DNA of 64,000 nucleotides from a virus: the IMG/VR virus record IMGVR_UViG_3300022890_000011, positions 102,602-166,601 of that record. One strand, 5' to 3'. The notes beneath the pieces were generated by a model, which had not been told where the DNA came from, did no database searches, and saw nothing but the letters and a program-made list of their open reading frames with translations. Made by a program: the position numbers and the translations under genes. Of this stretch, positions 1 through 64,000 are shown one piece after another. Within the stretch, counting starts at the first letter, position 1. Each line of letters starts with the position of its first letter.

Positions 1-186
1 AGACAAAGTAATATAAACACATTTGCAATTTTAAAAGATGGTGAATGGTATGAAAAAGGTGAAATGGGTTGGTTTGGTATGTATAATGATGAAATGAGTG
101 AAGATGAATGGGGAGAAAAATTTGATGAACTTTTAGTTAATTTAACAGGTGACACATTACTTAGCGTATATGATTGTCATATTTAA
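1..186 (+). CDS. Partial phage hypothetical protein, C-terminal end
   Basis: The reading frame is open from base 1 to a TAA at 184-186, so the start lies upstream of the window. The 61 visible residues are acidic and aromatic, with the phrases LKDGEWYEKGEMGWFG and LLSVYDCHI at the end. From memory, small phage proteins of unknown function share this LKDG-W-E-GEMGW...DCHI layout. No catalytic motif is visible and I assign no function. It leads into the run of overlapping small genes that follows. Confidence 0.7.
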   Translation, partial: RQSNINTFAILKDGEWYEKGEMGWFGMYNDEMSEDEWGEKFDELLVNLTGDTLLSVYDCHI

Positions 187-198
187 AAATATAAAAAT

Positions 199-252
199 AT
201 GAGAGAAAAAGATTATAAACAAGTATCATTTCAAAATAAGTTAAAATTATAA
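199..252 (+). CDS. Possible 17-residue peptide
   Basis: An ATG at 199 opens a 17-codon frame (MREKDYKQVSFQNKLKL) whose TAA overlaps the ATG of the next gene by one base (TAATG). That coupling is typical of neighbouring genes, which is the only support. The peptide is basic and has no recognisable motif. It may be only an upstream leader for the gene at 252. Confidence 0.3.
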   Translation: MREKDYKQVSFQNKLKL

Positions 253-512
253 TGGAGATTTATAAATCATTTTGTATAGATAAAATAAGTAGAACTTTGG
301 TTGGTTATAATAAAATTTGTATAGTTCATTTTATGATAGATTCTGTTTTAATAGGTTATTATAAAGGTTGTCATACTTATCCATTTAATGTTGATCAAGG
401 TGCATATGTTATGGAAAAAATGTCATTTCTTGATTTAATACTTAGATTTGAAATTGATGCTAAAGATTATGTACCTGAATTAATTGAAGGCAATAAAATG
501 GATTTATTATGA
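252..512 (+). CDS. Small protein of the C-terminal NKMGLL family
   Basis: 86 residues, no known enzymatic domain. It ends in ELIEGNKMDLL, the C-terminal signature shared by about a dozen otherwise divergent small proteins in this window (for example 48843-49211 and 52858-53184). Unlike many of them it lacks the MKYLKTYNE-type N-terminus. The final TGA overlaps the ATG of the phosphatase gene (ATGA), so the two are probably translationally coupled. Function unknown. Confidence 0.7.
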   Translation: MEIYKSFCIDKISRTLVGYNKICIVHFMIDSVLIGYYKGCHTYPFNVDQGAYVMEKMSFLDLILRFEIDAKDYVPELIEGNKMDLL

Positions 513-961
513 AAAGATTATTTATTATAAGACACGGAAAAGCAGAAGATCACGATCAATCAGATTTTGAAAGATCTTTAACAAAAAAAGGCAAAAGGGT
601 TAGTAGAGAAGTGGCTAAATCGTTATATAATGATGGATACCAAATTGATAATTTTATTACGAGTCCTGGTTTTAGATCATTAGAAACTTGTATAATATTT
701 GCAGATGAATTTGGTTATAATGTTGAAGATATAATAATTAATAGTGATTTATATTTTAATGTTACAACTAATGAATATCAAAATATTTTTGACCAATGTC
801 CGGGTTCTGATAATATTGCTATAGTTGGACATAATCCGTTTTTATCATTTTTAGTTCATCATCTAACTGGTAAAATTGTTAATATGATTAAAAGTGGAGT
901 GTCAGTTATAGAATTTAATGATGGTATGACAGAAGCTAAATTAATTTTATATAAAAACTAA
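509..961 (+). CDS. SixA-like phosphohistidine phosphatase (histidine phosphatase superfamily)
   Basis: 150 residues, close to the roughly 160 of E. coli SixA. The N-terminus has the RHG signature (FIIRHGKAE, catalytic His9), followed by SPGFRSLET at about 52-60 and the second catalytic histidine in VGHNP (His108). SixA enzymes remove phosphate from histidine of phosphotransfer (HPt) or PTS proteins. A phage copy could act on host phosphorelay or nitrogen-PTS proteins; that target is inference. The gene overlaps its upstream neighbour by ATGA and the next small frame by one base. Small phosphatases of other branches of the superfamily remain possible. Confidence 0.82.
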   Translation: MKRLFIIRHGKAEDHDQSDFERSLTKKGKRVSREVAKSLYNDGYQIDNFITSPGFRSLETCIIFADEFGYNVEDIIINSDLYFNVTTNEYQNIFDQCPGSDNIAIVGHNPFLSFLVHHLTGKIVNMIKSGVSVIEFNDGMTEAKLILYKN

Positions 962-1044
962 TGAAAATAACAAAACAAGAAGGTGGAGATATAGAATATC
1001 AAATTGAAGAAGATATAATCGAATTAATTAAAGATGAAAATTAG
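961..1044 (+). CDS. Possible 27-residue acidic peptide
   Basis: The frame starts at the ATG overlapping the stop of the phosphatase gene (TAATG) and ends in TAG at 1042-1044, inside the next gene. The product (27 residues, many Glu/Asp) has no motif. Overlapping start and stop signals at both ends match the style of surrounding genes, but the length makes it uncertain. Confidence 0.35.
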   Translation: MKITKQEGGDIEYQIEEDIIELIKDEN

Positions 1045-1384
1045 AAAAGGATTTGTGAGTAACAGCTCATCAAGTAGTTATATTTGTGATATTTGTGGTG
1101 ATGCTTTTGAAATGTGGGATGAGTCTCCTACTTCATGTGAATATGGTCATTATTTTTGTTATGATTGTATTCCAGATAACTGTGAAGGTGAAGGAAGTGT
1201 TGAAGAAAAGGATTGTCCTTATTGTTCATTTGAGAAAATTTCAGAATATGATTTTAATAATTATATTTTAGCTAAATATAATTTAAATAAAGGAGATATT
1301 GAAAATGAAATTTATGAGAGATTTGAGAACTTTTCAGAATTTATAATTTATATTAACGAAAATAAGAATAGAAAATGCGATTAG
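1034..1384 (+). CDS. SSSSSF-tag family protein with cysteine-rich zinc-binding region
   Basis: 116 residues. It begins MKIRKGFVSNSSSSSY, the N-terminal tag shared by five genes here. The tag is followed directly by paired cysteines (CDIC at about 18-21), a C-x-H-x-C-x-x-C stretch and CPYC near residue 61, a pattern that could bind two zinc ions like a RING or zinc-ribbon knuckle. The C-terminal third is charged and helical. The start is fixed by the tag and overlaps the preceding frame. Function unknown; a zinc-stabilised binding protein is the most that can be inferred. Confidence 0.75.
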   Translation: MKIRKGFVSNSSSSSYICDICGDAFEMWDESPTSCEYGHYFCYDCIPDNCEGEGSVEEKDCPYCSFEKISEYDFNNYILAKYNLNKGDIENEIYERFENFSEFIIYINENKNRKCD

Positions 1385-1710
1385 AAAATTTAGAAACAAG
1401 AGTAATTGGTTATATTGGTGTAGATGCAGGTATTGTGTGGATTGGAGACCCATGTTATATAATGCATAAAGATAAACCTTATAAATCTATTGGTAAAGAT
1501 TGGGGTGATTTTTGTGATAAACTTGGTGATAGTTATGTTAAATCATTTAATTATGACATGGGGCACGAGGGTTTAGGTGTTTGTACATCTACTAAACACG
1601 GTGATGGTCATTATCCAGTTATCGGGTTTTTTGAACCAGGTGCACAAAGACCATCATGTGTAATGGTTGATTTTGATAACATTTTTAATAACGAAGAAGA
1701 TGAAGATTAG
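1375..1710 (+). CDS. Phage hypothetical protein, possibly DUF4241-like
   Basis: 111 residues with the sequence features GVDAGIVWIGDPCYI at about 15-29 and HGDGHYPVIG at about 81-90. This DxG...GDPCY...GDGxYPV arrangement is what I recall for DUF4241-type proteins, which have no established activity. It overlaps the preceding gene by about 10 bases and the following SSSSSF gene by 11 bases, so all three are probably translated from one message. The DUF assignment is from memory and should be treated as tentative. Confidence 0.65.
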   Translation: MRLENLETRVIGYIGVDAGIVWIGDPCYIMHKDKPYKSIGKDWGDFCDKLGDSYVKSFNYDMGHEGLGVCTSTKHGDGHYPVIGFFEPGAQRPSCVMVDFDNIFNNEEDED

Positions 1711-2152
1711 AAGTGGTTTTGTAAGTAATAGTAGTTCATCATCTTTCTTAATTTTAAAAGAAGGATTAAGTGATGAACAAATTAGTTCTGTGATAGAACA
1801 TAAGAAACATGCTGATAATTATTTTAATAGTAATGATAGATTAACTGATGAATATCATGAGAATGAAGAAGATGGTTATTCACCTTTTCATCAATTGTAT
1901 GGATTTTGGGATATAGATGGTTATGATGTGTGGAATATAGAAGATCATTTAAATTATATATTAACTGAAAATGGTATGGATAATTTTGATTTGATGAGTT
2001 TTTGTATTGATATATTTAATATACCAAAAGATAATATTTATACGGTTGAAAGTGATATGTATTATTATATTAATGATGTAGATAGTTTTGTAAAACAGAC
2101 AATTACAGAAAGTCGTAAAAATAAACTCGAAAGAGTAAAAAATAAAAAATAA
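1700..2152 (+). CDS. SSSSSF-tag family protein
   Basis: I place the start at the ATG at 1700, which gives MKIRSGFVSNSSSSSFL; the frame is open 33 bases further upstream but the tag defines the start. The 150-residue product is acidic and rich in Asp, Tyr and Trp (FWDIDGYDVWNIEDHLNY), with a basic C-terminus. The first 50 bases are almost identical to those of the gene at 2631, which suggests recent duplication or gene conversion of the tag region. Apart from the tag no domain is recognisable. Confidence 0.75.
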   Translation: MKIRSGFVSNSSSSSFLILKEGLSDEQISSVIEHKKHADNYFNSNDRLTDEYHENEEDGYSPFHQLYGFWDIDGYDVWNIEDHLNYILTENGMDNFDLMSFCIDIFNIPKDNIYTVESDMYYYINDVDSFVKQTITESRKNKLERVKNKK

Positions 2153-2155
2153 AGA

Positions 2156-2641
2156 ATGGGAACGAGAAGTTCAATTGCAATTAAAACAGAAGATGGTACA
2201 TATAAAGGAATATATTGTCATTGGGATGGTTATTTAGACCATAATGGTATTATACTATATGAATCTTATGACACTTATGAAAAAGTACTTGAATTAGTAA
2301 ATTTAGGTGATGCTTCATCTTTAGATCATAGTTCTAAATTAGTTGAAGGACATACATATGATACAAAAAAAGAAGGATGTTCCACATTCTATCATCGAGA
2401 TAGAGGTGAAAAATGGGAGGATGTTGCTCCAAAAGAGTTCGATACATATAAAGAATTGTTAGATTATTTAGGTCAAGGATATGATTATATTTTTGAAGAT
2501 GGTGAATGGTATGATAATGGAAAAGGTAAATTAGAGGATTTACTTATTAATACTGAACATGCTTCAAGAGTAAAGGAATTAAAGAAAAAGAGAATACAAA
2601 CAGATAGAAAACTTAAAATAGAGAGAATAAATGAAGATTAG
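2156..2641 (+). CDS. MGTRSSIA-type phage hypothetical protein
   Basis: 161 residues beginning MGTRSSIAIKTEDGTYKGIY and continuing CHWDGYLDHNGIIL. This opening is a familiar phage and prophage family (MGTRSxIA, then YCHWDGYxxxxG) with no assigned activity. Near residues 113-121 there is a second conserved-looking stretch (YIFEDGEWY). The tail is Lys/Arg-rich (KELKKKRIQTDRKLKIER). It overlaps the following SSSSSF gene by 11 bases, the same spacing as between 1375 and 1700, so the neighbouring pair may have been duplicated as a unit. Confidence 0.75.
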   Translation: MGTRSSIAIKTEDGTYKGIYCHWDGYLDHNGIILYESYDTYEKVLELVNLGDASSLDHSSKLVEGHTYDTKKEGCSTFYHRDRGEKWEDVAPKEFDTYKELLDYLGQGYDYIFEDGEWYDNGKGKLEDLLINTEHASRVKELKKKRIQTDRKLKIERINED

Positions 2642-3191
2642 AAGTGGTTTTGTAAGCAATAGTAGTTCATCATCTTTCATATTAAGAAAAGATGATTATT
2701 TTCCTGATTCATATAGCTTAGCGGCTAGCATGATAAAAGTTAGAGAATGGAATAATGATGGTGAACTAGTTGATAAATTAATTAGTAAAGTGGAGGCTGG
2801 TGAAAGTTATCCTAATATTAGTTTTGCATCTTGTAATTATGATACGTTTATAGTTGATGAAGGAGATTATTTATTATGTGAAACTTGTAATAATCATGCA
2901 CATTGGAATATAACTGATTATGGTGATAATATTAGTTTTGCATCTTTACCAGAAGAAATAAGATTAAAATATAGTAGAGATGGTGATATGAATCTTACTG
3001 GAAAATATAGTGAAGAAGAAAAAGATTGTGATGAATTTTGGTTTGTAGAACATGATATAATTGGTAAATTAGCTTCTAAATATACTAATGGAAAATATAA
3101 TAATGATACATATTGTTCTGAATGTTATACTGATTATGTTGTAATTGATGGTGTTGCACAATGTCCAAGATGTAGAAAAGTAGATGAATAA
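2631..3191 (+). CDS. SSSSSF-tag family protein with C-terminal zinc ribbon
   Basis: 186 residues starting MKIRSGFVSNSSSSSFIL. A CETC-x3-HAH element lies near the middle, and the C-terminus has CSEC...CPRC, a four-cysteine zinc-ribbon pattern. The 5' end is nearly identical at the DNA level to that of 1700-2152. It overlaps the upstream gene by 11 bases and the following ATPase gene by 8. The zinc ribbon suggests nucleic-acid or protein binding, but no function can be named. Confidence 0.75.
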   Translation: MKIRSGFVSNSSSSSFILRKDDYFPDSYSLAASMIKVREWNNDGELVDKLISKVEAGESYPNISFASCNYDTFIVDEGDYLLCETCNNHAHWNITDYGDNISFASLPEEIRLKYSRDGDMNLTGKYSEEEKDCDEFWFVEHDIIGKLASKYTNGKYNNDTYCSECYTDYVVIDGVAQCPRCRKVDE

Positions 3192-3830
3192 GTATTTTAA
3201 AGATATATTAAATAATTCTCAGTTTACAATGATATCAGGAAAAACTAATAGTGGCAAAACTAGATTTTTAATGTGGTTAGCTGCTTTATGTTCAGAAAAT
3301 AACAAGGTCTTATACATTTCTACAGAAATGAGTGAAAGACATGTTATTAATAATTTTTCACCATTATTGAATGTTGATTTACATAAAAAATGGATTAGAA
3401 CTGCTAGAAAACTTAAAATGGATAGAATTAAAGGTAATATCGAATATAAAAATATACCAGGTATTGTTATTAAACATACTCAATATGTTGATGATATTAA
3501 AAAATTGGTTGGTGATTATGATGTTGTTGTTATTGATTCTATATTAATTTAATATTGGAAAAAGATAGAAGGTTATATTCATATAAAGAACAAAATGATT
3601 TTATTAATATATTTACGGGAAAAGTTATTATATCATCTCAATTATATAGAAATGGAGATATTTTAACATCTAGTTTTCCAATGAAATTGTTTACGAATAG
3701 TGATTCTGTATTTTCTATTGAAAAAGAAGATAATTTTTTATTAAGTAAGATTGAATGTCACAAAAATAGATATTTACCTATTGGTTTAGTACCTAAAAAA
3801 TTTGATTTATCAAAAATGAATTTTGTTTAA
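3184..3830 (+). pseudogene. RecA/DnaB-like P-loop ATPase interrupted by a frameshift
   Basis: The first part (3184-3552, 122 residues) carries a Walker A motif GKTNSGKT near residue 20 and a Walker B-like YDVVVIDS near its end, then stops at TAA 3550-3552. A second frame, offset by -1 and ending at 3830, continues with LEKDRRLYSYKEQND and VIISSQLYRNG, which fits the post-Walker B segment of RecA/DnaB-like ATPases. Joined, they give about 214 residues. The break sits in an AT-rich stretch (about 3541-3555). It could be a real mutation, a programmed -1 shift or a consensus error. A role in DNA unwinding or recombination is inferred from the fold only. Confidence 0.65.
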
Positions 3831-3846
3831 AAATAAAATATTAGAG

Positions 3847-4029
3847 ATGAGAGAATTTTTATTAGAATTAAAGAATAAATATCCAAATGATCAAGATTTT
3901 GGTGAAAAAATGAGAGAATTGTTATTAGATGAAGAATTATTATATTTTTTATCTGAAATTGAAGAAGATTTTATAATGAATGTTTGGTATGATGATAAAG
4001 TAAATGAATTAAAAAAGAAATATTTATAA
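3847..4029 (+). CDS. Small acidic helical protein
   Basis: I use the ATG at 3847 (60 residues); an in-frame TTG at 3823 overlapping the previous stop is an alternative start. The product is rich in Leu, Glu and Lys with a helical, coiled-coil-like pattern (MREFLLELKNKYPND, FLSEIEEDFIMNVWYDD). No known domain. Its TAA overlaps the ATG of the next (broken) gene. Confidence 0.55.
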   Translation: MREFLLELKNKYPNDQDFGEKMRELLLDEELLYFLSEIEEDFIMNVWYDDKVNELKKKYL

Positions 4030-4211
4030 TGAAATATTAAAAATTATTTGACGAAGAAGTATTAAAAAATATGATACTTTCAAATTTATATGAATCTTTT
4101 GATAGAGGTGGTATTGAATTAGAAGATTATGTTGATGATCTTGATTTAGAAGTACGTGTTTATATATCAATGATTGAACCATGGAAAACGACAATAAAAT
4201 TCGAAGATTAA
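4029..4211 (+). pseudogene. MKYxK-tagged small gene with a nonsense codon at position 4
   Basis: The frame starts at an ATG overlapping the previous TAA and reads M-K-Y-stop-K-L-F-D-E-E, then stays open to the TAA at 4209-4211 (60 codons). The stop is TAA at 4038-4040, where related genes have a Leu or Ile codon (MKYLK, MKYIK); TTA to TAA is one change. The N-terminus belongs to the capsid-targeting-like tag family described in the findings. Either it is a fresh nonsense mutation or translation restarts at an internal ATG such as 4068. Confidence 0.6.
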
Positions 4212-4256
4212 AAACTTAAAATTTATTTAAGTATAAATAATAAATACAAGAAAAAT

Positions 4257-5006
4257 ATGAAAATTAGAAACGGATTTGTAAGTAATTCAAGTAGTAGTTC
4301 ATTTGTTATAATGTCTACAAATAAAATAGAGTCAAATGATGATATATATGAAAAGTTTTTGATACCTGAAGCATCACCTTTAAGTAGTTTGTCATATGAT
4401 ATATCTCGCACTTTTTTTAATCAAAGTGAAGAAATGTCATATGAAGATATAGTAGATGAATATTATTATGGTGATAAAGAACTTATTCTAGAAGATGTGT
4501 CTCTCTTACATGAAGAATGTAGTTGGTTGTTTAGTTTAGAAGAATTACAAAAAATAAAAGATGAAAAATTATTTGTAAGATATGGTTCTGTTTCTAGTGA
4601 TAGTGGAGAACCAATTGATCAGTTGATATATTATGGTGCAGATATTAATATAGATACAGAAGATTTTAAAATAAATAGAAAATTAATGGAACAATTTACA
4701 ATTATGTTTAATGGAAAAGAATTTAAAATTAAATCACGAGAACATGAATTAATATTCTTTTCTATGTGGAAAGCAATAAGCCAAATATTACCTGAATTTA
4801 TTGGAGAAGAATATTATGCTCAATGCAATAATTCATTTATAAATGTAAATAAAGCAATTAATAAACAAAAACATAATCATGAATTTTTTAACGCCTTCTT
4901 CATGAAAAAAAATATAATCAATGAAAATACTGTAATTTTTATTAAACCTGTAAAAGCGTGTTATGATTGGAAAAAGAAATATGACAAATATATATTTGTA
5001 ATATAA
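4257..5006 (+). CDS. SSSSSF-tag family protein, 249 residues
   Basis: Begins MKIRNGFVSNSSSSSFVIM, with Ser codons different from those of the 1700 and 2631 copies, so the tag is conserved as protein and not just as DNA. The middle has a Gly/Ser-rich turn (RYGSVSSDSGEPIDQ, about 103-117) that I have seen in similarly tagged phage proteins. The C-terminal half is basic and helical. The last part overlaps no neighbour; about 80 bases of noncoding DNA follow. Function unknown. Confidence 0.75.
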   Translation: MKIRNGFVSNSSSSSFVIMSTNKIESNDDIYEKFLIPEASPLSSLSYDISRTFFNQSEEMSYEDIVDEYYYGDKELILEDVSLLHEECSWLFSLEELQKIKDEKLFVRYGSVSSDSGEPIDQLIYYGADINIDTEDFKINRKLMEQFTIMFNGKEFKIKSREHELIFFSMWKAISQILPEFIGEEYYAQCNNSFINVNKAINKQKHNHEFFNAFFMKKNIINENTVIFIKPVKACYDWKKKYDKYIFVI

Positions 5007-5047
5007 AAAAAATATTTCCTGAAATGTAGCACCAAAAGAAATAAGAT

Positions 5048-5092
5048 TATTAGACAGAAGATTTTAAAATAAAAATAGAAAATTAATATGGA
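5048..5092 (+). repeat. Partial copy of an internal segment of the preceding gene
   Basis: The intergenic sequence acagaagattttaaaataaa followed by tagaaaattaat closely matches bases about 4658-4692 inside the upstream gene, with a few inserted bases. The copy supplies the leader of the gene at 5088. This looks like a short direct duplication and is one of several repeat-flanked genes in the window. Confidence 0.55.
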
Positions 5093-5609
5093 AGAAGAAA
5101 TATTAAACGTTATACAGAATTTACCACCAGATAAATTATTAGAATTATCTGAAATGGTAGTAAAAACATTAGAGACTAATATAAAATTTGAATCATTAGA
5201 ATTGAGTGCTAGACATGAAAAATTAGTTGAAACTATTAAAACACATTTAAAGGAGATAAAAGATATTTATGAATCGTCTACTTTATTTGAAAAATATTCA
5301 AAAATATCTGATGATATTAGAACAAGAATCAGTGATTTGAATAGTGATACTTATCATAATATTGAAAACAGATCAGATCAAGTTGAAGATATTAAAGGTA
5401 CTTGTAGTGATATGTATGATATTAAAGAAGAAATAAAAGAGTTAATTTCAGAAATGGATGAACATGATATTGAAATTATAAATGAAATAATGTTAGATTT
5501 AACTGATTTGATGCATGATCTTGAGAGTTATATTGAGAGTGGTGATATAATTGTAAATCAACATGAAATTCTAGAATATAAAATTGAAGATTTTTTAAGA
5601 AATTTTTAA
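5088..5609 (+). CDS. Coiled-coil protein of unknown function
   Basis: 173 residues, strongly acidic and nearly all helical. There are long heptad-like stretches (about 45-75, LVETIKTHLKEIKDIYESS; about 100-125, YDIKEEIKELISEMDEHD). No cysteines of note apart from one, no enzyme motif. It lies directly upstream of the AAA+/M41 protease gene with 18 bases between them, so the two may be co-expressed. A scaffold or adaptor role would be speculation. Confidence 0.7.
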   Translation: MEEEILNVIQNLPPDKLLELSEMVVKTLETNIKFESLELSARHEKLVETIKTHLKEIKDIYESSTLFEKYSKISDDIRTRISDLNSDTYHNIENRSDQVEDIKGTCSDMYDIKEEIKELISEMDEHDIEIINEIMLDLTDLMHDLESYIESGDIIVNQHEILEYKIEDFLRNF

Positions 5610-5627
5610 TTAAAATAAATAAATAAT

Positions 5628-7907
5628 ATGAAAATAAGCCAAAAAGACCAACAAGACATTCTTGATAAGAATAAAAGATTAGAATCAATTAAACCAATTC
5701 TTAAATCAGAATTTATTGGAATAGATGATGTTATAGATAATATAATTGAATCTATAAGACCATTTTATGTTTTTCCAAAATCTCTTAAAAGACCTTTAGT
5801 GGTTAACTTATGGGGATTAACTGGAACTGGTAAAACATCTATTGTTGATAGAATAGTTGATTTATTAGAATTAAATAATAGATATTCTAAATTTGATGTT
5901 GGTGAATATTCTTCATCTAATTCAGATTGGAAATTAAAACAAGATTTAGGAGAAGCTACTTCTAATATTGATACCAAAAATATGATATTTGCATTTGATG
6001 AGTTTCAACTAGGTAGAACTATTAATGAGATGGGAGCTGAAGTTGATAGAATTGCTTTAAGACCTATGTGGGAAGTTATTGATCATGGAATTATTTACGA
6101 ATTTAATTACTCATATTCACGTGTATTTGATATACTTAAGAAAATAAAACAATGTGCTGATTCTGGTGTAGAGGTTAAAAAAGGTTATGTTGTTAAAAAT
6201 GAACATGTTTATAATTCAGTTTTTAGACGTGAAGAATTAAGACCTTGTGATTTTAAGGTTTGTACATATCAAGAACAAATAGAAGATGAAGATGAAAATC
6301 ATAATCATCCCGATAGAGAACCACCAATAGTTGTTAGTAGAAGTAATAAAATAACAGAAGAAGCTAAAGAGATTAGAATTAATAAAATAGTCGATCCTGA
6401 TTCAGTTTCATCTTATTATTTTGATATTTCAGATGAAGAAATGAAACATTTTGTACAACCTAGAATGATTAAATATTATCATTATTGTAAATTTTATGAA
6501 GCTAACCCTGCATTTTTTGAAAATGAGTTTAATTTTAAAAAACATATTGATAAGTTTAATTTGCCATTTCCATTGTTAATTGAAATGATTAGTAAAAATT
6601 TCATTATGAATTCATCATTAATGAGAAAGAAAGATTTTTCACAATCATTAGTATTTTGTGTTGGTAATGTTGATGAAGCATATACAATGGCTTTTTCTTC
6701 TGATCCTGATGCGGATGCGGATTTATTTTGGGAACATTCTTTAAAGATTAATATTCCTAAAATGAAAAATGCTTTATCTCATAGATTTAGAATGGAACAA
6801 ATTGGTAGATTAGGTAATAATCATATTGTATATCCAGCTCTCAATAAAAATTCTTATGAAAAGATTATTGAACTTTATTTTAACAAAAGAGTTGAACATT
6901 TTGAAGAACAATTTGGAATTAAATTAGAAGTGGATGAAAGTTTAAAAGATATTATGTATAAAGAATCAGTTTTTCCGTCCCAAGGTGTGAGACCAATTTT
7001 ATCATCTTTTAATACATTAGTAGACTCTTATGTTTCAAGATTGATTTCGGATTTAATTTTCCAAAATCCTACATGTGATAAAGTTAACTGGAAATATAGC
7101 AGAAAAGATGAGAAATATATTATTTCATCAACAGGAGAGAAAGAAGAAGTTATTATTGAATATCCAGTTAAACTTAATATTGAAAATTTAAGAGAATCTG
7201 ATTATTCAGAGAATCAAGCATTTACCGCTGTTCATGAAGCTGGTCATGCAGTTATTTCTGTTGTTGCAGCCGATTTAGTTCCAAAAGAAGTTGTTTCTAA
7301 AACAGCATCTATTGCTGAAGGTTTTTGTAGAATTGAATATCCAGAACAAATGACTAGAGATTTATCTATTAAACAAATCAAAGTATTATTAGCTGGTATT
7401 GAATCTGAAAGATTTCTATTTGGTGATGAATTAATTAGTTCAGGTGCTTTTTCTGATTTATCAAGAGCAACTGATTTAGCTGTGTCTATGATTAAAGAAT
7501 TTGGTATGGGCGAAAGTCTTTGTCAAATAAGAGCGACAACAGATTCCACTATGGTTGGTATGAAAGTAATGAGTGAAGATTATGAAGAAGTTATCGCTAA
7601 GATGATTGATGATCTTCAAAAAGATGTTCAAAAATTATTAAAAGATAATGAAGAGTTTTTATTAGAATTGTCTCATTTTTTATCTAATAATTCTAAGATT
7701 GAGAAGGATGAACTAACTAAAATGGCTAAAAAATATCATACAAAATTCAGAGATAAAGATCATTATTATGATTTTAAAGATACTATTAAAACTCGTATGA
7801 ACAAGATTGATATGTCAGAATCACCAGATTCTATTGTTAAAGAACAGATTTATGAGTTTTCTCAAAATAAGAAGAAGAAAAATAATGGAAACGGAAAATC
7901 AAAATAA
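5628..7907 (+). CDS. AAA+ ATPase fused to an M41 (FtsH-type) zinc metalloprotease
   Basis: 759 residues. The N-terminal AAA+ module has Walker A GLTGTGKT at 63-70 and a Walker B-like FAFDEFQ near 121-127, separated from the C-terminus by a long insertion. The C-terminal domain has the zinc-protease motif HEAGH at 536-540 and a downstream GAFSDLSRATDLA that supplies the third metal ligand (Asp) as in FtsH. FtsH unfolds and degrades proteins in an ATP-dependent way. Unlike FtsH I see no N-terminal membrane segments, so this is probably a soluble enzyme. The ATPase part diverges from FtsH enough that an unusual pairing of an AAA+ domain with M41 is likely. Its substrates are unknown. Confidence 0.85.
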   Translation: MKISQKDQQDILDKNKRLESIKPILKSEFIGIDDVIDNIIESIRPFYVFPKSLKRPLVVNLWGLTGTGKTSIVDRIVDLLELNNRYSKFDVGEYSSSNSDWKLKQDLGEATSNIDTKNMIFAFDEFQLGRTINEMGAEVDRIALRPMWEVIDHGIIYEFNYSYSRVFDILKKIKQCADSGVEVKKGYVVKNEHVYNSVFRREELRPCDFKVCTYQEQIEDEDENHNHPDREPPIVVSRSNKITEEAKEIRINKIVDPDSVSSYYFDISDEEMKHFVQPRMIKYYHYCKFYEANPAFFENEFNFKKHIDKFNLPFPLLIEMISKNFIMNSSLMRKKDFSQSLVFCVGNVDEAYTMAFSSDPDADADLFWEHSLKINIPKMKNALSHRFRMEQIGRLGNNHIVYPALNKNSYEKIIELYFNKRVEHFEEQFGIKLEVDESLKDIMYKESVFPSQGVRPILSSFNTLVDSYVSRLISDLIFQNPTCDKVNWKYSRKDEKYIISSTGEKEEVIIEYPVKLNIENLRESDYSENQAFTAVHEAGHAVISVVAADLVPKEVVSKTASIAEGFCRIEYPEQMTRDLSIKQIKVLLAGIESERFLFGDELISSGAFSDLSRATDLAVSMIKEFGMGESLCQIRATTDSTMVGMKVMSEDYEEVIAKMIDDLQKDVQKLLKDNEEFLLELSHFLSNNSKIEKDELTKMAKKYHTKFRDKDHYYDFKDTIKTRMNKIDMSESPDSIVKEQIYEFSQNKKKKNNGNGKSK

Positions 7908-8007
7908 GTTTGATGAAGAAATGAAACATAATCCTATTATATCATTTGAAGATTTGATCCGTCAAGCAAAACATGTTCTAATTGTGGTTCAATCAATAAA
8001 GAATTGA
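7885..8007 (+). CDS. Short gene truncated by fusion to a TnpB remnant
   Basis: The ATG at 7885 lies within the 3' end of the protease gene. The first ~22 residues ([17 protein letters not shown], then IISFEDLI) look like a genuine small acidic protein. From about base 7951 the DNA becomes the 3' end of a tnpB gene read out of frame, so the last ~17 residues are probably not native. The original gene seems to have lost its 3' part when the transposon sequence arrived. Confidence 0.45.
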
Positions 8008-8190
8008 CTTTAAAGGATAGGGAATGGATTTGCTCTAAATGTGGAAAAGAACATGATAGAGATATTAATGCTGCTATAAATATAAGAAATTTTGGGTTGA
8101 GGAACCAACCCAGTGTCACCCAAAGTGAATGGTTACATTGTGCTTGTGGCGTATAAACACATTAGTCTTTAGCTAATGTGTAAGTTCATA
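7951..8190 (+). pseudogene. tnpB 3'-end remnant with right-end hairpin
   Basis: Bases 7953-8156 encode the C-terminal ~67 residues of TnpB: the zinc-finger cysteines (CSNCGS...CSKCG), [15 protein letters not shown], and a final CACGV ended by TAA. The sequence is nearly identical to the 3' end of the intact tnpB at 62828-63994, which reads Glu at the stop position. It is followed by a 9-bp hairpin with loop TCTTTAG (8157-8181) and GTTCATA, as at the intact element. The N-terminal 80% and the left end are missing. It abuts a truncated gene. Confidence 0.88.
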
Positions 8191-8260
8191 AGAGGTTATT
8201 TAGTAGTGAAAGCATAAAACAATAAATACGATTGGGAAAAATTAATAAAAAATATTAATA

Positions 8261-8593
8261 ATGAAAGAAAAAGTAGAAAAATTATTAGGTTTAATAGGTA
8301 ATGAAGATCTTTTCAAAAAATTGAGAGATGAATATTTAAAACATTTAAATGAACAGATAGATGATCCTGAGATATTTGAAGAATTTATGTGTCTTATAAT
8401 AAATGAATTTAAATATGAAACATTCAGAGATGAAACTAGTAAGAATTATATGGAAATTTATACAGAGGAAGAAATGGATTATATGTTGAATTATTATAGT
8501 AGTGATATAGGACAAAGTATAATTGAAAAGAATACTATTATGGTAACAAGAAGTATGACATTGAGCCAAAAGATTGTCGTTAATTTCTTCTAA
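8261..8593 (+). CDS. DUF2059-like protein, 3' end altered
   Basis: 110 residues. The stretch YTEEEMDYMLNYYSSDIGQS (about 67-86) matches the DUF2059 pattern of a Y/F-x-x-x-E-hydrophobic-x-x-hydrophobic-x-x-Y-x-S-x-x-G segment; the family has no established function. The last ~12 residues (TLSQKIVVNFF) are read from the antisense of the neighbouring minus-strand gene, so the natural C-terminus was probably lost at a junction near 8562. The domain call is from memory. Confidence 0.55.
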   Translation: MKEKVEKLLGLIGNEDLFKKLRDEYLKHLNEQIDDPEIFEEFMCLIINEFKYETFRDETSKNYMEIYTEEEMDYMLNYYSSDIGQSIIEKNTIMVTRSMTLSQKIVVNFF

Positions 8594-8836
8594 TTTATCT
8601 AATATCTCTTGACTATTATTATCATTTATTCCACCTGGATTTAACATTTCAATTCTAGTTTCACCTTCTTTTATAGGTAAAAAAAATTGAATAATATCAT
8701 GATAATCTTTTTCTAAAGAATAATATTGTTTAAAATAATTAAGACCTTGTCTTGCTTGCTGTTTACTTAAACCATCGACATTTATATAAAATATAAATAT
8801 TATTTTATCTTTGATTGATTGTTTATTTAAATTCAT
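8345..8836 (-). CDS. Phage hypothetical protein, native only in its N-terminal half
   Basis: The frame is 163 residues, but only the first ~90 (from 8836 down to about 8562) look native: MNLNKQSIKDKIIFIFYINV, then DGLSKQQARQGLNYFKQYY and a PIKEGETRIEMLNPGG segment. The remainder is the reverse complement of the DUF2059-like gene and is not a plausible protein. The NVDGLS...GETR pattern resembles small phage proteins encoded near structural genes. The gene seems to have lost its 3' end in the same rearrangement that altered its neighbour. Confidence 0.5.
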   Translation of the reverse strand: MNLNKQSIKDKIIFIFYINVDGLSKQQARQGLNYFKQYYSLEKDYHDIIQFFLPIKEGETRIEMLNPGGINDNNSQEILDKLEEINDNLLAQCHTSCYHNSILFNYTLSYITTIIIQHIIHFFLCINFHIILTSFISECFIFKFIYYKTHKFFKYLRIIYLFI

Positions 8837-8841
8837 TAATT

Positions 8842-10476
8842 ATGTTTATTTTTATAATAATCATCAATTTTATCAAGAATCATAGCACTAAATATATATT
8901 TGTTACAGGAGGAGTTTCTTCATCATTAGGCAAAGGTATTATTTCTGCATCACTTGCAAAACTTTTACAGGCAAGAGGATATCGGGTTACTATTCAGAAA
9001 CTTGATCCATATATTAATATAGATCCCGGAACTCTTAATCCTTATGAACATGGCGAATGTTTTGTTACTGATGATGGTGCTGAAACAGATCTTGACCTTG
9101 GACATTATGAAAGATTTTTGAATATTAATACTTCACAAGCAAATAATGTTACTACTGGTAGAATTTATCAAACAGTTATTGATAAAGAAAGAAGAGGTGA
9201 TTTTTTAGGAAAAACAGTTCAGATTATACCTCATATTACTGATGAAATAAAAAGAAATATTAAATTTTTAAGTAAAAAACAAAAATATGATTTTATTATT
9301 ACTGAAATAGGTGGTACTGTTGGTGATATTGAATCGTTACCATATATTGAATCATTACGACAGTTAAAATGGGAAATGCCAGGAAATGTCATTACAATAC
9401 ATCTTACTCTTTTACCTTATTTGAATGCAACAGGAGAATTAAAAACAAAACCAACCCAACATTCGGTAAAAACACTTCTCGAAGCAGGGGTACAACCAGA
9501 TATTCTTATATTAAGAACAGAAAAATCGATTAATAATGATATTAGAAAAAAAGTAGCTTTATTTTGCAATGTTGATATTTCTTCTGTAATTGAATCAAAA
9601 GATGTTTCAACTATTTATGAAGTGCCTGTTTTAATGCAAAAAGAAAAATTAGATAGAATAGTACTTTCTAAATTACAAATGCCTTTAAAAGAAGAGCCAA
9701 AACTTACACCATGGAAAGATTTTCTTAAAAAATACAATAACCCAAAAAAAGAAGTTAAAATTGGATTGATTGGTAAATATATTGAACTTGCTGATGCATA
9801 TAAATCAATAATAGAATCTTTTATTCATGCTGGAGCCGAAAATGAATGTCGGGTAAACCTTGAATTAATTAATTCGTCAGATCTAACAAATAACACATAT
9901 TCTAATAAACTAAAAGATTTAAAAGGAATTATAATAGCTCCAGGTTTTGGTCACCGTGGTTTTGAAGGAAAAATCTTAGCTGCAAAATATGCCCGTGAAA
10001 ACAATATTCCTTTTCTTGGTATTTGTTTGGGAATGCAATGTGCAGTTATTGATTTTGCAAGAAATGTGATTGGTTATGAAAAAGCAAACTCTTCTGAAAT
10101 GTCAAGAAATACGTTATATCCGGTTATTGACCTTATGGAAGATCAAAAAGAAATACTTGAGAAAGGTGGAACAATGCGATTAGGATCATTTCCTTGTAAT
10201 ATAAAAAAGAATACAAATGCATATAATGCATATAAAAAGAATAAAATAGTAGAACGTCACCGACATAGATATGAATTTAATAATGCATATTTAAAAGATT
10301 TTGAAAAATCAGGCATGATGTCTACAGGAATAAATCCCGGTACAGGTTTGGTTGAAATTATTGAAATACCAAAACATAAATGGTTTGTTGGTGTTCAGTT
10401 TCACCCAGAATACAGAAGTACGGTTTTAAATCCACATCCATTATTTGTAAATTTTGTAAAAGCAACTTTAAATTGA
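8842..10476 (+). CDS. pyrG: CTP synthase
   Basis: Catalyses ATP-dependent amination of UTP to CTP using glutamine. The synthetase domain begins KYIFVTGGVSSSLGKGI and keeps the P-loop; the C-terminal class I glutaminase domain has the nucleophile Cys in FLGICLGMQ and the His/Glu pair in VQFHPEY. Length from the ATG at 8842 is 544 residues, against about 535-545 for bacterial enzymes. The N-terminus carries an unusual hydrophobic extension (MFIFIIIINFIKNHS) before the conserved start, as if the gene had been joined to unrelated upstream DNA. The sequence resembles Bacteroidota enzymes and is less AT-biased than its neighbours, suggesting acquisition from a host. It would raise CTP supply for phage replication. 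Confidence 0.95.
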   Translation: MFIFIIIINFIKNHSTKYIFVTGGVSSSLGKGIISASLAKLLQARGYRVTIQKLDPYINIDPGTLNPYEHGECFVTDDGAETDLDLGHYERFLNINTSQANNVTTGRIYQTVIDKERRGDFLGKTVQIIPHITDEIKRNIKFLSKKQKYDFIITEIGGTVGDIESLPYIESLRQLKWEMPGNVITIHLTLLPYLNATGELKTKPTQHSVKTLLEAGVQPDILILRTEKSINNDIRKKVALFCNVDISSVIESKDVSTIYEVPVLMQKEKLDRIVLSKLQMPLKEEPKLTPWKDFLKKYNNPKKEVKIGLIGKYIELADAYKSIIESFIHAGAENECRVNLELINSSDLTNNTYSNKLKDLKGIIIAPGFGHRGFEGKILAAKYARENNIPFLGICLGMQCAVIDFARNVIGYEKANSSEMSRNTLYPVIDLMEDQKEILEKGGTMRLGSFPCNIKKNTNAYNAYKKNKIVERHRHRYEFNNAYLKDFEKSGMMSTGINPGTGLVEIIEIPKHKWFVGVQFHPEYRSTVLNPHPLFVNFVKATLN

Positions 10477-10550
10477 TAAGAAAAGGAATTGATAAGAGTT
10501 TTTAAACAATAGTTTAAAATTAATATATAAAATAAATTTTTTTAAATTCT

Positions 10551-10580
10551 AAAATTTACTATATTGTAATAGTAAATTTT
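10551..10580. promoter_or_regulatory. Perfect dyad upstream of clpC
   Basis: AAAATTTACTA and TAGTAAATTTT form an 11-bp inverted repeat around the 8-base centre TATTGTAA, 18 bases before the clpC start. There is no T-tract consistent with a simple terminator for the upstream gene, so an operator or mRNA hairpin controlling clpC is plausible. Confidence 0.5.
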
Positions 10581-10597
10581 TAAAATTTTATAATAAT

Positions 10598-12604
10598 ATG
10601 GATGATGTAGAAAATAAAAAATCAAATAAAAACAGTAATTCTGATACACCAACATTAGATTCTTATGGTGTTGACTTGACAAAAGCCGCAATGGAAGATA
10701 GGTTAGACCCCATAATTGGTCGTGAAGTTGAAATTGAAAGATTGGCTCAAATTTTGAGTAGACGCAAAAAGAACAACCCAGTATTAATCGGGGAGCCTGG
10801 AGTTGGTAAAAGTGCCATAGTAGAGGCTTTGGCTATTAGAATCATAAATAAAAAAGTGTCAAGAGTTCTTTTTGATAGAAAAGTCATGACTTTAGATTTA
10901 GCTTCAGTTATTGCTGGTACTAAATATAGAGGTCAATTTGAAGAAAGGATGAAGGCTATCTTAGATGAATTATCAAAAAATGAGGATGTAATATTATTTA
11001 TTGATGAAATACATACAATAGTTGGAGCAGGTGGTGCATCTGGTTCACTTGATGCTGCAAATATGTTAAAACCAGCTCTTGCTAGAGGTGATATTCAATG
11101 TATTGGTGCAACGACATTAGATGAATATAGACAACATATTGAAAAAGATGGAGCGTTGGAGAGAAGATTTCAAAAAATAATGGTAGAGCCAACTTCTTCT
11201 GAAGAAACAGTTGAAATACTTCATAAAATTAAAGAAAGATATGAAGATCATCATAATGTAGAATATACTGATGAAGCATTAGAAGCTTGTGTTAAATTAA
11301 CTAATAGGTATATTACAGATAGATGTTTACCTGATAAAGCTATTGATGCTCTTGATGAGGCTGGTTCTAGAGTACATATTTCTAATATTGTTGTTCCTCA
11401 ATCTATTTTGGATCTTGAATCTGAATTAGAAATAGCTAAAAAAGATAAATTAGAAGCAGTTAAAGCTCAGAAGTTTGAAGATGCTGCAGAGGCTCGTGAT
11501 TATGAAAAAGATATTTTAAGTGATATTAAATCTGAAAAAATAGAATGGGAAAAAGAACTTTCAAAAAATAAAGAAAAAGTTGACGAACATGATATTGCTG
11601 AAGTTGTTGCGATGATTACTGGTGTTCCAGTTAATAGAATTGCTCAATCAGAAGGTAATAAACTAGTAAAAATGGATGTAGACCTTAAAGGTAAAATTAT
11701 TGGTCAAGATGAAGCACTAAGTAAAATTGTTAAATCTATTAAGAGAAATAGATCTGGGTTGAAAGATCCAAATAAACCAATTGGTACATTTGTATTCTTA
11801 GGTCCTACAGGGGTTGGGAAAACGTGGTTAGCTAAAGTATTATCTGAATATTTATTTGATAGTAAAGATGCTTTAATTAGAATTGATATGAGTGAATATA
11901 TGGAGAAGTTTGCAGTTTCAAGATTAGTTGGTGCTCCTCCAGGATATGTTGGTTATGAAGAAGGCGGACAATTATCTGAGAAAGTTCGTAGAAAGCCATA
12001 TTCTGTTGTGTTATTAGATGAAATTGAAAAGGCACATCCAGATGTATTTAATATTTTACTTCAAATTTTAGATGAAGGTAGATTAACTGATAGTTCTGGT
12101 AGAAGAATTGATTTTAGAAATACATTGATTATAATGACTTCTAATATTGGTACTAGACAATTAGCTGAACATGAAGGTGGTGGTATCGGTTTTGATACAA
12201 AAGCAAAATTAGAAGGTAAAGAATCACATAATAATAGTGTTGTACAGAGTGCTTTGAAAAAAGCTTTTGCACCAGAATTTCTAAATAGATTAGATGATGT
12301 AGTTGTATTTAATTCATTGGATATAAATAGTATTAAAGATATTATTGAAATTGAATTAGAGGGTTTATATTCTAGAGTTGAAGAACTTGGTTATAAAGTT
12401 AAATTGTCACCGAAAGCAAAAGATTATATTTGTGAAAAAGGATTTGATCCTAAATATGGTGCTAGACCTTTAAAAAGAGCAATACAAAAATATTTAGAAG
12501 ATAAATTAGCAGAAACTCTAATATCTACAAATATTAAGCAAGGTTCTACTATTTCAGTTGGATATAGTAAGAAAAATGATGAAATAACAATTAATGTAAA
12601 GTAG
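10598..12604 (+). CDS. clpC: ClpC-type AAA+ unfoldase without N-domain
   Basis: 668 residues with two AAA+ modules: Walker A GEPGVGKS at 65-72 and GPTGVGKT at 402-409. Walker B segments ILFIDEIH and VLLDEIEKAH are present. Between them is a short middle region with a UVR-like helix (EAVKAQKFEDAAEARDYEKD), as in ClpC rather than ClpB. The usual N-terminal Clp_N repeat domain is missing; the protein starts only ~38 residues before the first AAA+ domain. An IGF loop (530-532) matches the tripeptide that docks ClpA/ClpC/ClpX onto ClpP, and a clpP gene lies at 25506. I infer a phage ClpCP protease with altered substrate selection. Confidence 0.9.
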   Translation: MDDVENKKSNKNSNSDTPTLDSYGVDLTKAAMEDRLDPIIGREVEIERLAQILSRRKKNNPVLIGEPGVGKSAIVEALAIRIINKKVSRVLFDRKVMTLDLASVIAGTKYRGQFEERMKAILDELSKNEDVILFIDEIHTIVGAGGASGSLDAANMLKPALARGDIQCIGATTLDEYRQHIEKDGALERRFQKIMVEPTSSEETVEILHKIKERYEDHHNVEYTDEALEACVKLTNRYITDRCLPDKAIDALDEAGSRVHISNIVVPQSILDLESELEIAKKDKLEAVKAQKFEDAAEARDYEKDILSDIKSEKIEWEKELSKNKEKVDEHDIAEVVAMITGVPVNRIAQSEGNKLVKMDVDLKGKIIGQDEALSKIVKSIKRNRSGLKDPNKPIGTFVFLGPTGVGKTWLAKVLSEYLFDSKDALIRIDMSEYMEKFAVSRLVGAPPGYVGYEEGGQLSEKVRRKPYSVVLLDEIEKAHPDVFNILLQILDEGRLTDSSGRRIDFRNTLIIMTSNIGTRQLAEHEGGGIGFDTKAKLEGKESHNNSVVQSALKKAFAPEFLNRLDDVVVFNSLDINSIKDIIEIELEGLYSRVEELGYKVKLSPKAKDYICEKGFDPKYGARPLKRAIQKYLEDKLAETLISTNIKQGSTISVGYSKKNDEITINVK

Positions 12605-12623
12605 GTTAAATATATATAATTAA

Positions 12624-13301
12624 ATGTGGAATAAAGAAAAAGATAAAGAATATAAAAAATTAAAGCGTTCTGGATATACTAAAGAACAATTAAAAAAACA
12701 TTTTGGTGAAGATATATATGATTCAAATTATTTACAAAAATCTGAAAAATTATCATTTTTAAAAGATTATAAATCCTATTTGTTAACTGAAATAAAAATA
12801 ACACCAGAAGAAACAGAATATATTATTAAAAAAGAAAAATCAATATCATATAATGACAAATATGATTATGTTATAAATTTTGAAATAGATGCCAATAAAT
12901 ATGTTTTAATTTTATTTTATGTTATATCTAATAATATTCATTCATATGAATTATTATTTACCACAACACAACAATATATCGAATATACGATAGAAATGGA
13001 TAATATATTATCTTTACCTGGTAAACATTTCACTGATAAAGAACAAGAATTTTTAAAAAAGATTGTTGAAAAAGAAACAAATTTTGATGAAGTAATGAAA
13101 TTGATGAAATCAATTTCATATATTTTACTTGATATTTATACAGATTATACATCTATTGATTGTTTTTCAATTCATTCAACAGATAATCCCACAAAAATAA
13201 AATTATACAGAAATATTATAAAAGATTCTTTTAAGAATATAAAAGAAAAGAAAATTGGTGATATTTTTTATTATGAATTTGATTTAGAAGATTTTGATTA
13301 A
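12624..13301 (+). CDS. Protein of unknown function, inserted cassette
   Basis: 225 residues, Lys/Glu/Ile-rich, with a basic N-terminus (MWNKEKDKEYKKLKRSGYTK) that could bind nucleic acid and no known domain. The gene sits between the true 3' end of clpC (12553-12604) and a second 52-base copy of that end (13345-13396), so it looks like a cassette gained by recombination. Its codon use is even more AT-rich than clpC. Confidence 0.65.
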   Translation: MWNKEKDKEYKKLKRSGYTKEQLKKHFGEDIYDSNYLQKSEKLSFLKDYKSYLLTEIKITPEETEYIIKKEKSISYNDKYDYVINFEIDANKYVLILFYVISNNIHSYELLFTTTQQYIEYTIEMDNILSLPGKHFTDKEQEFLKKIVEKETNFDEVMKLMKSISYILLDIYTDYTSIDCFSIHSTDNPTKIKLYRNIIKDSFKNIKEKKIGDIFYYEFDLEDFD

Positions 13302-13344
13302 AATAAAAACAATAAGGTTATGTTTTAGAATAATGTATAAAAGT

Positions 13345-13396
13345 TTAGTTGGATATAGTAAGAAAAATAATGAAATAACAATTAATGTAAAATAAT
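13345..13396 (+). repeat. Duplicate of the clpC 3' end
   Basis: This 52-base segment matches 12553-12604, the last 17 codons and stop of clpC, with about four mismatches (the clpC stop TAG is TAA here). It lies immediately before the next gene and is not part of a clpC frame. The two copies flank the gene at 12624-13301. Confidence 0.88.
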
Positions 13397-13822
13397 ATGG
13401 AAAAATTTATTACAGCATTTGCAACAGATAATGAAAAATCATTTACAAATAATCATTTTGGAGATGCTGATTGTTATATGATTTATGAAATTTCATTATC
13501 TGATGTTAAATTTATAAAAAAAATAAGTAATACATCTGAAGAAGAAGATGAAGAAATTCATGCTGACCCTAAAAAAGCTAAAAGTGTTGCAAAAATGTTA
13601 AAAAATGAAAATGTTAATGTTGTTGTTTCTAGAATTTACGGGCCAAATATAAATCGAATTAAAAAAAAATTTGTTTGTGTTTTAATGGATAATGAAGAAA
13701 TTTCTGAATGTCCAAATATAATTCAAAAAAAATTAAATGTTATAATTGATGAGTGGAATAAGGGAGAAGATAGAAATTATCTTAATTTTAGGGGTGAGAA
13801 AAACGAAGATTTAAATAAATAA
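13397..13822 (+). CDS. NifX/NafY-like (dinitrogenase iron-molybdenum cofactor domain) protein
   Basis: 141 residues. The opening FITAFATDNEKSFTNNHFGD, the following YMIYEIS and the later AKMLKNENVNVVVSRIYGPN match the ferredoxin-like NifX/NifB C-terminal domain, where an N-terminal beta strand is followed by HFG and a later 'L-x-x-x-x-V-x-V-V-x-x-x-x-G-P' motif. Proteins of this family bind iron-sulphur or Fe-Mo clusters, but many are of unknown role outside nitrogenase. A phage copy is unusual. The clpC-end repeat lies just upstream and supplies its leader. Confidence 0.65.
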   Translation: MEKFITAFATDNEKSFTNNHFGDADCYMIYEISLSDVKFIKKISNTSEEEDEEIHADPKKAKSVAKMLKNENVNVVVSRIYGPNINRIKKKFVCVLMDNEEISECPNIIQKKLNVIIDEWNKGEDRNYLNFRGEKNEDLNK

Positions 13823-13831
13823 ATATTTATA

Positions 13832-14218
13832 ATGGAAAAACAAGTAAATAGAGCAATTGAAAATATTTACGGTAATGAATATTGGTTGAATATTGTCATA
13901 AATGTAGATAAAGATTATAGTAAATCTAATAAATAAATTGTAAAAGATATTAATGATACATTTAAAAAAACTTTTGATGTTAATGAAAAAATACCAAAAA
14001 TTTTTGCGTCTTGGGTAGATAATTATACAGGTGGATTTTTTGTTATATCATTATATAAAGAAAAAACTAATTGGGGTAATAATTTTACATGGGCTTCAAC
14101 ATTTTATGATTCAGAAGAAGAATTGAACTCAGATAAAGAATCAAATAAAAATGAGGTTTGGATGAATTATGATGAAATGAATTCACATTTTGATGCTTAT
14201 AAATTAGGATTATTATAA
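13832..14218 (+). pseudogene. NKMGLL-family gene with an internal TAA
   Basis: From the ATG at 13832 one continuous frame of 128 sense codons runs to TAA 14216-14218 except for a single in-frame TAA at 13934-13936 (codon 35, AAT AAA TAA ATT). The C-terminus is DAYKLGLL, the shared family ending, and the middle (IFASWVDNYTGGFFVISLY) reads like a normal protein. A single base substitution would repair it. Otherwise only the N-terminal 34 residues are made, or translation restarts downstream. Confidence 0.65.
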
Positions 14219-14314
14219 TTTGATAAAATTTATCAAATTATTGATAAAAAAAGAAGAAATTATCAAGAAAACAAAATAATATGGGAGAACTTAAAATAAA
14301 AAGAATATAAAGAT

Positions 14315-15028
14315 ATGGGAAACAAAATGAATTTTTTATTCGATTATTATAAATATATTAAAAATGTAGATAGTTTAGATACATCAACTGATTTAAAGGT
14401 ATATAATATGTTTAAAAAACACACAAAGAATGATAGTTTAGTTATTGTAGAAGGTTTAATAACTACACATCCTATTAAAAAATCAGTAGATATAATAAAA
14501 AGAAGATTCCCAAAATTAAGTGTTAAAGTTGAAGATGAAGGTGAAATATATATAGAAGGTGAAATGAAAAAATTAAAAAATTACATTCCACTTTTTACAA
14601 ATTTAGGTTACTTTGTTTCACTTTATACCATCAATGGACAAGATTGGATTAAAGAATATAGTGATAATATAAAACCGATTGCACTATATTTAGAACCAAA
14701 ATATGATTTAAAAATAGATGTTATTCCAGAAAAATTATATCATTCTTCTCCAATTAAATTTAAAGACAAAATATCAAAAATTGGATTTATACCGAAAACT
14801 GGTAATAAATTGTCAAACCATCCTGATAGAATTTATCTTACCGATAGTTTAGACACAGCTATTAACTTTGGATATAATATTATAAAATCTGGATTTTGTG
14901 TTTATGAAATTAATGGTTCTAATATAAAAAATTTATATAGTGATATAAATTTAAGAAATAGTGGATATTATACCCAAGAAAATATATCACCAAATAACTT
15001 TAATTTAATTAAAGAAATAGAAAATTAA
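14315..15028 (+). CDS. ADP-ribosyltransferase-like protein
   Basis: 237 residues; ATG at 14315, with a second ATG at 14327 giving MNFLFDYYKYIKN. The C-terminal third has KLYHSSP, GFIPKTGNKLSNHPDRIYLT, DSLDTAINF and SGYYTQENISP. The same elements occur in the same order in the protein at 60612 (LLYHVC, HPDRVYFTSSL, SGYYTCQNIPP). The Y-H...Y-x-T...aromatic layout resembles the NAD-binding core of ART-fold enzymes such as Tpt1 (2'-phosphotransferase) and Alt-like mono-ADP-ribosyltransferases. The fold call is inference from motif spacing; the two paralogues are clearly related to each other. Confidence 0.55.
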   Translation: MGNKMNFLFDYYKYIKNVDSLDTSTDLKVYNMFKKHTKNDSLVIVEGLITTHPIKKSVDIIKRRFPKLSVKVEDEGEIYIEGEMKKLKNYIPLFTNLGYFVSLYTINGQDWIKEYSDNIKPIALYLEPKYDLKIDVIPEKLYHSSPIKFKDKISKIGFIPKTGNKLSNHPDRIYLTDSLDTAINFGYNIIKSGFCVYEINGSNIKNLYSDINLRNSGYYTQENISPNNFNLIKEIEN

Positions 15029-15029
15029 A

Positions 15030-15066
15030 TATTTTTTATTTTGTTAAAATTTTTCTATATTGAAAT
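15030..15066 (+). promoter_or_regulatory. AT-rich promoter-like motif
   Basis: The 3' flank of the ART-like gene has ttttattttgttaaaatt followed by tttctatattgaaat just before the next ATG. The A3T4-N2-TATATT core recurs before many genes here and resembles a Bacteroidota -7 element. Experimental support is absent. Confidence 0.4.
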
Positions 15067-15219
15067 ATGATTAATTTAGATGAAATAAATGAGATACACA
15101 AAGAAATACAAAAGATACTAAGTATATCAACGGTTTTTAAAATGAAGGTTGAGAAATATAAGGACGATATAATCGAATTTGAAAATTTTTTAAAAACTCA
15201 AATTATTAAAAATAAATAG
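15067..15219 (+). CDS. Small helical protein, 50 residues
   Basis: ATG at 15067, TAG at 15217-15219. The product (MINLDEINEIHKEIQKILS at the start, ending KTQIIKNK) is helical and charged with no domain. It is preceded by the promoter-like motif and followed two bases later by the next ATG, consistent with a real small gene. Confidence 0.5.
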   Translation: MINLDEINEIHKEIQKILSISTVFKMKVEKYKDDIIEFENFLKTQIIKNK

Positions 15220-15220
15220 A

Positions 15221-15430
15221 ATGGAAAAAGTTAAAGAACAAGTTAAATTTTGGATGATAGAAGGAATTCAAAAAGTTTTAAATGGCGAAGAAGATAATAT
15301 CAAATTATTATATACTAGACCCTATGATGTAATTGAATATATTGAATCTATAGGAGGCATTGATGAAGATAATGGTGAAGATTTTGATTGTAGGTTGGCA
15401 ATGGGATTACCGGAAACAGATTACATATAA
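15221..15430 (+). CDS. Small acidic protein, 69 residues
   Basis: Begins MEKVKEQVKFWMIEGIQKVL and ends in an Asp/Glu-rich region (GGIDEDNGEDFDCRLAMG). No recognised domain. Tightly linked to the preceding 50-residue gene. After its stop a short open stretch to TAA at 15498-15500 has an ATG at 15444 but is too short to support. Confidence 0.55.
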   Translation: MEKVKEQVKFWMIEGIQKVLNGEEDNIKLLYTRPYDVIEYIESIGGIDEDNGEDFDCRLAMGLPETDYI

Positions 15431-15537
15431 AGATAAAAAATATATGATATCAGGTGATGGATATTATCAAGATTATGCAACATTTGGATTAGATAAATAA
15501 ATAGAATGTAAGAAAAAAGATAATAGAAAGAAAAACA

Positions 15538-15622
15538 GGGGAGATGGTGAAATGTTATCATATAATGCAAGGACTCATGAGGAAACGGCATTATGTTTTG
15601 AGTTCGAATCTCAATCTCTTCA
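15538..15622 (+). tRNA. tRNA-like element with an enlarged anticodon arm
   Basis: Acceptor GGGGAGA (15538-15544) pairs with TCTCTTC (15615-15621) including two G-U pairs, followed by discriminator A. The T arm is canonical: TTGAG, loop TTCGAAT, CTCAA (15598-15614). A short D-like arm (GTG/CAT) follows the acceptor. Instead of a 5-bp stem and 7-base loop, the central arm is a perfect 7-bp stem ATAATGC/GCATTAT (15562-15568 with 15588-15594) around a 19-base loop, so no anticodon can be read. GG of the D loop is also absent. It may be a decayed tRNA, a tRNA mimic or a processing signal. No CCA is encoded. Confidence 0.5.
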
Positions 15623-15681
15623 CTAATTAAAACTATCTCAAATGAAAAAAGAAAGAAAAACATCAAAACGATTTAACAAAG

Positions 15682-15828
15682 ATGAATAGACAAGAAATAA
15701 TTAGAATTGAATCTTTATTACAAGAGTGGTATTGTAAAAATTGTGATAATATTAAAGATCAAGATGATAAAGAAGATTATCTAAAGATATTAGAAGCATT
15801 AAGAGAATATAAAATTAAATTAAACTAA
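15682..15828 (+). CDS. Small helical protein, 48 residues
   Basis: ATG at 15682, TAA at 15826-15828, eight bases before the radical SAM gene. The product starts MNRQEIIRIESLLQEWYCKN and is helical with two cysteines spaced C-x2-C (CKNC). No domain is known. Position and codon use support it as a real gene despite its size. Confidence 0.5.
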   Translation: MNRQEIIRIESLLQEWYCKNCDNIKDQDDKEDYLKILEALREYKIKLN

Positions 15829-15835
15829 AGACGAT

Positions 15836-17095
15836 ATGCAAAAAGAAAGAATTAAAGTAAAACCTACAATTTATAAAGATAAACCAATTCACGTACACGA
15901 AATAGAAATGTTTGATGGAAATATTGGAATTGTTAAAGACACCGAATTTATTAAAGTTTTTAAATCAGATGATTATAATTTTTATTTTAATAAGATTGAC
16001 GGGGAATTCATAAGATGGGGTACCGGAGATTACACAAAAGAACCACCAAAAAAAGTTTCTAAAAAACAAATTGAATTGTACCAATTATGGACAATTTTCT
16101 GGGGTGAAGATGTAGGGAATTTCAAAGATTTTGTTAGAGACCTGGAAACGGATGGTAGTGTTACAAATACAGTGCCGGAAATCTTAGATTTTGAGGTAAG
16201 TGATAAGTGTGCAGGTGTGAGTATGGCTGGTGGTAAGGCTTCGCCTTGTAAATTTTGTTATAAATCGAATAATAATAATGGATCTTATATGACAACTGAA
16301 GATTTTACTAAAGTTATGGATAAGATGCCAAAATCTTTATGTCAAATAGCTTTGGGAATTGGTAATGTAGATCAACCAAATTTATTTGATCTAATGGATG
16401 TGTGTATTCATCGTGGAATCGTGCCAAACTTGACTTTGAATGGAGATCGAATGACTGATGAGATTTGTGATAAATTATCAGAAAGATGTGGAGCAGTTGC
16501 TGTTAGCTATTATGATAAAGATTTAACATTTAATTCAATTTATGAATTGGCTACTGTTAGAAAAATGTCTCAAATTAATATTCATTACTTTTTATCTGAA
16601 GAGACATACGAACAAGGTTTACAGTTAATTGATGATGTTCAAAATGATCCAAGAACTAAAGATTTAAATGCTATTGTTTTTCTTTCAGCAAAAATTAGAG
16701 GAAATGCCGAAAAAAATAATTATCATATTCTTAGTCAGGATAAATATAATATAATTTCACAAAAAGCTTTACATATTGATGTGGCTGTGGGGATGGATAG
16801 TTGTAGTGCATTCAAGACCCTGATTAGTTTTAAAGATGAACCTAATTTTGATTCTTTACAAAATATGATAGAGAGCTGCGAATCAACTATTTATAGTACC
16901 TATATAAATAAAAAGGGAATTTTTTTTCCATGTAGTTTTGCCCAGGGCATCGGTGATTGGAGTGAAGGTATAAATGTTTTAGAGTGTAATAATTTTTTAA
17001 AAGATGTTTGGCATAACGAAAAAACAAGAAAATTTTCATGTGAAGTTGTAAATTGTAGAAATCAGTGCAAATCTTGTGCTATATTTGAAATTTAA
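15836..17095 (+). CDS. Radical SAM-like protein with C-terminal cysteine cluster
   Basis: 419 residues. Cys125, Cys138 and Cys141 (DKCAGVSMAGGKASPCKFCY) resemble the [4Fe-4S]/S-adenosylmethionine site, but the first gap is 12 residues rather than the canonical three of CxxxCxxC. The following ALGIGNVDQPNLFDLMDVC and NLTLNGDRM segments suit a TIM-barrel. The C-terminus has CEVVNCRNQCKSCAIF, like a SPASM/auxiliary cluster. Such enzymes often modify proteins, peptides or nucleic acids; the substrate here is unknown. Related phage proteins with CxFCYK cores exist to my knowledge. No peptide precursor is obvious nearby. Confidence 0.75.
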   Translation: MQKERIKVKPTIYKDKPIHVHEIEMFDGNIGIVKDTEFIKVFKSDDYNFYFNKIDGEFIRWGTGDYTKEPPKKVSKKQIELYQLWTIFWGEDVGNFKDFVRDLETDGSVTNTVPEILDFEVSDKCAGVSMAGGKASPCKFCYKSNNNNGSYMTTEDFTKVMDKMPKSLCQIALGIGNVDQPNLFDLMDVCIHRGIVPNLTLNGDRMTDEICDKLSERCGAVAVSYYDKDLTFNSIYELATVRKMSQINIHYFLSEETYEQGLQLIDDVQNDPRTKDLNAIVFLSAKIRGNAEKNNYHILSQDKYNIISQKALHIDVAVGMDSCSAFKTLISFKDEPNFDSLQNMIESCESTIYSTYINKKGIFFPCSFAQGIGDWSEGINVLECNNFLKDVWHNEKTRKFSCEVVNCRNQCKSCAIFEI

Positions 17096-17100
17096 AAAAA

Positions 17101-17928
17101 TTAAGGTTTCCATTCTTTAATATTATCGTCCAATTTTGTTAATATTTTTCTACATTTGTATCCTTTGTAAGTGTTTGTTTTACCAGTTGAACAACTATAA
17201 AGTGCAGTTGCATGTAATTTAATATCAGTATAATCTTTACAAAATTCACTAACTTTTATTTTATATTCCTTTCCATTTGGAAATGTAATAATATAGAATT
17301 TAGTGTTTTTGTAGTAAGGATTATTTTTACCTTTTAAGTGTTTTTCTATATAATTATTTTTTTCATCTTTTGAAGCCTTATTTATCCAACATTTATCTTT
17401 TAATTCCTGTTCTGATAATTTTTTTTGATAATTATTATCACCAGTAATATTATTAAGCCATAATTCCCTTTCTTCTTTTGACATTCTTTTTGAAAAATGT
17501 TTTTCTCCTGAAACAAGGTGACCATTTTTATACATACCATTATTCTCACCATATCTATATTTTATTAACCATTTTTTACGTTCTTCTTCAGATAGCCTTG
17601 ATAGCCAGTGATTTTCGCCAACTGAACCATAATTACACAAACCACCTTCTGTTAAATTGTATCCATTTTTATTAGGTGCATATGAATTATATTTTTTGAT
17701 ATAATAGATTTCTCGTTCTTCTAATATATCACTATCGCATTCTTCTACAACTTCCCATTTAAAATTTTCAACACCATATTTAATTAAAGCTTTATGAAAA
17801 ATAGAAAATTTTACACCACTTTTAGCTTCTTTAATATGTTCCTTTTTTCTGATTTTAAGAGTTCTGCCTGTTAATCCGATATAATGTTTACCGTTAATGT
17901 TATTAATTACTTTATAGATTATTCCCAT
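17101..17928 (-). CDS. GIY-YIG homing endonuclease with NUMOD3-type repeats
   Basis: 275 residues. The N-terminal nuclease module starts MGIIYKVINNINGKHYIG, giving the GIY-like (IIY) and YIG strands. The conserved Arg follows in RTLKIRKKEH and a downstream NLTEGG carries the catalytic Glu. The C-terminal half has repeated GENHW/GENNGMYKNG/GEKHFSKRMSKEER units, typical DNA-contacting NUMOD3 helices of Seg/I-Tev-like enzymes. It runs opposite to its neighbours, as mobile endonuclease genes often do, and starts 8 bases after the RHH gene's stop. Confidence 0.9.
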   Translation of the reverse strand: MGIIYKVINNINGKHYIGLTGRTLKIRKKEHIKEAKSGVKFSIFHKALIKYGVENFKWEVVEECDSDILEEREIYYIKKYNSYAPNKNGYNLTEGGLCNYGSVGENHWLSRLSEEERKKWLIKYRYGENNGMYKNGHLVSGEKHFSKRMSKEERELWLNNITGDNNYQKKLSEQELKDKCWINKASKDEKNNYIEKHLKGKNNPYYKNTKFYIITFPNGKEYKIKVSEFCKDYTDIKLHATALYSCSTGKTNTYKGYKCRKILTKLDDNIKEWKP

Positions 17929-17935
17929 AGTTATT

Positions 17936-18100
17936 TTATATGATTATATTTTCAATATTCTCGCCTTTTAATTTCAGGTCTTTGTATATTAACCATTCTA
18001 TATATTTTGATCTGTTATTAAAATTTTCTTTTATAACCTTTGTTAATTTAGGATCTAGTGAGATTGAAATTGTAGTCTTTGATTTTTTAGATTTTTTCAT
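17936..18100 (-). CDS. Ribbon-helix-helix protein, 54 residues
   Basis: The minus-strand ATG is at 18100-18098. The product begins MKKSKKSKTTISISLDPKLT and continues NNRSKYIEWLIYKDLKLKG. A beta strand (TTISISLD) and two helices with SKYIEWLI match the ribbon-helix-helix fold of Arc/CopG-like DNA binders. It precedes the GIY-YIG gene in the same direction with an 8-base gap, so it is likely its partner or repressor. Confidence 0.72.
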   Translation of the reverse strand: MKKSKKSKTTISISLDPKLTKVIKENFNNRSKYIEWLIYKDLKLKGENIENIII

Positions 18101-18228
18101 ATAGTTATATATTAAAATTTAAAAGTCAAAAAGTAACATTATAGTAACATAATAAAACAAGAAATAACAAGATATATAGTTACTATACATTAAACAATAA
18201 TGTCACCAAATAATATTTATTAATAATA

Positions 18229-18376
18229 ATGATGTATAGAATAATTATAAAAGAAGGCAAAGAATGGGTTCAGTATTGAAGGGATTTCACTCAGACATTT
18301 GAAAAACATTCATTATGCAAATAAAGAACAAGATACAATAAATCAAATAATTGAGTTGTTAAAAGATTTAGAATAA
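18229..18376 (+). pseudogene. Broken small gene in an otherwise noncoding stretch
   Basis: From ATG ATG at 18229 a frame reads MMYRIIIKEGKEWVQY then a TGA and RDFTQTF, while a shifted frame ends KEQDTINQIIELLKDLE at TAA 18374-18376. Together they look like a ~48-codon gene with one nonsense codon and one frameshift. Confidence 0.4.
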
Positions 18377-18682
18377 AAGTTTTACAAAAATAGTAATATA
18401 GGTATATATTAAAAAACAAATGTTAAAAATAATAAAAATTATGAATCGTTTTGAACTGAAATCTTGATATAGTTAAGAATTTTTTCTGGACAGATTTTAA
18501 ATATTAATATCCTATTTATGAGATCAAAAAATAATAAAAATTAAATGAAAAACATTAAAATGAAAATTAAAATTAATTTTAAAATTAAAATGAAAGTAAA
18601 TATCATAAAAATTGTAAAAATCATTATTACAATTATTTTAATCTTTGTATAAACATTTTTGAAATTTTCAGATAATTAATTA
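18377..18682. other. AT-rich intergenic region, one possible 35-residue peptide
   Basis: About 300 bases without a convincing gene. A frame at 18545-18652 on the plus strand would give a 35-residue peptide with a basic first half (MKNIKMKIKINFKIKMK) and a hydrophobic tail (IIKIVKIIITIILIFV), like a small membrane peptide. The A/T repetitiveness makes this weak. I see no RNA structure or repeat array. Confidence 0.3.
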
Positions 18683-18865
18683 ATGAGAAATAAATTATCA
18701 GAAGAAAAGAAAAAGAAGAAATTTTCGGTTTCAATTAACAAAGATCTTAACATTAAATTGGAGGAATATTTAGAAGATACGAATATTAATAAGTCTAAAT
18801 ATATTGAATCTTTGGTTAGAAAAGACCTAGAAGACAGGGGAGAAGATGTTGAAAAAGAATTTTAA
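18683..18865 (+). CDS. Ribbon-helix-helix protein, 60 residues
   Basis: Starts MRNKLSEEKKKKKFSVSIN and continues KDLNIKLEEYLEDTNINKSKYIESLVRKDL. The KFSVSIN strand and the N-K-S-K-Y-I-E-S-L helix match Arc/CopG-type DNA-binding proteins, and it is similar to the minus-strand RHH at 17936-18100. It stands just upstream of the exported-protein cluster and could regulate it; that is inference. Confidence 0.72.
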   Translation: MRNKLSEEKKKKKFSVSINKDLNIKLEEYLEDTNINKSKYIESLVRKDLEDRGEDVEKEF

Positions 18866-18926
18866 AAAATTTTTTATATTTCTATATTTCCTTATATTCA
18901 CATAATTATAAATTTAAAATAAAAAC

Positions 18927-19878
18927 ATGAAAAAATTAGTAAGTATTATGATAGTACTATTTTTTAGTATTATTTGTGTTTATAGGCAATGCACAAAAAA
19001 ATTATTGTCAAGACCAAATTAAAGATATTGATTATACTTTAGATGAAAAAGGATATCCAGTGTTTAGTTATATAATATATGATGTGGATACATCTTTTAT
19101 AAATTTATTACAATTGAATTCATATAAAACATATAAAATTGATGGTAGTTATAGAATTTATTGTAATATTTCTTATAATTTTGAAGACAAAACTTACAAA
19201 GACTTTCAGGGAATAGAACATTACAATAATCTCATCATTAAATTTACTGTTTCTGATTATATTATTAAATTTTATAAAAAAGATAAAAAAGATATAAGAG
19301 AATTCTATCCTTTAATTGAAAAAGAAAAAAGAATCCAAGCATATAGATTTAATAAAATGAAAAAGGTATTAGATATAAAGTTTGAAATTTTAAAACAACA
19401 AATTATACAACGTCATTTCAACCCCAAAATTGTAAAACCAAATTTGACAAATAATTTAACATTCATACAGGGTTTGAATACATTTGTGATAGATAGTACA
19501 AAGACAATTGACACAATATCAATACCGTTGAGAAATGTTATATTTGCCTTTAATGATAAAATATCAAAATTAGAATCCAAAAATATTCAAGCTGGTAATG
19601 ATTTAATTAATTTTCATGAACAATATTCCTCAGGAATAAGATTAATTGGTCTTGGAATTGTATCAAATATAATTGGAGTAGGAGTTTTATCTGGTGTTTT
19701 ATCAGATGAACCATATATTGAATTAGGTTGTGGTCTTATGGTTGGTGGTAGTATTTTAACTATTGCTGGAGGTGTAATAATGATTGATGCTCATAAACAC
19801 ATTAAAATGGCTGGGAGAGATTTAAAAATGCAAGTTTCACCAAATAAAGTAAGTATTAAAATGAAATTATACCGTTAA
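18927..19878 (+). CDS. Exported or membrane protein, signal peptide out of frame
   Basis: The long frame (from about 18976, 300 codons) starts inside the end of a signal peptide. An ATG at 18927 encodes MKKLVSIMIVLF in another frame; removing one T from the T6 run near 18958-18964 restores MKKLVSIMIVLFLVLFVFIG then NAQKNY. The mature part is basic. It has a Gly-rich hydrophobic pair near the C-terminus (IGLGIVSNIIGVGVLSGVL and GLMVGGSILTIAGGVIMI) that could span a membrane. It is the first gene of the exported cluster. The T-run indel may be a sequencing error, a mutation or a slippage switch. Confidence 0.65.
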
Positions 19879-19890
19879 AAAAGAAAAATT

Positions 19891-20220
19891 ATGAAAAAAT
19901 TATTGATTGTTTTAATTATGATAGGGTTTTTATCATGTGAAAAATCTAACAAAATTCAAACAAAATTTATTTATGGAAAATGGATAAGCCAAAGTGAATG
20001 TGGAACAATATATCTTACTAAAGATAATTGTAAAATTAAAAATGGTTTTTTAATTTTTGAAGATTTAAAAGTTAGAATAATTAATGTAAATGAAAATACA
20101 TTGGCATTGGATTATGAATGTTTAATTTGGAAGAAACCTAAAGTTTTAACTCCATGTTTGATAAGTTTAGGATATATTTTAGACGATAATGGGAATATTA
20201 TACAAGATACTATAAATTAA
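19891..20220 (+). CDS. Small lipoprotein
   Basis: 109 residues. The signal MKKLLIVLIMIGFLSCEKSN has a Bacteroidota-style lipobox (FLSC, lipidated Cys16) followed by charged residues. The mature part contains four cysteines and GKWISQSECGTIYL, compatible with a small beta-rich, lipocalin-like fold. It would be anchored at the host cell surface or periplasm, where phage lipoproteins can block superinfection; that role is inference. Confidence 0.75.
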   Translation: MKKLLIVLIMIGFLSCEKSNKIQTKFIYGKWISQSECGTIYLTKDNCKIKNGFLIFEDLKVRIINVNENTLALDYECLIWKKPKVLTPCLISLGYILDDNGNIIQDTIN

Positions 20221-20245
20221 AAAGCAAAATAAAAATTATGAAAAA
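20220..20245 (+). repeat. Leader repeat, copy 1
   Basis: aaaagcaaaataaaaattat followed by gaaaaa is identical to 20960-20985. Each copy spans the leader and first codons of a lipoprotein/exported gene, so the two flank the gene at 20238-20972. Confidence 0.8.
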
Positions 20246-20972
20246 ATTATTGATATTGATATTAGGACTAATTATAAGTTTATTATTTACAAGTTGTAAA
20301 AAAGAAGAGTTAAAAAATTTGTCTAATAAACAAGTAATAATAGAAGAGTCAGGTGTTATAAATGAATGGTGTGATATAGTAAAGGTTATACCTGATTTTA
20401 ATTATGGTAATAGATTTACAGAAGAAATATATGATCATTATGGATTAGAATTGGAATCGAGTGGTATATTTAAATCAAGTTTGTTATATTATCCTAAAAC
20501 TGATGGTATTATTTCTTCCAGATATGACACAAATTATATTCATAATTTTGGTAGATTAATACGAGATTTTGATGATGATTTGAATTTTAATATATCAGAA
20601 AATAATTTCTATGATAATACATGCTTACCAGGTACATATAGTATTTCAGAAAATGGTATATTTAGAATTAAATTTAATTTACACTTAGAAAGACAAGTAT
20701 ATGGTCAAGATATAAAAATAATTATATTTAAAATAAATAAAGCTAGTATATTTTTTAACAAATCATCAATTTCATGGCATACACATCAAGGTATAACAGA
20801 ATATACTGAAGAAATATATAAAATGCCTACAAATCTTTTCATTTCTCAACCTTTAGAATTAACTAGTAATGATATTGATTGTATACCAGGTGATATGATA
20901 GGTATAAAAATAACACCATTAGGTAATGCTAATGTTTTTTTAAATTATATTATAATTCAAAAAGCAAAATAA
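20238..20972 (+). CDS. Lipoprotein, 244 residues
   Basis: The signal MKKLLILILGLIISLLFTSC ends in a lipobox with Cys20 and is followed by KKEE. The mature part (about 225 residues) is rich in aromatic and acidic residues with strand-like segments such as FRIKFNLHLERQVYGQDIK. I recognise no domain; a beta-sandwich receptor-like or binding protein is possible. It is flanked by two identical 26-base leader repeats. Confidence 0.75.
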   Translation: MKKLLILILGLIISLLFTSCKKEELKNLSNKQVIIEESGVINEWCDIVKVIPDFNYGNRFTEEIYDHYGLELESSGIFKSSLLYYPKTDGIISSRYDTNYIHNFGRLIRDFDDDLNFNISENNFYDNTCLPGTYSISENGIFRIKFNLHLERQVYGQDIKIIIFKINKASIFFNKSSISWHTHQGITEYTEEIYKMPTNLFISQPLELTSNDIDCIPGDMIGIKITPLGNANVFLNYIIIQKAK

Positions 20973-20985
20973 AAATTATGAAAAA
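20960..20985 (+). repeat. Leader repeat, copy 2
   Basis: Identical to 20220-20245. It contains the stop of the upstream lipoprotein gene and the start of the next exported gene. A recombination between the two copies would delete or duplicate the intervening gene exactly. Confidence 0.8.
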
Positions 20986-21619
20986 GTTATTATTAATATT
21001 AAGTTTAATTATGTGTATAACATTTAGTTATTCACAGAAAACAACAGACACATTATATATAGATGAAATATATGAAGATGCATCTAAAAGTTTATTTTCT
21101 ACAAAAATATTAGAATTTGATTCTATTTCCAAGCAAGATTTAATGAATAGATTTGAAGCTTGGGGTGGTCAAAATTTTAGGAATTATAGTGAGGTTAAAA
21201 CAAGTAAAACAGAAAACCAAATAACTCTAATGTATATTGGTGGTCATTTTAATGTTTATAGTGGTATGTATATAAAATTAGTTTCTGAATTTAAAGATAA
21301 TAAAATTAGGTTATCTTTTTATGATGATGGTAATACATATTATTATTATCCAGCATCTAAATACCAACCAGGGTATAAAGTAGAATCTCATAAATATAAA
21401 ATTAAACATTATTTTAATGGATTTGGTTCAGCTAATCCATATTTATCATATGGTAATAAAATTGTATATAAAACTAAAGATGGTTATATTACAAAGTTGT
21501 TTAGTAGGAGAGTTGTACTATATGCTCTTCAATATAAAAAAGATATTAAAAATACTATAATTTCAATTGATAAATTCCTTAAAATTCAAACAGACGCTAA
21601 TACTGATTCTGATTGGTAA
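20978..21619 (+). CDS. Secreted protein, 213 residues
   Basis: MKKLLLILSLIMCITFSYSQ is a signal peptide with a likely signal peptidase I site after SYSQ. The mature protein has alternating strands (ITLMYIGGHFNVYSGMYIK) and Tyr-rich turns (YYYYPASKYQPG). Without a lipobox at the expected site it is probably periplasmic or released. No domain recognised. Confidence 0.72.
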   Translation: MKKLLLILSLIMCITFSYSQKTTDTLYIDEIYEDASKSLFSTKILEFDSISKQDLMNRFEAWGGQNFRNYSEVKTSKTENQITLMYIGGHFNVYSGMYIKLVSEFKDNKIRLSFYDDGNTYYYYPASKYQPGYKVESHKYKIKHYFNGFGSANPYLSYGNKIVYKTKDGYITKLFSRRVVLYALQYKKDIKNTIISIDKFLKIQTDANTDSDW

Positions 21620-21634
21620 TCTTATATTAAAATT

Positions 21635-22054
21635 ATGAAAAAGTTATTATTAATGCTTATTATTTTTACAATTGGAATTACAAGTTGTAAAAAAATAGAA
21701 ATGGAAAATCAAATTGATGGTATATGGAAAAGCACACCCACCATATACAAATATGATGATAATTATGATGAGTATTATGATTTTTATGAATTTGATGGAG
21801 ATAAAGTAATTTATAAACATATCTCAATACGTGTAGATTCTGATGGTGAAAATGTATGTGAAGATGGTTATGAAGGAACTTTTAAATTAAAGAAAAGATA
21901 TTTAATAATTGAATTGCCTAACGATGCATTTAATATTCCGATAATTAAATTTGAAGACATTATTAGTATAAAATATGAATTAACTGATACAAAATTGATT
22001 TTATATTTTCAAAGTTACGATACTGAATATTCTGCAATATATTTTAAGCAATAA
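21635..22054 (+). CDS. Lipocalin-like lipoprotein
   Basis: 139 residues; MKKLLLMLIIFTIGITSCKK has lipobox Cys18. The mature part starts near IDGIWKSTPTIYKYDD and continues with strands ending in CEDGYEGTFKLKKRYLIIEL. The G-x-W motif at the start and alternating strands resemble Bacteroidota lipocalin-like (DUF4923/Lipocalin_4 type) lipoproteins; the family name is a guess. Last gene of the exported cluster, ~83 bases before the next gene. Confidence 0.7.
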   Translation: MKKLLLMLIIFTIGITSCKKIEMENQIDGIWKSTPTIYKYDDNYDEYYDFYEFDGDKVIYKHISIRVDSDGENVCEDGYEGTFKLKKRYLIIELPNDAFNIPIIKFEDIISIKYELTDTKLILYFQSYDTEYSAIYFKQ

Positions 22055-22059
22055 TTGTT

Positions 22060-22137
22060 TTTTATAAAAAAATTTTCTTATATTCTCACAATATTAAAAT
22101 TAAAAATAAAAAAAAAGAAAAATTAAGTAATAAAATT
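22060..22137 (+). promoter_or_regulatory. Candidate promoter
   Basis: aaaaaaattttcttatattc lies 40-60 bases upstream of the ATG at 22138, followed by an A-rich leader. It matches the A-run/T-run-N2-TATATT pattern seen before other genes. Confidence 0.4.
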
Positions 22138-22368
22138 ATGAAAAGATTTATGGGTATGATGCCTTCAAGTGAAGTAAAAAAAGAAAAACAATTTAAAGTT
22201 GGTGTAGGACAACTTATAGTAACTGTTCAATCAGGAGAAAATGGATGGACTATATTATATGCTGATAGTTCATCTGAATATAAAGATGTTGTTGATACAA
22301 TTGAAAACAATTTTAATGAAGCATTAGATGTATTAACAACACATTTTTCAAATATAAATGAAATTTAA
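22138..22368 (+). CDS. Conserved small phage protein (MKRFMGMMPSSE type)
   Basis: 76 residues beginning MKRFMGMMPSSEVKKEKQFK, followed by VTVQSGENGWTILYADSSSE and YKDVVDTIENNF. I recall small phage proteins with the same opening and NGWTI-YAD-S core; their function is unknown to me. No catalytic motif. It heads a short operon with 22372 and 22620. Confidence 0.7.
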   Translation: MKRFMGMMPSSEVKKEKQFKVGVGQLIVTVQSGENGWTILYADSSSEYKDVVDTIENNFNEALDVLTTHFSNINEI

Positions 22369-22371
22369 AAA

Positions 22372-22590
22372 ATGGAACAACCAAAATTCATACACGATTG
22401 CGATAATTGTATTTTCTTAGGAATATATGAAGAATATGATTTATATTATTGTGATAATGAACCTACTATAATTGCAAGATATGGTGATAATGGACCAGAT
22501 TATATGAGTGGGATGATATTTGCACAGCCAGATAAAAGTGAACCATTATATAAAGCAAAACAATTAGCCATTGAAAAAGGGTTATTATAA
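22372..22590 (+). CDS. Small phage protein with paired cysteines
   Basis: 72 residues starting MEQPKFIHDCDNCIFLG, with CDNC at 10-13 and a third Cys in YYCDNEPT. The HDCDxCIFLG...YYC...ARYGDxGPDY arrangement is familiar from other phage hypotheticals. It ends AIEKGLL, weakly like the KMGLL endings. It starts 3 bases after its neighbour. A metal-binding knuckle is possible. Confidence 0.7.
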   Translation: MEQPKFIHDCDNCIFLGIYEEYDLYYCDNEPTIIARYGDNGPDYMSGMIFAQPDKSEPLYKAKQLAIEKGLL

Positions 22591-22619
22591 ATTGTTTTAA
22601 ATTTCCTTATATTAAATGA

Positions 22620-22955
22620 ATGGAAGAATATAGATTTAAAATATTTGATTGTGAATATGGCATTAAATTGTACGATTGTATGAAATTTGATGTATCATAT
22701 TTAAAATCAAATGGAAGAAATGAAATGTCATCTAAAGAGGTGTGGGTTGATTGGATTACTGCTATAACATCAACATGGCCTAAACACCAACTTGTTATAT
22801 ATGCAAGAGGTGAGTCTTTTGATGTTTATGGTTATGATACTGTAGAAGTATTTGAGAGAGATTATGATACAAGTAAAAATTATCTAAATTTTAAAATTAG
22901 TAGTAGAAAAGATTTTAATATGATAATAGAATCAAAAAAATTAAACTTATTATAA
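22620..22955 (+). CDS. Small protein, NKMGLL-family-like C-terminus
   Basis: 111 residues with no known domain, aromatic and acidic. The C-terminus MIIESKKLNLL is close to the ESKKMGLL end of 55578-55955. There is no N-terminal tag. A TATATT-type element (tttccttatatt) lies about 10 bases upstream of the ATG, so a short leader is likely. Confidence 0.62.
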   Translation: MEEYRFKIFDCEYGIKLYDCMKFDVSYLKSNGRNEMSSKEVWVDWITAITSTWPKHQLVIYARGESFDVYGYDTVEVFERDYDTSKNYLNFKISSRKDFNMIIESKKLNLL

Positions 22956-22978
22956 ATAAATTAAAAAAAAGAAAAAAC

Positions 22979-23350
22979 ATGGAAGCAATTACAATAACAT
23001 CATCACCAAAAACACCTGAAATTAATTTTAAAGAAGGTCTAATAGAAATAAGTGGTAGATCAATACCAGAAAATTCAATTGAGTTTTATAAACCAATGAT
23101 AGAGTGGTTAAAAGAATATGTAAATGAACCTATTAAAACTGAAGTTAATATAAAATTAGAATATTTTAATACAAGTTCATCAAAGTGTCTTTTAGATGTA
23201 TTTAAAAAATTAGAAGATATTAATAAAAAAACCGAAGTAATTATTAACTGGTGTTATGAAGAAGATGATGAAGATATGCTTGAAGCAGGAGAAGATTATG
23301 AATCAATAATTAAAATACCATTTAATATGGTGGAAGTTGAGGAAATTTAA
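22979..23350 (+). CDS. SiaC-family (DUF1987) regulatory phosphoprotein
   Basis: 123 residues. PEINFKEGLIEISGRSIPEN (13-32), EFYKPMIEWLKEYV (35-48) and EYFNTSSSKCLLD (61-73) match DUF1987/SiaC. In Pseudomonas SiaC is phosphorylated on the Thr of this NTSS motif by SiaB, and the unphosphorylated form activates the diguanylate cyclase SiaD. Thr65 is the equivalent here. No SiaB- or SiaD-like gene is visible in the window, so it may titrate or mimic a host partner. Length agrees with the family (about 120-130). The family is common in Bacteroidota. Confidence 0.85.
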   Translation: MEAITITSSPKTPEINFKEGLIEISGRSIPENSIEFYKPMIEWLKEYVNEPIKTEVNIKLEYFNTSSSKCLLDVFKKLEDINKKTEVIINWCYEEDDEDMLEAGEDYESIIKIPFNMVEVEEI

Positions 23351-23485
23351 GAGGTTTCAAAATATTTCATTTATTTTTAGCATAAAACACACAAGTCTTT
23401 AAATTGTATGATATAAGCGTTTTCAAAATGGCAAAAAGCCATTATATTTTATTTATATATATTATTATAAATAAAGTTGTATAAA

Positions 23486-24700
23486 ATGAAAAAATGTTAT
23501 TCTATAAGATTATTTCCTACAAATAAACAGATAAATCAATTAACTGAATTGTCTGTTATAAGAAAAGATATATGGAATAAACTTTTAGAAATTGAACAAA
23601 ACGAATACAAAACCAATAAATTAATTCTAAATAAATTTGACCTAAATAATTTGTTACCTAAATTAAAAGAAAAATACCCAGAATGGAAAAAATTAAACTC
23701 AAAAGCAATACAAACAATTGCAACTGAATTATATGGCTCTTATAGATCATTTTTTAATTTAATAAAAAAAGATAAAAATGCAAGACCACCAAGAGAAATA
23801 TCAATTGAAGATTATCATACAATTGCCTGGAATCAATCTGGTTGGATGATTAAAGAAAATAATAAAATTATAATCAATAAAATACCATTCAATTATAAAT
23901 CAAAAATAGATATAAAAGAATTAAATATAAAAGAAATAAGAGTTAAATATGTTAGAAATAAATGGTTGTGTGATTTAATTGTCGAAGAACCAATAAAATA
24001 TGAAGACAAATTAAATATAAAAACAAGAGTTTTAGCAGTTGATTTAGGTTTAATTAAATTGGGAACAGGTGTTAGTAATGATGGTGAAGTCGTTGTTTTA
24101 AAAAATAAATCAAAGAAAATAAATGATTACTATCAAAAACAAATAGCAAAAATACAAAACAAGAGAAGTAAAACGAAAAAAGAATCAAATAGGAATAAAA
24201 AGTTAAGAAAAGTGTTAAATAAATGTTATCACAAAAAGAATCAACAAATAAAACAAACTCTACATATTCAGAGTAAAAAGTTATCGAATATGAATTACAA
24301 TACAATTGTAATTGGTGATCTGACAGTTAAAAAATTAATGTCTAAAGAAGGCGTAAATAAAAAGAAGAAGGGAATTAGAAAATCATTTCATAAGTCTAAT
24401 ATCACTATGTTTCTTCAATTTCTTGGATATAAATGTCAATCAAAAAATATCAATTTAACAAAAATTGATGAAAAATGGACAACACAATTAAATTGTTTAA
24501 CTGGAAAATTATTCAAGGAAAAAATAAAACTTGGAGACAGAAAAGTTAAACTATCAGACACTATAATAATAGACCGTGATTTAAATTCAGCCATAAATAT
24601 AATGAAAAGATGGTTTGGAAATCATATTGCTTCTATGAACGAGCCACTTGATTTTTCAAGTGTTATTAAAAAGAATAATCTTTTTAATGAAACATATTAG
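23486..24700 (+). CDS. tnpB: TnpB-family RNA-guided nuclease homologue, atypical active site
   Basis: 404 residues from the ATG at 23486 (MKKCYSIRLFPTNKQ); a TTG at 23477 is in frame. RuvC-I is AVDLGL (Asp186) and RuvC-III is IDRDLNSAIN (Asp363/365). RuvC-II reads VIGDLTVKKL, with Gly277 where most TnpB have the catalytic Glu. The usual four-cysteine zinc finger is replaced by NCLTGKLFKEKIKLGDRKV. It may be a nuclease with a rearranged acidic residue, an inactive guided binder (TldR-like) or a decayed copy. Its stop codon lies in the right-end hairpin, as expected where the guide RNA overlaps the gene's 3' end. Confidence 0.85.
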   Translation: MKKCYSIRLFPTNKQINQLTELSVIRKDIWNKLLEIEQNEYKTNKLILNKFDLNNLLPKLKEKYPEWKKLNSKAIQTIATELYGSYRSFFNLIKKDKNARPPREISIEDYHTIAWNQSGWMIKENNKIIINKIPFNYKSKIDIKELNIKEIRVKYVRNKWLCDLIVEEPIKYEDKLNIKTRVLAVDLGLIKLGTGVSNDGEVVVLKNKSKKINDYYQKQIAKIQNKRSKTKKESNRNKKLRKVLNKCYHKKNQQIKQTLHIQSKKLSNMNYNTIVIGDLTVKKLMSKEGVNKKKKGIRKSFHKSNITMFLQFLGYKCQSKNINLTKIDEKWTTQLNCLTGKLFKEKIKLGDRKVKLSDTIIIDRDLNSAINIMKRWFGNHIASMNEPLDFSSVIKKNNLFNETY

Positions 24701-24716
24701 TCTTTAGCTAATGTGT
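24692..24716 (+). ncRNA. Right-end hairpin, probable part of the TnpB guide (omega) RNA
   Basis: ACATATTAG pairs with CTAATGTGT (one G-U) around TCTTTAG. The same loop and stem layout occurs at 8157-8181 and 63968-63992. In IS605-type elements the guide RNA ends at the right end and carries flanking sequence as guide; that role is inferred. Confidence 0.6.
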
Positions 24717-24750
24717 AGTTCATCACAATTTAATAGTATAAGATTGATTA

Positions 24751-24936
24751 ATGTACACAGAATTAGTATTAAAAATAGAACTCATAAAATATATAGTGAA
24801 TAGAGAATATGATATTGAGAATGAATATCATAGGAGTTCACTTATATTAACATTAATAGATGATGTGTTACGGGGATTTATAAAAAATGTAGAAGATATA
24901 GAAGTTTCAATTGATGAATGTAAAGATGGATATTAA
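24751..24936 (+). CDS. Small protein of unknown function
   Basis: 61 residues (MYTELVLKIELIKYIVNREY at the start), helical and acidic, no known domain. It begins about 25 bases after the insertion element, so its promoter could have been altered by it. The end overlaps the next gene by 11 bases. Confidence 0.5.
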   Translation: MYTELVLKIELIKYIVNREYDIENEYHRSSLILTLIDDVLRGFIKNVEDIEVSIDECKDGY

Positions 24937-25273
24937 AGAATTAGAAAAATTAATTAGACATGAAATAAGTTGGCTACGGTATTATGCTCTTCGTGAAACT
25001 AGATATGCTTTAACAGAAGATTCTAATATTTATGAAGATTTGATTTCTATTGGATATACAAAAAGAGTGATTCCACTTGATAAAAGATGTTCAGCAGCTA
25101 CATTAACATCAGATAATAAAATTGAACATGGTATTGATTTAAGTGAATTAAGATATGATTATTCTTTGCGTGATGTAGAGAATAATAAATATACTCCTTT
25201 GGAAGTGTATTTAATTTTATTTCCAGAAAAGAAAAATTCTATAATAGAAGAAATTAAAAAGAGTAATAAATAG
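24926..25273 (+). CDS. Conserved phage-type hypothetical protein
   Basis: Start taken at the ATG at 24926 (MDIKELEKLIRHEISWLRYY), 115 residues; upstream ATG and TTG codons are in frame. The C-terminal part, DLSELRYDYSLRDVE followed by YTPLEVYLILFPEK, reads like a protein-interaction segment seen in phage hypotheticals. No enzyme motif. It starts inside the previous gene. Confidence 0.6.
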   Translation: MDIKELEKLIRHEISWLRYYALRETRYALTEDSNIYEDLISIGYTKRVIPLDKRCSAATLTSDNKIEHGIDLSELRYDYSLRDVENNKYTPLEVYLILFPEKKNSIIEEIKKSNK

Positions 25274-25297
25274 TATAAACAATTAAAATTAGTAAAT

Positions 25298-25474
25298 ATG
25301 TCAAATGAAAGCAAAAATTTAAACAAAAAAAGAAGAATTAATAAAAAAATGGTTAAAAATATGGAAAAAGCTTTAACCAATTTTGGAATTAAAAAAGATG
25401 AAACTGAAGATGAATCAAGAATAAGAAAAGCAAAAATTTCAAAACAATTAAAAGATACTAAAAGAAGGATTTAA
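25298..25474 (+). CDS. Small basic protein, 58 residues
   Basis: ATG at 25298, TAA at 25472-25474. Very Lys/Arg-rich (KNLNKKRRINKKMVKNMEKA, ending KQLKDTKRRI), helical, without a domain. It could bind nucleic acid. It lies 31 bases before clpP and might be co-transcribed with it. Confidence 0.5.
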   Translation: MSNESKNLNKKRRINKKMVKNMEKALTNFGIKKDETEDESRIRKAKISKQLKDTKRRI

Positions 25475-25505
25475 AAATATGAAATTAACTTAAAAATAAA
25501 AAATT

Positions 25506-26165
25506 ATGAATAGAGATTTTAAAAAATTTGCAAATAGTAAAGGTATTAATAGTATGGTTTTACATGATTTTCAAAGCACATATAATGGATATATTAATCC
25601 AACTATTATGGAAGAAAGACAATTAAATATTACTCAAATGGATGTATTTTCCAGATTGATGATGGATCGGATCATTTTTCTTGGAACTGCAATTGACGAC
25701 ACCGTTTCTAATATTATAGTTGCTCAGATGTTATATTTAAGTAGTGGTGAAGATGGTGATATTAAATTGTATTTAAATACACCAGGTGGTGGAGTTTACT
25801 CTGGATTAGCAATTAAAGATACTATGGATATTATTGGTTGTGATGTAGAAACTGTTGTTTCTGGTATGGCTGCATCTATGGGATTTATTTTAGCTGTTAG
25901 TGGTGCAGAAGGTAAAAGAAGTGCTTTAAAACATTCAAGATTGATGCAACATCAACCATTGGGTGGTGCTCAAGGTCAAGCATCTGATATTGCTATTGTT
26001 GCTAAACAGATTGATTTGTTAAAAAATGAATTGTATCAAATTATTTCAGAAAGAACTGGACAATCAATGGAAAAAATTATAAAAGATGCTGATAGAGATC
26101 ATTGGATGACTTCAATAGAGGCTAAAGAATATGGTGCAATTGATAATGTAATTGGAATGAAATAA
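25506..26165 (+). CDS. clpP: ClpP serine protease
   Basis: 219 residues. The catalytic Ser124 lies in SGMAASMGF, His149 in LMQHQPLGG and Asp198 in ADRDHWM, with the oxyanion strand NTPGGGVYSG (91-100). ClpP forms a tetradecameric chamber that degrades proteins fed by a Clp ATPase. The ClpC at 10598 has a matching IGF docking loop. The N-terminus is longer than that of mature bacterial ClpP and may be processed. The stop overlaps the ATG of the next gene by one base. Confidence 0.95.
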   Translation: MNRDFKKFANSKGINSMVLHDFQSTYNGYINPTIMEERQLNITQMDVFSRLMMDRIIFLGTAIDDTVSNIIVAQMLYLSSGEDGDIKLYLNTPGGGVYSGLAIKDTMDIIGCDVETVVSGMAASMGFILAVSGAEGKRSALKHSRLMQHQPLGGAQGQASDIAIVAKQIDLLKNELYQIISERTGQSMEKIIKDADRDHWMTSIEAKEYGAIDNVIGMK

Positions 26166-26467
26166 TGAATACTAAAGAATTTGTAGAGGATAGTTTGATT
26201 GGTAGAGAATTTTTCTACAGAACAAAATATGGTGGTATAGTAATTGGTGAAGTTGGTGAAGTTAAAACATCATTAATTAATACTTCAGAAGAATTTGAAG
26301 TTAGGGTTTTGGGACCTGAGAATAGACCAGATATTCAAAAAGAATTTAAAGTACCTATTGGTCGAATATATTCAAAATTTGTTATTAAGATTGTTAGTAC
26401 AAATGGCGTAGAATATAATTATGAAGATTTATACTTTTACAATAGTAAAGGTGATAATTTTTTATAA
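26165..26467 (+). CDS. Unknown protein coupled to clpP
   Basis: 100 residues, predicted mostly beta strand (FFYRTKYGGIVIGEVGEVK, EEFEVRVLGPENRPD). It starts at the TAATG overlap with clpP. A small beta-barrel-like protein; an adaptor for the protease is possible from position only. Confidence 0.6.
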   Translation: MNTKEFVEDSLIGREFFYRTKYGGIVIGEVGEVKTSLINTSEEFEVRVLGPENRPDIQKEFKVPIGRIYSKFVIKIVSTNGVEYNYEDLYFYNSKGDNFL

Positions 26468-26484
26468 AAAATGGGAAGAAAAAA

Positions 26485-26829
26485 ATGAGTGAAATTATAA
26501 CAATACCAATACTTTATGATCCGGTTTTACAAAATCTTTCCAGATTTTCTGTTGAATTAGATTTAGATTATTTATATTTATTTACAGATAATTTAAATAG
26601 ATCTAGTGGACATAATTATATTGATGAATATAATGAATATTGTATAATATGGGCAAAAGGTCGACAAATATATTATCCTAATTCATCACAAGCAGTTATT
26701 GAAGGAATAAAATATGTTGATAATGTATTTGGTATTGGTACATATTCTAAAATGAATGTATCTGCTCCAAAATGCTTTGAGTATTTACATTTAAAATTAA
26801 AAGAAATCAATATTGAACAATTAAGATAA
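26485..26829 (+). CDS. Protein of unknown function
   Basis: 114 residues with no domain I recognise. It contains LDYLYLFTDNLNRSSGHNY and ends helical (YLHLKLKEINIEQLR). Last gene of the clpP group; a terminator follows 25 bases later. Confidence 0.58.
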   Translation: MSEIITIPILYDPVLQNLSRFSVELDLDYLYLFTDNLNRSSGHNYIDEYNEYCIIWAKGRQIYYPNSSQAVIEGIKYVDNVFGIGTYSKMNVSAPKCFEYLHLKLKEINIEQLR

Positions 26830-26852
26830 AATGATGTATTAATAGATATAAG

Positions 26853-26888
26853 AAATCCTTCAATATTTTTTTATTGTTGGATTTTTTG
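26853..26888 (+). terminator. Intrinsic terminator after the clpP group
   Basis: AAATCC...CAATA pairs with TATTG...GGATTT (6 bp, 2x2 internal loop, 5 bp) around a T6 loop, and the 3' arm runs into TTTTTT. It separates the clpP group from the next gene. Confidence 0.72.
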
Positions 26889-26940
26889 TATATTGTAAAA
26901 ATAAAAAATTGAAAAGAAAGAAAGCCCTAACTTACAAATT
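26889..26940 (+). promoter_or_regulatory. Candidate promoter for the 774-residue protein gene
   Basis: tttttgtatattgtaaaaat directly follows the terminator hairpin, about 45 bases before the ATG, giving a TATATTG element like the Bacteroidota -7 box. Confidence 0.45.
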
Positions 26941-29265
26941 ATGATTAGAACAATTCCACACACAAAAAATCCAAAGGTTAAGAATATAAAGGATTTAATA
27001 TATTCTAGAAATAATTTTAATGAATTTAGATTAGATTTAGAGGGTAGAACTTATGACCTTATTGATACAGTTAATGGTAAATCAGGAACACCAAAAAAAT
27101 TGATAGTAGATATTATTCATGTTGAAGTTGTTACTAAAACTGTTGGTGAAGATGAATATTGTGCAAATTCTATAAAAAATAAAACTGTTATAGTTGATAA
27201 TCTTTTATCTCTTTATCAAGATGGTTATGGTGATATTTCATTATCAAGAAAAAATCTTATTAGACTTGAAAATAATATTGAACAAGAAACTGGTTTAAAG
27301 AAAGTTTTAGTTCAATCATGTAAAGGTGCATTTTATTTAACTGATAAAGAAGAATTAAGTTATATAGATGCTAAAAAACAAGACATTCAAAGAGAACTTT
27401 ATACACAAGAAAAACAAAAGAAACTTGACAAATTAATTATAAGTTTGGAAGAGAATGAAGTTACATATAATGTTGAAGATTGGTATATAGGTGATAGTGT
27501 ACAAGTTCAAAATGAATTTTCTGTGGATGAATCAATTTTCAAAGAAGGTTTGATTGGTAAAATTGTACATAAAAAAACTGGTGAAATTGGTATAGAATGG
27601 AATTATAGTAGATATTCATTTAATGGTAGTACTAGTCATGATTGTAATGGTAATGGTAATAGTGGTTATTGTTGGTATATTCCAATTGATGAGATTAAAA
27701 ATCTTATTATAGAACATGATTATGATTATATTATTAGTGTAGTTGAAGAAAAAGTTAACTCATTAGAATTGAGGAAACAGATGTTACTTTCAATTGATAA
27801 TAATATTGAATCAATTAAAATATTCAATAATTATTCTTATCTTAATAATACTAATGAATATAAATTAATGTCTTTGGTTGAATTAGAAGATGAAAATGTA
27901 AGATTAAGTGATATATTAAAGACTTGTGAATATAAAAATGGAGATAGTGGAAGATTTGATAGATTGAAATCAACCCTTTCTAATATCAGTAAGAAATATA
28001 AATTAAATGTGTCTTTTAAAAACTTCAAAATATTAGATTATTCTGAGCTTTCTGAATATATGTTGAAATTAAGTTCTCAAGTAAGTGATTATGAATCTTC
28101 TATTAGAATTGAAAGTGATTTAGATGAATTAGAAGCAGAATTAACCAAATTAGACAAGAATTTTAATAAAAGAATGTATACTCATCTATTCTTTTCATTT
28201 AATGATAATCTTAGTTATAAGGAAACAGTTAAAACCAGAATTACCGAAATTAAAGATAATATTGAATTAGTTGGTAATATTAAGAAATTAGAAGAATATT
28301 TGGGTGATTATGTTGATTATAATAACTATGATCCTAAGATTGGCGATAGAGCTGAGATTAAAAAAGATTTAATTGTTGATAGAATATCATTCAAAAAATC
28401 ACAAGGTGGTAAAATAGTTACATCAAAAGATGATAATTTAGGTATTGAATTTGATGAAAGAATAAATTATAAAGGTAAAAAAGGACACAATTGCCAACAC
28501 AACTGCAAAGATGGCTACGGTTGGTTTATTTACAAAAACCTAGTAGATGTGTTTCCTACATTAAAATCCAAATATTCATACTTAGGAAAACTCAAGGTAT
28601 CTTTTGATGTAGAGCAAAAAATGAATAAAAAGATTGAAAAGATTAAAAATCTTTTAGGTCAAAGAGAATACGATTCCGCTATGTTAGTTATAGACAGACA
28701 TTTTAATTCAATTAACGTTGGTGATAGAGTAATTACTACTTTATCTGATAATGTAGATAATGCCTTATTTGAAATTGGAATGGAAGGAAAAGCTGTTTCT
28801 ATTATTAATAGTGATATTGGTGTAGAATGGGATCAACCTATGATTAATATTGGTGTTGAAGGTAATTCTTGTAGAAATAAATGTAAGCAAGGACATGGTT
28901 GGTTTATACCTGTAAGAATGTTAAAAAGAAAGATATCAATAGATGATAAGATTGAGTATTTAAAAACTAGATTAGATTCTGTTGGGTCTGCGAATCAAGA
29001 GATTGAAGAAATAAATCAGACTATTGACTATGATTTCAATGAAATAAAAGAACAATCGGATATGTTAGAACTTGGTATAAAGGTTAAAATCAAGAACTTA
29101 CCTCCATCATTACCAGATTCAGGTATTATTACTAGATGTAATATAGATAAGAGAACTTATGATATTCATTGTGATAAGATAAATTATAAAGATGTTCCAG
29201 AAAGGAATGTTGAAGAATATAATGGGTTTGATGCACATCGTGACACTACTTCCTATTTCAGGTAG
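26941..29265 (+). CDS. Large protein with three Cys/His-containing beta-rich repeats
   Basis: 774 residues. Three copies of a ~60-residue module begin IGDxV/A and end in a C-x-x-x-C-x-x-G-x-G/C-W-[FY]-I pattern. They lie at about 183-250 (HDCNG...GYCWYIP), 467-530 (HNCQHNCKDGYGWFI) and 593-655 (NSCRNKCKQGHGWFIP). Each carries GIEW/GIEF/GVEW in the middle. The modules resemble small SH3-like folds possibly stabilised by a metal; helical linkers separate them. A similar G-x-E-[FW]-x...GHxC...GH-W-V/I-P motif occurs in other large-phage proteins to my knowledge. A transcription- or chromatin-like adaptor role cannot be judged. Confidence 0.7.
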   Translation: MIRTIPHTKNPKVKNIKDLIYSRNNFNEFRLDLEGRTYDLIDTVNGKSGTPKKLIVDIIHVEVVTKTVGEDEYCANSIKNKTVIVDNLLSLYQDGYGDISLSRKNLIRLENNIEQETGLKKVLVQSCKGAFYLTDKEELSYIDAKKQDIQRELYTQEKQKKLDKLIISLEENEVTYNVEDWYIGDSVQVQNEFSVDESIFKEGLIGKIVHKKTGEIGIEWNYSRYSFNGSTSHDCNGNGNSGYCWYIPIDEIKNLIIEHDYDYIISVVEEKVNSLELRKQMLLSIDNNIESIKIFNNYSYLNNTNEYKLMSLVELEDENVRLSDILKTCEYKNGDSGRFDRLKSTLSNISKKYKLNVSFKNFKILDYSELSEYMLKLSSQVSDYESSIRIESDLDELEAELTKLDKNFNKRMYTHLFFSFNDNLSYKETVKTRITEIKDNIELVGNIKKLEEYLGDYVDYNNYDPKIGDRAEIKKDLIVDRISFKKSQGGKIVTSKDDNLGIEFDERINYKGKKGHNCQHNCKDGYGWFIYKNLVDVFPTLKSKYSYLGKLKVSFDVEQKMNKKIEKIKNLLGQREYDSAMLVIDRHFNSINVGDRVITTLSDNVDNALFEIGMEGKAVSIINSDIGVEWDQPMINIGVEGNSCRNKCKQGHGWFIPVRMLKRKISIDDKIEYLKTRLDSVGSANQEIEEINQTIDYDFNEIKEQSDMLELGIKVKIKNLPPSLPDSGIITRCNIDKRTYDIHCDKINYKDVPERNVEEYNGFDAHRDTTSYFR

Positions 29266-29290
29266 ACTAAGTAAACTAAAACTAAATAAT

Positions 29291-29836
29291 ATGTTTAAGA
29301 AAATTAATTTTAATGCACCAGTAACGCTGAGTTTCTCGGCACTTGCAGCCATAATACTCATGGCTAGTAAGTTTTTGGTTCCCCTATTGATGGGTATACC
29401 AGGTTTTGAGTATATATTGTACCCTTTGGTACATGCAGATTTTGGACACCTATTTGGCAACCTAACATTTTTATTGTTATTGGGGCCTATGATTGAAGAA
29501 AAATATAGTAGTAGAATGACATTATTGATGATAGCCGTCACAACGTTAATAACAGGTGGTATAAATATGTTATTTTTAGGAGATATGATAATTGGTGCGA
29601 GTGGAATTGTGTTTATGATGATAATGTTAGCATCACTGGGAGGTGGCCGAGAAGGAACCATACCTGTAACTTTTTTATTAATCTTCGGATTATATATTGG
29701 TCAAGAAGTTTGGTCAGGTTTTCAAGCCGATAATATTTCACAATTTGGTCATATTGTAGGAGGAATATGTGGTAGTATATTTGGATTGGTTTTAAATAAA
29801 GTTTGGAAAAAGAAAACAACAATAAGTAATAAATAA
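29291..29836 (+). CDS. Rhomboid intramembrane serine protease
   Basis: 181 residues from the ATG at 29291 (MFKKINFNAPVTLSFSALAA). An open frame extends upstream to 29192 but overlaps the previous gene. Six likely transmembrane segments. Catalytic Ser104 sits in IGASGIVF and His154 in QFGHIVGG; the H-x3-N pair HLFGN (53-57) is in the second segment. Rhomboids cut transmembrane substrates in the inner membrane. A phage rhomboid could process a host or phage membrane protein. It lies ~25 bases after the 774-residue gene. Confidence 0.88.
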   Translation: MFKKINFNAPVTLSFSALAAIILMASKFLVPLLMGIPGFEYILYPLVHADFGHLFGNLTFLLLLGPMIEEKYSSRMTLLMIAVTTLITGGINMLFLGDMIIGASGIVFMMIMLASLGGGREGTIPVTFLLIFGLYIGQEVWSGFQADNISQFGHIVGGICGSIFGLVLNKVWKKKTTISNK

Positions 29837-29849
29837 AATATAAAAGATT

Positions 29850-30035
29850 ATGAAATGTAAAATTTTTAAAAATAGTGATATTATGAAATTAGAGCAAGCT
29901 ATTACAACTTTCTTATCAAAAGATGAAGTTAAGTTTGTTAAAATTAAATATTCTTCTCATGCAATAACTAATGATTCAGGTACTAGTAAATCAGAAAAGG
30001 ATATTTTCACGGCTCTGATTTTGTATAACGAATAA
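29850..30035 (+). CDS. Small protein, Cse60-like
   Basis: 61 residues (MKCKIFKNSDIMKLEQAITT at the start, ending FTALILYNE). The beta-alpha-beta layout and ending ALI-x-Y resemble the small Cse60/DUF2758 family, which has no clear function. Located between the rhomboid and MORN-like genes with almost no gap. Confidence 0.5.
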   Translation: MKCKIFKNSDIMKLEQAITTFLSKDEVKFVKIKYSSHAITNDSGTSKSEKDIFTALILYNE

Positions 30036-30539
30036 ATGAAAGAATATTCAGAACATAGGAACCATAAAGGTGATTTACATCGTGTAGTTTTGCCTGCTAT
30101 AGATTTTCCTCATTGTCAAGAATGGTGGATAAATGGAAAGAGACACCGTGATTGTAAACCTGCTGTAATTGAAATATATCCTGATGGAAGTATTAAGAAA
30201 GAAGAATGGTGGTTTAGTGGAAAATTGCATAGAATAGATGGACCTGCGATCATTGAATATGGTCGCGATGGCGAACATTATGTAAGAATGTGGTTAGTTG
30301 AAGGTAGATTACACAATGATTGTAATCCTGCCGTATTATATGGTGATGGAAAACAAATGTGGTATTGGGAAGGAAAGAGACACCGTGATGATGGAAACCC
30401 TGCTATTATAAATGGGCCTAACGATTATGAGTATTGGTTTTATGGTAAAAAGGTTGAAAAAGATAGTTATGAATTTAAACAGGGAATGAGAAAATCACGA
30501 AAGCGTAAATTAGAGAGAGTAAAAGGGAATGGACAATAA
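30036..30539 (+). CDS. MORN-like repeat protein
   Basis: 167 residues with four or five ~22-25 residue repeats of the form W-x-x-G-K/R-x-H-R/N-x-D-G/C-x-P-A (WWINGKRHRDCKPAV, WWFSGKLHRIDGPAI, WLVEGRLHNDCNPAV, WYWEGKRHRDDGNPAI). These match the MORN-variant repeat of bacteria, phages and large DNA viruses. The repeats probably form a flat beta sheet for binding. Target unknown. The Lys/Arg-rich tail (KSRKRKLERVKGN) resembles the tail of 2156-2641. Confidence 0.72.
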   Translation: MKEYSEHRNHKGDLHRVVLPAIDFPHCQEWWINGKRHRDCKPAVIEIYPDGSIKKEEWWFSGKLHRIDGPAIIEYGRDGEHYVRMWLVEGRLHNDCNPAVLYGDGKQMWYWEGKRHRDDGNPAIINGPNDYEYWFYGKKVEKDSYEFKQGMRKSRKRKLERVKGNGQ

Positions 30540-30819
30540 TATTTATATAGATGTGGATGAAATAATGAAATTACCTGATAGTAGCATTAAAGATCCGGAA
30601 ACCATTCGTCAAATATCAATGTATTCGATTGAGAATAATGACAAAGAAATTATTAAAAAGATTGATAAAAGGTTTGAGGTTTGTGGTTTATATCCATATA
30701 TTATGCAAAAACTTGATATATTGCCTGAGGATATGTCTGATGAACAAATAAGTTATATGCAAAAAATATCAGAACAATTAAGAAAAAATTTTAAAGAACC
30801 TAAAAATAAACAGAAATGA
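30529..30819 (+). CDS. Small protein of unknown function
   Basis: 96 residues, helical and acidic (ISMYSIENNDKEIIKKIDKRF), no domain recognised. Overlaps both neighbours by a few bases, so expressed with them. Confidence 0.6.
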   Translation: MDNNIYIDVDEIMKLPDSSIKDPETIRQISMYSIENNDKEIIKKIDKRFEVCGLYPYIMQKLDILPEDMSDEQISYMQKISEQLRKNFKEPKNKQK

Positions 30820-31172
30820 TAACATTATTAATAATACATTTTTTGATTGGATATTTCGTTAACCGACCATTTTATAAATGGCAGAATTGCAATAGGCATT
30901 TTAAAGATGAACAAAGAAGAAACATCGTTATACTAGTACTTGGTGGCATATTTTTAACTGCTATTATTTTAGCCGTTGTCGGATTTGATTTAATATCTGA
31001 TTTTAAGACTTTTAAAGAGGATTTTAAAAAAATCAAAGAATATCACAAACAAAGAAAAGAAGATAGTAAAAACTCATATTATAATGATTGGAGAGAAAAT
31101 CTTAAAGGTCATAAGAAATATGTAGAAGAAAACGATTATATAACAAATAATTATAGAGATGAGTTTAAATAA
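30816..31172 (+). CDS. Two-pass membrane protein
   Basis: 118 residues. Hydrophobic segments at about 2-14 and 37-57 (NIVILVLGGIFLTAIILAVV) are followed by a charged coiled-coil-like cytoplasmic or periplasmic tail. The tail (KEDFKKIKEYHKQRKEDSK) is basic. ATGA overlap with the upstream gene. A holin is possible but the long tail argues against it. Confidence 0.62.
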   Translation: MITLLIIHFLIGYFVNRPFYKWQNCNRHFKDEQRRNIVILVLGGIFLTAIILAVVGFDLISDFKTFKEDFKKIKEYHKQRKEDSKNSYYNDWRENLKGHKKYVEENDYITNNYRDEFK

Positions 31173-31395
31173 ACAAGAAACAGAATTTATAATGTTAGAT
31201 AATGACAATCATCATAGATATATTAAAATTGATGATATAAGTTATTTTAGAATTAGTAAAACTGGAAGAGAAGAAACTGAAATATTTATTATCTTAAAAG
31301 GTCGAACTAATGCGTTAAATTTCCATATTGAATCCAGTAAAGCAATATCATTAGAAGAGTATTTAAAAGATAGATTAGAAATTAAACAATTTTAA
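31159..31395 (+). CDS. Small protein of unknown function
   Basis: 78 residues (MSLNKQETEFIMLDNDNHHR at the start). The segment YIKIDDISYFRISKTGREET resembles a small beta-rich domain similar to LytTR-type or other strand-rich regulators, but this is weak. It overlaps the membrane-protein gene and abuts the methyltransferase gene. Confidence 0.52.
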   Translation: MSLNKQETEFIMLDNDNHHRYIKIDDISYFRISKTGREETEIFIILKGRTNALNFHIESSKAISLEEYLKDRLEIKQF

Positions 31396-32466
31396 ATGAA
31401 ATCAATACAATACATGGGTAGTAAGAAAAAACTACTCGATCACATTTCAAATATAATAAAAGAATTGCCAGTGTATACTGTATTTGACGGTTTTAGTGGT
31501 TCTGTTAGAGTATCAGAACATCTTAAAAAAGACTATATAGTACATTCTAATGATAAACAATATTTTTCTGAATGTCTTGCAAAATGTTATTTATTGAACA
31601 CTAGAAGTAAGGTTTATTATAAGAAATTTATAGATGAATTAAATTCATTAAAAGGTTATCATGGGTGGTATTCTAAACATTATGGTGGTGTTGTTACTAC
31701 AAGTGAAAAGGGAGACGCCATACAAAGTGATGATAAGAAAAGAATATGGCAAATACATAATGCTATTAGGGTAGATGCCATTAGAGACAAAATTGAAAGT
31801 TATGATATAGATGATATAGAAAAATCTGTTTTACTAACTTCTCTTATAGAAGGCTTGAATAAGGTTTCGAGTGTTGTTGGACATCAAAATGGATATTTAA
31901 AGAATTGGTCTAAAAACTCATATAACAATTTTGTTATGGAGATGCCAGAATTTTGTGTTGATGGTGAATCTCATGAAGTTTATAGGGATGATATTTTTAA
32001 TATATTACCACATATTAAATGTGATCTCGCATATTACGATCCACCTTATGGTACCATCAACAAAAATCTCGTAGTTGCTACAAGATATACCGCATTTTAT
32101 CATTTATGGAATACGTTGGTTTTAAATGATAAACCTGATCTTTTTGGTAAAGCTAATAGGAGATTAGATAGTAAGAAGAATACTGATGATTTTGAAAGAA
32201 ATAAGATAGAGATTATTCTACCTTTATTTGAGAGGTTGTTTAAGGAAACTAATTCTAAATATATTTTATTATCTTATTCTAATAAGAGTTTAGTAAGTAA
32301 AGATCAATTTGAAGAAATCTTCAATAGATTGAATTATAAATATACTTTCAATGAAATTGAACACAAAGATAACACACAATCTACTAGTGCTTCTAAGGAT
32401 AGAAAATGGGTTGATTATGACGAAAACATAAAGTTAAAAGAGTACTTAATATTAATAGAGAAATAA
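31396..32466 (+). CDS. DNA adenine methyltransferase (Dam/D12 class)
   Basis: 356 residues. YMGSKKKLLDHI (6-17) and FDGFSGSVRVSEHL (30-43, SAM-binding motif I) are followed by the catalytic DPPYG at 215-219. Together these mark an N6-adenine methyltransferase of the alpha (D12) class. The start abuts the preceding gene and the stop overlaps the next gene's ATG, so a methyltransferase-partner pair is likely. Its target sequence cannot be read. It may protect phage DNA from host restriction. Confidence 0.88.
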   Translation: MKSIQYMGSKKKLLDHISNIIKELPVYTVFDGFSGSVRVSEHLKKDYIVHSNDKQYFSECLAKCYLLNTRSKVYYKKFIDELNSLKGYHGWYSKHYGGVVTTSEKGDAIQSDDKKRIWQIHNAIRVDAIRDKIESYDIDDIEKSVLLTSLIEGLNKVSSVVGHQNGYLKNWSKNSYNNFVMEMPEFCVDGESHEVYRDDIFNILPHIKCDLAYYDPPYGTINKNLVVATRYTAFYHLWNTLVLNDKPDLFGKANRRLDSKKNTDDFERNKIEIILPLFERLFKETNSKYILLSYSNKSLVSKDQFEEIFNRLNYKYTFNEIEHKDNTQSTSASKDRKWVDYDENIKLKEYLILIEK

Positions 32467-33380
32467 TGGAAGAAAAATTAAAGATACTAAAAAAATGCGT
32501 TTGTCAAGATGGTGAACCTATTATACCTAAAGGTTACAGTGATGAAGAAGTTATGGAAAATCTATACACTTTATTTAACCAAAATCCTATTTCAGAAACA
32601 TTTTTTGATGATTTATATGAGGATTATATTAAAAGAGTTGATATCTCTAAATCTAATAGTGAAATCACAAAAGAAATTAAAGGTGAAATCTATAAAAAAT
32701 TAGGTTGGGATAAACTTAAACCATTTACTATAGTTTTAGATTATGTTGGTTGGGCTTTTGAGACAAAACATATTGCTAGTGAGGCACATAAGAAAAATGG
32801 TGCTATTGGTTTGGTAGATTTTTTCGGTAAAGGTTTCAATACTGATAATTTGAATATTGAGTATAAAATTAGTGTTTGTATTGCGAACATATTTTCTCAA
32901 ATTAATTTAAAACGCGATAAATTAAAATCAAAATCAGAAAAGATAGAACCTTCTAAGTTTAATTCACTTAAAGAAATTGATAAATACTTTGATGTTAGTA
33001 AAGAAATAAAGAAATTCTACAAGGATTCAAATAGATTATTTGAAGAACGTGAACAAGTTTTTAATAAATATGGTGAAACATCTGGTTCTATTCATAGTCC
33101 TATAGACAAAGACCTCAGTAAGATTTTTGATATTTATTGTGAATCTGATTATATTGATAGACACCAAACAGTTGGTTGTGATTATGTTATAAATTCCTGG
33201 ATTGAAAACTTACAATATGATAGATGTAGGATAGATTATTCTGAAAATCAATATCATCCAACAATATCAAAAACAAAAAGAAATTATAAACCTAGTGGTG
33301 CTGCTATTAAAAGGTTATATCAATATTATATGAACAAGGTTATGTTTGAAGAAGTAGCATCATTTGAGTTTGATTGGTAA
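32466..33380 (+). CDS. Unknown protein coupled to the methyltransferase; possible restriction partner
   Basis: 304 residues, starting at the TAATG overlap with the methyltransferase. It has no clear nuclease motif to my eye, though VGWAFETKHIASEAH and YDRCRIDYSENQYH could contain metal-binding residues. The arrangement is that of a restriction-modification pair or a fused regulatory factor. The assignment is by position only. Confidence 0.5.
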   Translation: MEEKLKILKKCVCQDGEPIIPKGYSDEEVMENLYTLFNQNPISETFFDDLYEDYIKRVDISKSNSEITKEIKGEIYKKLGWDKLKPFTIVLDYVGWAFETKHIASEAHKKNGAIGLVDFFGKGFNTDNLNIEYKISVCIANIFSQINLKRDKLKSKSEKIEPSKFNSLKEIDKYFDVSKEIKKFYKDSNRLFEEREQVFNKYGETSGSIHSPIDKDLSKIFDIYCESDYIDRHQTVGCDYVINSWIENLQYDRCRIDYSENQYHPTISKTKRNYKPSGAAIKRLYQYYMNKVMFEEVASFEFDW

Positions 33381-33395
33381 TAGAAAGGTATAAAA

Positions 33396-33824
33396 ATGGA
33401 TGTAGATAAAATAAAAGAGTGGTTAGATTCACCAGAAGGTAAAAAAGATTTTAAGGAATATATGCTTAAGGCGACTAATAAAGACGAACATAGTCAAAAA
33501 AGGTTTCTTAGAGTTGAAAAATATTTAGAAAATTGTGATTTTGATTCTTTAATGGAAAGATTGAAAGATGAACATGGTGATGAATATCGTGATAAATGTT
33601 ATAAGAAAGGATATGAACCTTATAATAATAGAAAATTAAGTCTTTTAATAAAATGGATATGTGACAGATTTGAATCAATAGAAATATCTAAATTAGACTC
33701 AATGTTTTTAGCTGAGACTTATGTATATAAAAGTTACGTGTTCCAATTATTCCAGGGACAAGGATGTTTTTGGAGAGTATCTAAGAGGGTTGGTGATAGT
33801 TATGAATCATTTTTCCAAGTTTAA
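33396..33824 (+). CDS. Protein of unknown function
   Basis: 142 residues, charged (MDVDKIKEWLDSPEGKKDFK at the start), with two cysteines and a hydrophobic C-terminal third. No known domain. The 3' end overlaps the stop of a convergent minus-strand gene by 4 bases. Confidence 0.6.
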   Translation: MDVDKIKEWLDSPEGKKDFKEYMLKATNKDEHSQKRFLRVEKYLENCDFDSLMERLKDEHGDEYRDKCYKKGYEPYNNRKLSLLIKWICDRFESIEISKLDSMFLAETYVYKSYVFQLFQGQGCFWRVSKRVGDSYESFFQV

Positions 33825-34150
33825 ATTAACCCCAATTTATTACCTTGAATTATACTTAACATACCTTCCACATCACTATCATCAAAATCTATGTGTATAA
33901 CATCAGGCCATTTTTTAGTATGATGTATCCATGCGTATGCCTCTGATTTACCAGCCGAATTCTTATTGAATATATAAACATACAATTCACCAAATTTATC
34001 AAAGAATTGGTGCATTGTGGGTGGTATATTTAGATTACAACCGACCTTTTCTAGATTTATTTTTAATTCTTGTAGTTGTTCTAAGTTATGTGTAATTACA
34101 CAAAATTGAGCATTAGAATCTTTTTCATTATATGTTTTTAAATACTTCAT
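33821..34150 (-). CDS. Tagged NKMGLL-family protein
   Basis: 109 residues beginning MKYLKTYNEKDSNAQFCVIT and ending IIQGNKLGLI. It carries both the N-terminal capsid-targeting-like tag and the shared C-terminal motif. The middle is a small alpha/beta domain with segments like those of 51393 and 57604. It is the last gene of the minus-strand fibre block. Function unknown; candidate head-packaged protein. Confidence 0.7.
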   Translation of the reverse strand: MKYLKTYNEKDSNAQFCVITHNLEQLQELKINLEKVGCNLNIPPTMHQFFDKFGELYVYIFNKNSAGKSEAYAWIHHTKKWPDVIHIDFDDSDVEGMLSIIQGNKLGLI

Positions 34151-34488
34151 TAAATATCATCAAAGATTTTTCCACTCCAACCGTCAATTGTTTCAAGTTG
34201 AGTTTTTAATTTACCATAAAATACCACAAATATATCATCTTCAGTTAATTCCTCGTCTGTACATGCGATACTATAGTTATTTGTTATTTCACTACATTTA
34301 ATTGAATCGAAATTTAATTCTCTATCTTCTTTTGATTTGTATAATGTCAGACTTAATTTGATATTATTCTGATCTTTAATTTTATAATATTCTGTGATAT
34401 GACAATATCCACTGTTTGTTGTAAACCCACCGTTTACATTTAAAGTTATACCATTTTCCGTGGTGCTGTTTCCCATAAAAAGTCCCAT
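34150..34488 (-). CDS. Small probable virion protein
   Basis: 112 residues beginning MGLFMGNSTTENGITLNVNG, predicted beta sandwich with a central segment (NIKLSLTLYKSKEDRELN) like small phage neck/tail accessory proteins. It lies between the fibre genes and the tagged gene, in the same direction, overlapping by one base. Structural role inferred from position. Confidence 0.55.
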   Translation of the reverse strand: MGLFMGNSTTENGITLNVNGGFTTNSGYCHITEYYKIKDQNNIKLSLTLYKSKEDRELNFDSIKCSEITNNYSIACTDEELTEDDIFVVFYGKLKTQLETIDGWSGKIFDDI

Positions 34489-34505
34489 TATTTATTTTTA
34501 TTTTT

Positions 34506-36011
34506 TTAGAAATTTTCTAATATATACCAAGTTTTTTCATCACTACAAACTTTAATTGATTCTCCTGCTAAAATATCAACATCAGTAACACCATCTATTA
34601 GATCTACTGATTGAAGTGAGACGACATTTGATTCTGATATATTCTTTACTATATATACATGTCCTGAAATTCTATTTGATGGTAAAGTTATTGTTAATGT
34701 CTCCTCGGATGAAGAAGCTATTATGATATAATCACTTTCGTTTTCTGTGCTACCAATAGTATAATCGGCAACAATACTTCTGTTTTTGTGAATAATTCCT
34801 CCATTTGAAATATCAAAATTTCTACCTGTGTCTTTTAAAGTTACTTCACCTAAATAAACAGTTGATCCACTTACCACGACATCATCACAAGAAATAGTTG
34901 TAGCTGTTAAATTACCTGTAACATCTATATCATTGTCTATCACAACATCACCTAAAGTATTAACTGTGAATATTTCATCATCATTAGAATTAGTTAAGAT
35001 TAAAGGATAATATACCCCTAAAGTATCTTCACCCTTTACATGTATTGTAGAATCAATAGAAGCCGTTCTAATTCCCCATTGGCCTTGACTATTTCTACTT
35101 CCATCTCCACCTGTAATCCAGGTAGTGGGTTCGCTAGAATTGGATCCGAAAGCTGTTGAAAAATGTATATCATTATTTTGAAGTAAAGTACCTCCGCTAT
35201 TTATGCCGAAACCTATTATACCACCGTAGCCTATGTCATTTCTAGTATACATACCCAAAGTAAAACTTTTAGTTTGGTTGTTAGCTCTCCAATTTTGATT
35301 GGATATACCCACATCTAATAATTCTTTTCCATATCTAGCATAATTACTTATTCCTAAGGAAAATCTTCTAGAACCTGAAGTGGAATTAGGTAAAGTTGTT
35401 CCACTATAACCAAAGTTTAAATCAACGTAACCAGATTGTAAAGATTTTCCAAAAGATGTAGTATGGCCTACAGATGTTATATTATCTCCATAATAATTGG
35501 CCTTGACTATTGTTCCTGCATCGGATAAATTATTTCCTGTCCAAATTCCTACCCCTCCGGCATGGTTGGCGCCGATAGACATTTTTAATTTAGTATTAAG
35601 GTCCTGTATAATATTATATCCAATGCAGAAGTCCCATTGACAACCACCAACAACACTATTTACTGCTATAATATGTCCTGGGTTATAAACGATTGTTACT
35701 GCTGTTAGTGCTCTAAAAATTCCATCATTCCAATAAAAACCAGAACTACCAGTTATTTGACTGTCATCATTACCATAAGCTATTTGATTGTCTGTAAGAT
35801 CACCTGAATAAATTGAAGTGGAAGCACTTAAGAAAGCATTTTCATATTGACTTGGTGTATATTTATCATTAACATTCCAAGTACCACTCTCATTTTTATA
35901 ATGTAAATCTTTATCGGAAGATAAAACGTAGAGTGAACCATGACCACCATAAACAATAGGTTCATATGTTTCTTTTAATTGTAAATAATCTTGTATTCTA
36001 AAATAACTCAT
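34506..36011 (-). CDS. Fibre or spike protein with shared head and tip modules
   Basis: 501 residues. It begins MSYFRIQDYLQLKETYEP and soon has the module YVLSSDKDLHYKNESGTWNV shared with the two other fibre genes. The middle contains short repeats and SSNLTW/SSGFYW-type elements. The C-terminal domain (SEETLTITLPSNRISGHVYI, NISESNVVSLQSVDLIDG) is also found in the next gene. Distal fibre or attachment protein; trimeric by analogy. Less AT-rich than surrounding genes. Confidence 0.8.
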   Translation of the reverse strand: MSYFRIQDYLQLKETYEPIVYGGHGSLYVLSSDKDLHYKNESGTWNVNDKYTPSQYENAFLSASTSIYSGDLTDNQIAYGNDDSQITGSSGFYWNDGIFRALTAVTIVYNPGHIIAVNSVVGGCQWDFCIGYNIIQDLNTKLKMSIGANHAGGVGIWTGNNLSDAGTIVKANYYGDNITSVGHTTSFGKSLQSGYVDLNFGYSGTTLPNSTSGSRRFSLGISNYARYGKELLDVGISNQNWRANNQTKSFTLGMYTRNDIGYGGIIGFGINSGGTLLQNNDIHFSTAFGSNSSEPTTWITGGDGSRNSQGQWGIRTASIDSTIHVKGEDTLGVYYPLILTNSNDDEIFTVNTLGDVVIDNDIDVTGNLTATTISCDDVVVSGSTVYLGEVTLKDTGRNFDISNGGIIHKNRSIVADYTIGSTENESDYIIIASSSEETLTITLPSNRISGHVYIVKNISESNVVSLQSVDLIDGVTDVDILAGESIKVCSDEKTWYILENF

Positions 36012-36036
36012 TATATAAAATATTTTCCGTTGTGAT

Positions 36037-37554
36037 TTAAACTACTATATAATCTCCTATTATGTACCAAGTAGTACCATTATTGGTCACTGTGACAGAT
36101 GTGTTAAATGCTAATTCATAGGAAGAAGCACCATCAATATTAGCACTGGAATCAAGGTTCATTTGTGATTCAGTTTCAGATACATTTTTAATTATATAAA
36201 TTTGACCAGTTCTTAAACTAGTACCGGTTAATGTTAAAGTTACTCCATCTTCTCCAGTAAATAAAACAATCATATCTTCATCATTTGAGCCTATAGTATA
36301 ATCTAAAGTTATACCAGTTAATTTATAAATAACACCACCAGAAGATAGATCTAAATTCCTACCATTATCAGATAAAGTTAGATCTCCTAGATGTAAACTA
36401 GAACCACTAGTATATAGATCATCACAATAAACAGTAGTAGCAGTTAAACTACCTGTTACATCAACATCTCCAGCTATAAAAGTAGTACCATCATCAGTTA
36501 CGGAAAAAACCTCACTACTAGAACTATTATCTAATATTAAAACATCAGTAGCGCCAGCTGTTCCTTCTCCTTTCACATGTAAAGTTCCAGTAGGTGTATT
36601 TTCTCGAACACCAACTCTACCTTGGCTACCAACTGTACCATCTCCTCCTGTAATCCACATAGTAGGAGTATCAGAATAAGAACCAATAGCTATAGAATTA
36701 TAAGTATCATTAGTTAAAGATGTATTAGCATCCACTCCATATCCTATAATACCACAAAATTCATTAGAAGCTACTGTATAATTACCAAAACAAAAATTAA
36801 AATCAAGGTTGGTGTTTATGTTATTGTAGTAACCAAGACACATACTATAGGAACTACCACTTATAGTATTAGACACTCCAAAGACAACCCTTTTTTGAGA
36901 ATTGGTGTCATCTTGAACTAAAACATTATAAGTCCCAAAAACAACATCTTTCCATCCTAATGTATTATCAGAACCACAACAAACACATCCTCCTACTACA
37001 TCTAAAGTTTCTCCATATAAAATAGAAGTTTCACTACTATTAGATTGAGTAAAATTATATCCAACCCAAATACCACTGGCATTAGTAAAAGTATGTCCAA
37101 TTGATAATTTATATTCAGGGTGTGTTGTTTGAGTTATACTAGTACCTATCGTAATATTATAATTACTACTATTAGAATTAATCGTAGAATTATTAGCTAT
37201 AATAATAGCTTCATCACTATCATTAATAGTATTATTGTAACTAGCTCTAAAGTCACCAGTCGTAGGATTCCAAGTTAAACTACTATCACCACTTATCTTA
37301 TTAGTAGCATCGCCATAAGCAATATTATATTGATCCATTTGACCATCATAATATTCAGTACTAGCAGATAGGAAATTATTGTTAGCTTGAGTTGTACTGT
37401 AACTATCGGTTAAATTCCAAGATGTACCACTTTCATTAACATAATGAATATGTTTAGTAATATCTGAAGCATATATAGTACCATATGTTAAAGCAGTATT
37501 AACATTAGTAACATATTTCATTTGAAAACAATCTTTTAATCTAAAATATCCCAT
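36037..37554 (-). CDS. Fibre or spike protein, paralogue of 34506-36011
   Basis: 505 residues. The N-terminus MGYFRLKDCFQMKYVTNVNT and HYVNESGTSWNLTDSYS parallel the preceding gene. The middle has Ser/Asn/Thr-rich beta-helix-like repeats, and the C-terminus has EDGVTLTLTGTSLRTGQIYI followed by NVSETESQMNLDSSANIDGA, matching the 34506 tip domain. The pair probably arose by duplication and could give alternative receptor-binding tips. Confidence 0.8.
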   Translation of the reverse strand: MGYFRLKDCFQMKYVTNVNTALTYGTIYASDITKHIHYVNESGTSWNLTDSYSTTQANNNFLSASTEYYDGQMDQYNIAYGDATNKISGDSSLTWNPTTGDFRASYNNTINDSDEAIIIANNSTINSNSSNYNITIGTSITQTTHPEYKLSIGHTFTNASGIWVGYNFTQSNSSETSILYGETLDVVGGCVCCGSDNTLGWKDVVFGTYNVLVQDDTNSQKRVVFGVSNTISGSSYSMCLGYYNNINTNLDFNFCFGNYTVASNEFCGIIGYGVDANTSLTNDTYNSIAIGSYSDTPTMWITGGDGTVGSQGRVGVRENTPTGTLHVKGEGTAGATDVLILDNSSSSEVFSVTDDGTTFIAGDVDVTGSLTATTVYCDDLYTSGSSLHLGDLTLSDNGRNLDLSSGGVIYKLTGITLDYTIGSNDEDMIVLFTGEDGVTLTLTGTSLRTGQIYIIKNVSETESQMNLDSSANIDGASSYELAFNTSVTVTNNGTTWYIIGDYIVV

Positions 37555-40500
37555 TTAAGCATTATATCTTGTTTTTTCTACCCAAGTTCCACCTGAATAA
37601 ACCTCTACGACTAAATCTCTACCAGGCTCTTGGTGATCTATGCCTTGTCTCCAACTACCTTCTGTATTAGTAGGTCCCCAATAAATAAAACCATCTTCAT
37701 CTATATATACATTATCTGAAAATATAGTGGTAGCGCTCAAAGCGGTTATGTCAATATTAGTGGTTGATAGTGTTTCTGTTCCATAATCCCAAGTTAAACC
37801 GCTTTCTGATGTTGCTGTATTTCCACTACCAAACAATATTTCTTTGTCGGTAGCTGTTACACTACCACCAGAACTTCCACTATTAGTTAAATCCCATGTT
37901 GTTCCACTTTCATTCACAAAATAAATGTGACTATCATCTTCGCTAACATAAAGTCCACCATATCCTGTTTGTTCTGTTGGTGTTGCTATATGTGGAAGGA
38001 ATAAAGTGTTATGCACTTTAATAAAATCGTTGTCAAATTCACCATAAATTAAAGGAGTTGTTGTGTTTGAATTTGCGATATATAATTTGTTTGAATAATA
38101 CTCACTATATCCAGCACTATGTCCAATAAACACGTTGCCTGTTCCTCCTGTGTTTATGTATCCTGCACTTCTACCTAAATATGTATTATTATAACCTTCT
38201 TTATTAAATTTACCAGCATAAGCACCAATGAAAGTATTATCTATACCAGTACTAACATATGCAACATGTGTACCTATAAGAACACAATTATTCCCAGCAT
38301 TCTGATAGCCTGCTTGGTAACCTATTGCAACTGTGTAATCAGCGTCTGTAGTATTAGAAGTTGTACCTATAGCTACTAATCCTACACTTTCGGTACCGAT
38401 ACTACCTGCACCTGCACCAATTAACACATTATTGTTACCACTTGTTAATCTACCACCAGTACTATTTCCAATAGCAGTATTATTACCTCCTGTTAATGCG
38501 TCATCTAAAGCATTTGAACCTATAGCAACATTAGCTGTACCTGTATTGTTTGTTAGTGCTAAATAACCTATACCGACACAATAACTTTGTGTATTTGTCT
38601 TTAATGCCCGATAACCTATACCAACATTATATGTTCCACTATTCACATCTCCTGCTTCATAACCAAAATGGACATTGCCTATACCAACACCTTCTATTTC
38701 CATTAGGTTATTTGTACCATCAGAAAATAAGAAATATCCATTATCAGCAATTGTTAAAATACCATTACTTGAACTATTTTGAAATTCTAAAATGTTTGTA
38801 GAACCTGCTGCACCAGAACCTTTAGCAAAAAATGTTGTTCCATCCCAAGTTAAATTACTTGAACCAGTTATTGTATTAGAACCATTTCCAAATGCTATAT
38901 GATCTGTTTCTAAGGATATTGTATTAGCACTTAAAAAATAATCACTTGTTTGTGCAGATGTATAATAATCACTCAAATCAGTTGAACCTGTATCAGTTAA
39001 ATTAAAAGTATTTCCACTTTCATCAACAAAATATGGTAGTGCATTTATTGCATTTACATAAAACCCACCATATCCTGTTTGTTCTGTTGGTGTAGAAATT
39101 AAAGGTAAGAATAAACTATTGTGTATTCTAATATGATTACTTGAAAAATCACCATGAATTAAAGGTGTAGTAGTATTTGTATTTGCAATATAAAGTTTAC
39201 TGCTTCCTAATTCATCACTACCAGCATCATAACCAATAAAGACATTTGATGAACCAGTTGTATTGTTACCGGTATGATATCCAATTGCGGTATTTTTTTC
39301 TCCAGTCACCACGTCCTCCAATGCACCTATACCTAAAGCAACATTATATTGAGCACTTACAACTTTGTAAAGTGATCTAGTACCAATCCCTATATTATAT
39401 GAACCATCTGTACAAGCGTTTCCAGATTCTCTTCCTGTAAAAAAATTAAAGAAACCTGATCTTAAATTGGCTCCTGCATTATCTCCAATACAAATATTTT
39501 CATCACCATCAATTAAATCATAACCTGATTGGTAACCAATTAAAATGTTTTTAAATCCTTCCGTTACTTTATAACCCGCAAGATTTCCAATTAAAACATT
39601 GTTATATCCAGTTGTTATCGCCGAACCAGTATTGTGTCCTAATATAACATTATTAGCACCTGTAAAACCAACGGCATCACCTGATTTATAACCAATGGCT
39701 AAATTACTTGCACCATAACAATTTTTAAGTGAATCTGTTCCAATTCCTATACCATTGGTAGCACCTGTAGTACTTTGACCCGCACCATGACCGATATAAA
39801 TAGTCTCACTAGCAAGATTATTATATCCAGCCAAATATCCTATCGATATATTATAATCACCTGATATATTCTCGTATCCAGAAGCATAACCAAATGCAAG
39901 ATTACCAAGACCATCTGAATTTGAGTAACCTGCTTCATAACCAAAAAAATTGTTGTAATTAGCAATATTTGAATATCCTGCTTGATAACCAATAATAACA
40001 TTATTTATACCATCTACATTTGAATATCCTGCACTATTACCAATAAACGTATTATTTTCACCTCCCTCAGTATATACTCCTGCATATGCACCTATAAATG
40101 TATTTGATGCACCATCTGTAAGAGCATTTCCAGCCGCAGCACCAAAAATAGCGTTATACAATCCAGTCATTGTGAGGTTTCCAGCATTTAATCCAATTGC
40201 TGCCGATGTTGCAACACCACTTTGTATATTTAATCTACCATTAATATATAAAGATTCATCATTGTATGATAAATTACTTGAGCCACTTATTTCATTTGAA
40301 CCAGAACCGAATGCAATTTGGTCTGTAGCCAAAGATATTGTTGTCGCTGATAAAAAGTTAGCACTTGTTTGTGCAGATGTATAATAACCACTTAAATCAG
40401 TTGTTCCCGTATCAGTTAAATCCCATGTACTACCACTTTCGTTTATGAAATAAATATGACTGTTAGCTGTATCAACATATAAACCACCATAACCAACTTG

Positions 40501-42351
40501 TTGTGTTGGTGCTGCAATATGTGGTAAGAATAAACTATTATGTATTCTTAAGTAATTTGATGTAAAATCACCATATATTAAAGGAGTTGATGTACTACTA
40601 TTATCAATATATAATTTACTATTACTTGTTTCAGTTCTTCCAACATTATAACCAATAAATACACAACTACTAGCGGCACCACTATCATAACCTGCTGTAC
40701 TTCCAAGAAAAGTATTATTATTTCCAGTATTTTTTTGTCCTGTATATTTACCTATCATGACATTATATGTTCCTGGATTTTCATAACCAGAAGCACTACC
40801 AAGAAAAGTATTATAAGAACCTGTGGAATTACCACCAGCTAAAATTCCAATAAATGTATTTTCTCTTTGAGTCGTCATTTGTGAACCCGCTGAATATCCC
40901 ATGATAGTATTCTGATCACCACTTGTTATTTTATAACCTGCTTGATAACCAAATAATGAATTACCTATACCACTAAATACAGCAAATGATGCTGCAAGAG
41001 AACCGACTATAGTATTTTGAGTTCCACCTGATGATTGATATCCAGCACGATAACCAATCAATGTATTATCAACTCCTGTCATTGTTGTATTTCCAGCACT
41101 TTGACCTATTATAGTAGATCTTGATGTAACACTTCTTAAATCAATTCTACCATTTATGAATAAAGACTCATCATCCCAAGTCAAATTACTTGAACCTGTT
41201 ATCTTATTTGAACCATTTCCAAATGCAATTTGATCAGTTTCTAAAGATATTGTAGTTGCTGATAAAAAATTATTATCTACTTCAGTTTGTGTATAATAAC
41301 TTGTATTAGCACTTAAAAAGTTGTTATCAAAATATGTGTCTAATGATGAACCATCAATTAATATCTCATCATTAACCTGTGTAATTACGCTATCTGTTAA
41401 TCTTCCATTGGTTGTTGCAACTGGTAAATATGTTTCTGTTAAATTTGCACCATCATTTAGAATTATTCCCCTTCTTGTATTAATGTCACCTGATTGTAGT
41501 TCAACTCTACGAAGTTGTGAATATGTACCACCCCAATTATCAGCAAACTTAAATGCATAATATCTATATCCAGTTGTATTAGTTACATAAACATATTTTG
41601 GGTCTACTTGATTTAAAGCAACGTGCTCTTCAAATAAAGAAACATCAGTTGATAATTCAACCCAAGTTCCGTCATTAGCATAAATTAAATCATCAAAATC
41701 AGCTTGTGTATTTGAACCCCACAAGGTAAAGTTTTTAACACCACGGTCAGTAGTATTACCAATATTGTGACCATTTTCATAATATACTTTTGTTATTATT
41801 TTTGTTGAACCTAAATCAATATGAAATCGTTGGTCAGCAATAACACCGTTGTTTGACGACCATTGATTATTACCAAGAGAACCAATTAATGATTTTGTTG
41901 GGTCAGTTGCAAAATGAGGATAATAATCACTAGATAAAAAAGTTGTTGCTTTAACCGTTGTCACATCTTGAGGTGATGGGTATTCGCTTGTATATATTAT
42001 AGATGGTATTGGTGTTTTAATGCTAAAATATAAATCATTATCAACATATTCAACAGCACCTTGTTCTGTTGTATTTAGTAAACTACCACTTTGAAATTTT
42101 AATGGGAAATTTGCTGTTGTGCCAGAAGATAAAGTCAATCCACCAGTCATAGTATCACCAGTGATATTAACATACCTATCATCTGATTCTACTTTAGTAT
42201 ATTTATCTGCTAAATCATAAGAATTTCCTAATTCATTGATCATATAGTAAGATGTACCACTAGCATATAAATTCACGTATCCGCTTTGAGGTGTAATAAC
42301 TGAACTAACAGATGTAGGTATCGCTGTTTGTGGATATGATTTTCTTAACAT
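37555..42351 (-). CDS. Giant fibre protein with YadA-like head repeats
   Basis: 1598 residues. About fifty 14-16 residue repeats of the type N-T-[FA]-[IL]-G-x-x-A-G (NTFIGAYAG, NNVLIGNLAGY, NTAIGYHTG) fill most of residues 400-1500, as in left-handed beta-roll heads of trimeric adhesins. Repeat blocks are separated by copies of GYGGLYV...HIYFVNESGTTWDLT. A region at about 170-300 (FHIDLGSTKIITKVYYENGH, SQLRRVELQSG) looks like a discoidin/F5-8C carbohydrate-binding domain. It is probably the long receptor-binding fibre. The DNA is less AT-rich than its surroundings. The gene is separated from 42441 by a divergent promoter region. Confidence 0.85.
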   Translation of the reverse strand: MLRKSYPQTAIPTSVSSVITPQSGYVNLYASGTSYYMINELGNSYDLADKYTKVESDDRYVNITGDTMTGGLTLSSGTTANFPLKFQSGSLLNTTEQGAVEYVDNDLYFSIKTPIPSIIYTSEYPSPQDVTTVKATTFLSSDYYPHFATDPTKSLIGSLGNNQWSSNNGVIADQRFHIDLGSTKIITKVYYENGHNIGNTTDRGVKNFTLWGSNTQADFDDLIYANDGTWVELSTDVSLFEEHVALNQVDPKYVYVTNTTGYRYYAFKFADNWGGTYSQLRRVELQSGDINTRRGIILNDGANLTETYLPVATTNGRLTDSVITQVNDEILIDGSSLDTYFDNNFLSANTSYYTQTEVDNNFLSATTISLETDQIAFGNGSNKITGSSNLTWDDESLFINGRIDLRSVTSRSTIIGQSAGNTTMTGVDNTLIGYRAGYQSSGGTQNTIVGSLAASFAVFSGIGNSLFGYQAGYKITSGDQNTIMGYSAGSQMTTQRENTFIGILAGGNSTGSYNTFLGSASGYENPGTYNVMIGKYTGQKNTGNNNTFLGSTAGYDSGAASSCVFIGYNVGRTETSNSKLYIDNSSTSTPLIYGDFTSNYLRIHNSLFLPHIAAPTQQVGYGGLYVDTANSHIYFINESGSTWDLTDTGTTDLSGYYTSAQTSANFLSATTISLATDQIAFGSGSNEISGSSNLSYNDESLYINGRLNIQSGVATSAAIGLNAGNLTMTGLYNAIFGAAAGNALTDGASNTFIGAYAGVYTEGGENNTFIGNSAGYSNVDGINNVIIGYQAGYSNIANYNNFFGYEAGYSNSDGLGNLAFGYASGYENISGDYNISIGYLAGYNNLASETIYIGHGAGQSTTGATNGIGIGTDSLKNCYGASNLAIGYKSGDAVGFTGANNVILGHNTGSAITTGYNNVLIGNLAGYKVTEGFKNILIGYQSGYDLIDGDENICIGDNAGANLRSGFFNFFTGRESGNACTDGSYNIGIGTRSLYKVVSAQYNVALGIGALEDVVTGEKNTAIGYHTGNNTTGSSNVFIGYDAGSDELGSSKLYIANTNTTTPLIHGDFSSNHIRIHNSLFLPLISTPTEQTGYGGFYVNAINALPYFVDESGNTFNLTDTGSTDLSDYYTSAQTSDYFLSANTISLETDHIAFGNGSNTITGSSNLTWDGTTFFAKGSGAAGSTNILEFQNSSSNGILTIADNGYFLFSDGTNNLMEIEGVGIGNVHFGYEAGDVNSGTYNVGIGYRALKTNTQSYCVGIGYLALTNNTGTANVAIGSNALDDALTGGNNTAIGNSTGGRLTSGNNNVLIGAGAGSIGTESVGLVAIGTTSNTTDADYTVAIGYQAGYQNAGNNCVLIGTHVAYVSTGIDNTFIGAYAGKFNKEGYNNTYLGRSAGYINTGGTGNVFIGHSAGYSEYYSNKLYIANSNTTTPLIYGEFDNDFIKVHNTLFLPHIATPTEQTGYGGLYVSEDDSHIYFVNESGTTWDLTNSGSSGGSVTATDKEILFGSGNTATSESGLTWDYGTETLSTTNIDITALSATTIFSDNVYIDEDGFIYWGPTNTEGSWRQGIDHQEPGRDLVVEVYSGGTWVEKTRYNA

Positions 42352-42440
42352 TTACAATTATTTTTCTTGTTGGTATATATATTATTTTTATATGGTAGGA
42401 ATTTAAAATAATCGCATTGTAAAAATAAATATATAATAAT
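42352..42440. promoter_or_regulatory. Divergent promoter region
   Basis: About 90 bases between the divergent fibre gene and the gene at 42441, very AT-rich with several TATATA/TAATAT boxes on both strands (ggtatatatattatttttat). Divergent transcription from this spot is implied by orientation. Confidence 0.45.
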
Positions 42441-42794
42441 ATGAATTTTGAAACAATGAAAGAAAATCTTGACATTTTAATTAAATCAGTTAAGAGGGAC
42501 ATTGAATTAACATACGAAAGTGTTTTGAATAATCCACATTCTAGTGAAGTGCAAAAACATTTATTGAGATATGCTGAATTAAATAATTTTTTATCAATAT
42601 ACCAAAATCTTTACGAAATAAAAGATGAAAAAGAATTTCAAGAAGTTTTAACAACATATGTAGATTTATCTATTAATACACTAACCGATCAACTAGACAA
42701 ACACATAGATAACGAAAATTATGAAAAATGTGCAGAGATTAAAAGTGAAATTGATTTAATCAACAACTTGAAATATAAGGAAAAAGAAAATTAG
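42441..42794 (+). CDS. Helical protein with a UVR-like motif
   Basis: 117 residues, helical. The segment LDKHIDNENYEKCAEIKSEI near the C-terminus resembles the UvrB/UvrC (UVR) interaction motif, where L-x-x-A/H-I-x-x-E-x-Y/F-E-x-A/C-A-x-x-x-x-x-I is typical. A similar motif occurs at the end of 47603-48361 and in ClpC. No enzymatic domain. Confidence 0.6.
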   Translation: MNFETMKENLDILIKSVKRDIELTYESVLNNPHSSEVQKHLLRYAELNNFLSIYQNLYEIKDEKEFQEVLTTYVDLSINTLTDQLDKHIDNENYEKCAEIKSEIDLINNLKYKEKEN

Positions 42795-42826
42795 AAATAT
42801 CCAAAAAAAATCCGTATCTTGGTAAG

Positions 42827-44038
42827 ATGAAAAAACTTAAACACTTAAAGACATACGAAGGTTTCACAGTGAAAAATTCATACATTCCTACTTACGAGGA
42901 AGCAGTAGAAATATGCGAAGTTAATAAAAATTTCTATGAGAACACACACGAAGTCAACGGATATAAAGTGTCTACGTTTAATTATAGAATCGCAGGTTAT
43001 GAAGATTTTATAAACCCACTACCAGATAAACCAAATGTTAATGCTAGAGAATTAAGAGGTTTAACCTTCATTTTTAATGAAGATGGTTCTTTATATAAAA
43101 AATATTTACATTTGCAAAAGTTTTGGAATATAAATCAAGTAGAAGAAACATTCTACCAAAATATTAAAGATTATAAAATCGTCGGCGTGGCTGATAAATT
43201 AGATGGTTCTTTGGTTACATTCGTTAAATTTCCAAATGGTGATGTTCTAAGTAAAACTCAAAACTCATTCGATAACGAACAAACAGAAGTAGTAAATAAA
43301 TTGTACAAAGATAATGAAAGTATTCAAAACTTTATCAAATGGTGTGAAAAGAAAAATTATGTAGCATTATTTGAATATGTTTCATTTATGAATAAAATTG
43401 TACTAGATTATGACGAACCTCAATTAATACTATTGAGAGTTAGAGATAATGATACTGGTGAATACATTGAATTTAAAAATCTAAAAGATTTGGGTGAAAT
43501 ACCAATCGCTGAATCAGAAGAATTTGATAATTTAGAAGATATAATAGAACTCGCTAAAAATATAGAAGATAAAGAAGGATGGGTTATAACATTACAAGAT
43601 GAAAATGGTCAATATACCATGGTTAAACAAAAGACTGATTGGTACTTTATTAGACATAGATTAAATGATAAAGTTGAAAGGGAGAATGATATTATTGAAT
43701 TAATATTGGATAATACTATTGATGATATTTTATCACAATTAGACCCTGAGAGGGATGCTAGTAAGATTAAATTTATTAATGATATTACAAAGGTGGTTTC
43801 TGATTGGGTTAATGGAAGAGTTATAGAAGTTCAAGAATTAGTAGATAAATTTGATGGTGATATAAGAGATTTTGCTATTAGATATAAAAAAGATAAAAAC
43901 TTTGGTATGGCTATGATGGTTGTTAGAGGTTATGATACTAATGTATTTAATATTGTAAAAGAATTTTTAAAGAAAAATACAAATAAATTAGAACAAGCTA
44001 GAAGTTTTATAAAAAGAAAAGATTTTAAAAGAAAATGA
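42827..44038 (+). CDS. rnlA: T4 RNA ligase 1-like enzyme with N-terminal tag
   Basis: 403 residues. The ligase motif VADKLDGSLVTF places the adenylated lysine at about 124, like KEDGS of T4 Rnl1. Downstream elements ELRGLTFIF, VALFEYVSFMNKIVLDY and KEGWVITL resemble nucleotidyltransferase motifs III and IV. The enzyme ties 5'-phosphate and 3'-OH RNA ends, for example to repair host-cut tRNA. The first residues, MKKLKHLKTYEGF, match the capsid-targeting-like tag of neighbouring genes, so the ligase might be packaged in the virion. That inference is testable; the tag could also be coincidental. Confidence 0.85.
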   Translation: MKKLKHLKTYEGFTVKNSYIPTYEEAVEICEVNKNFYENTHEVNGYKVSTFNYRIAGYEDFINPLPDKPNVNARELRGLTFIFNEDGSLYKKYLHLQKFWNINQVEETFYQNIKDYKIVGVADKLDGSLVTFVKFPNGDVLSKTQNSFDNEQTEVVNKLYKDNESIQNFIKWCEKKNYVALFEYVSFMNKIVLDYDEPQLILLRVRDNDTGEYIEFKNLKDLGEIPIAESEEFDNLEDIIELAKNIEDKEGWVITLQDENGQYTMVKQKTDWYFIRHRLNDKVERENDIIELILDNTIDDILSQLDPERDASKIKFINDITKVVSDWVNGRVIEVQELVDKFDGDIRDFAIRYKKDKNFGMAMMVVRGYDTNVFNIVKEFLKKNTNKLEQARSFIKRKDFKRK

Positions 44039-44933
44039 TAAGAAATTATGATAATTTTTTGTTTGAGAAATATGGTTCAAATGAGTTAGTTAGAAAACTT
44101 ACTTTTTATTTGGAAGATGTTATAAATAAAAATATTGGTAAATTGATTTTAAATAAAAAAATTGTATTAAATGGTAGTTTAAAAAATTTCACTGATATTA
44201 ATTTTCTAAATGATGAAATTGAGATTGTTTTGTCAAATGAGACACATGGTGGTGTATATCTAAAATTATTATTAATTGATAATAATAAAATAGAAAATCT
44301 TAAATTGGTATTTAAGATGGTTTTATCACCAGTTGAAAAAACATCTAAAAAATTGAATCGAGATAATAAAATTATAAATATTATTTCTCATGAATTTTTA
44401 CATGTTGTTGAATTATTTTTGACAAAATTAAACAATAATTTAGAATCTAGATCATGGGAATATGGAGATAGATTAAAAATATTAAAGAAAAAATATTTAA
44501 ATAGTTGTGAATTTCAAAAAGTAGAATATTTAATATATTTGTCTTTGCCTCATGAAATAAGAGCCAGAATTGAACAATTGAATAAAAATGTGGAACAAAA
44601 GAATATAATTGGTATAAAAAAAACTCAAGAATATATAAAAACAACTAAAATATATAAAGATGTTGATTTTTTATCTACCATTAATATAGATAAGATTTTA
44701 CTAAAATTAAAGAAGTTGATTATGATTTAATCATAAAAGATTTTAATCATTTGTTTTTGCAGAATAATGCAACGAATATAAAACAATATGAAAATAATTT
44801 TAAAAATTATTTTAATACTTTATTAAAAAGAAACAATAACACGATTAAAAAATTGCTTAAAGTATCATATAATTTTCAGGATGGTTTAATGTTAGAAGAA
44901 GATATAAATATAAATTATTCTGAATATAAATAA
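44035..44933 (+). pseudogene. Tagged HExxH metallopeptidase-like gene with a frameshift
   Basis: The first frame (44035-44730, 231 residues) begins MIRNYDNFLFEKYGSNELVR and has HEFLH at 119-123 in an IISHEFLHVVELF helix, and a downstream LSLPHEIRAR (His173/Glu174) that could give the third metal ligand. It stops at 44730. The other frame, entering at ATTTTA (44696-44700), continues EVDYDLIIKDFNHLFLQ and runs to 44933. Joined, the protein would be ~299 residues. The break lies at a short T run. The N-terminus belongs to the tag family. Confidence 0.6.
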
Positions 44934-44947
44934 AATAAAATAAAAAT

Positions 44948-45592
44948 ATGAAAATAAGACAAGGATTTGTAAGTAATAGTAGTTCGTCATCTTTTATAGT
45001 GACGTTTCCAAAAGAAATGAAAAACGTAAGAGATGTTAAAGAATCATTATTTCCTGATGGAAAAACATTTAGTATAGAAACAACATCCTCATGGAATGGG
45101 ACAGGAACTATAATTGATTCAGATGAAATAGCTGAACACGTATGGAAAGATATACAAAATTCAGGTGATAAGACTGTATTTGAATTGATTTTTTTGCTTG
45201 GTGAAGATTATTTAGATGGTTTTTATAATGATTGGGGTGAGCCAAAAATGTGGAGATATGTTCCATATTGGAGAGAAGAAGGTTTTGAAAAAGAAGGCAC
45301 CAAACTTGGGTTATTGGATGAATTTGAAGGTTATACTAATTTGAAAGACTTAGAAGAAGATATTAAAATTAATGATTCTATAATAGATCAGGATGATTGG
45401 GATAAATATCCACAAGGAGCTGATTCTGGTTTAGAATCAGTTAAAGAATATATTGAAAAAGCAAAAAAGATTATCGAAGGTGATGAACAATTATATTTCT
45501 TTACATGGTCTGATGATTCTTCTTATGATGCAGCTTTTGAACATGGTGATGTATTTAGAAATCTTCCATGTAAAATAGAATCACATCATTAA
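44948..45592 (+). CDS. SSSSSF-tag family protein, fifth copy
   Basis: 214 residues beginning MKIRQGFVSNSSSSSFIVTF. The C-terminus FTWSDDSSYDAAFEHGDVFR followed by NLPCKIESHH resembles the ends of other tagged phage proteins that I recall (xSDxxxxxxxxEHGD-F-LP...SHH). It is 40 kb from the other four copies. This C-terminal signature may define the family better than the tag. No enzymatic motif is obvious. Confidence 0.75.
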   Translation: MKIRQGFVSNSSSSSFIVTFPKEMKNVRDVKESLFPDGKTFSIETTSSWNGTGTIIDSDEIAEHVWKDIQNSGDKTVFELIFLLGEDYLDGFYNDWGEPKMWRYVPYWREEGFEKEGTKLGLLDEFEGYTNLKDLEEDIKINDSIIDQDDWDKYPQGADSGLESVKEYIEKAKKIIEGDEQLYFFTWSDDSSYDAAFEHGDVFRNLPCKIESHH

Positions 45593-45606
45593 AAATAATA
45601 ATAATT

Positions 45607-46068
45607 ATGAAAGTTAAGAAAGTATCAGAATTGTTTACAAATCAAAATTTAAAAAATGAAGAAAAATTTGTTGATATTATTGAAAAACTCAATAAAGATT
45701 ATTATGAAGTGAATTTATTTGCTAGAGTTGAATATGAAAATGGGTATTATTCTAAAGGTAAAGTAGAATATAAAAAGAAAAAAGACCATATCTATTTTTC
45801 TTATGGATATATGATGTATGAAGATCATGGTGATTATCATGAATTTGAAATACATGAAAATGAAGCTACTCTTAACCAAAGAATGGAATTTTGTATTGAA
45901 AAAGGTATAAAAAAAGTTAATCTTAGTGATGTTTGTATAGTTTATAAATTTGGTGATCATATTGATGCTGTTCAGGAAATTTATGAATATGATGATACTA
46001 TAAAGAGTATTATTAAAGAGATCATTGATACTGTTAATGAACTCCGAAAATATAAAATAAAAGAATGA
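45607..46068 (+). CDS. Protein of unknown function
   Basis: 153 residues, charged, alternating strand and helix. Contains YYEVNLFARVEYENGYYSKG and a helical C-terminus (IIKEIIDTVNELRKYKIKE). No domain recognised. The stop overlaps the next gene's ATG (ATGA). Confidence 0.6.
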   Translation: MKVKKVSELFTNQNLKNEEKFVDIIEKLNKDYYEVNLFARVEYENGYYSKGKVEYKKKKDHIYFSYGYMMYEDHGDYHEFEIHENEATLNQRMEFCIEKGIKKVNLSDVCIVYKFGDHIDAVQEIYEYDDTIKSIIKEIIDTVNELRKYKIKE

Positions 46069-46241
46069 GAAAAATAATAATATTATTAATTTTACTGGGT
46101 TTTTGCTCGTGTTCTTTAAAAAAAGATTTAGTAATAAGTCAGGATGAAAATAAAATTTTAAAAGAGCAAGTAGTAAAATTAAAAGAGATAAATAAAAGAC
46201 TCATAGATTTACTTGATGAATGTGAAGCAGAGAGAAAATGA
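46065..46241 (+). CDS. Small coiled-coil lipoprotein, candidate o-spanin
   Basis: 58 residues. MRKIIILLILLGFCSCSLKK has a lipobox ending in Cys16, then a short charged coiled coil (KILKEQVVKLKEINKRLIDL) with a C-terminal Cys. Outer-membrane spanin subunits have this size and arrangement and help disrupt the envelope at lysis. A matching inner-membrane spanin is not identified nearby, so the role is inferred. Confidence 0.55.
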   Translation: MRKIIILLILLGFCSCSLKKDLVISQDENKILKEQVVKLKEINKRLIDLLDECEAERK

Positions 46242-46257
46242 AGATTAAGAAATAATA

Positions 46258-46315
46258 ATTTTTTTATTTTGAATAAATTTTGTATTTTTACTTAAATTAA
46301 TAAACTAAAAAACTT
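46258..46315 (+). promoter_or_regulatory. Candidate promoter for the ligase gene
   Basis: tttttattttgaataaattt followed by tgtatttttac lies ~40 bases upstream of the ATG at 46316. A close relative of this block (tttttattttgaacaaattt) stands before nusG at 61620. Confidence 0.45.
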
Positions 46316-46957
46316 ATGAGTAAAAAATACACAAAATTTCGTTATTTGTATCCCCCCAGACCTGAGCAGACTATACCTTTTGACGCTATCGACGAATATG
46401 ACAATGGTGAATATATTGGACAAGCCAAATTAAACGGTGATTGTGCTGAATTTTATTTTGATGGTGAGAAAGTTAGATATTTTAATAGACATAAGAAAGA
46501 AGGAATTAAGTTGTTTAAACTTGAGGATTCTGAAGTATTAAAACTTCATAAATCTGAATCTTTTATGGTATTGTCTGGAGAATATATGAATAAAAATAAG
46601 AAAGGTATTGATGGAAAACCATGGAATCATAAATTTGTTATTTGGGATATTCTTGTTTATAATGGCGAACATTTAATTGGAACAACTTATGAAGAAAGAG
46701 TTAAGTTATTAGATGAATTGTATGGTGTTAATGAGTATAATGATTATTTATATGAGGTTAGTGAAAATATTTTCAGAGTAAAAACATTTTATAAAAATTT
46801 TTCTAAAATATGGAATCAAATTGTTGAAATAGATATGTTAGAAGGTTTCGTTTTTAAAAGAAAATCTGGAAAGTTAACTGACGGGACTCGTAACGAAAAA
46901 AATGGTCAGTTAAATTCGATTAAGTGCCGTAAATCTACAAAGAATTATAAATTTTAA
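46316..46957 (+). CDS. ATP-dependent nucleic-acid ligase (RNA/DNA ligase superfamily)
   Basis: 213 residues. The nucleotidyl-lysine motif is YIGQAKLNGDCAEF with Lys38 (K-x-N-G variant), motif III is VLSGEYMN, motif IV is EGFVFKR and the last motif has KCRKSTK. The protein is short and lacks accessory domains, like phage minimal ligases. DNA and RNA substrates cannot be told apart from sequence alone. It may complement the RNA ligase at 42827. Confidence 0.8.
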   Translation: MSKKYTKFRYLYPPRPEQTIPFDAIDEYDNGEYIGQAKLNGDCAEFYFDGEKVRYFNRHKKEGIKLFKLEDSEVLKLHKSESFMVLSGEYMNKNKKGIDGKPWNHKFVIWDILVYNGEHLIGTTYEERVKLLDELYGVNEYNDYLYEVSENIFRVKTFYKNFSKIWNQIVEIDMLEGFVFKRKSGKLTDGTRNEKNGQLNSIKCRKSTKNYKF

Positions 46958-46958
46958 G

Positions 46959-47234
46959 ATGATACACAAAACTAGACAACAGGTTATAGATGAATGGAAT
47001 GAATGGAATGATGTCGAACGGTGGAGTCATATTATTTTAGGAATATTTTTCAAAGGTGATATTATTATATATTTAGATAATGATAATACATCAATTTTCA
47101 TTGAAAAATCAATTTTCATAACAGATTTAGATCCTGAAGATGGTATTTGTTTATATTTTGATGATTATATTGGTAATGCTCAAGGTGTTTATGATTTATG
47201 TGAAGCTGTTGGAATAAAATGTGAAGGAGTTTAA
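46959..47234 (+). CDS. Small protein of unknown function
   Basis: 91 residues (MIHKTRQQVIDEWNEWNDVE at the start), acidic, with strands and two terminal cysteines. It follows the ligase gene by one base and is followed immediately by the next ATG. No domain. Confidence 0.58.
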   Translation: MIHKTRQQVIDEWNEWNDVERWSHIILGIFFKGDIIIYLDNDNTSIFIEKSIFITDLDPEDGICLYFDDYIGNAQGVYDLCEAVGIKCEGV

Positions 47235-47522
47235 ATGGACATGAAATATAAAATAGGAATAGTAGAATATGATTTAAATGAACTTATAGATAAATGGGTT
47301 GCAAAAGAATTTAGAGAAGAAGCTAAAGAAATAGTTTTTAAATATCTTGATTGGAATGATTTTGGTTCTCATTATATGATTGTTGAGTTAATCATTTATC
47401 ATGAAAGAGATATGGGTAATATATTTTGTTTACATTTAGATAAAATGAAACTTGATTTAGTAAAACAGAATATTATGGAAAAGGGTGGTAATTTTGGGAA
47501 TCATTTAGAAATGGGCGATTAG
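47235..47522 (+). CDS. Small protein overlapping a tRNA gene
   Basis: 95 residues (MDMKYKIGIVEYDLNELIDK at the start), helical, no known domain. Its last codons (...EMGD and the TAG stop) lie inside the first bases of the tRNA (47513-47586). Expression of the two could interfere, or processing could separate them. Confidence 0.58.
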   Translation: MDMKYKIGIVEYDLNELIDKWVAKEFREEAKEIVFKYLDWNDFGSHYMIVELIIYHERDMGNIFCLHLDKMKLDLVKQNIMEKGGNFGNHLEMGD

Positions 47523-47586
47523 TGTTACTGGCTTAGCACGGAGACTTCTAAACTCTTCAGAGTGGGTTCGAATCCCATATCGCCTA
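47513..47586 (+). tRNA. tRNA, probably Arg(UCU); anticodon reading uncertain
   Basis: Acceptor GGGCGAT/ATCGCCT, D arm with TACTGGCTTA loop, canonical T arm GTGGG-TTCGAAT-CCCAT and discriminator A. The anticodon loop can be read as CTTCTAA (anticodon UCU, Arg AGA) or, one base later, TTCTAAA (anticodon CUA, an amber reader). Both give one mismatch in the anticodon stem; the UCU reading has more G-C pairs but leaves no base 26. AGA is very common here, so Arg is favoured. CCA is not encoded. Confidence 0.82.
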
Positions 47587-47602
47587 CAAATTTAAAATTA
47601 AT

Positions 47603-48361
47603 ATGAAATTAAAAATATTAAAAGATAAAATAGTTGTTGAGGAATGGAATGAGAATTTAGAAATTAATCAAGAGGTCGATATTAAAAAATATCAAAGACC
47701 ATTTTCTTATTATTTTCAACATTTAGTTGAATTTGATGAAAATGTGACAATTAAAGATTTCATGAATCATTTATTTGATTATGAAGATTTAATTGATTTG
47801 TGTTTTTATGGGTTTACTTATGGATTTAAATTAAAACCATATTTAAAAGAATTAAAAAAACCATTAAAAGAAGAAACAGAGTGGTCAAGATTAAAACATA
47901 TTGAATTTAGTTGGATTTGTGAAATTATGAATAATAATAATATAAATGAACTAGAGTTTGATGCCTTTGTTACTGGTATTTCTAAAGATTCAAAAATATT
48001 ACATGGTTATTCTATTAGTTTAACACCTATTAATGAATGGAAACATTTACCGATCTTTTTAAATAAAGAAGTTGTTGTAACTGAATATAAAGATGGTGAA
48101 ATGGTCGAACATTTAAAAGTAAGAAAGGAGTGGATATTATATGATATTATTGGAACTTTTTTATATGAATTATCATTTCATGGGGACCCTGAGGATAAAG
48201 AAAATTTTAGTTGTGAATTGAATGACTTAAAAGAAGAGGTTTCTATAGAAGAACTTGAATTGATGCGTTTAGAAAAAGAGTTAACTGAAGCAATTGAAAA
48301 TGAAGATTATGAAAATGCTAGAAAACTTAATAAGGAAATAAAAAAAAGACGTGATTCTTAA
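47603..48361 (+). CDS. Unknown protein with C-terminal UVR-like helix
   Basis: 252 residues, alternating helices and strands, aromatic in the N-terminal half (FSYYFQHLVEFDENVTIKDF). The C-terminus (LEKELTEAIENEDYENARKL, then NKEIKKRRDS) matches the UVR interaction motif pattern. The gene begins 16 bases after the tRNA. Confidence 0.62.
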   Translation: MKLKILKDKIVVEEWNENLEINQEVDIKKYQRPFSYYFQHLVEFDENVTIKDFMNHLFDYEDLIDLCFYGFTYGFKLKPYLKELKKPLKEETEWSRLKHIEFSWICEIMNNNNINELEFDAFVTGISKDSKILHGYSISLTPINEWKHLPIFLNKEVVVTEYKDGEMVEHLKVRKEWILYDIIGTFLYELSFHGDPEDKENFSCELNDLKEEVSIEELELMRLEKELTEAIENEDYENARKLNKEIKKRRDS

Positions 48362-48410
48362 TATTTTTTGGGTTGAATGTAAAATAATATATAAATGGAA
48401 ATAATGACCT

Positions 48411-48635
48411 ATGATATTTAGAATGTGGAAAAGAAAAAAGCTGAAAAAGAAAATTACTGGTTTAGAAATGGAACTTGGTCAGGTTAAGGCTGTTATATCT
48501 GCTAATAAAAAAATGTTAATTAAAATGTACGATGAATATAATATATCAAAAGTGCAAATGGAGATTGAATCAAAAGAAATAGAAAAAATATTATTAGAAA
48601 ATAAATTAGAACAACTTAAAAACAAACTAACATGA
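48411..48635 (+). CDS. Coiled-coil small protein
   Basis: 74 residues, strongly basic and helical (MIFRMWKRKKLKKKITGLEM; ILLENKLEQLKNKLT at the end), continuous heptads. No domain. Its TGA overlaps the next ATG. Confidence 0.55.
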   Translation: MIFRMWKRKKLKKKITGLEMELGQVKAVISANKKMLIKMYDEYNISKVQMEIESKEIEKILLENKLEQLKNKLT

Positions 48636-48808
48636 TGGTAAAAAAATGTAAATATCACTTAATCATAGAAAATCCTAAAGATGAAGTTTTAGGTATTTAT
48701 TTTCATATTGAAGATGGTGAAGAAATAGAAAAAGCATCTAAAAGATTAGCTAAACAATATAAATTTAAAAAGTATAAAATAGAATTAAATCCATTTTATA
48801 TGAATTGA
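48632..48808 (+). CDS. Small protein, 58 residues
   Basis: Start at the ATGA overlap (48632), stop TGA at 48806-48808. The product starts MMVKKCKYHLIIENPKDEVL and ends LNPFYMN. Basic alpha/beta fold with one Cys; no domain. Coupling to the upstream gene supports expression. Confidence 0.5.
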   Translation: MMVKKCKYHLIIENPKDEVLGIYFHIEDGEEIEKASKRLAKQYKFKKYKIELNPFYMN

Positions 48809-48842
48809 CAATTGTATAATTCATTATTAATATATAAGTATA

Positions 48843-49211
48843 ATGAAATATTTAAAAACATTTGAAAATGATCAATTGAATTTATCCTTTAATATTTGGT
48901 TTGATTTAATCGAAATATCTAATAAATTATATAATAAATATTGGAAATATGATTCAGTTGAAGATATTGATATGGTTAAAATCAAACTTGAAAATACAAT
49001 TTTTGTAAATATTTTTAAATTCAATGAAATAGAATTATGGAAATGGAAACATACTGACCCAGAATTATATATAAATATAACCAATGATGGTACTAATTCT
49101 ACCACTATAAGTAATGTTGATGATCTTGAATTAAATGATAAAATACATGATGTTTTGAAAGATCCAAATACAATAATAAAACTAGAAGCAAATAAAATGG
49201 GTTTATTATAA
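48843..49211 (+). CDS. Tagged NKMGLL-family protein
   Basis: 122 residues beginning MKYLKTFENDQLNLSFNIWF and ending LEANKMGLL. Both family signatures are present. The middle is strand/helix mixed with Asn/Asp-rich loops. Candidate head-packaged protein of unknown function. Confidence 0.7.
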   Translation: MKYLKTFENDQLNLSFNIWFDLIEISNKLYNKYWKYDSVEDIDMVKIKLENTIFVNIFKFNEIELWKWKHTDPELYINITNDGTNSTTISNVDDLELNDKIHDVLKDPNTIIKLEANKMGLL

Positions 49212-49237
49212 AGAACTTCCCAAGAAAATTTAAATTA

Positions 49238-49900
49238 ATGAATAAATATTATTGTCCTAATTGCAAAACTCAACTTATTAGCAATGAAATAATTATTGTT
49301 GAAGATTGTCTGGAACATGAAAGGCAAACTCCTAAAATGATATGTCCAAATAAAGATTGTGAATGTTGTAAATATAATATGTTTTGGAATGACTATGGTG
49401 AGTTTTATTCTGGAGCTAATTTTCGTATTTCTAATAAAATATTTCCAGATCGCAGATATGCTGCATTAAACTCAAATGCTAAAAAATCAGAGGTAGAAAT
49501 ATTTAAAAATGGATTAAAGAGTAAAACTTATTTATCCCCTGTTTTTTGTTTTTATTTGTTACAACCGTTAATTGAACATAATTATAAAGGTGATAATTGG
49601 GGTAATGTGTTAAAAAAGTCATATAGTTTAAAATTTCTAAAGAGAGATGATGGTAGAGGATTTTGTACATATTATACTTTTCCAATAAAGTCTTTATATT
49701 CAAGTATTAGATATTTTCATAGTAATGTTAAATTTTATAAAAAGAATAAGACTAAATATGGTTTAGATCAAGTTCATGATCAATTTAAACCTTTAGGTGA
49801 ATGGGATAAAAGATGGTGGAGAAAGTTATCAAAGTTTTATTCTAAAACATTTTTCAAAAGTTTAAGAAATGAAGTTATAATTAAAAAATTATATGAATAA
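49238..49900 (+). CDS. Zinc-ribbon protein of unknown function
   Basis: 220 residues. CPNC at 6-9 and the later CPNKDCECC give four or more cysteines in the first 45 residues, typical of a zinc ribbon. The rest is basic and aromatic (RRWWR-like WDKRWWRKL near the C-terminus). It might bind DNA or RNA. No catalytic motif. Confidence 0.65.
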   Translation: MNKYYCPNCKTQLISNEIIIVEDCLEHERQTPKMICPNKDCECCKYNMFWNDYGEFYSGANFRISNKIFPDRRYAALNSNAKKSEVEIFKNGLKSKTYLSPVFCFYLLQPLIEHNYKGDNWGNVLKKSYSLKFLKRDDGRGFCTYYTFPIKSLYSSIRYFHSNVKFYKKNKTKYGLDQVHDQFKPLGEWDKRWWRKLSKFYSKTFFKSLRNEVIIKKLYE

Positions 49901-49967
49901 CAAATTTTGTTAATTGTCATTTTCTGACATTTTGTTTTAGATATATAATAAAAACAAAAATTTTAAA

Positions 49968-51017
49968 ATGACTGATAAAAAGAAAATAACTAAGACATAT
50001 TCAATAGAAGAACAAATCTTCAATAGATTTGATGAGATTTGTAGACAAAAAAACATCAATCGCTCTAAGTTCATAGAGAAAAAAATCAACGAATTCATAT
50101 TGGAAAATTGGTCAGTAGATCAAAATAAAATGTACTCATTACCTGGGTCAGATGATTATGTCAAAATTGTCGACACTAATATTGAAAATGGTAATGGTTA
50201 TGTTAAGTTAAATAATGGTAACAAATTAAAATTGGCTGACTTTGAATTAATGTATACTGAAGAAGTAATAGATCCAGATAATTTTTTGAATTTGGGCGCA
50301 TTTAATGAATCACTTATAAGTGCTACTAATGAAATAGAAGTTGATGATTATATTAAAAATGATCATGTGGAAATATTGGCTGAAAATCTTAATAAATCAT
50401 ATTTAAATTCTGACTCATTACCACCAATTAGTGAATTGAATAAAATCAACGATATTAATGTTGAATTGGGTGGTGTTATATTAAATGACGATATTGATCA
50501 AATTGATCCTTCATTTTTAAATAAATCTATGATGTCTATTAATGATATTGAGAAAGTTAAAGAAATTATTGATAAAGTAGATATTAAAGAACATTTAGAA
50601 AATCACGATTATAATGTTAAGATAAAAGTTAATGGTCAAGAAGAATCAGAAAATAATCCATTATTTTATAAAGGTGATTCTGATACAACTTTTGAAGAAT
50701 GGATAAAAGAAAAAAATGAGAATACAATTTTTCCAACACCAACAAATAATATTAAAGAATTGGAAGTTCGTAAGAATAGTGAACCAAAGGAAGAATTGAT
50801 GGATAAATATGAATTCACAGAAGATTTAAAATCTATTTATGTTAAAGATAAAAATAGTAAATATTTTGGAATAGAATATAAATTAGTTGATTTATATAAT
50901 ATTGATGATTTTACTGATCTTACTAAGTTTGAAATGGTGAAATTTGCAATGACACATCCAAAAATAAGAGATAGTTATTTTACTGATTCAAATGGTAGAA
51001 TATTATTTCAAGGATAA
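49968..51017 (+). CDS. RHH-domain protein with a long acidic C-terminal region
   Basis: 349 residues. The first ~50 (ITKTYSIEEQIFNRFDEICR, INRSKFIEKKINEFI) match a ribbon-helix-helix DNA-binding domain. The remainder is acidic, low in aromatic residues and possibly partly unfolded, ending in a small ordered domain (FEMVKFAMTHPKIRDSYFTD). It has a promoter-like region upstream (ttttctgacattttgtttta). A large RHH regulator or partition-like protein is possible. Confidence 0.65.
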   Translation: MTDKKKITKTYSIEEQIFNRFDEICRQKNINRSKFIEKKINEFILENWSVDQNKMYSLPGSDDYVKIVDTNIENGNGYVKLNNGNKLKLADFELMYTEEVIDPDNFLNLGAFNESLISATNEIEVDDYIKNDHVEILAENLNKSYLNSDSLPPISELNKINDINVELGGVILNDDIDQIDPSFLNKSMMSINDIEKVKEIIDKVDIKEHLENHDYNVKIKVNGQEESENNPLFYKGDSDTTFEEWIKEKNENTIFPTPTNNIKELEVRKNSEPKEELMDKYEFTEDLKSIYVKDKNSKYFGIEYKLVDLYNIDDFTDLTKFEMVKFAMTHPKIRDSYFTDSNGRILFQG

Positions 51018-51019
51018 AT

Positions 51020-51060
51020 AATTTGATTTTTTATTTTTAGAAAAATTTTGTATATTTAAA
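51020..51060 (+). promoter_or_regulatory. Candidate promoter
   Basis: tttttagaaaaattttgtat followed by atttaaa stands after the 3' end of the RHH gene, ~90 bases before the next ATG. It has the recurrent A4T4-N2-TATATT core. Confidence 0.42.
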
Positions 51061-51144
51061 TAATCAAAAAGATAAATTTTAACTATAAAAGAAAAAGATG
51101 TTTGTCTGAATTGTGAAATTATAAACCCTAAAAAAATTGAAAAT

Positions 51145-51396
51145 ATGTTTACTTTAAGCTCCTTATGGATATTGTTAATAGGAATAATCCCTTTCATTAT
51201 CGCTGTATTTAATAAAAAATCACCTTTTCCAAAAGCTAAAATTTGGAAAATGTTAAAATGGAACTCTGTCATCGGCGTAGGTTACTGGGTACTAGGCTCA
51301 TTACCATTTATTGGTAGTTTGTTTGGACTCGGGTGGATCTTCTTATTAGGATGGGCATTGTTTCCTAATTGGATATTGTTTAAATGGTTAAATTAA
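51145..51396 (+). CDS. Small membrane protein, possibly with upstream zinc ribbon
   Basis: 83 residues with hydrophobic segments at about 5-23 (SSLWILLIGIIPFIIAVFN) and 51-80 (LGSLPFIGSLFGLGWIFLLG). In-frame codons upstream of the ATG (from about 51079) encode KEKDVCLNCEIINPKKIEN without an ATG, so a longer form using another start, or a frameshift, is possible. A holin-like role is conceivable. Convergent with the next minus-strand gene. Confidence 0.6.
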   Translation: MFTLSSLWILLIGIIPFIIAVFNKKSPFPKAKIWKMLKWNSVIGVGYWVLGSLPFIGSLFGLGWIFLLGWALFPNWILFKWLN

Positions 51397-52082
51397 CTAA
51401 TATTATCTAAGTGTTTTAAATACTCTCTGAGTGTTTTAAACACTTTTCCTTTTTTTGCTCTTTTATTATTTTGCTTTATTGCATTATTAATATCATTATA
51501 TTTTCCCGCCAAAGATTCCAATAAATTTAATTTATTTGCACTAATAACGTGAGATTTAATAAATTCATCAACGGTATCATATATTTCCGATAAATATCCT
51601 GTAGATTTTAATTTAGATAATGATATAATAGTATTTTGATAATATAATTGTGATGGTATTATTGATAGATATTTAATTGATGGGTTATATGTAGAACCTC
51701 TTATTTGATCAATATCTAAAGATTCGTAATTATTATTTTTTAAGAATTTAATTAAAGTATCATATTCCTCTTTGTTATTTATTTTAACAACATAGTTATT
51801 CCAACTTGTTGATTCCAATAATCCCATATTTATTCCTTGAAATAATGACTCCAATTCTTCAATTGTTGTAAATGAATCAATTATATTAAAAAGAGCACCT
51901 ATTTTATATTCTGTGAGGAATGTATAATAAAACCATTTTTCAGAAGGTATAATTACAATATAATGTGCATAATCATAATACTTAGAAGACTCATTATTTT
52001 GATAATCTTGTTTTAATAAATAATCTGTGTATAAAACAAGATCTTTTTTATTATCTATTTTTATTAAATATGCACTTTTCAT
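51393..52082 (-). CDS. Tandem-domain NKMGLL-family protein
   Basis: 229 residues made of two related halves. The first (AYLIKIDNKKDLVLYTDYLL to FQGINMGLLES) and the second (NYVVKINNKEEYDTLIKFLK to SANKLNLLESL) each start with a strand-rich segment and end in the family signature. This shows that the C-terminal motif is part of a repeated domain of ~95 residues. It lacks the N-terminal tag. A basic helical tail follows (NKRAKKGKVFKTLREYLKHL). It abuts the next tagged gene. Confidence 0.68.
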   Translation of the reverse strand: MKSAYLIKIDNKKDLVLYTDYLLKQDYQNNESSKYYDYAHYIVIIPSEKWFYYTFLTEYKIGALFNIIDSFTTIEELESLFQGINMGLLESTSWNNYVVKINNKEEYDTLIKFLKNNNYESLDIDQIRGSTYNPSIKYLSIIPSQLYYQNTIISLSKLKSTGYLSEIYDTVDEFIKSHVISANKLNLLESLAGKYNDINNAIKQNNKRAKKGKVFKTLREYLKHLDNIS

Positions 52083-52453
52083 TAAAATAATCCTAAGTTA
52101 ATTTTTGATTTTAATTCTTCGTCAAATTTGATAGTTAATTCAAATATTATTCTATTATCACCTTCTTCATAATCATTTTTTGAAAAACCCATTACTTTTA
52201 AAGATAATTCATATGTTTCAGATATATTTTCGAATCTTTCTTTAATATCAAATAATTCTGATAGTTCATATTCACCGTCTATTTTCCATACAAAATCTAA
52301 TTTTTCTATATCAGAAATTGAGTCAAAAAAATCATAATCTTCTTCATCTTCATAATAGACTGGATAATTTAATAATTGATTTTCAATTATTTTGATAAAT
52401 TTTTTTAAAATTTGTTCGTCTATTTTTTCGTTATATGACTTTAAATATTTCAT
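52082..52453 (-). CDS. Tagged NKMGLL-family protein
   Basis: 123 residues beginning MKYLKSYNEKIDEQILKKFI and ending SKINLGLF. Family tag and C-terminal motif present. Acidic, with a central aromatic patch (YYEDEEDYDFFDSI). ATG/stop overlap of one base with both neighbours in the minus-strand group. Confidence 0.68.
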   Translation of the reverse strand: MKYLKSYNEKIDEQILKKFIKIIENQLLNYPVYYEDEEDYDFFDSISDIEKLDFVWKIDGEYELSELFDIKERFENISETYELSLKVMGFSKNDYEEGDNRIIFELTIKFDEELKSKINLGLF

Positions 52454-52861
52454 TATATTAAACCCATTTTATTTCCTTCTACTTGAGATTTACAATCATC
52501 TGATATTAAAAATTCATATATATCATAAGCATATTCTAATAAATTGTATTGTCTAATATCACCTAAACTATATAGTTCACCTTCATCTTCTACTATTGTT
52601 ATATCAGTGTTTTTACGATCTTTATTAATTGTTAATTTGTTAAAATGTTCAATATCTATTAATAAAGTTAAATGTGTTCCCTCACCTATATATTTCTCAC
52701 ATAATGATTGGATATTTTCTATTAAATCTTCAAGTAATTCTGATCTTTCTTGTATATTGTCGATATTTGAATTCATGTTTAATTATATTGGATTGTAAAT
52801 CTTCAATCTTTTTATCATTCCAATCCTTAAAATCTTCGTTATATTTCTTTAAGTGTTTCAT
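52453..52861 (-). pseudogene. Tagged NKMGLL-family gene split by a frameshift
   Basis: A minus-strand ATG at 52861 opens a frame MKHLKKYNEDFKDWNDKKIE that runs to 52730. A second frame from 52776 (MNSNIDNIQERSELL) encodes the rest and ends EGNKMGLI at 52453. The two overlap and differ by one base around 52777-52785, so a single protein of about 135 residues has probably been split. The ATG overlaps the upstream gene's stop (ATGA), showing that 52861 is the real start. Confidence 0.6.
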
Positions 52862-53184
52862 AATAGTCCCATCTTTAAAGATTCTATCATATCTTTATTT
52901 ATTTTTGATAAAGAAAAAATTAATATTAGATAAATTGCTTCAAGACCAACATCAATTTCAATTTCAACATTAAAAATTTCACGTAAATTATTTAGTTTAT
53001 TTAAATAATCATCCTTTGTTAAATAAATAATATCAGGATCTCTAAAATTAATAGATATAACAAAATTATCATTAGAATTTAAATAACTATTAAAACCTTT
53101 ATTAAATATCTTTTTAACGTAATTTTTAAGAGGTTCTTGAAAATAATCCCAACTAGATTCATTGTATTTATTTAAGTGTTTCAA
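52858..53184 (-). CDS. Tagged NKMGLL-family protein
   Basis: 108 residues beginning MKHLNKYNESSWDYFQEPLK and ending MIESLKMGLL. The tag is followed by an E-S junction (YNE before S), similar to a T4-type prohead protease site. No enzymatic motif. It starts the minus-strand run 53184 to 51393. Confidence 0.7.
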   Translation of the reverse strand: MKHLNKYNESSWDYFQEPLKNYVKKIFNKGFNSYLNSNDNFVISINFRDPDIIYLTKDDYLNKLNNLREIFNVEIEIDVGLEAIYLILIFSLSKINKDMIESLKMGLL

Positions 53185-53250
53185 AAACTGATACTATTTT
53201 TTGGTATATATAAATTTTTAAATGTAAAAGAAAATTCTTATATTACTTGG

Positions 53251-54000
53251 ATGAATAAAAATGCAAAAATATTAATAATCCCTGATTGCCACGGTCATGA
53301 TACATTCAAGCAATCACTTAAAAATAATAATATTGATAAGTATGATTTAGTTATTTTTCTTGGTGATTATTGTGATAGTTTTACTCTTGATAATATTACA
53401 ATTAAGAATAATTTATTAGATATAATTCAACTTAAAAAAGATTATCCAGATAAAGTAGTTCTTTTATGGGGTAATCATGAGATGCATTATTATTTAGGTA
53501 GAAGTTTTAAATGCACAGGTTTTAGATCTGAGGCTTATTTTGATTTGAATGAAATATTTGTTAAAAATAGTGATTTATTTCAAACTGCTTTTCAGTTAGA
53601 CACAAAAGATGGTGACAAATATTTGTTTAGTCATGCAGGTGTTGAACAGGGGTGGTATGATGAACATATAAAAGAACATTTCACATATGATATGGCATTT
53701 ACATTAAATATGTTATTTGAACAAAATTATAAACCAATTTTTGATGTTGGTCGAGGAAGAGGCGGTTTCAAAAGAGTTGGTGGTGTGTTATGGGCTGATT
53801 ATCATGAATTATATCAAAGTCCCATTAAGGGTTATAATCAAATAGTTGGACATACTTATTTAAAAGATGGTTTTAGATTGATGAAATGGGATGATGGTAG
53901 ATTTGTTCATTTTATTGATGGTCCACCATATTATTTAGAAATGGAAATTGAGAATGTTATCTCTTGGGAATTGTTTAATGACCAGGAAATCCAAGATTAA
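53251..54000 (+). CDS. Calcineurin-like metallophosphatase
   Basis: 249 residues from the ATG at 53251 (MNKNAKILIIPDCHGHD). Motifs: D-x-H in PDCHGH, GD in FLGDYCD, GNHE in LWGNHEMHY, then FSHAG and IVGHTY, all expected for a PPP-type phosphoesterase binding two metals. A paralogue lies at 56880. Substrate unknown; protein phosphatases, nucleotide or RNA 2',3'-cyclic phosphodiesterases share the fold. The ORF's upstream extension to 53176 crosses a promoter-like region and is not favoured. Confidence 0.85.
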   Translation: MNKNAKILIIPDCHGHDTFKQSLKNNNIDKYDLVIFLGDYCDSFTLDNITIKNNLLDIIQLKKDYPDKVVLLWGNHEMHYYLGRSFKCTGFRSEAYFDLNEIFVKNSDLFQTAFQLDTKDGDKYLFSHAGVEQGWYDEHIKEHFTYDMAFTLNMLFEQNYKPIFDVGRGRGGFKRVGGVLWADYHELYQSPIKGYNQIVGHTYLKDGFRLMKWDDGRFVHFIDGPPYYLEMEIENVISWELFNDQEIQD

Positions 54001-54017
54001 AAAGTCTTGGATTTTTT
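53987..54017 (+). terminator. Intrinsic terminator after the phosphatase gene
   Basis: AAATCCAAGA and TCTTGGATTT form a perfect 10-bp stem with an 8-base loop, followed by a T run. The stem overlaps the stop codon of the phosphatase gene. Confidence 0.85.
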
Positions 54018-54063
54018 GTTTATATTTGAATTTTAGTTTTTAATATATAAAATAAATGATTGA

Positions 54064-55566
54064 ATGAACATGTTGAAACACAAGTTATTTCAAATATTAT
54101 TAGGATTAACTACATTATTATTAGCTTCTTGTGTTGCATATATTTCGGTTATAGGATTGGTAAAAATATATGCTGGTGTTGGAATTTTAGGTATTGTTAT
54201 ATTTTCAATAATTGAGTTATCAAAAATTGTTGGTGTTACTTATATTCAGAGGTATTGGAAATATTTAACAAATATTAAGAAGTTTATATATATATTACTA
54301 GTTGTTGGTGTTATGGCTATAACATCCTTTAGTGTTTATGGGTTTCTTATGGGTTCTTATCAAGCTACATCAACTAATTTAAATCATATTAATAGTAAAG
54401 TTCAAGTAATAGAAACAAAGAAAGAATATTTAAATAAAGAAATTGGAGGTTTTGAAAAACAGATTAATTTTAGAGATAAGAGAATTAATAGTTTATCAGA
54501 ATTAAGATCACAACAAGAAGTCAGACTTGATACGTTATACCAAAGAAAAGATTGGAAATCTTATCAACAAGCCAAAGATGTAGAAAAAACTATTAAAGAA
54601 GCAAATAATGATATTGATTTATTAAATGTTGAAATTAGTAAATTTAATGGTAAAATTAGTTTATTAACGGATTCTATTTCTAATTATGAAATTCAAATTA
54701 TTGATCTTCAAGATAATGATTATATTTCTGATTTAGGGCCATTGTTATATTTATCTAAAATGACTGGAAAAGACATGGATAAGTTAATAAATATACCAAC
54801 AATTGTTATGATATTTTTATTAGACCCATTTGCTATAGCATTATTAATAGCATTCAACCATATAGGTATAATTGTTGTGAGGTTAAAAAGAGGTGAGAAA
54901 GATGAATTTAAAAAGAAAAAGCCTAAGAAACAAACTGTTGAGATTGTTGAAGAAGATGTATTTGAAGAAGAACCTAAACCAGAAAGAATACCAGAAGACA
55001 TTGAAGAGGAAAATGAAGTTGATATTTTTATAAAGGAGATAGAAAATACACCTGATTTGAATGATATGCTTAATAAGTTATGTGAAAACCCTAGTAATAT
55101 AAATGAACATTTATTGACATTAAAGAAATATGCCAGTAATAGTGATCATATAACAGAATTGAGAACTGACTCTCCAAATTCAATATTTGCTTTATTAGCT
55201 GGTAAACCAAATAAACTTATAAGTTATGATAAGATTTATCATAGAAATATTATAAAGGCAGAAGAAATTGCAAAATTAGAGGGTATAGAATTTGTTTTTG
55301 TACAAAAGAGTGTTATAGAAGATGATATAAAAGATTTTGAACAAACAGATTTATTATTTATTGATGTAGGTTATGATTATAATCAATTAATTAGAAAATT
55401 GTCTATTTTACAAGAAAAAGTTAATAAATTTATTATAATTCATGATACAGAAACAGAAGATATTTGGAAAGCAATAGAAGAGTTTATAAAAACAAATGAT
55501 TCATGGGTTATTAATAAGATTTATAAAAATAATAATGGATTGGTAATTTTAAAAAATAAGAAATAA
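54064..55566 (+). CDS. Membrane/coiled-coil protein fused to a methyltransferase-like domain
   Basis: 500 residues. Four likely transmembrane segments: about 8-30, 35-55, 75-98 and 245-270. Between the third and fourth is a ~130-residue coiled coil (LRSQQEVRLDTLYQRKD etc.). After an acidic linker (EEDVFEEEPKPERIPED) the C-terminal ~170 residues have ELRTDSPNSIFALLAGKPNK, DLLFIDVGYDYNQL, KFIIIHDTE and NNNGLVIL. This order resembles class I SAM-dependent methyltransferases of the CmcI/Methyltransf_24 type. The metal/SAM-binding DTYH seen in those is here DVGY, so activity is doubtful. I know of no named family with this architecture. Confidence 0.65.
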   Translation: MNMLKHKLFQILLGLTTLLLASCVAYISVIGLVKIYAGVGILGIVIFSIIELSKIVGVTYIQRYWKYLTNIKKFIYILLVVGVMAITSFSVYGFLMGSYQATSTNLNHINSKVQVIETKKEYLNKEIGGFEKQINFRDKRINSLSELRSQQEVRLDTLYQRKDWKSYQQAKDVEKTIKEANNDIDLLNVEISKFNGKISLLTDSISNYEIQIIDLQDNDYISDLGPLLYLSKMTGKDMDKLINIPTIVMIFLLDPFAIALLIAFNHIGIIVVRLKRGEKDEFKKKKPKKQTVEIVEEDVFEEEPKPERIPEDIEEENEVDIFIKEIENTPDLNDMLNKLCENPSNINEHLLTLKKYASNSDHITELRTDSPNSIFALLAGKPNKLISYDKIYHRNIIKAEEIAKLEGIEFVFVQKSVIEDDIKDFEQTDLLFIDVGYDYNQLIRKLSILQEKVNKFIIIHDTETEDIWKAIEEFIKTNDSWVINKIYKNNNGLVILKNKK

Positions 55567-55577
55567 TCAAGATCTAA

Positions 55578-55955
55578 TTATAATAATCCCATTTTTTTAG
55601 ATTCTATAAACGTTGTTACATCTTCACTTGTTAAATAATTATAAAAATCTTGCATACCTTTTTTATCATTAAATAAAGGATTTTTATAATCTAATGATTT
55701 AAATTTACCATGATATCTTAAAAGTTCAACTAAAAATATTTGATTGTGTTCAATTGTAATATATATATTATATATAATACCAGAGAATGGTTCACTGAAA
55801 TATATTAAACAAGTATCAAATTTTGTAGTTAAAATATTACCTGGAACATTTATTTCATATTTTTCAATTTGTGTTAATTTACTTATTTCATCTAATTTAG
55901 ATAGAATCTTGTTTAAAACTTCTGATTCGTTTATAAAATTGTTATAGTTTTTCAT
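55578..55955 (-). CDS. Tagged NKMGLL-family protein
   Basis: 125 residues. It begins MKNYNNFINESEVLNKILSK; FINE before S is an excellent T4-type protease site (I-x-E then S) at position 10. It ends FIESKKMGLL. The middle is strand-rich (FDTCLIYFSEPFSGIIYNIY). Strong candidate for a capsid-packaged protein. Confidence 0.72.
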   Translation of the reverse strand: MKNYNNFINESEVLNKILSKLDEISKLTQIEKYEINVPGNILTTKFDTCLIYFSEPFSGIIYNIYITIEHNQIFLVELLRYHGKFKSLDYKNPLFNDKKGMQDFYNYLTSEDVTTFIESKKMGLL

Positions 55956-56395
55956 TATAATAATCCTAAATTTTCCCCTTCTATATAATGAATGTTTTCT
56001 TCATTAAATGTTTTAAATTTATCTTTATCATACTCTATAATTATATCAAGTTCTGGATGTGTTTCTAAATCTAAATAATAGTCAAGGTTAGTATCATCTA
56101 ATATTTTCTTGAATTTATTTAATTCATTTAAAAAATATGAAAATTCTGTCTTGATGATTCCAGTTTTCTCCCACTCTGTATTAAATTCATTAAAACTAAT
56201 TCTTATTTCGATACCACCTTTGAATAATCCTTCGATAGTTACATTGTAATTATTTATAAGAAAATATTTATAAAGTATTTTAATAGTTAGTTTAGTATCA
56301 GCACCATGTTCTATTGAAAATTTTTTAATAGAGTTTTTAAATGAGGATATCATGCTTTTATATGTTACTTCGTTATATTTTTTAATATATTTCAT
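55955..56395 (-). CDS. Tagged NKMGLL-family protein
   Basis: 146 residues beginning MKYIKKYNEVTYKSMISSFK and ending HYIEGENLGLL. It overlaps its downstream neighbour by one base. Beta/alpha mixed middle. No enzymatic motif. Confidence 0.7.
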   Translation of the reverse strand: MKYIKKYNEVTYKSMISSFKNSIKKFSIEHGADTKLTIKILYKYFLINNYNVTIEGLFKGGIEIRISFNEFNTEWEKTGIIKTEFSYFLNELNKFKKILDDTNLDYYLDLETHPELDIIIEYDKDKFKTFNEENIHYIEGENLGLL

Positions 56396-56408
56396 AAATT
56401 ATTATTTT

Positions 56409-56804
56409 CTATTTGGGTGTGCTTCTGCTGTGTGTATTGAATGTTTTAAATTTAATTATTTTTTTTTCATCAACATCTTGAACTATTAAATCTTCTTTAC
56501 CTTCTTCATCAAATTTTCTACCAGTTCCATCTTCTGATTTTCTATTTTTCATTCCTTTTTCCCAGTTTGGTAAACCAAATGTTGGATTATAATAATCTTC
56601 TATTTCTTCTTCATGATCAGAAGCTATTGATTTATATACGTAATCTTTTGGTGGTAATTCGCCGTTTTCATCAAAATATTTTTTGATAAGATCATAAGTT
56701 GGTTTGTGTTCAGATTGAATTTCAGCACCTGATTCTAATTCTTCTTGATTTTCAAATTCATCGAATCTTTCTTCAAAGTCTTGGTATTTTTTAATATTTG
56801 ACAT
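56409..56804 (-). CDS. Acidic protein with tag-like N-terminus
   Basis: 131 residues beginning MSNIKKYQDFEERFDEFENQ, with EELE before SG a few residues later (a possible L-x-E site). Highly acidic and probably flexible (HEEEIEDYYNPTFGLPNWEK). It ends SRSTPK and lacks the NKMGLL motif. Could be packaged, internal or scaffold-like. Confidence 0.58.
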   Translation of the reverse strand: MSNIKKYQDFEERFDEFENQEELESGAEIQSEHKPTYDLIKKYFDENGELPPKDYVYKSIASDHEEEIEDYYNPTFGLPNWEKGMKNRKSEDGTGRKFDEEGKEDLIVQDVDEKKIIKFKTFNTHSRSTPK

Positions 56805-56879
56805 TATGTAAATTTTAATTTTTTTAAAATATTTATGTTATATTGTGTATATATTAAAATAAATTCTTTAATCTAAAAA

Positions 56880-57620
56880 ATGACAAAACAAATCGTAATT
56901 ATTGGAGATTCTCATGCTAGACCAATAGCCATTGAGATAATAGAATTACATCTAAAAAGCGCTCATAAAATAATACTACTTGGAGATTACGTAGATCCAT
57001 ATATTCTCTCACCAATATCAGATAAGAAGGTAGTTAGTCACCTAAAAAAGATTATTAAATATAAAAAAGATTATCCAGATAAATTTGTTTTATTGATAGG
57101 CAATCATGATATACATTATGTTCATCCTTCAATAAGATGTAGTAGATATAATTATAAAATTGCTACTGAATTAAGAGAATTATACACAGAAAATTGGGAT
57201 TTATTTGATATATCACACCAAATAGAAAATTATCTTTTTACACACGCTGGTGTTTGTATGAAATGGTTAGATAAACATTGGTCACATTTTGAATCTTTTG
57301 GTCTTAAACCTGATTATTCTAATATAGATCAAGTTTTGAAAGATGTTCATAAAAGTAAATTGTTTTATATTTTACATGAAGTTGGTTCTTTTAGATCTAA
57401 TCCGGAAGAATATCCTAAAGTAAGCGGTGCTGTTACCTGGTGTGACAAAAGTGAAGGTAAAAATGATTATATACCTGGATTTCATCAGTATGTTGGTCAT
57501 AGTCAAGGTGGTATTTTAGAAACATTTGGTGATGATGAGTCTTCAATAACATATTGTGATACATTGGGATTGTCAGGCGAATATGTAGTATTAAAATTAA
57601 AAGATGATGAAAGTATTTAG
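56880..57620 (+). CDS. Calcineurin-like metallophosphatase, second copy
   Basis: 246 residues. IVIIGDSHARP (D-x-H), ILLGDYVDP, LLIGNHDIHYV, LFTHAGV and QYVGHSQGG carry the dimetal motifs in order. It resembles the enzyme at 53251 along its length (for example the GDY-D spacing and KKDYPDKxVLL), so the two are paralogues. The last codons overlap the next gene. Confidence 0.85.
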   Translation: MTKQIVIIGDSHARPIAIEIIELHLKSAHKIILLGDYVDPYILSPISDKKVVSHLKKIIKYKKDYPDKFVLLIGNHDIHYVHPSIRCSRYNYKIATELRELYTENWDLFDISHQIENYLFTHAGVCMKWLDKHWSHFESFGLKPDYSNIDQVLKDVHKSKLFYILHEVGSFRSNPEEYPKVSGAVTWCDKSEGKNDYIPGFHQYVGHSQGGILETFGDDESSITYCDTLGLSGEYVVLKLKDDESI

Positions 57621-57927
57621 ATTAAATATAATTAATGAAGATTTTTCTGAATTACAAGAGAAATTATTTAATATTAAAATATATTGGAGTAATGTTGGAA
57701 AATATTCACATAGTTCAAAATATGGTGATTATATTTATATTTTTAAACCAACTGATACATGTTTCCATGGAAAAAATTGTGATGCTGTGTTTGCTTTTGT
57801 TCATCATGAATCTGGGATTATGGATCATTATAAATGTGATTATGATTATATTGATTTTAAAAGTTTTAAAGATTTTGAAGAAAAACATAAATGGTTATTT
57901 GAATCTAGTAAAATGGATTTAATATAA
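57604..57927 (+). CDS. NKMGLL-family protein, untagged
   Basis: 107 residues beginning MMKVFRLNIINEDFSELQEK and ending FESSKMDLI. The middle has CFHGKNCDAVFAFVHHESG. It matches the domain layout of 33821 (strand, helix, strand-rich middle, helix, motif) without the MKYLK tag. The start overlaps the phosphatase gene. Confidence 0.66.
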   Translation: MMKVFRLNIINEDFSELQEKLFNIKIYWSNVGKYSHSSKYGDYIYIFKPTDTCFHGKNCDAVFAFVHHESGIMDHYKCDYDYIDFKSFKDFEEKHKWLFESSKMDLI

Positions 57928-58458
57928 TCCCATTTTATTTGCATTATGTAGGTCTGGGTTTTCTTTCCAAAACCATTTCCAATAACCTTCTAAATTATCA
58001 TAAGGTAATTGGTTATTTTCACAATATAATTCTTTTAATCTTTTAGATAATTCAGGTAATTCAGTTAATTGGTTATTATAACAATATAATTCTTTTAATC
58101 CTTTTGGTAATTCAGGTAATTCAGTTAATTTATTATTAAAACAATATAAATATTTTAATCCTTTAGGTAATTCAAGTAATTTAGTTAATTGATTATTATA
58201 ACAATATAATATTTTTAACCCTTTAGGTAATCCAGGCAATTCAGTTAAATAGTTATCATAACAATATAATCTTTCTAATCCTTCAGGTAATTCAGGTAAT
58301 TCAGTTAATTTGTTATTACCACAATATAAATATTTTAATCCTTTAGGTAATTCAGGTAATTTAGTTAAATTTAAATTAAATAAATTTAATGTTTTACCAT
58401 TATTACTTAAATTGTCTTTAATTAATTGATTTTCATTGTATGTCTTTAAATACTTCAT
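57919..58458 (-). CDS. Leucine-rich-repeat protein of the YopM/IpaH type, tagged
   Basis: 179 residues beginning MKYLKTYNENQLIKDNLSNN. About six 20-residue LRRs follow (LTELPELPKGLKELYCYNNQ and variants), with the LP-x-LP core characteristic of Yersinia YopM and Shigella IpaH effectors. The gene shows an exact 60-base DNA periodicity (about 58000-58380). The end is ANKMGLY. The LRR surface would bind a host protein. A novel-type E3 ligase domain is absent. Tag plus LRR is the strongest hint of an injected effector here. Confidence 0.8.
   Translation of the reverse strand: MKYLKTYNENQLIKDNLSNNGKTLNLFNLNLTKLPELPKGLKYLYCGNNKLTELPELPEGLERLYCYDNYLTELPGLPKGLKILYCYNNQLTKLLELPKGLKYLYCFNNKLTELPELPKGLKELYCYNNQLTELPELSKRLKELYCENNQLPYDNLEGYWKWFWKENPDLHNANKMGLY
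58000..58380 (-). repeat. 60-base tandem repeats encoding LRRs
   Basis: Six successive 60-base units, each with acaatataa...ttttaatcctt and ggtaattcaggtaattcagt cores in plus-strand reading. Unit number could vary between related phages through slippage or unequal exchange. Confidence 0.85.
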
Positions 58459-59199
58459 TTAACCATATTTTTTAATATATTGATTCCAGTCCATTGTATT
58501 AACATGTCCTTTTTCTAATTCAGTTAAACATTTATATGGTTTTGGGTTTTTATAATCTTCTATGTCAACCTCTTGTGTTTGTGTATAATTGAATGGTCTA
58601 TTACCAATTGGTTTTTCTTTTGATACTAAAAGGTTATGATTTTTGATAATCATTTTACCATTTTTATATGTTTCTGTATTACTTTCTTGATATAATTTTT
58701 GTCTATCAGCAATATTCATAGATTTATTATAAGGTACAGTTTTATCTTTTTTTGATGGTGATTTTATATGTTCTTTCCATTCTTCATTTGGTGTATGTTT
58801 ACTTTCTATATAGTCTTCTAGTGATATTGCATGACCATGAAGCATATCATTTTCTATAACTTCTATTTTATATTCATTATATAATATTTTTATATCTTCA
58901 TTCCATACATTTCTAAAACATATTTCTAAACTGTTTAATATGGGATATAATTCTTCTGGTTCAGGATAATTCCAAAATGATATTAGTTTTTTATCTGTCC
59001 ATATTCTTCCAGAATAATTATATTCTAATAATCCATACATTTCTATCATTGATGCGTGAGTTGCACTAGGTTCTCCTATATATGATCTACCATCAACAAT
59101 CCAAAATGGCCTCGCATCTTTATCTTTATATTCTGCTTCTTCCCATGGGATCGCGTCAGGATTTTCCGTAAATAATTTAAATGATTTTATGTGTTTCAT
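58459..59199 (-). CDS. Tagged protein of unknown function
   Basis: 246 residues beginning MKHIKSFKLFTENPDAIPWE, a tag-like opening. It has an N-terminal half with WIVDGRSYIGEPSATHASMI and a basic, Lys/Asn-rich C-terminal half. It does not end in the NKMGLL motif. No enzymatic signature recognised. Confidence 0.62.
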   Translation of the reverse strand: MKHIKSFKLFTENPDAIPWEEAEYKDKDARPFWIVDGRSYIGEPSATHASMIEMYGLLEYNYSGRIWTDKKLISFWNYPEPEELYPILNSLEICFRNVWNEDIKILYNEYKIEVIENDMLHGHAISLEDYIESKHTPNEEWKEHIKSPSKKDKTVPYNKSMNIADRQKLYQESNTETYKNGKMIIKNHNLLVSKEKPIGNRPFNYTQTQEVDIEDYKNPKPYKCLTELEKGHVNTMDWNQYIKKYG

Positions 59200-59226
59200 A
59201 GTTTATAGTTTATAGTTTATTTTTTA

Positions 59227-59604
59227 TCATACTAATAATGCCATTTTATTTATTTCGAGTAAACGATTAATGTTTTTCTCTGAAATACGTATTTGATGAT
59301 AACAACCACCACTTTTTTCAAGTTGACTAGTTGTTTTAAAACCATATTCTTCTAATAATTCAAATTTACTTAGCAATTCATCATATTCTTCTTTTATATC
59401 ATATTCATTAAAATTAAGAGCATAACCTACATATAAATCATCAGGGCCATTTATGACAAATGAATATGAACTATCAATGTGAAGATATGATTTACTATCA
59501 CTAAATATTTTATCAATAATTTTTTTCACTAATCTTGATTTATCATGAAATGTTGTTCCTTTATCTGGATTGATATGATCTTCATATGTTTTAATATATT
59601 TCAT
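59227..59604 (-). CDS. Tagged NKMGLL-family protein
   Basis: 125 residues beginning MKYIKTYEDHINPDKGTTFH and ending LEINKMALLV. Strand-rich centre (YSFVINGPDDLYVGYALNFN). Overlaps its upstream neighbour's stop by one base. Confidence 0.7.
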   Translation of the reverse strand: MKYIKTYEDHINPDKGTTFHDKSRLVKKIIDKIFSDSKSYLHIDSSYSFVINGPDDLYVGYALNFNEYDIKEEYDELLSKFELLEEYGFKTTSQLEKSGGCYHQIRISEKNINRLLEINKMALLV

Positions 59605-60530
59605 TATTTTTGATTTTGTATATCTTGTACAATCTGTACAATTTTATCTTTATTTATTGCAAAACCACCTTGATTTTTATCTGTCTTTAATTTAATTGAA
59701 CCTTGTGCAACTCCTTCTTGATCTTGAACAACTTGTGCTGTATTTTCATCACCGTCTTTTTTAGTATATTTAATTTTTTGACCTGATTTATATTCTTTTT
59801 GTGTTTGTGTATCTTCGTTTTTATTTTTAATCATACCTTGTAATTCTTTAGCTGATTGTTGATATTCTTTTTCAATTTTAGCTCTAGCTTCTTGTACTTT
59901 CAATAGAGTTTCTTTATTACCTGTAGATTTATAATATTCTTCTTTTTTCATAAAAGTGTAATCTTGAAATTCTAGTTTCTTTGTAGTTACATATTTTTGT
60001 AGAGTTTTTGAAGGATTTTTCTCATTTAATCTTTTACCTACTTCTTCGATTTGTGTAATTGCGTCTTTTATGACTTTATTAACCTGATCTGTATATAATT
60101 TGTCAAGTTTTTGAATAGAATCTGCATCATTTTGACTTAAATCTGTTTGAGTTTGAGTTTCTTCCTGTTCTTTTATATAAGAAACATTTTCTTGTTTAAC
60201 TGCTGTTTGTGGTTGTGTTTGTGGTTGTGTTTGTGGTTGTTTTTTGTTTGTTTGTACTGGTATTTTACCCTCAGGAGTTTCAACTTGTTCCATTCCTTGT
60301 TTAACATTGGATTTAGATGCTTTAAATTGTTTTGAAGACTCAGCCCATTTATTAAATAGTGTTTCTATATTTGCTCTGTAAGTATCATATACCTTATCTA
60401 CTTCTTGACTGCCTTTAATATTTTTCCCAATCTTGTCTAACCAATTGAATAATTTTTTGAAGATGCCTTCATTTAGTTGATCTTTATCGTAGCCATTCTT
60501 TTCTAGGAATTTATTATACTTTGTAATCAT
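59604..60530 (-). CDS. Tagged protein with flexible Gln/Thr-rich linker
   Basis: 308 residues beginning MITKYNKFLEKNGYDKDQLN, followed by E-G: QLNE before G is a canonical T4-type (L-x-E then G) prohead protease site near residue 21. Residues about 98-112 are a PQTQPQTQPQT repeat, then a long helical domain (EEVGKRLNEKNPSKTLQKY) and a C-terminal beta-rich domain with GQKIKYTKKDGDENTAQVVQ. No enzyme motif. A capsid-internal or scaffold-like protein is possible. Confidence 0.68.
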   Translation of the reverse strand: MITKYNKFLEKNGYDKDQLNEGIFKKLFNWLDKIGKNIKGSQEVDKVYDTYRANIETLFNKWAESSKQFKASKSNVKQGMEQVETPEGKIPVQTNKKQPQTQPQTQPQTAVKQENVSYIKEQEETQTQTDLSQNDADSIQKLDKLYTDQVNKVIKDAITQIEEVGKRLNEKNPSKTLQKYVTTKKLEFQDYTFMKKEEYYKSTGNKETLLKVQEARAKIEKEYQQSAKELQGMIKNKNEDTQTQKEYKSGQKIKYTKKDGDENTAQVVQDQEGVAQGSIKLKTDKNQGGFAINKDKIVQIVQDIQNQK

Positions 60531-60576
60531 CGCATAGATTTTTCTTTTATATATTTAATTTTGTTATTGAAAAAAA

Positions 60577-60619
60577 ATTAATCTTTAGAAAATTTTTAAT
60601 ATATAAGATATATGGAAAA
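60577..60619 (+). repeat. 43-base direct repeat, copy 1 (promoter-like)
   Basis: Identical to 61305-61347. It contains agaaaatttttaatatataa, with an AT-rich -7-like box, and runs through the ATG and first codons of the ART-like gene. Confidence 0.88.
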
Positions 60620-61316
60620 ATATCTTGAATTCATATCAGAAAGTAGATATAAGACACATGGTCTAAATACGATAAAAAGACAGTTGAAAAGAATTCTAGG
60701 TTTTATGTTGGCTAAATATAAAATTCACTATAATTATGATACAGATGATTTTGGTATTTATTTTACAAAAATTGATATGAAAACTAAAAATCTTTTAATT
60801 CTTACTTGTGAAACAATAGGCTATTTTCCATCTATTTTTGAAGTAGATGATGATGTACAAAAACCTAATTCAATAAAAACCATTGATGATTTTATTGAAT
60901 TTGTAAAAGAATATGAAATACCACAAAACTACAAAATAATATATTTTCAATTCGAATCATGGTTAGATAATTCTGTACAAACACCAGAGTTATTATATCA
61001 TGTTTGTAGATTAATTAGTATTGATAAAATAAATAGATATGGTCTTTATCCAAAGGCTAAACATAAAATATCATATCACCCAGATAGAGTGTATTTTACA
61101 TCATCTTTAATAGATGCTAAAAATATCATAGAACAATTTAAAAATATTAATAATATTGATTATTCAATTGTCGAAATTGATATTAGTAAAAATGATTTTA
61201 ATGATGTACCTGTCCATAAAAATTTATTAGTTAGAAAAGACCCAAATTTTGAATCAGGTTATTATACTTGTCAAAATATACCACCATCATGGATTTCAAA
61301 AATAATTAATCTTTAG
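60612..61316 (+). CDS. ADP-ribosyltransferase-like protein with a T4-like capsid-targeting N-terminus
   Basis: 234 residues beginning MEKYLEFISESRYKTHGLNT. The first ten residues match T4 internal-protein tags (MKTYQEFIAEA) at Y, E/F, F-I and E, and ISE before S is a consensus cleavage site. The C-terminal half shares LYH...HPDR-V/I-Y-x-T-x-S...SGYYTxxNI-P with 14315-15028, consistent with an ART-type NAD-binding core. T4 packages the ADP-ribosyltransferase Alt and injects it; an analogous role is inferred. It lies between two identical 43-base repeats. Confidence 0.65.
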   Translation: MEKYLEFISESRYKTHGLNTIKRQLKRILGFMLAKYKIHYNYDTDDFGIYFTKIDMKTKNLLILTCETIGYFPSIFEVDDDVQKPNSIKTIDDFIEFVKEYEIPQNYKIIYFQFESWLDNSVQTPELLYHVCRLISIDKINRYGLYPKAKHKISYHPDRVYFTSSLIDAKNIIEQFKNINNIDYSIVEIDISKNDFNDVPVHKNLLVRKDPNFESGYYTCQNIPPSWISKIINL

Positions 61317-61347
61317 AAAATTTTTAATATATAAGATATATGGAAAA
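61305..61347 (+). repeat. 43-base direct repeat, copy 2
   Basis: Identical to 60577-60619. Here its 5' part encodes the end of the ART-like gene and the rest forms the leader and start of the next gene, so recombination between copies would excise the ART-like gene exactly. Confidence 0.88.
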
Positions 61348-61618
61348 GGTATATATAAACATAGGAACGAAAGATGAGCCAAATTTCAAAAAGGGAAAAA
61401 TTATAAACTTCAATAATATCAATAAAATATGCGATGTTCAGATAATGCTCGACAATAAATCGTATGCTAAGGATGATAATGGAATTTTATTATTTACTGT
61501 GTCATTAGATATGATAACTGAAGAAAAGCCAAAAATTTTGAGGAAAGTGTTAATTAGAGAACCTAGACCAATAGAAGATAGAATAGACATTGATAAATTG
61601 TTAAAAGAATTAGAATAA
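61340..61618 (+). CDS. Small protein of unknown function
   Basis: 92 residues (MEKVYINIGTKDEPNFKKGK at the start), beta-rich then helical. The first half (KKGKIINFNNINKICDVQIM) resembles a small SH3-like barrel. Shares its leader and start with the ART-like gene through the 43-base repeat. Confidence 0.6.
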   Translation: MEKVYINIGTKDEPNFKKGKIINFNNINKICDVQIMLDNKSYAKDDNGILLFTVSLDMITEEKPKILRKVLIREPRPIEDRIDIDKLLKELE

Positions 61619-61724
61619 TTTTTTTATTTTGAACAAATTTATTATATTTAAAAACTTTTACAATAAATCACTTTATAAAAGTAACTACACAAATTTAAAT
61701 TCAAAACAAAATAATTTTAAAAAT
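61617..61724 (+). promoter_or_regulatory. Candidate promoter and leader of nusG
   Basis: tttttattttgaacaaattt followed by attatatttaaa stands about 80-105 bases before the nusG ATG, near-identical to the block at 46260. The leader also contains an in-frame ATG at 61629, considered less likely as the start. Confidence 0.45.
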
Positions 61725-62255
61725 ATGAAATGGTACACTTTACGGGTCGCTACCGGGAAAGAGCGAAAGTTAAAAGAAATAATAGAAAAAGAAATTGCTA
61801 ATCATGGTTTAGACAAATACTTCGGTCAAGCACTTATTCCAAAAGAGAAAATATACAAAATAAAAAATGGTAAAAGAGTTAAGTTTGAAAGAGCTTATTT
61901 ACCTGGATATGTTTTAATTGAAGCCAATCTTATTGGAGAATTACCACATCTTATTAAAAATATTAAATATGTTAGTGGTTTTTTAGGTGGTGATAAACCA
62001 ACACCATTAAGAGAATCTGAAGTTAATAGAATTTTAGGTAAGATGGACGAATTAGAAGAATCAGAAGATGTAATGGATAATATTTTTACAGTTGGGGAAA
62101 AAGTACGTATAATTAATGGCCCTTTTAATTCCTTTATAGGAGAGGTAAAGAAAGTCGATGAGCCAAAACAGAGAATTATATTGGATGTAAAGGTGTTCAA
62201 TAGAAGTACACCTGTAGAGATTAAATTTAATCAGGTTGATAGAAATTTAGGTTAA
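61725..62255 (+). CDS. nusG: NusG-family transcription factor
   Basis: 176 residues from the ATG at 61725 (MKWYTLRVATGKERKLKEII). The NGN domain includes YLPGYVLIEA and VSGFLGGDKPTPL; the C-terminal KOW domain has GEKVRIINGPFNSFIGEVKK. NusG binds RNA polymerase and controls pausing, termination and coupling. Phage-encoded NusG is uncommon and could redirect host polymerase to phage genes. The frame opens 32 codons earlier but the conserved start is the natural one. Confidence 0.92.
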   Translation: MKWYTLRVATGKERKLKEIIEKEIANHGLDKYFGQALIPKEKIYKIKNGKRVKFERAYLPGYVLIEANLIGELPHLIKNIKYVSGFLGGDKPTPLRESEVNRILGKMDELEESEDVMDNIFTVGEKVRIINGPFNSFIGEVKKVDEPKQRIILDVKVFNRSTPVEIKFNQVDRNLG

Positions 62256-62712
62256 ATTCTTCAATTTCTTAAGAGTATTTTCATCATATTTAATCCTTAA
62301 TAACTCAATATTGTTATCTTTACAGTATTGAGTTTTTATTTGATCATTAATTTGTGTTTTACGAAAACCTTCTTCACCATCGAAGAATTCAATTGGTTTA
62401 AAATGTTGTATACCATCATATTCAATGCAAAGATTTAAATTTGGTATGTAGAAATCAAAATGTAGAGGATTAGTATTTCTACAATTATCAAATGTTTTCT
62501 GTGGTATATCTTTTTTTAATACGGCTTCGCCTCCCTCAGTTACTCGAATATAATATTATTTTCAACTAGATATTTATCTATAATTAATTCTCCTTTGCTT
62601 GAATTACATTTTGGACAACCAGAACCTTTTAAATGATTATTTGGTGTTTGTTCAAAAACACCATGTTTAGTACATATAATTTTAACTTTTGTTATATTAT
62701 TTTTATATATTT
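62247..62712 (-). pseudogene. Phage endonuclease pseudogene cut by an insertion element
   Basis: Reading the minus strand from near 62710: ITKVKIICTKHGVFEQTPNN, GCPKCNSSKGE, then after a frame change FDFYIPNLNLCIEYDGIQHF and NDQIKTQYCKDNNIELLRI, ending at TAA 62247-62249. This is the zinc-knuckle plus PD-(D/E)xK-like (very-short-patch-type) nuclease common in phages. A frame change lies near 62525-62550 within an unusual GC-rich stretch, and the N-terminus is missing where the TnpB element begins. The 3' end overlaps nusG by about 9 bases. Confidence 0.72.
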
Positions 62713-62827
62713 GTTAGTGTAAAACACACAAGTCTTTAGCTTGTGTGATGTAAGCGATTAAAATGGTAAAAAAACCATTATATTTTAATTATATATACTT
62801 ACAGAAGAAAAAAGTTTTTTGTAAAAA

Positions 62828-63994
62828 ATGTTAAAATCATATAAATATAGATTATATCCAAATCAAGATCAAAAAGAATTAATGTCAAAAATTTTTGGTC
62901 AAGTAAGATTTGTATATAACCTTGGTTTAGAAACAAAAACATTAGCATATGTTGGAAATAAAACCAATTATACTTGTTTTGATTTAAATAAACAAATAAC
63001 TGAACTTAAAAAAACAGATGCCCCTTGGCTTAAAGAAAGTCCATCACAGGCATTACAAATGTCTATGAGAAACCTGGATAATGCTTATACAAATTTTTTT
63101 AAAGGTGCCGGGTTTCCTAAATTCAAGTCAAAATATACAAAACAATCATTCCAATTACCACAAGGTGTATTTTTAAGTGAAAATAATAAACAAATTTATA
63201 TACCTAAACTAAAACTGGTTGATATTGATTTACACAGAGAATTTAAAGGTGACATAAAGACAATAACAGTAAGCAAAACAACAACAAACAAATATTATAT
63301 CAGCATTTTAGTTGATAATAAAAAAGAATTACCTGAAAAGAAACCAATTAAATTAGAAACAACAGTTGGAATTGATTTGGGTATTAAAGATTTTGCTATC
63401 ACTTCAGATGGAAAGAAATTCAAGAACCACGATTTCTTTAAATCTTCAATGAAAAAGTTAAGGGTGGAACAGCGATCCCTTAGTAGAAAACAAAAAGGAT
63501 CAAACCATTACAACAAACAAAAATTAAAGGTTGCCTTGTTACACGAACACACTAGAAACCAACGAAAAGATTATTTACATAAAATAAGTAAATATTTGGT
63601 AGATAATTATGACACAATTTGTATCGAAAATCTTGGTGTAAGTAATATGGTTAAAAACCATAACCTTGCTCGTGCTATAAGTGATATGGGTTGGGGTGAA
63701 TTTAAATCAATGGTTGATTATAAATGTGAATGGTATGGTAAAAATTTAAGTATAATTGGTAGATTTGATCCATCAAGCAAAACATGCTCTAATTGTGGTT
63801 CAATCAATAAAGAATTGACTTTGAAAGATAGGGAATGGATTTGCTCTAAATGTGGAATAGAACATGACAGGGATATAAATGCTGCAATAAATATAAGAAA
63901 TTTTGGGTTGAGGAACCAACCCAGCGTCACCCAAAGTGAATGGTTACATTGTGCTTGTGGCGTAGAAACACATCAGTCTTTAGCTGATGTGTAG
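62828..63994 (+). CDS. tnpB: TnpB RNA-guided endonuclease
   Basis: 388 residues beginning MLKSYKYRLYPNQDQKELMS. RuvC residues: Asp183 (VGIDLGI), Glu267 (CIENLGV), and Asp347/349 (HDRDINAAI). The zinc finger CSNCGS...CSKCG is intact. TnpB uses a guide RNA from the element's right end to cut DNA next to a short target-adjacent motif. The last codons (THQSLADV) lie in the right-end hairpin. This copy looks functional, unlike the remnant at 7951. Confidence 0.93.
   Translation: MLKSYKYRLYPNQDQKELMSKIFGQVRFVYNLGLETKTLAYVGNKTNYTCFDLNKQITELKKTDAPWLKESPSQALQMSMRNLDNAYTNFFKGAGFPKFKSKYTKQSFQLPQGVFLSENNKQIYIPKLKLVDIDLHREFKGDIKTITVSKTTTNKYYISILVDNKKELPEKKPIKLETTVGIDLGIKDFAITSDGKKFKNHDFFKSSMKKLRVEQRSLSRKQKGSNHYNKQKLKVALLHEHTRNQRKDYLHKISKYLVDNYDTICIENLGVSNMVKNHNLARAISDMGWGEFKSMVDYKCEWYGKNLSIIGRFDPSSKTCSNCGSINKELTLKDREWICSKCGIEHDRDINAAINIRNFGLRNQPSVTQSEWLHCACGVETHQSLADV
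63968..63992 (+). ncRNA. Right-end hairpin, probable end of the TnpB guide (omega) RNA scaffold
   Basis: ACACATCAG and CTGATGTGT form 9 bp around TCTTTAG; the related hairpin at 8157 has ACACATTAG/CTAATGTGT, a compensatory pair change. Conserved GTTCATA follows and the guide would start beyond the window. Confidence 0.6.
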
Positions 63995-64000
63995 TTCATA

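Follow-up and report, generated by a model that had tools for sequence, protein, structure and literature searches.

A finger-less, phage-borne TnpB whose RuvC triad is probably completed by a relocated glutamate

The window analysed here, a 64,000-nucleotide stretch of a phage record in IMG/VR, carries on its + strand at 23486–24700 (ATG at 23486, stop codon ending at 24700) an uninterrupted tnpB reading frame of 404 codons, identified from Pfam, NCBIfam and PHROG matches, alignments, and an AF2 model searched with Foldseek. The predicted protein matched both OrfB_IS605 and the Cas12f1-like TNB domain above the Pfam cut-offs, reached 148.8 bits against NCBIfam guided_TnpB (NF040570; cut-off 100) and had PHROG 506 (“transposase”) as its best phage family, in keeping with the intact gene described in an initial annotation made from the letters of the window. 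A second TnpB, canonical in type (RuvC-II CIENL, intact four-Cys finger), is encoded at 62828–63994 (+ strand) near the end of the stretch at 64000. Several other features of the window were seen: a near-identical leader (about MKIRSGFVSNSSSSSF) opens four otherwise different reading frames at 1667, 2631, 4257 and 44948; several small reading frames within 48843–60530 have MKYLKTY-like starts and NKMGLL-like ends in common; genes within 5628–12604, 25506–26165 and 61629–62255 resemble by eye FtsH-like AAA+ protease, CTP synthase, ClpC/B, ClpP and NusG; and a reading frame on the minus strand (17101–17928) resembles by eye a GIY-YIG homing endonuclease.

The initial annotation had further noted that the RuvC-I and RuvC-III Asp residues are present, that RuvC-II reads IVIGDL and that the four-cysteine finger is replaced, and the alignments agree with it on each of these points. 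The two Asp residues are D186 in RuvC-I (AVDLG, i.e., a DLG motif; codon 24041–24043, + strand, counted from the ATG at 23486) and D365 in RuvC-III (DRDLN; 24578–24580, +), while the position of the RuvC-II Glu of canonical TnpBs is occupied by G277 (IVI-G277-DL; 24314–24316, +) and C337 is the sole remaining finger Cys. What had been missed is E329 (IDEKWTTQ; 24470–24472, +), an alternative RuvC-II Glu (Ealt) lying 52 residues past the usual place, by which the alignments give a RuvC D-E-D triad of D186-E329-D365, complete in all relatives of the clade. Gly277 and Glu329 occur together in nine close IMG/VR relatives (71–83% identity) and in further ones down to 49%, E329 being invariant in the finger-less relatives within the context [IVQ]-[DN]-E-x-x-T-T-Q. 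Given that G277, E329 and the loss of the finger are common to the whole clade, they reflect neither chance nor sequencing error. Pairwise dN/dS values of 0.13–0.25 (NG86; 28 pairs from eight members) indicate that tnpB is under purifying selection, consistent with the earlier view that the protein is maintained; within the stretch coding for the guide scaffold, conservation at codon level was not clearly raised any further.

The initial annotation had proposed a structure model as the means of finding a compensating Glu. An AF2 model built from 37 aligned proteins (window and loci) had a mean pLDDT of 86.7 (one built on just 11 close relatives was of poor quality, with a pLDDT of 67.7, and was not used), and its top Foldseek matches in the PDB were ISDra2 TnpB (8h1j; E 1.2e-15) followed by ISFba1 TnpB (8iaz), with mimivirus Fanzor2 (9b0l) in ninth place. 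In this model one strand (residues 273–278) contains G277, strand 5 (323–328) stops directly before E329, and the helix carrying D365 starts at residue 364, so that a shifted Glu occupies the site at the level of sequence and predicted fold. In Fanzors the catalytic Glu has been described on the loop that leads from the fifth strand into the TNB domain, and in SpuFz1 two Mg2+ ions are held at the scissile phosphate by D383, E541 and D606 (PMC11423790). As modelled, E329 occupies the same topological place as this Fanzor Glu. Retained acidic residues alone do not prove catalysis.

The two Glu positions were then compared across 65 distinct TnpBs, among which 40 had only the alternative Glu (Ealt), 23 only the canonical one (Ecan), none had both and two had neither. 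The Fisher test for this swap (p = 1e-15) overstates independence because the 65 sequences are related; what carries weight is that no sequence has Glu at both positions. The canonical TnpBs, the one at 62828–63994 among them, have Glu at the position of residue 277 and Pro, Arg, Thr or other residues at that of 329. The two proteins with neither Glu in register are both from Aquificota (L061 and L063; VLIQ[ED]E and YEATTK), and a shift of the acidic residue by one or two positions may account for them. In GTDB a first scan returned no relatives, and a second yielded chiefly TnpBs from Asgard archaea, of the Ealt type and with the finger intact, plus mixed others. Asgard archaeal and other TnpBs of ~30% identity have the same alternative Glu together with an intact four-Cys finger. 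The distinction between Ecan and Ealt has been described before, Ealt lying six residues ahead of the finger and one Ealt clade having a DPhiG RuvC-I motif (PMC10711439). With the canonical Glu absent and a Glu shortly ahead of the finger position, the TnpB at 23486–24700 shows the published Ealt rearrangement, for which other TnpBs and Fanzors provide precedents.

The zinc finger itself is missing. In ISDra2 TnpB, strand 5 and the last helix flank the TNB domain, which has C331, C334, C351 and C354 (PMC10097598); the corresponding region here (about residues 330–363) has no C4 finger ahead of RuvC-III, its place being taken by the segment NCLTGKLFKEKIKLGDRKVKLSDTIIIDR (codons 336–364; 24491–24577, + strand). 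This segment is conserved as N-[CS]-LTGK-x-F...R-x-V...DRD in the phage clade of the window, has an AF2 pLDDT of about 85–89 and holds one Cys or none, as C337 is Ser in some relatives. Across our sample, which is enriched for the family of the window, the finger was absent from 30 of 40 Ealt proteins and present in 21 of 23 Ecan proteins, the two exceptions being one truncated protein and one with three Cys. Campylobacter phage TnpBs (L024, L073, L074) are likewise Ealt and finger-less. Lokiarchaeal genomes and the crAss-like phage csAssE have Ealt TnpBs of another finger-less type (TS[KR]CSFLDNE ... NADVNGA or similar; L086, L088, L093, L104, L025). This recurrence in other phages and Lokiarchaea, together with the distribution of the finger, shows that its loss is a clade trait rather than damage; the loss may have happened once or more often, as the tree has long branches and weak deep forks. 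Published accounts differ on how general the finger is, one terming it strictly conserved in TnpB (PMC3627910) and a later one placing it in many, not all, TnpBs (PMC10711439). Among solved structures we found none of a TnpB without the finger, and we found no published description of a finger-less phage branch with extra scaffold hairpins in the literature we compared, which did not extend to the PNAS 2023 TnpB census.

A guide-RNA (omega/reRNA) scaffold is predicted at 24635–24723 (+ strand), spanning the last part of the gene and the right end of the element. It is supported by RNA folding (z -5.36) and by covariation, and the predicted guide lies beyond it. The fold comprises a closing stem (ATGAAC at 24635–24640 with GTTCAT at 24718–24723) around three hairpins, i.e., H1 (24645–24662), H2 (about 24665–24688) and H3, the right-end palindrome (about 24692–24716). 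Across 21 loci the covariation score was 0.494, whereas shuffled alignments gave 0.174 and slid controls no more than 0.137; 92% of cells pair, and in 14 of 22 pairs both partners differ in at least some of the loci (the right-end palindrome was omitted from this test, its alignment being gappy). The closing stem pairs 6/6 in 20 of the 21 loci, this copy included, and takes compensated forms (ATGAAC/GTTCAT, ATGAGC/GCTCAT, ATGACA/TGTCAT and CTGACA/TGTCAG). Because its two sides change in step, we place the end of the scaffold at 24723 and the start of the guide at 24724, which makes the predicted guide CACAATTTAATAGTATAAGA (24724–24743, + strand), i.e., flanking DNA directly past the right end. 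The guide matched only its own site within the phage record and had no exact match in IMG/VR; no Rfam model matched the element or the scaffold.

The element ends were only partly as the initial annotation, which had called them conserved, described them. The right end is sound: element and scaffold stop at GTAGTTCAT (24715–24723, + strand, placed by right-end alignment), and the same end family, a hairpin followed by GTAGTTCAT, recurs twice elsewhere in the phage record, namely in the element of the canonical TnpB at 62828–63994 (+ strand; right end CACATCAG-TCTTTAG-CTGATGTG-TAGTTCAT) and in an autonomous tnpA+tnpB element. Right ends in the family consist of a palindrome with GTAGTTCAT or GxATGTCAT/G. 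The left end has decayed, with TTTAT at 23370–23374 followed by an imperfect hairpin (CACACAAG-TCTTTAA-ATTGTATG; 23388–23410, + strand; 6/8 pairs) of -1.3 kcal/mol, compared with -16.9 in the autonomous copy. Five rumen-type relatives (L031, L032, L034, L069, L071) have an exact left boundary, at which TTAC precedes 14 conserved nucleotides, and TTTTAT stands at the same left-end distance (14 nt) in L001, L003, L008 and the canonical TnpB element of the window, while in the copy with tnpB at 23486–24700 TTTAT lies 9, not 14, nt from AAAAC. The putative target motif of the family, TTTTAT/TTTTAC, is taken from these left ends of relatives, which it abuts (0.26% of window positions read TTTTAY). 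Relatives have the hairpin ends, the placement 3' of a short fixed motif and the lack of target duplication expected of IS200/IS605 elements. Flanks differ among lineages. In L071 the element interrupts an isochorismatase-type phage ORF whose frame is continuous without the element and shows no duplication. These observations show IS200/IS605-type mobility of the family, whether present or past. A search of IMG/VR with the upstream gene and the 20-nt guide matched no empty site for the present insertion.

The spacing of TTTAT and the nearly unstable left hairpin suggest that the 23486–24700 copy may no longer move. The element contains no Y1 TnpA and its TnpB type is present as a single copy in the phage record. 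Of 11 phage records with family members (up to 406 kb), only one carries a Y1 TnpA. The phage record of the window harbours the autonomous IS605-type element (L017; G000:C1, about 5778–7560, minus strand), with a divergent Y1 tnpA, a canonical TnpB of 399 amino acids, well-formed hairpins at both ends and the matching end family; its TnpA could provide transposase in trans. Three relatives (L002, L004/L005 and L006/L007) have lost both terminal hairpins and kept tnpB, the closing stem and two scaffold hairpins, and in L002, L004 and L006 the triad is intact, dN/dS is low and the guide scaffold is perfectly paired. We consider it conceivable, if rather doubtful, that TnpB and guide RNA in this part of the clade are uncoupled from transposition and could act between phages as stand-alone homing or anti-competitor RNA-guided nucleases.

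Residues, fold and element features together make it highly probable that the locus encodes an Ealt-type TnpB RNA-guided DNA endonuclease with the triad D186-E329-D365, carried by a phage-borne IS200/IS605-type element with a decaying left end. Since relocation of this kind has precedents in other TnpBs and in Fanzors, the protein is most likely a working nuclease, not a dead one. In this reading the Glu, which canonical TnpBs carry where strand 4 ends (Gly277 here), has shifted to the loop that leads from strand 5 into the TNB domain; that domain keeps its place, with its zinc finger exchanged for a segment that lacks the set of cysteines. Transcripts of the gene 3' end and right end would contain the scaffold, with its closing stem and three hairpins, and behind it a guide derived from the flanking DNA. 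Empty insertion sites flanked by TTTTAT would be cut by the resulting RNP, which would favour keeping or copying the element. For TnpBs in general, guided cutting of empty sites favours retention or copying of the element. Here we infer RNA processing, cleavage and biological role alike. The earlier suggestion of a rearranged nuclease is well supported, E329 being invariant in the clade, exclusive with the canonical Glu and in agreement with PMC10711439 and PMC11423790. What counts against a nuclease is the loss of a finger once termed strictly conserved (PMC3627910).

The other reading of the initial annotation, a protein that still binds DNA under guidance but no longer cuts it, would make it a TldR-like repressor silencing a gene near its target. 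The missing canonical Glu and finger fit such a protein, as do the retained guide scaffold and the loss of both end hairpins in some relatives, but an inactivated RuvC is the defining trait of TldRs (PMC13418256), and those described have fixed targets, whereas every member here has a complete triad through E329, is under purifying selection in the pairs compared, and has a guide and flanks that vary by lineage. Neither the comparison of lineage guides nor the search of the phage record, where the guide matches only its own site, revealed a conserved guide aimed at a regulated gene, and we regard a repressor as very improbable. Even less probable is a decaying, functionless remnant: the eroded left hairpin and the single copy in the phage record point that way, but the reading frame is intact, dN/dS is low, the triad is invariant and the scaffold covaries around a fully paired closing stem.

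Altered chemistry, in which the moved Glu and the lost finger yield a nickase or an enzyme without collateral single-strand cutting, would be compatible with an Ealt-type nuclease, and we hold it as a minority possibility. A repositioned Glu may lower trans-cleavage according to the authors of PMC10711439, SpuFz1 lacks collateral activity (PMC10432273) and the TNB region of a Fanzor touches substrate DNA (PMC11423790), although finger-less and fingered Ealt types have the same triad. The gene shows how an apparently dead RuvC can be misread, and both Glu positions should be checked before any TnpB is called a repressor. The compact finger-less Ealt family of large phages, for which scaffold, guide start and target motif are predicted, makes the dispensability of the zinc finger for guided cutting directly testable.

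Compared with canonical IS200/IS605 TnpBs (ISDra2, 8h1j/8bf8; the 62828–63994 protein), the TnpB studied here is alike in fold, TNB position, D186/D365, right end and guide layout, but has Gly in place of the RuvC-II Glu and no zinc finger, while its scaffold has H1 and H2 in addition, ahead of the right-end hairpin, relative to the autonomous element of the same phage. It resembles TldRs in being TnpB-derived with a guide RNA kept, but the inactivated RuvC and fixed gene targets of TldRs are not seen. Fanzors (SpuFz1; fold match to mimivirus Fanzor2, 9b0l) likewise use a Glu in the loop between strand 5 and TNB as the RuvC-II residue; an assignment to Fanzor or pro-Fanzor, for which DPG in RuvC-I is required along with Ealt, was set aside because the motif here is DLG, and the protein is moreover phage-borne and without a finger. 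Campylobacter phage TnpBs (including ISCaje1 in the CPt10 record) have in common with it Ealt and a finger-less NC[LI]TGK-type segment, but differ in about 28% identity, an insertion in the N-terminal half and the right end. DPhiG Ealt TnpBs (PMC10711439) are alike in the Glu just ahead of the finger position, the D-hydrophobic-G RuvC-I and an IS-type element with guide-RNA scaffold, but the four-Cys finger is absent here and 7, not 6, residues separate E329 from the remaining Cys. The rearrangement itself is thus already known, and the protein is a TnpB, a new member in a finger-less, phage-borne Ealt branch.
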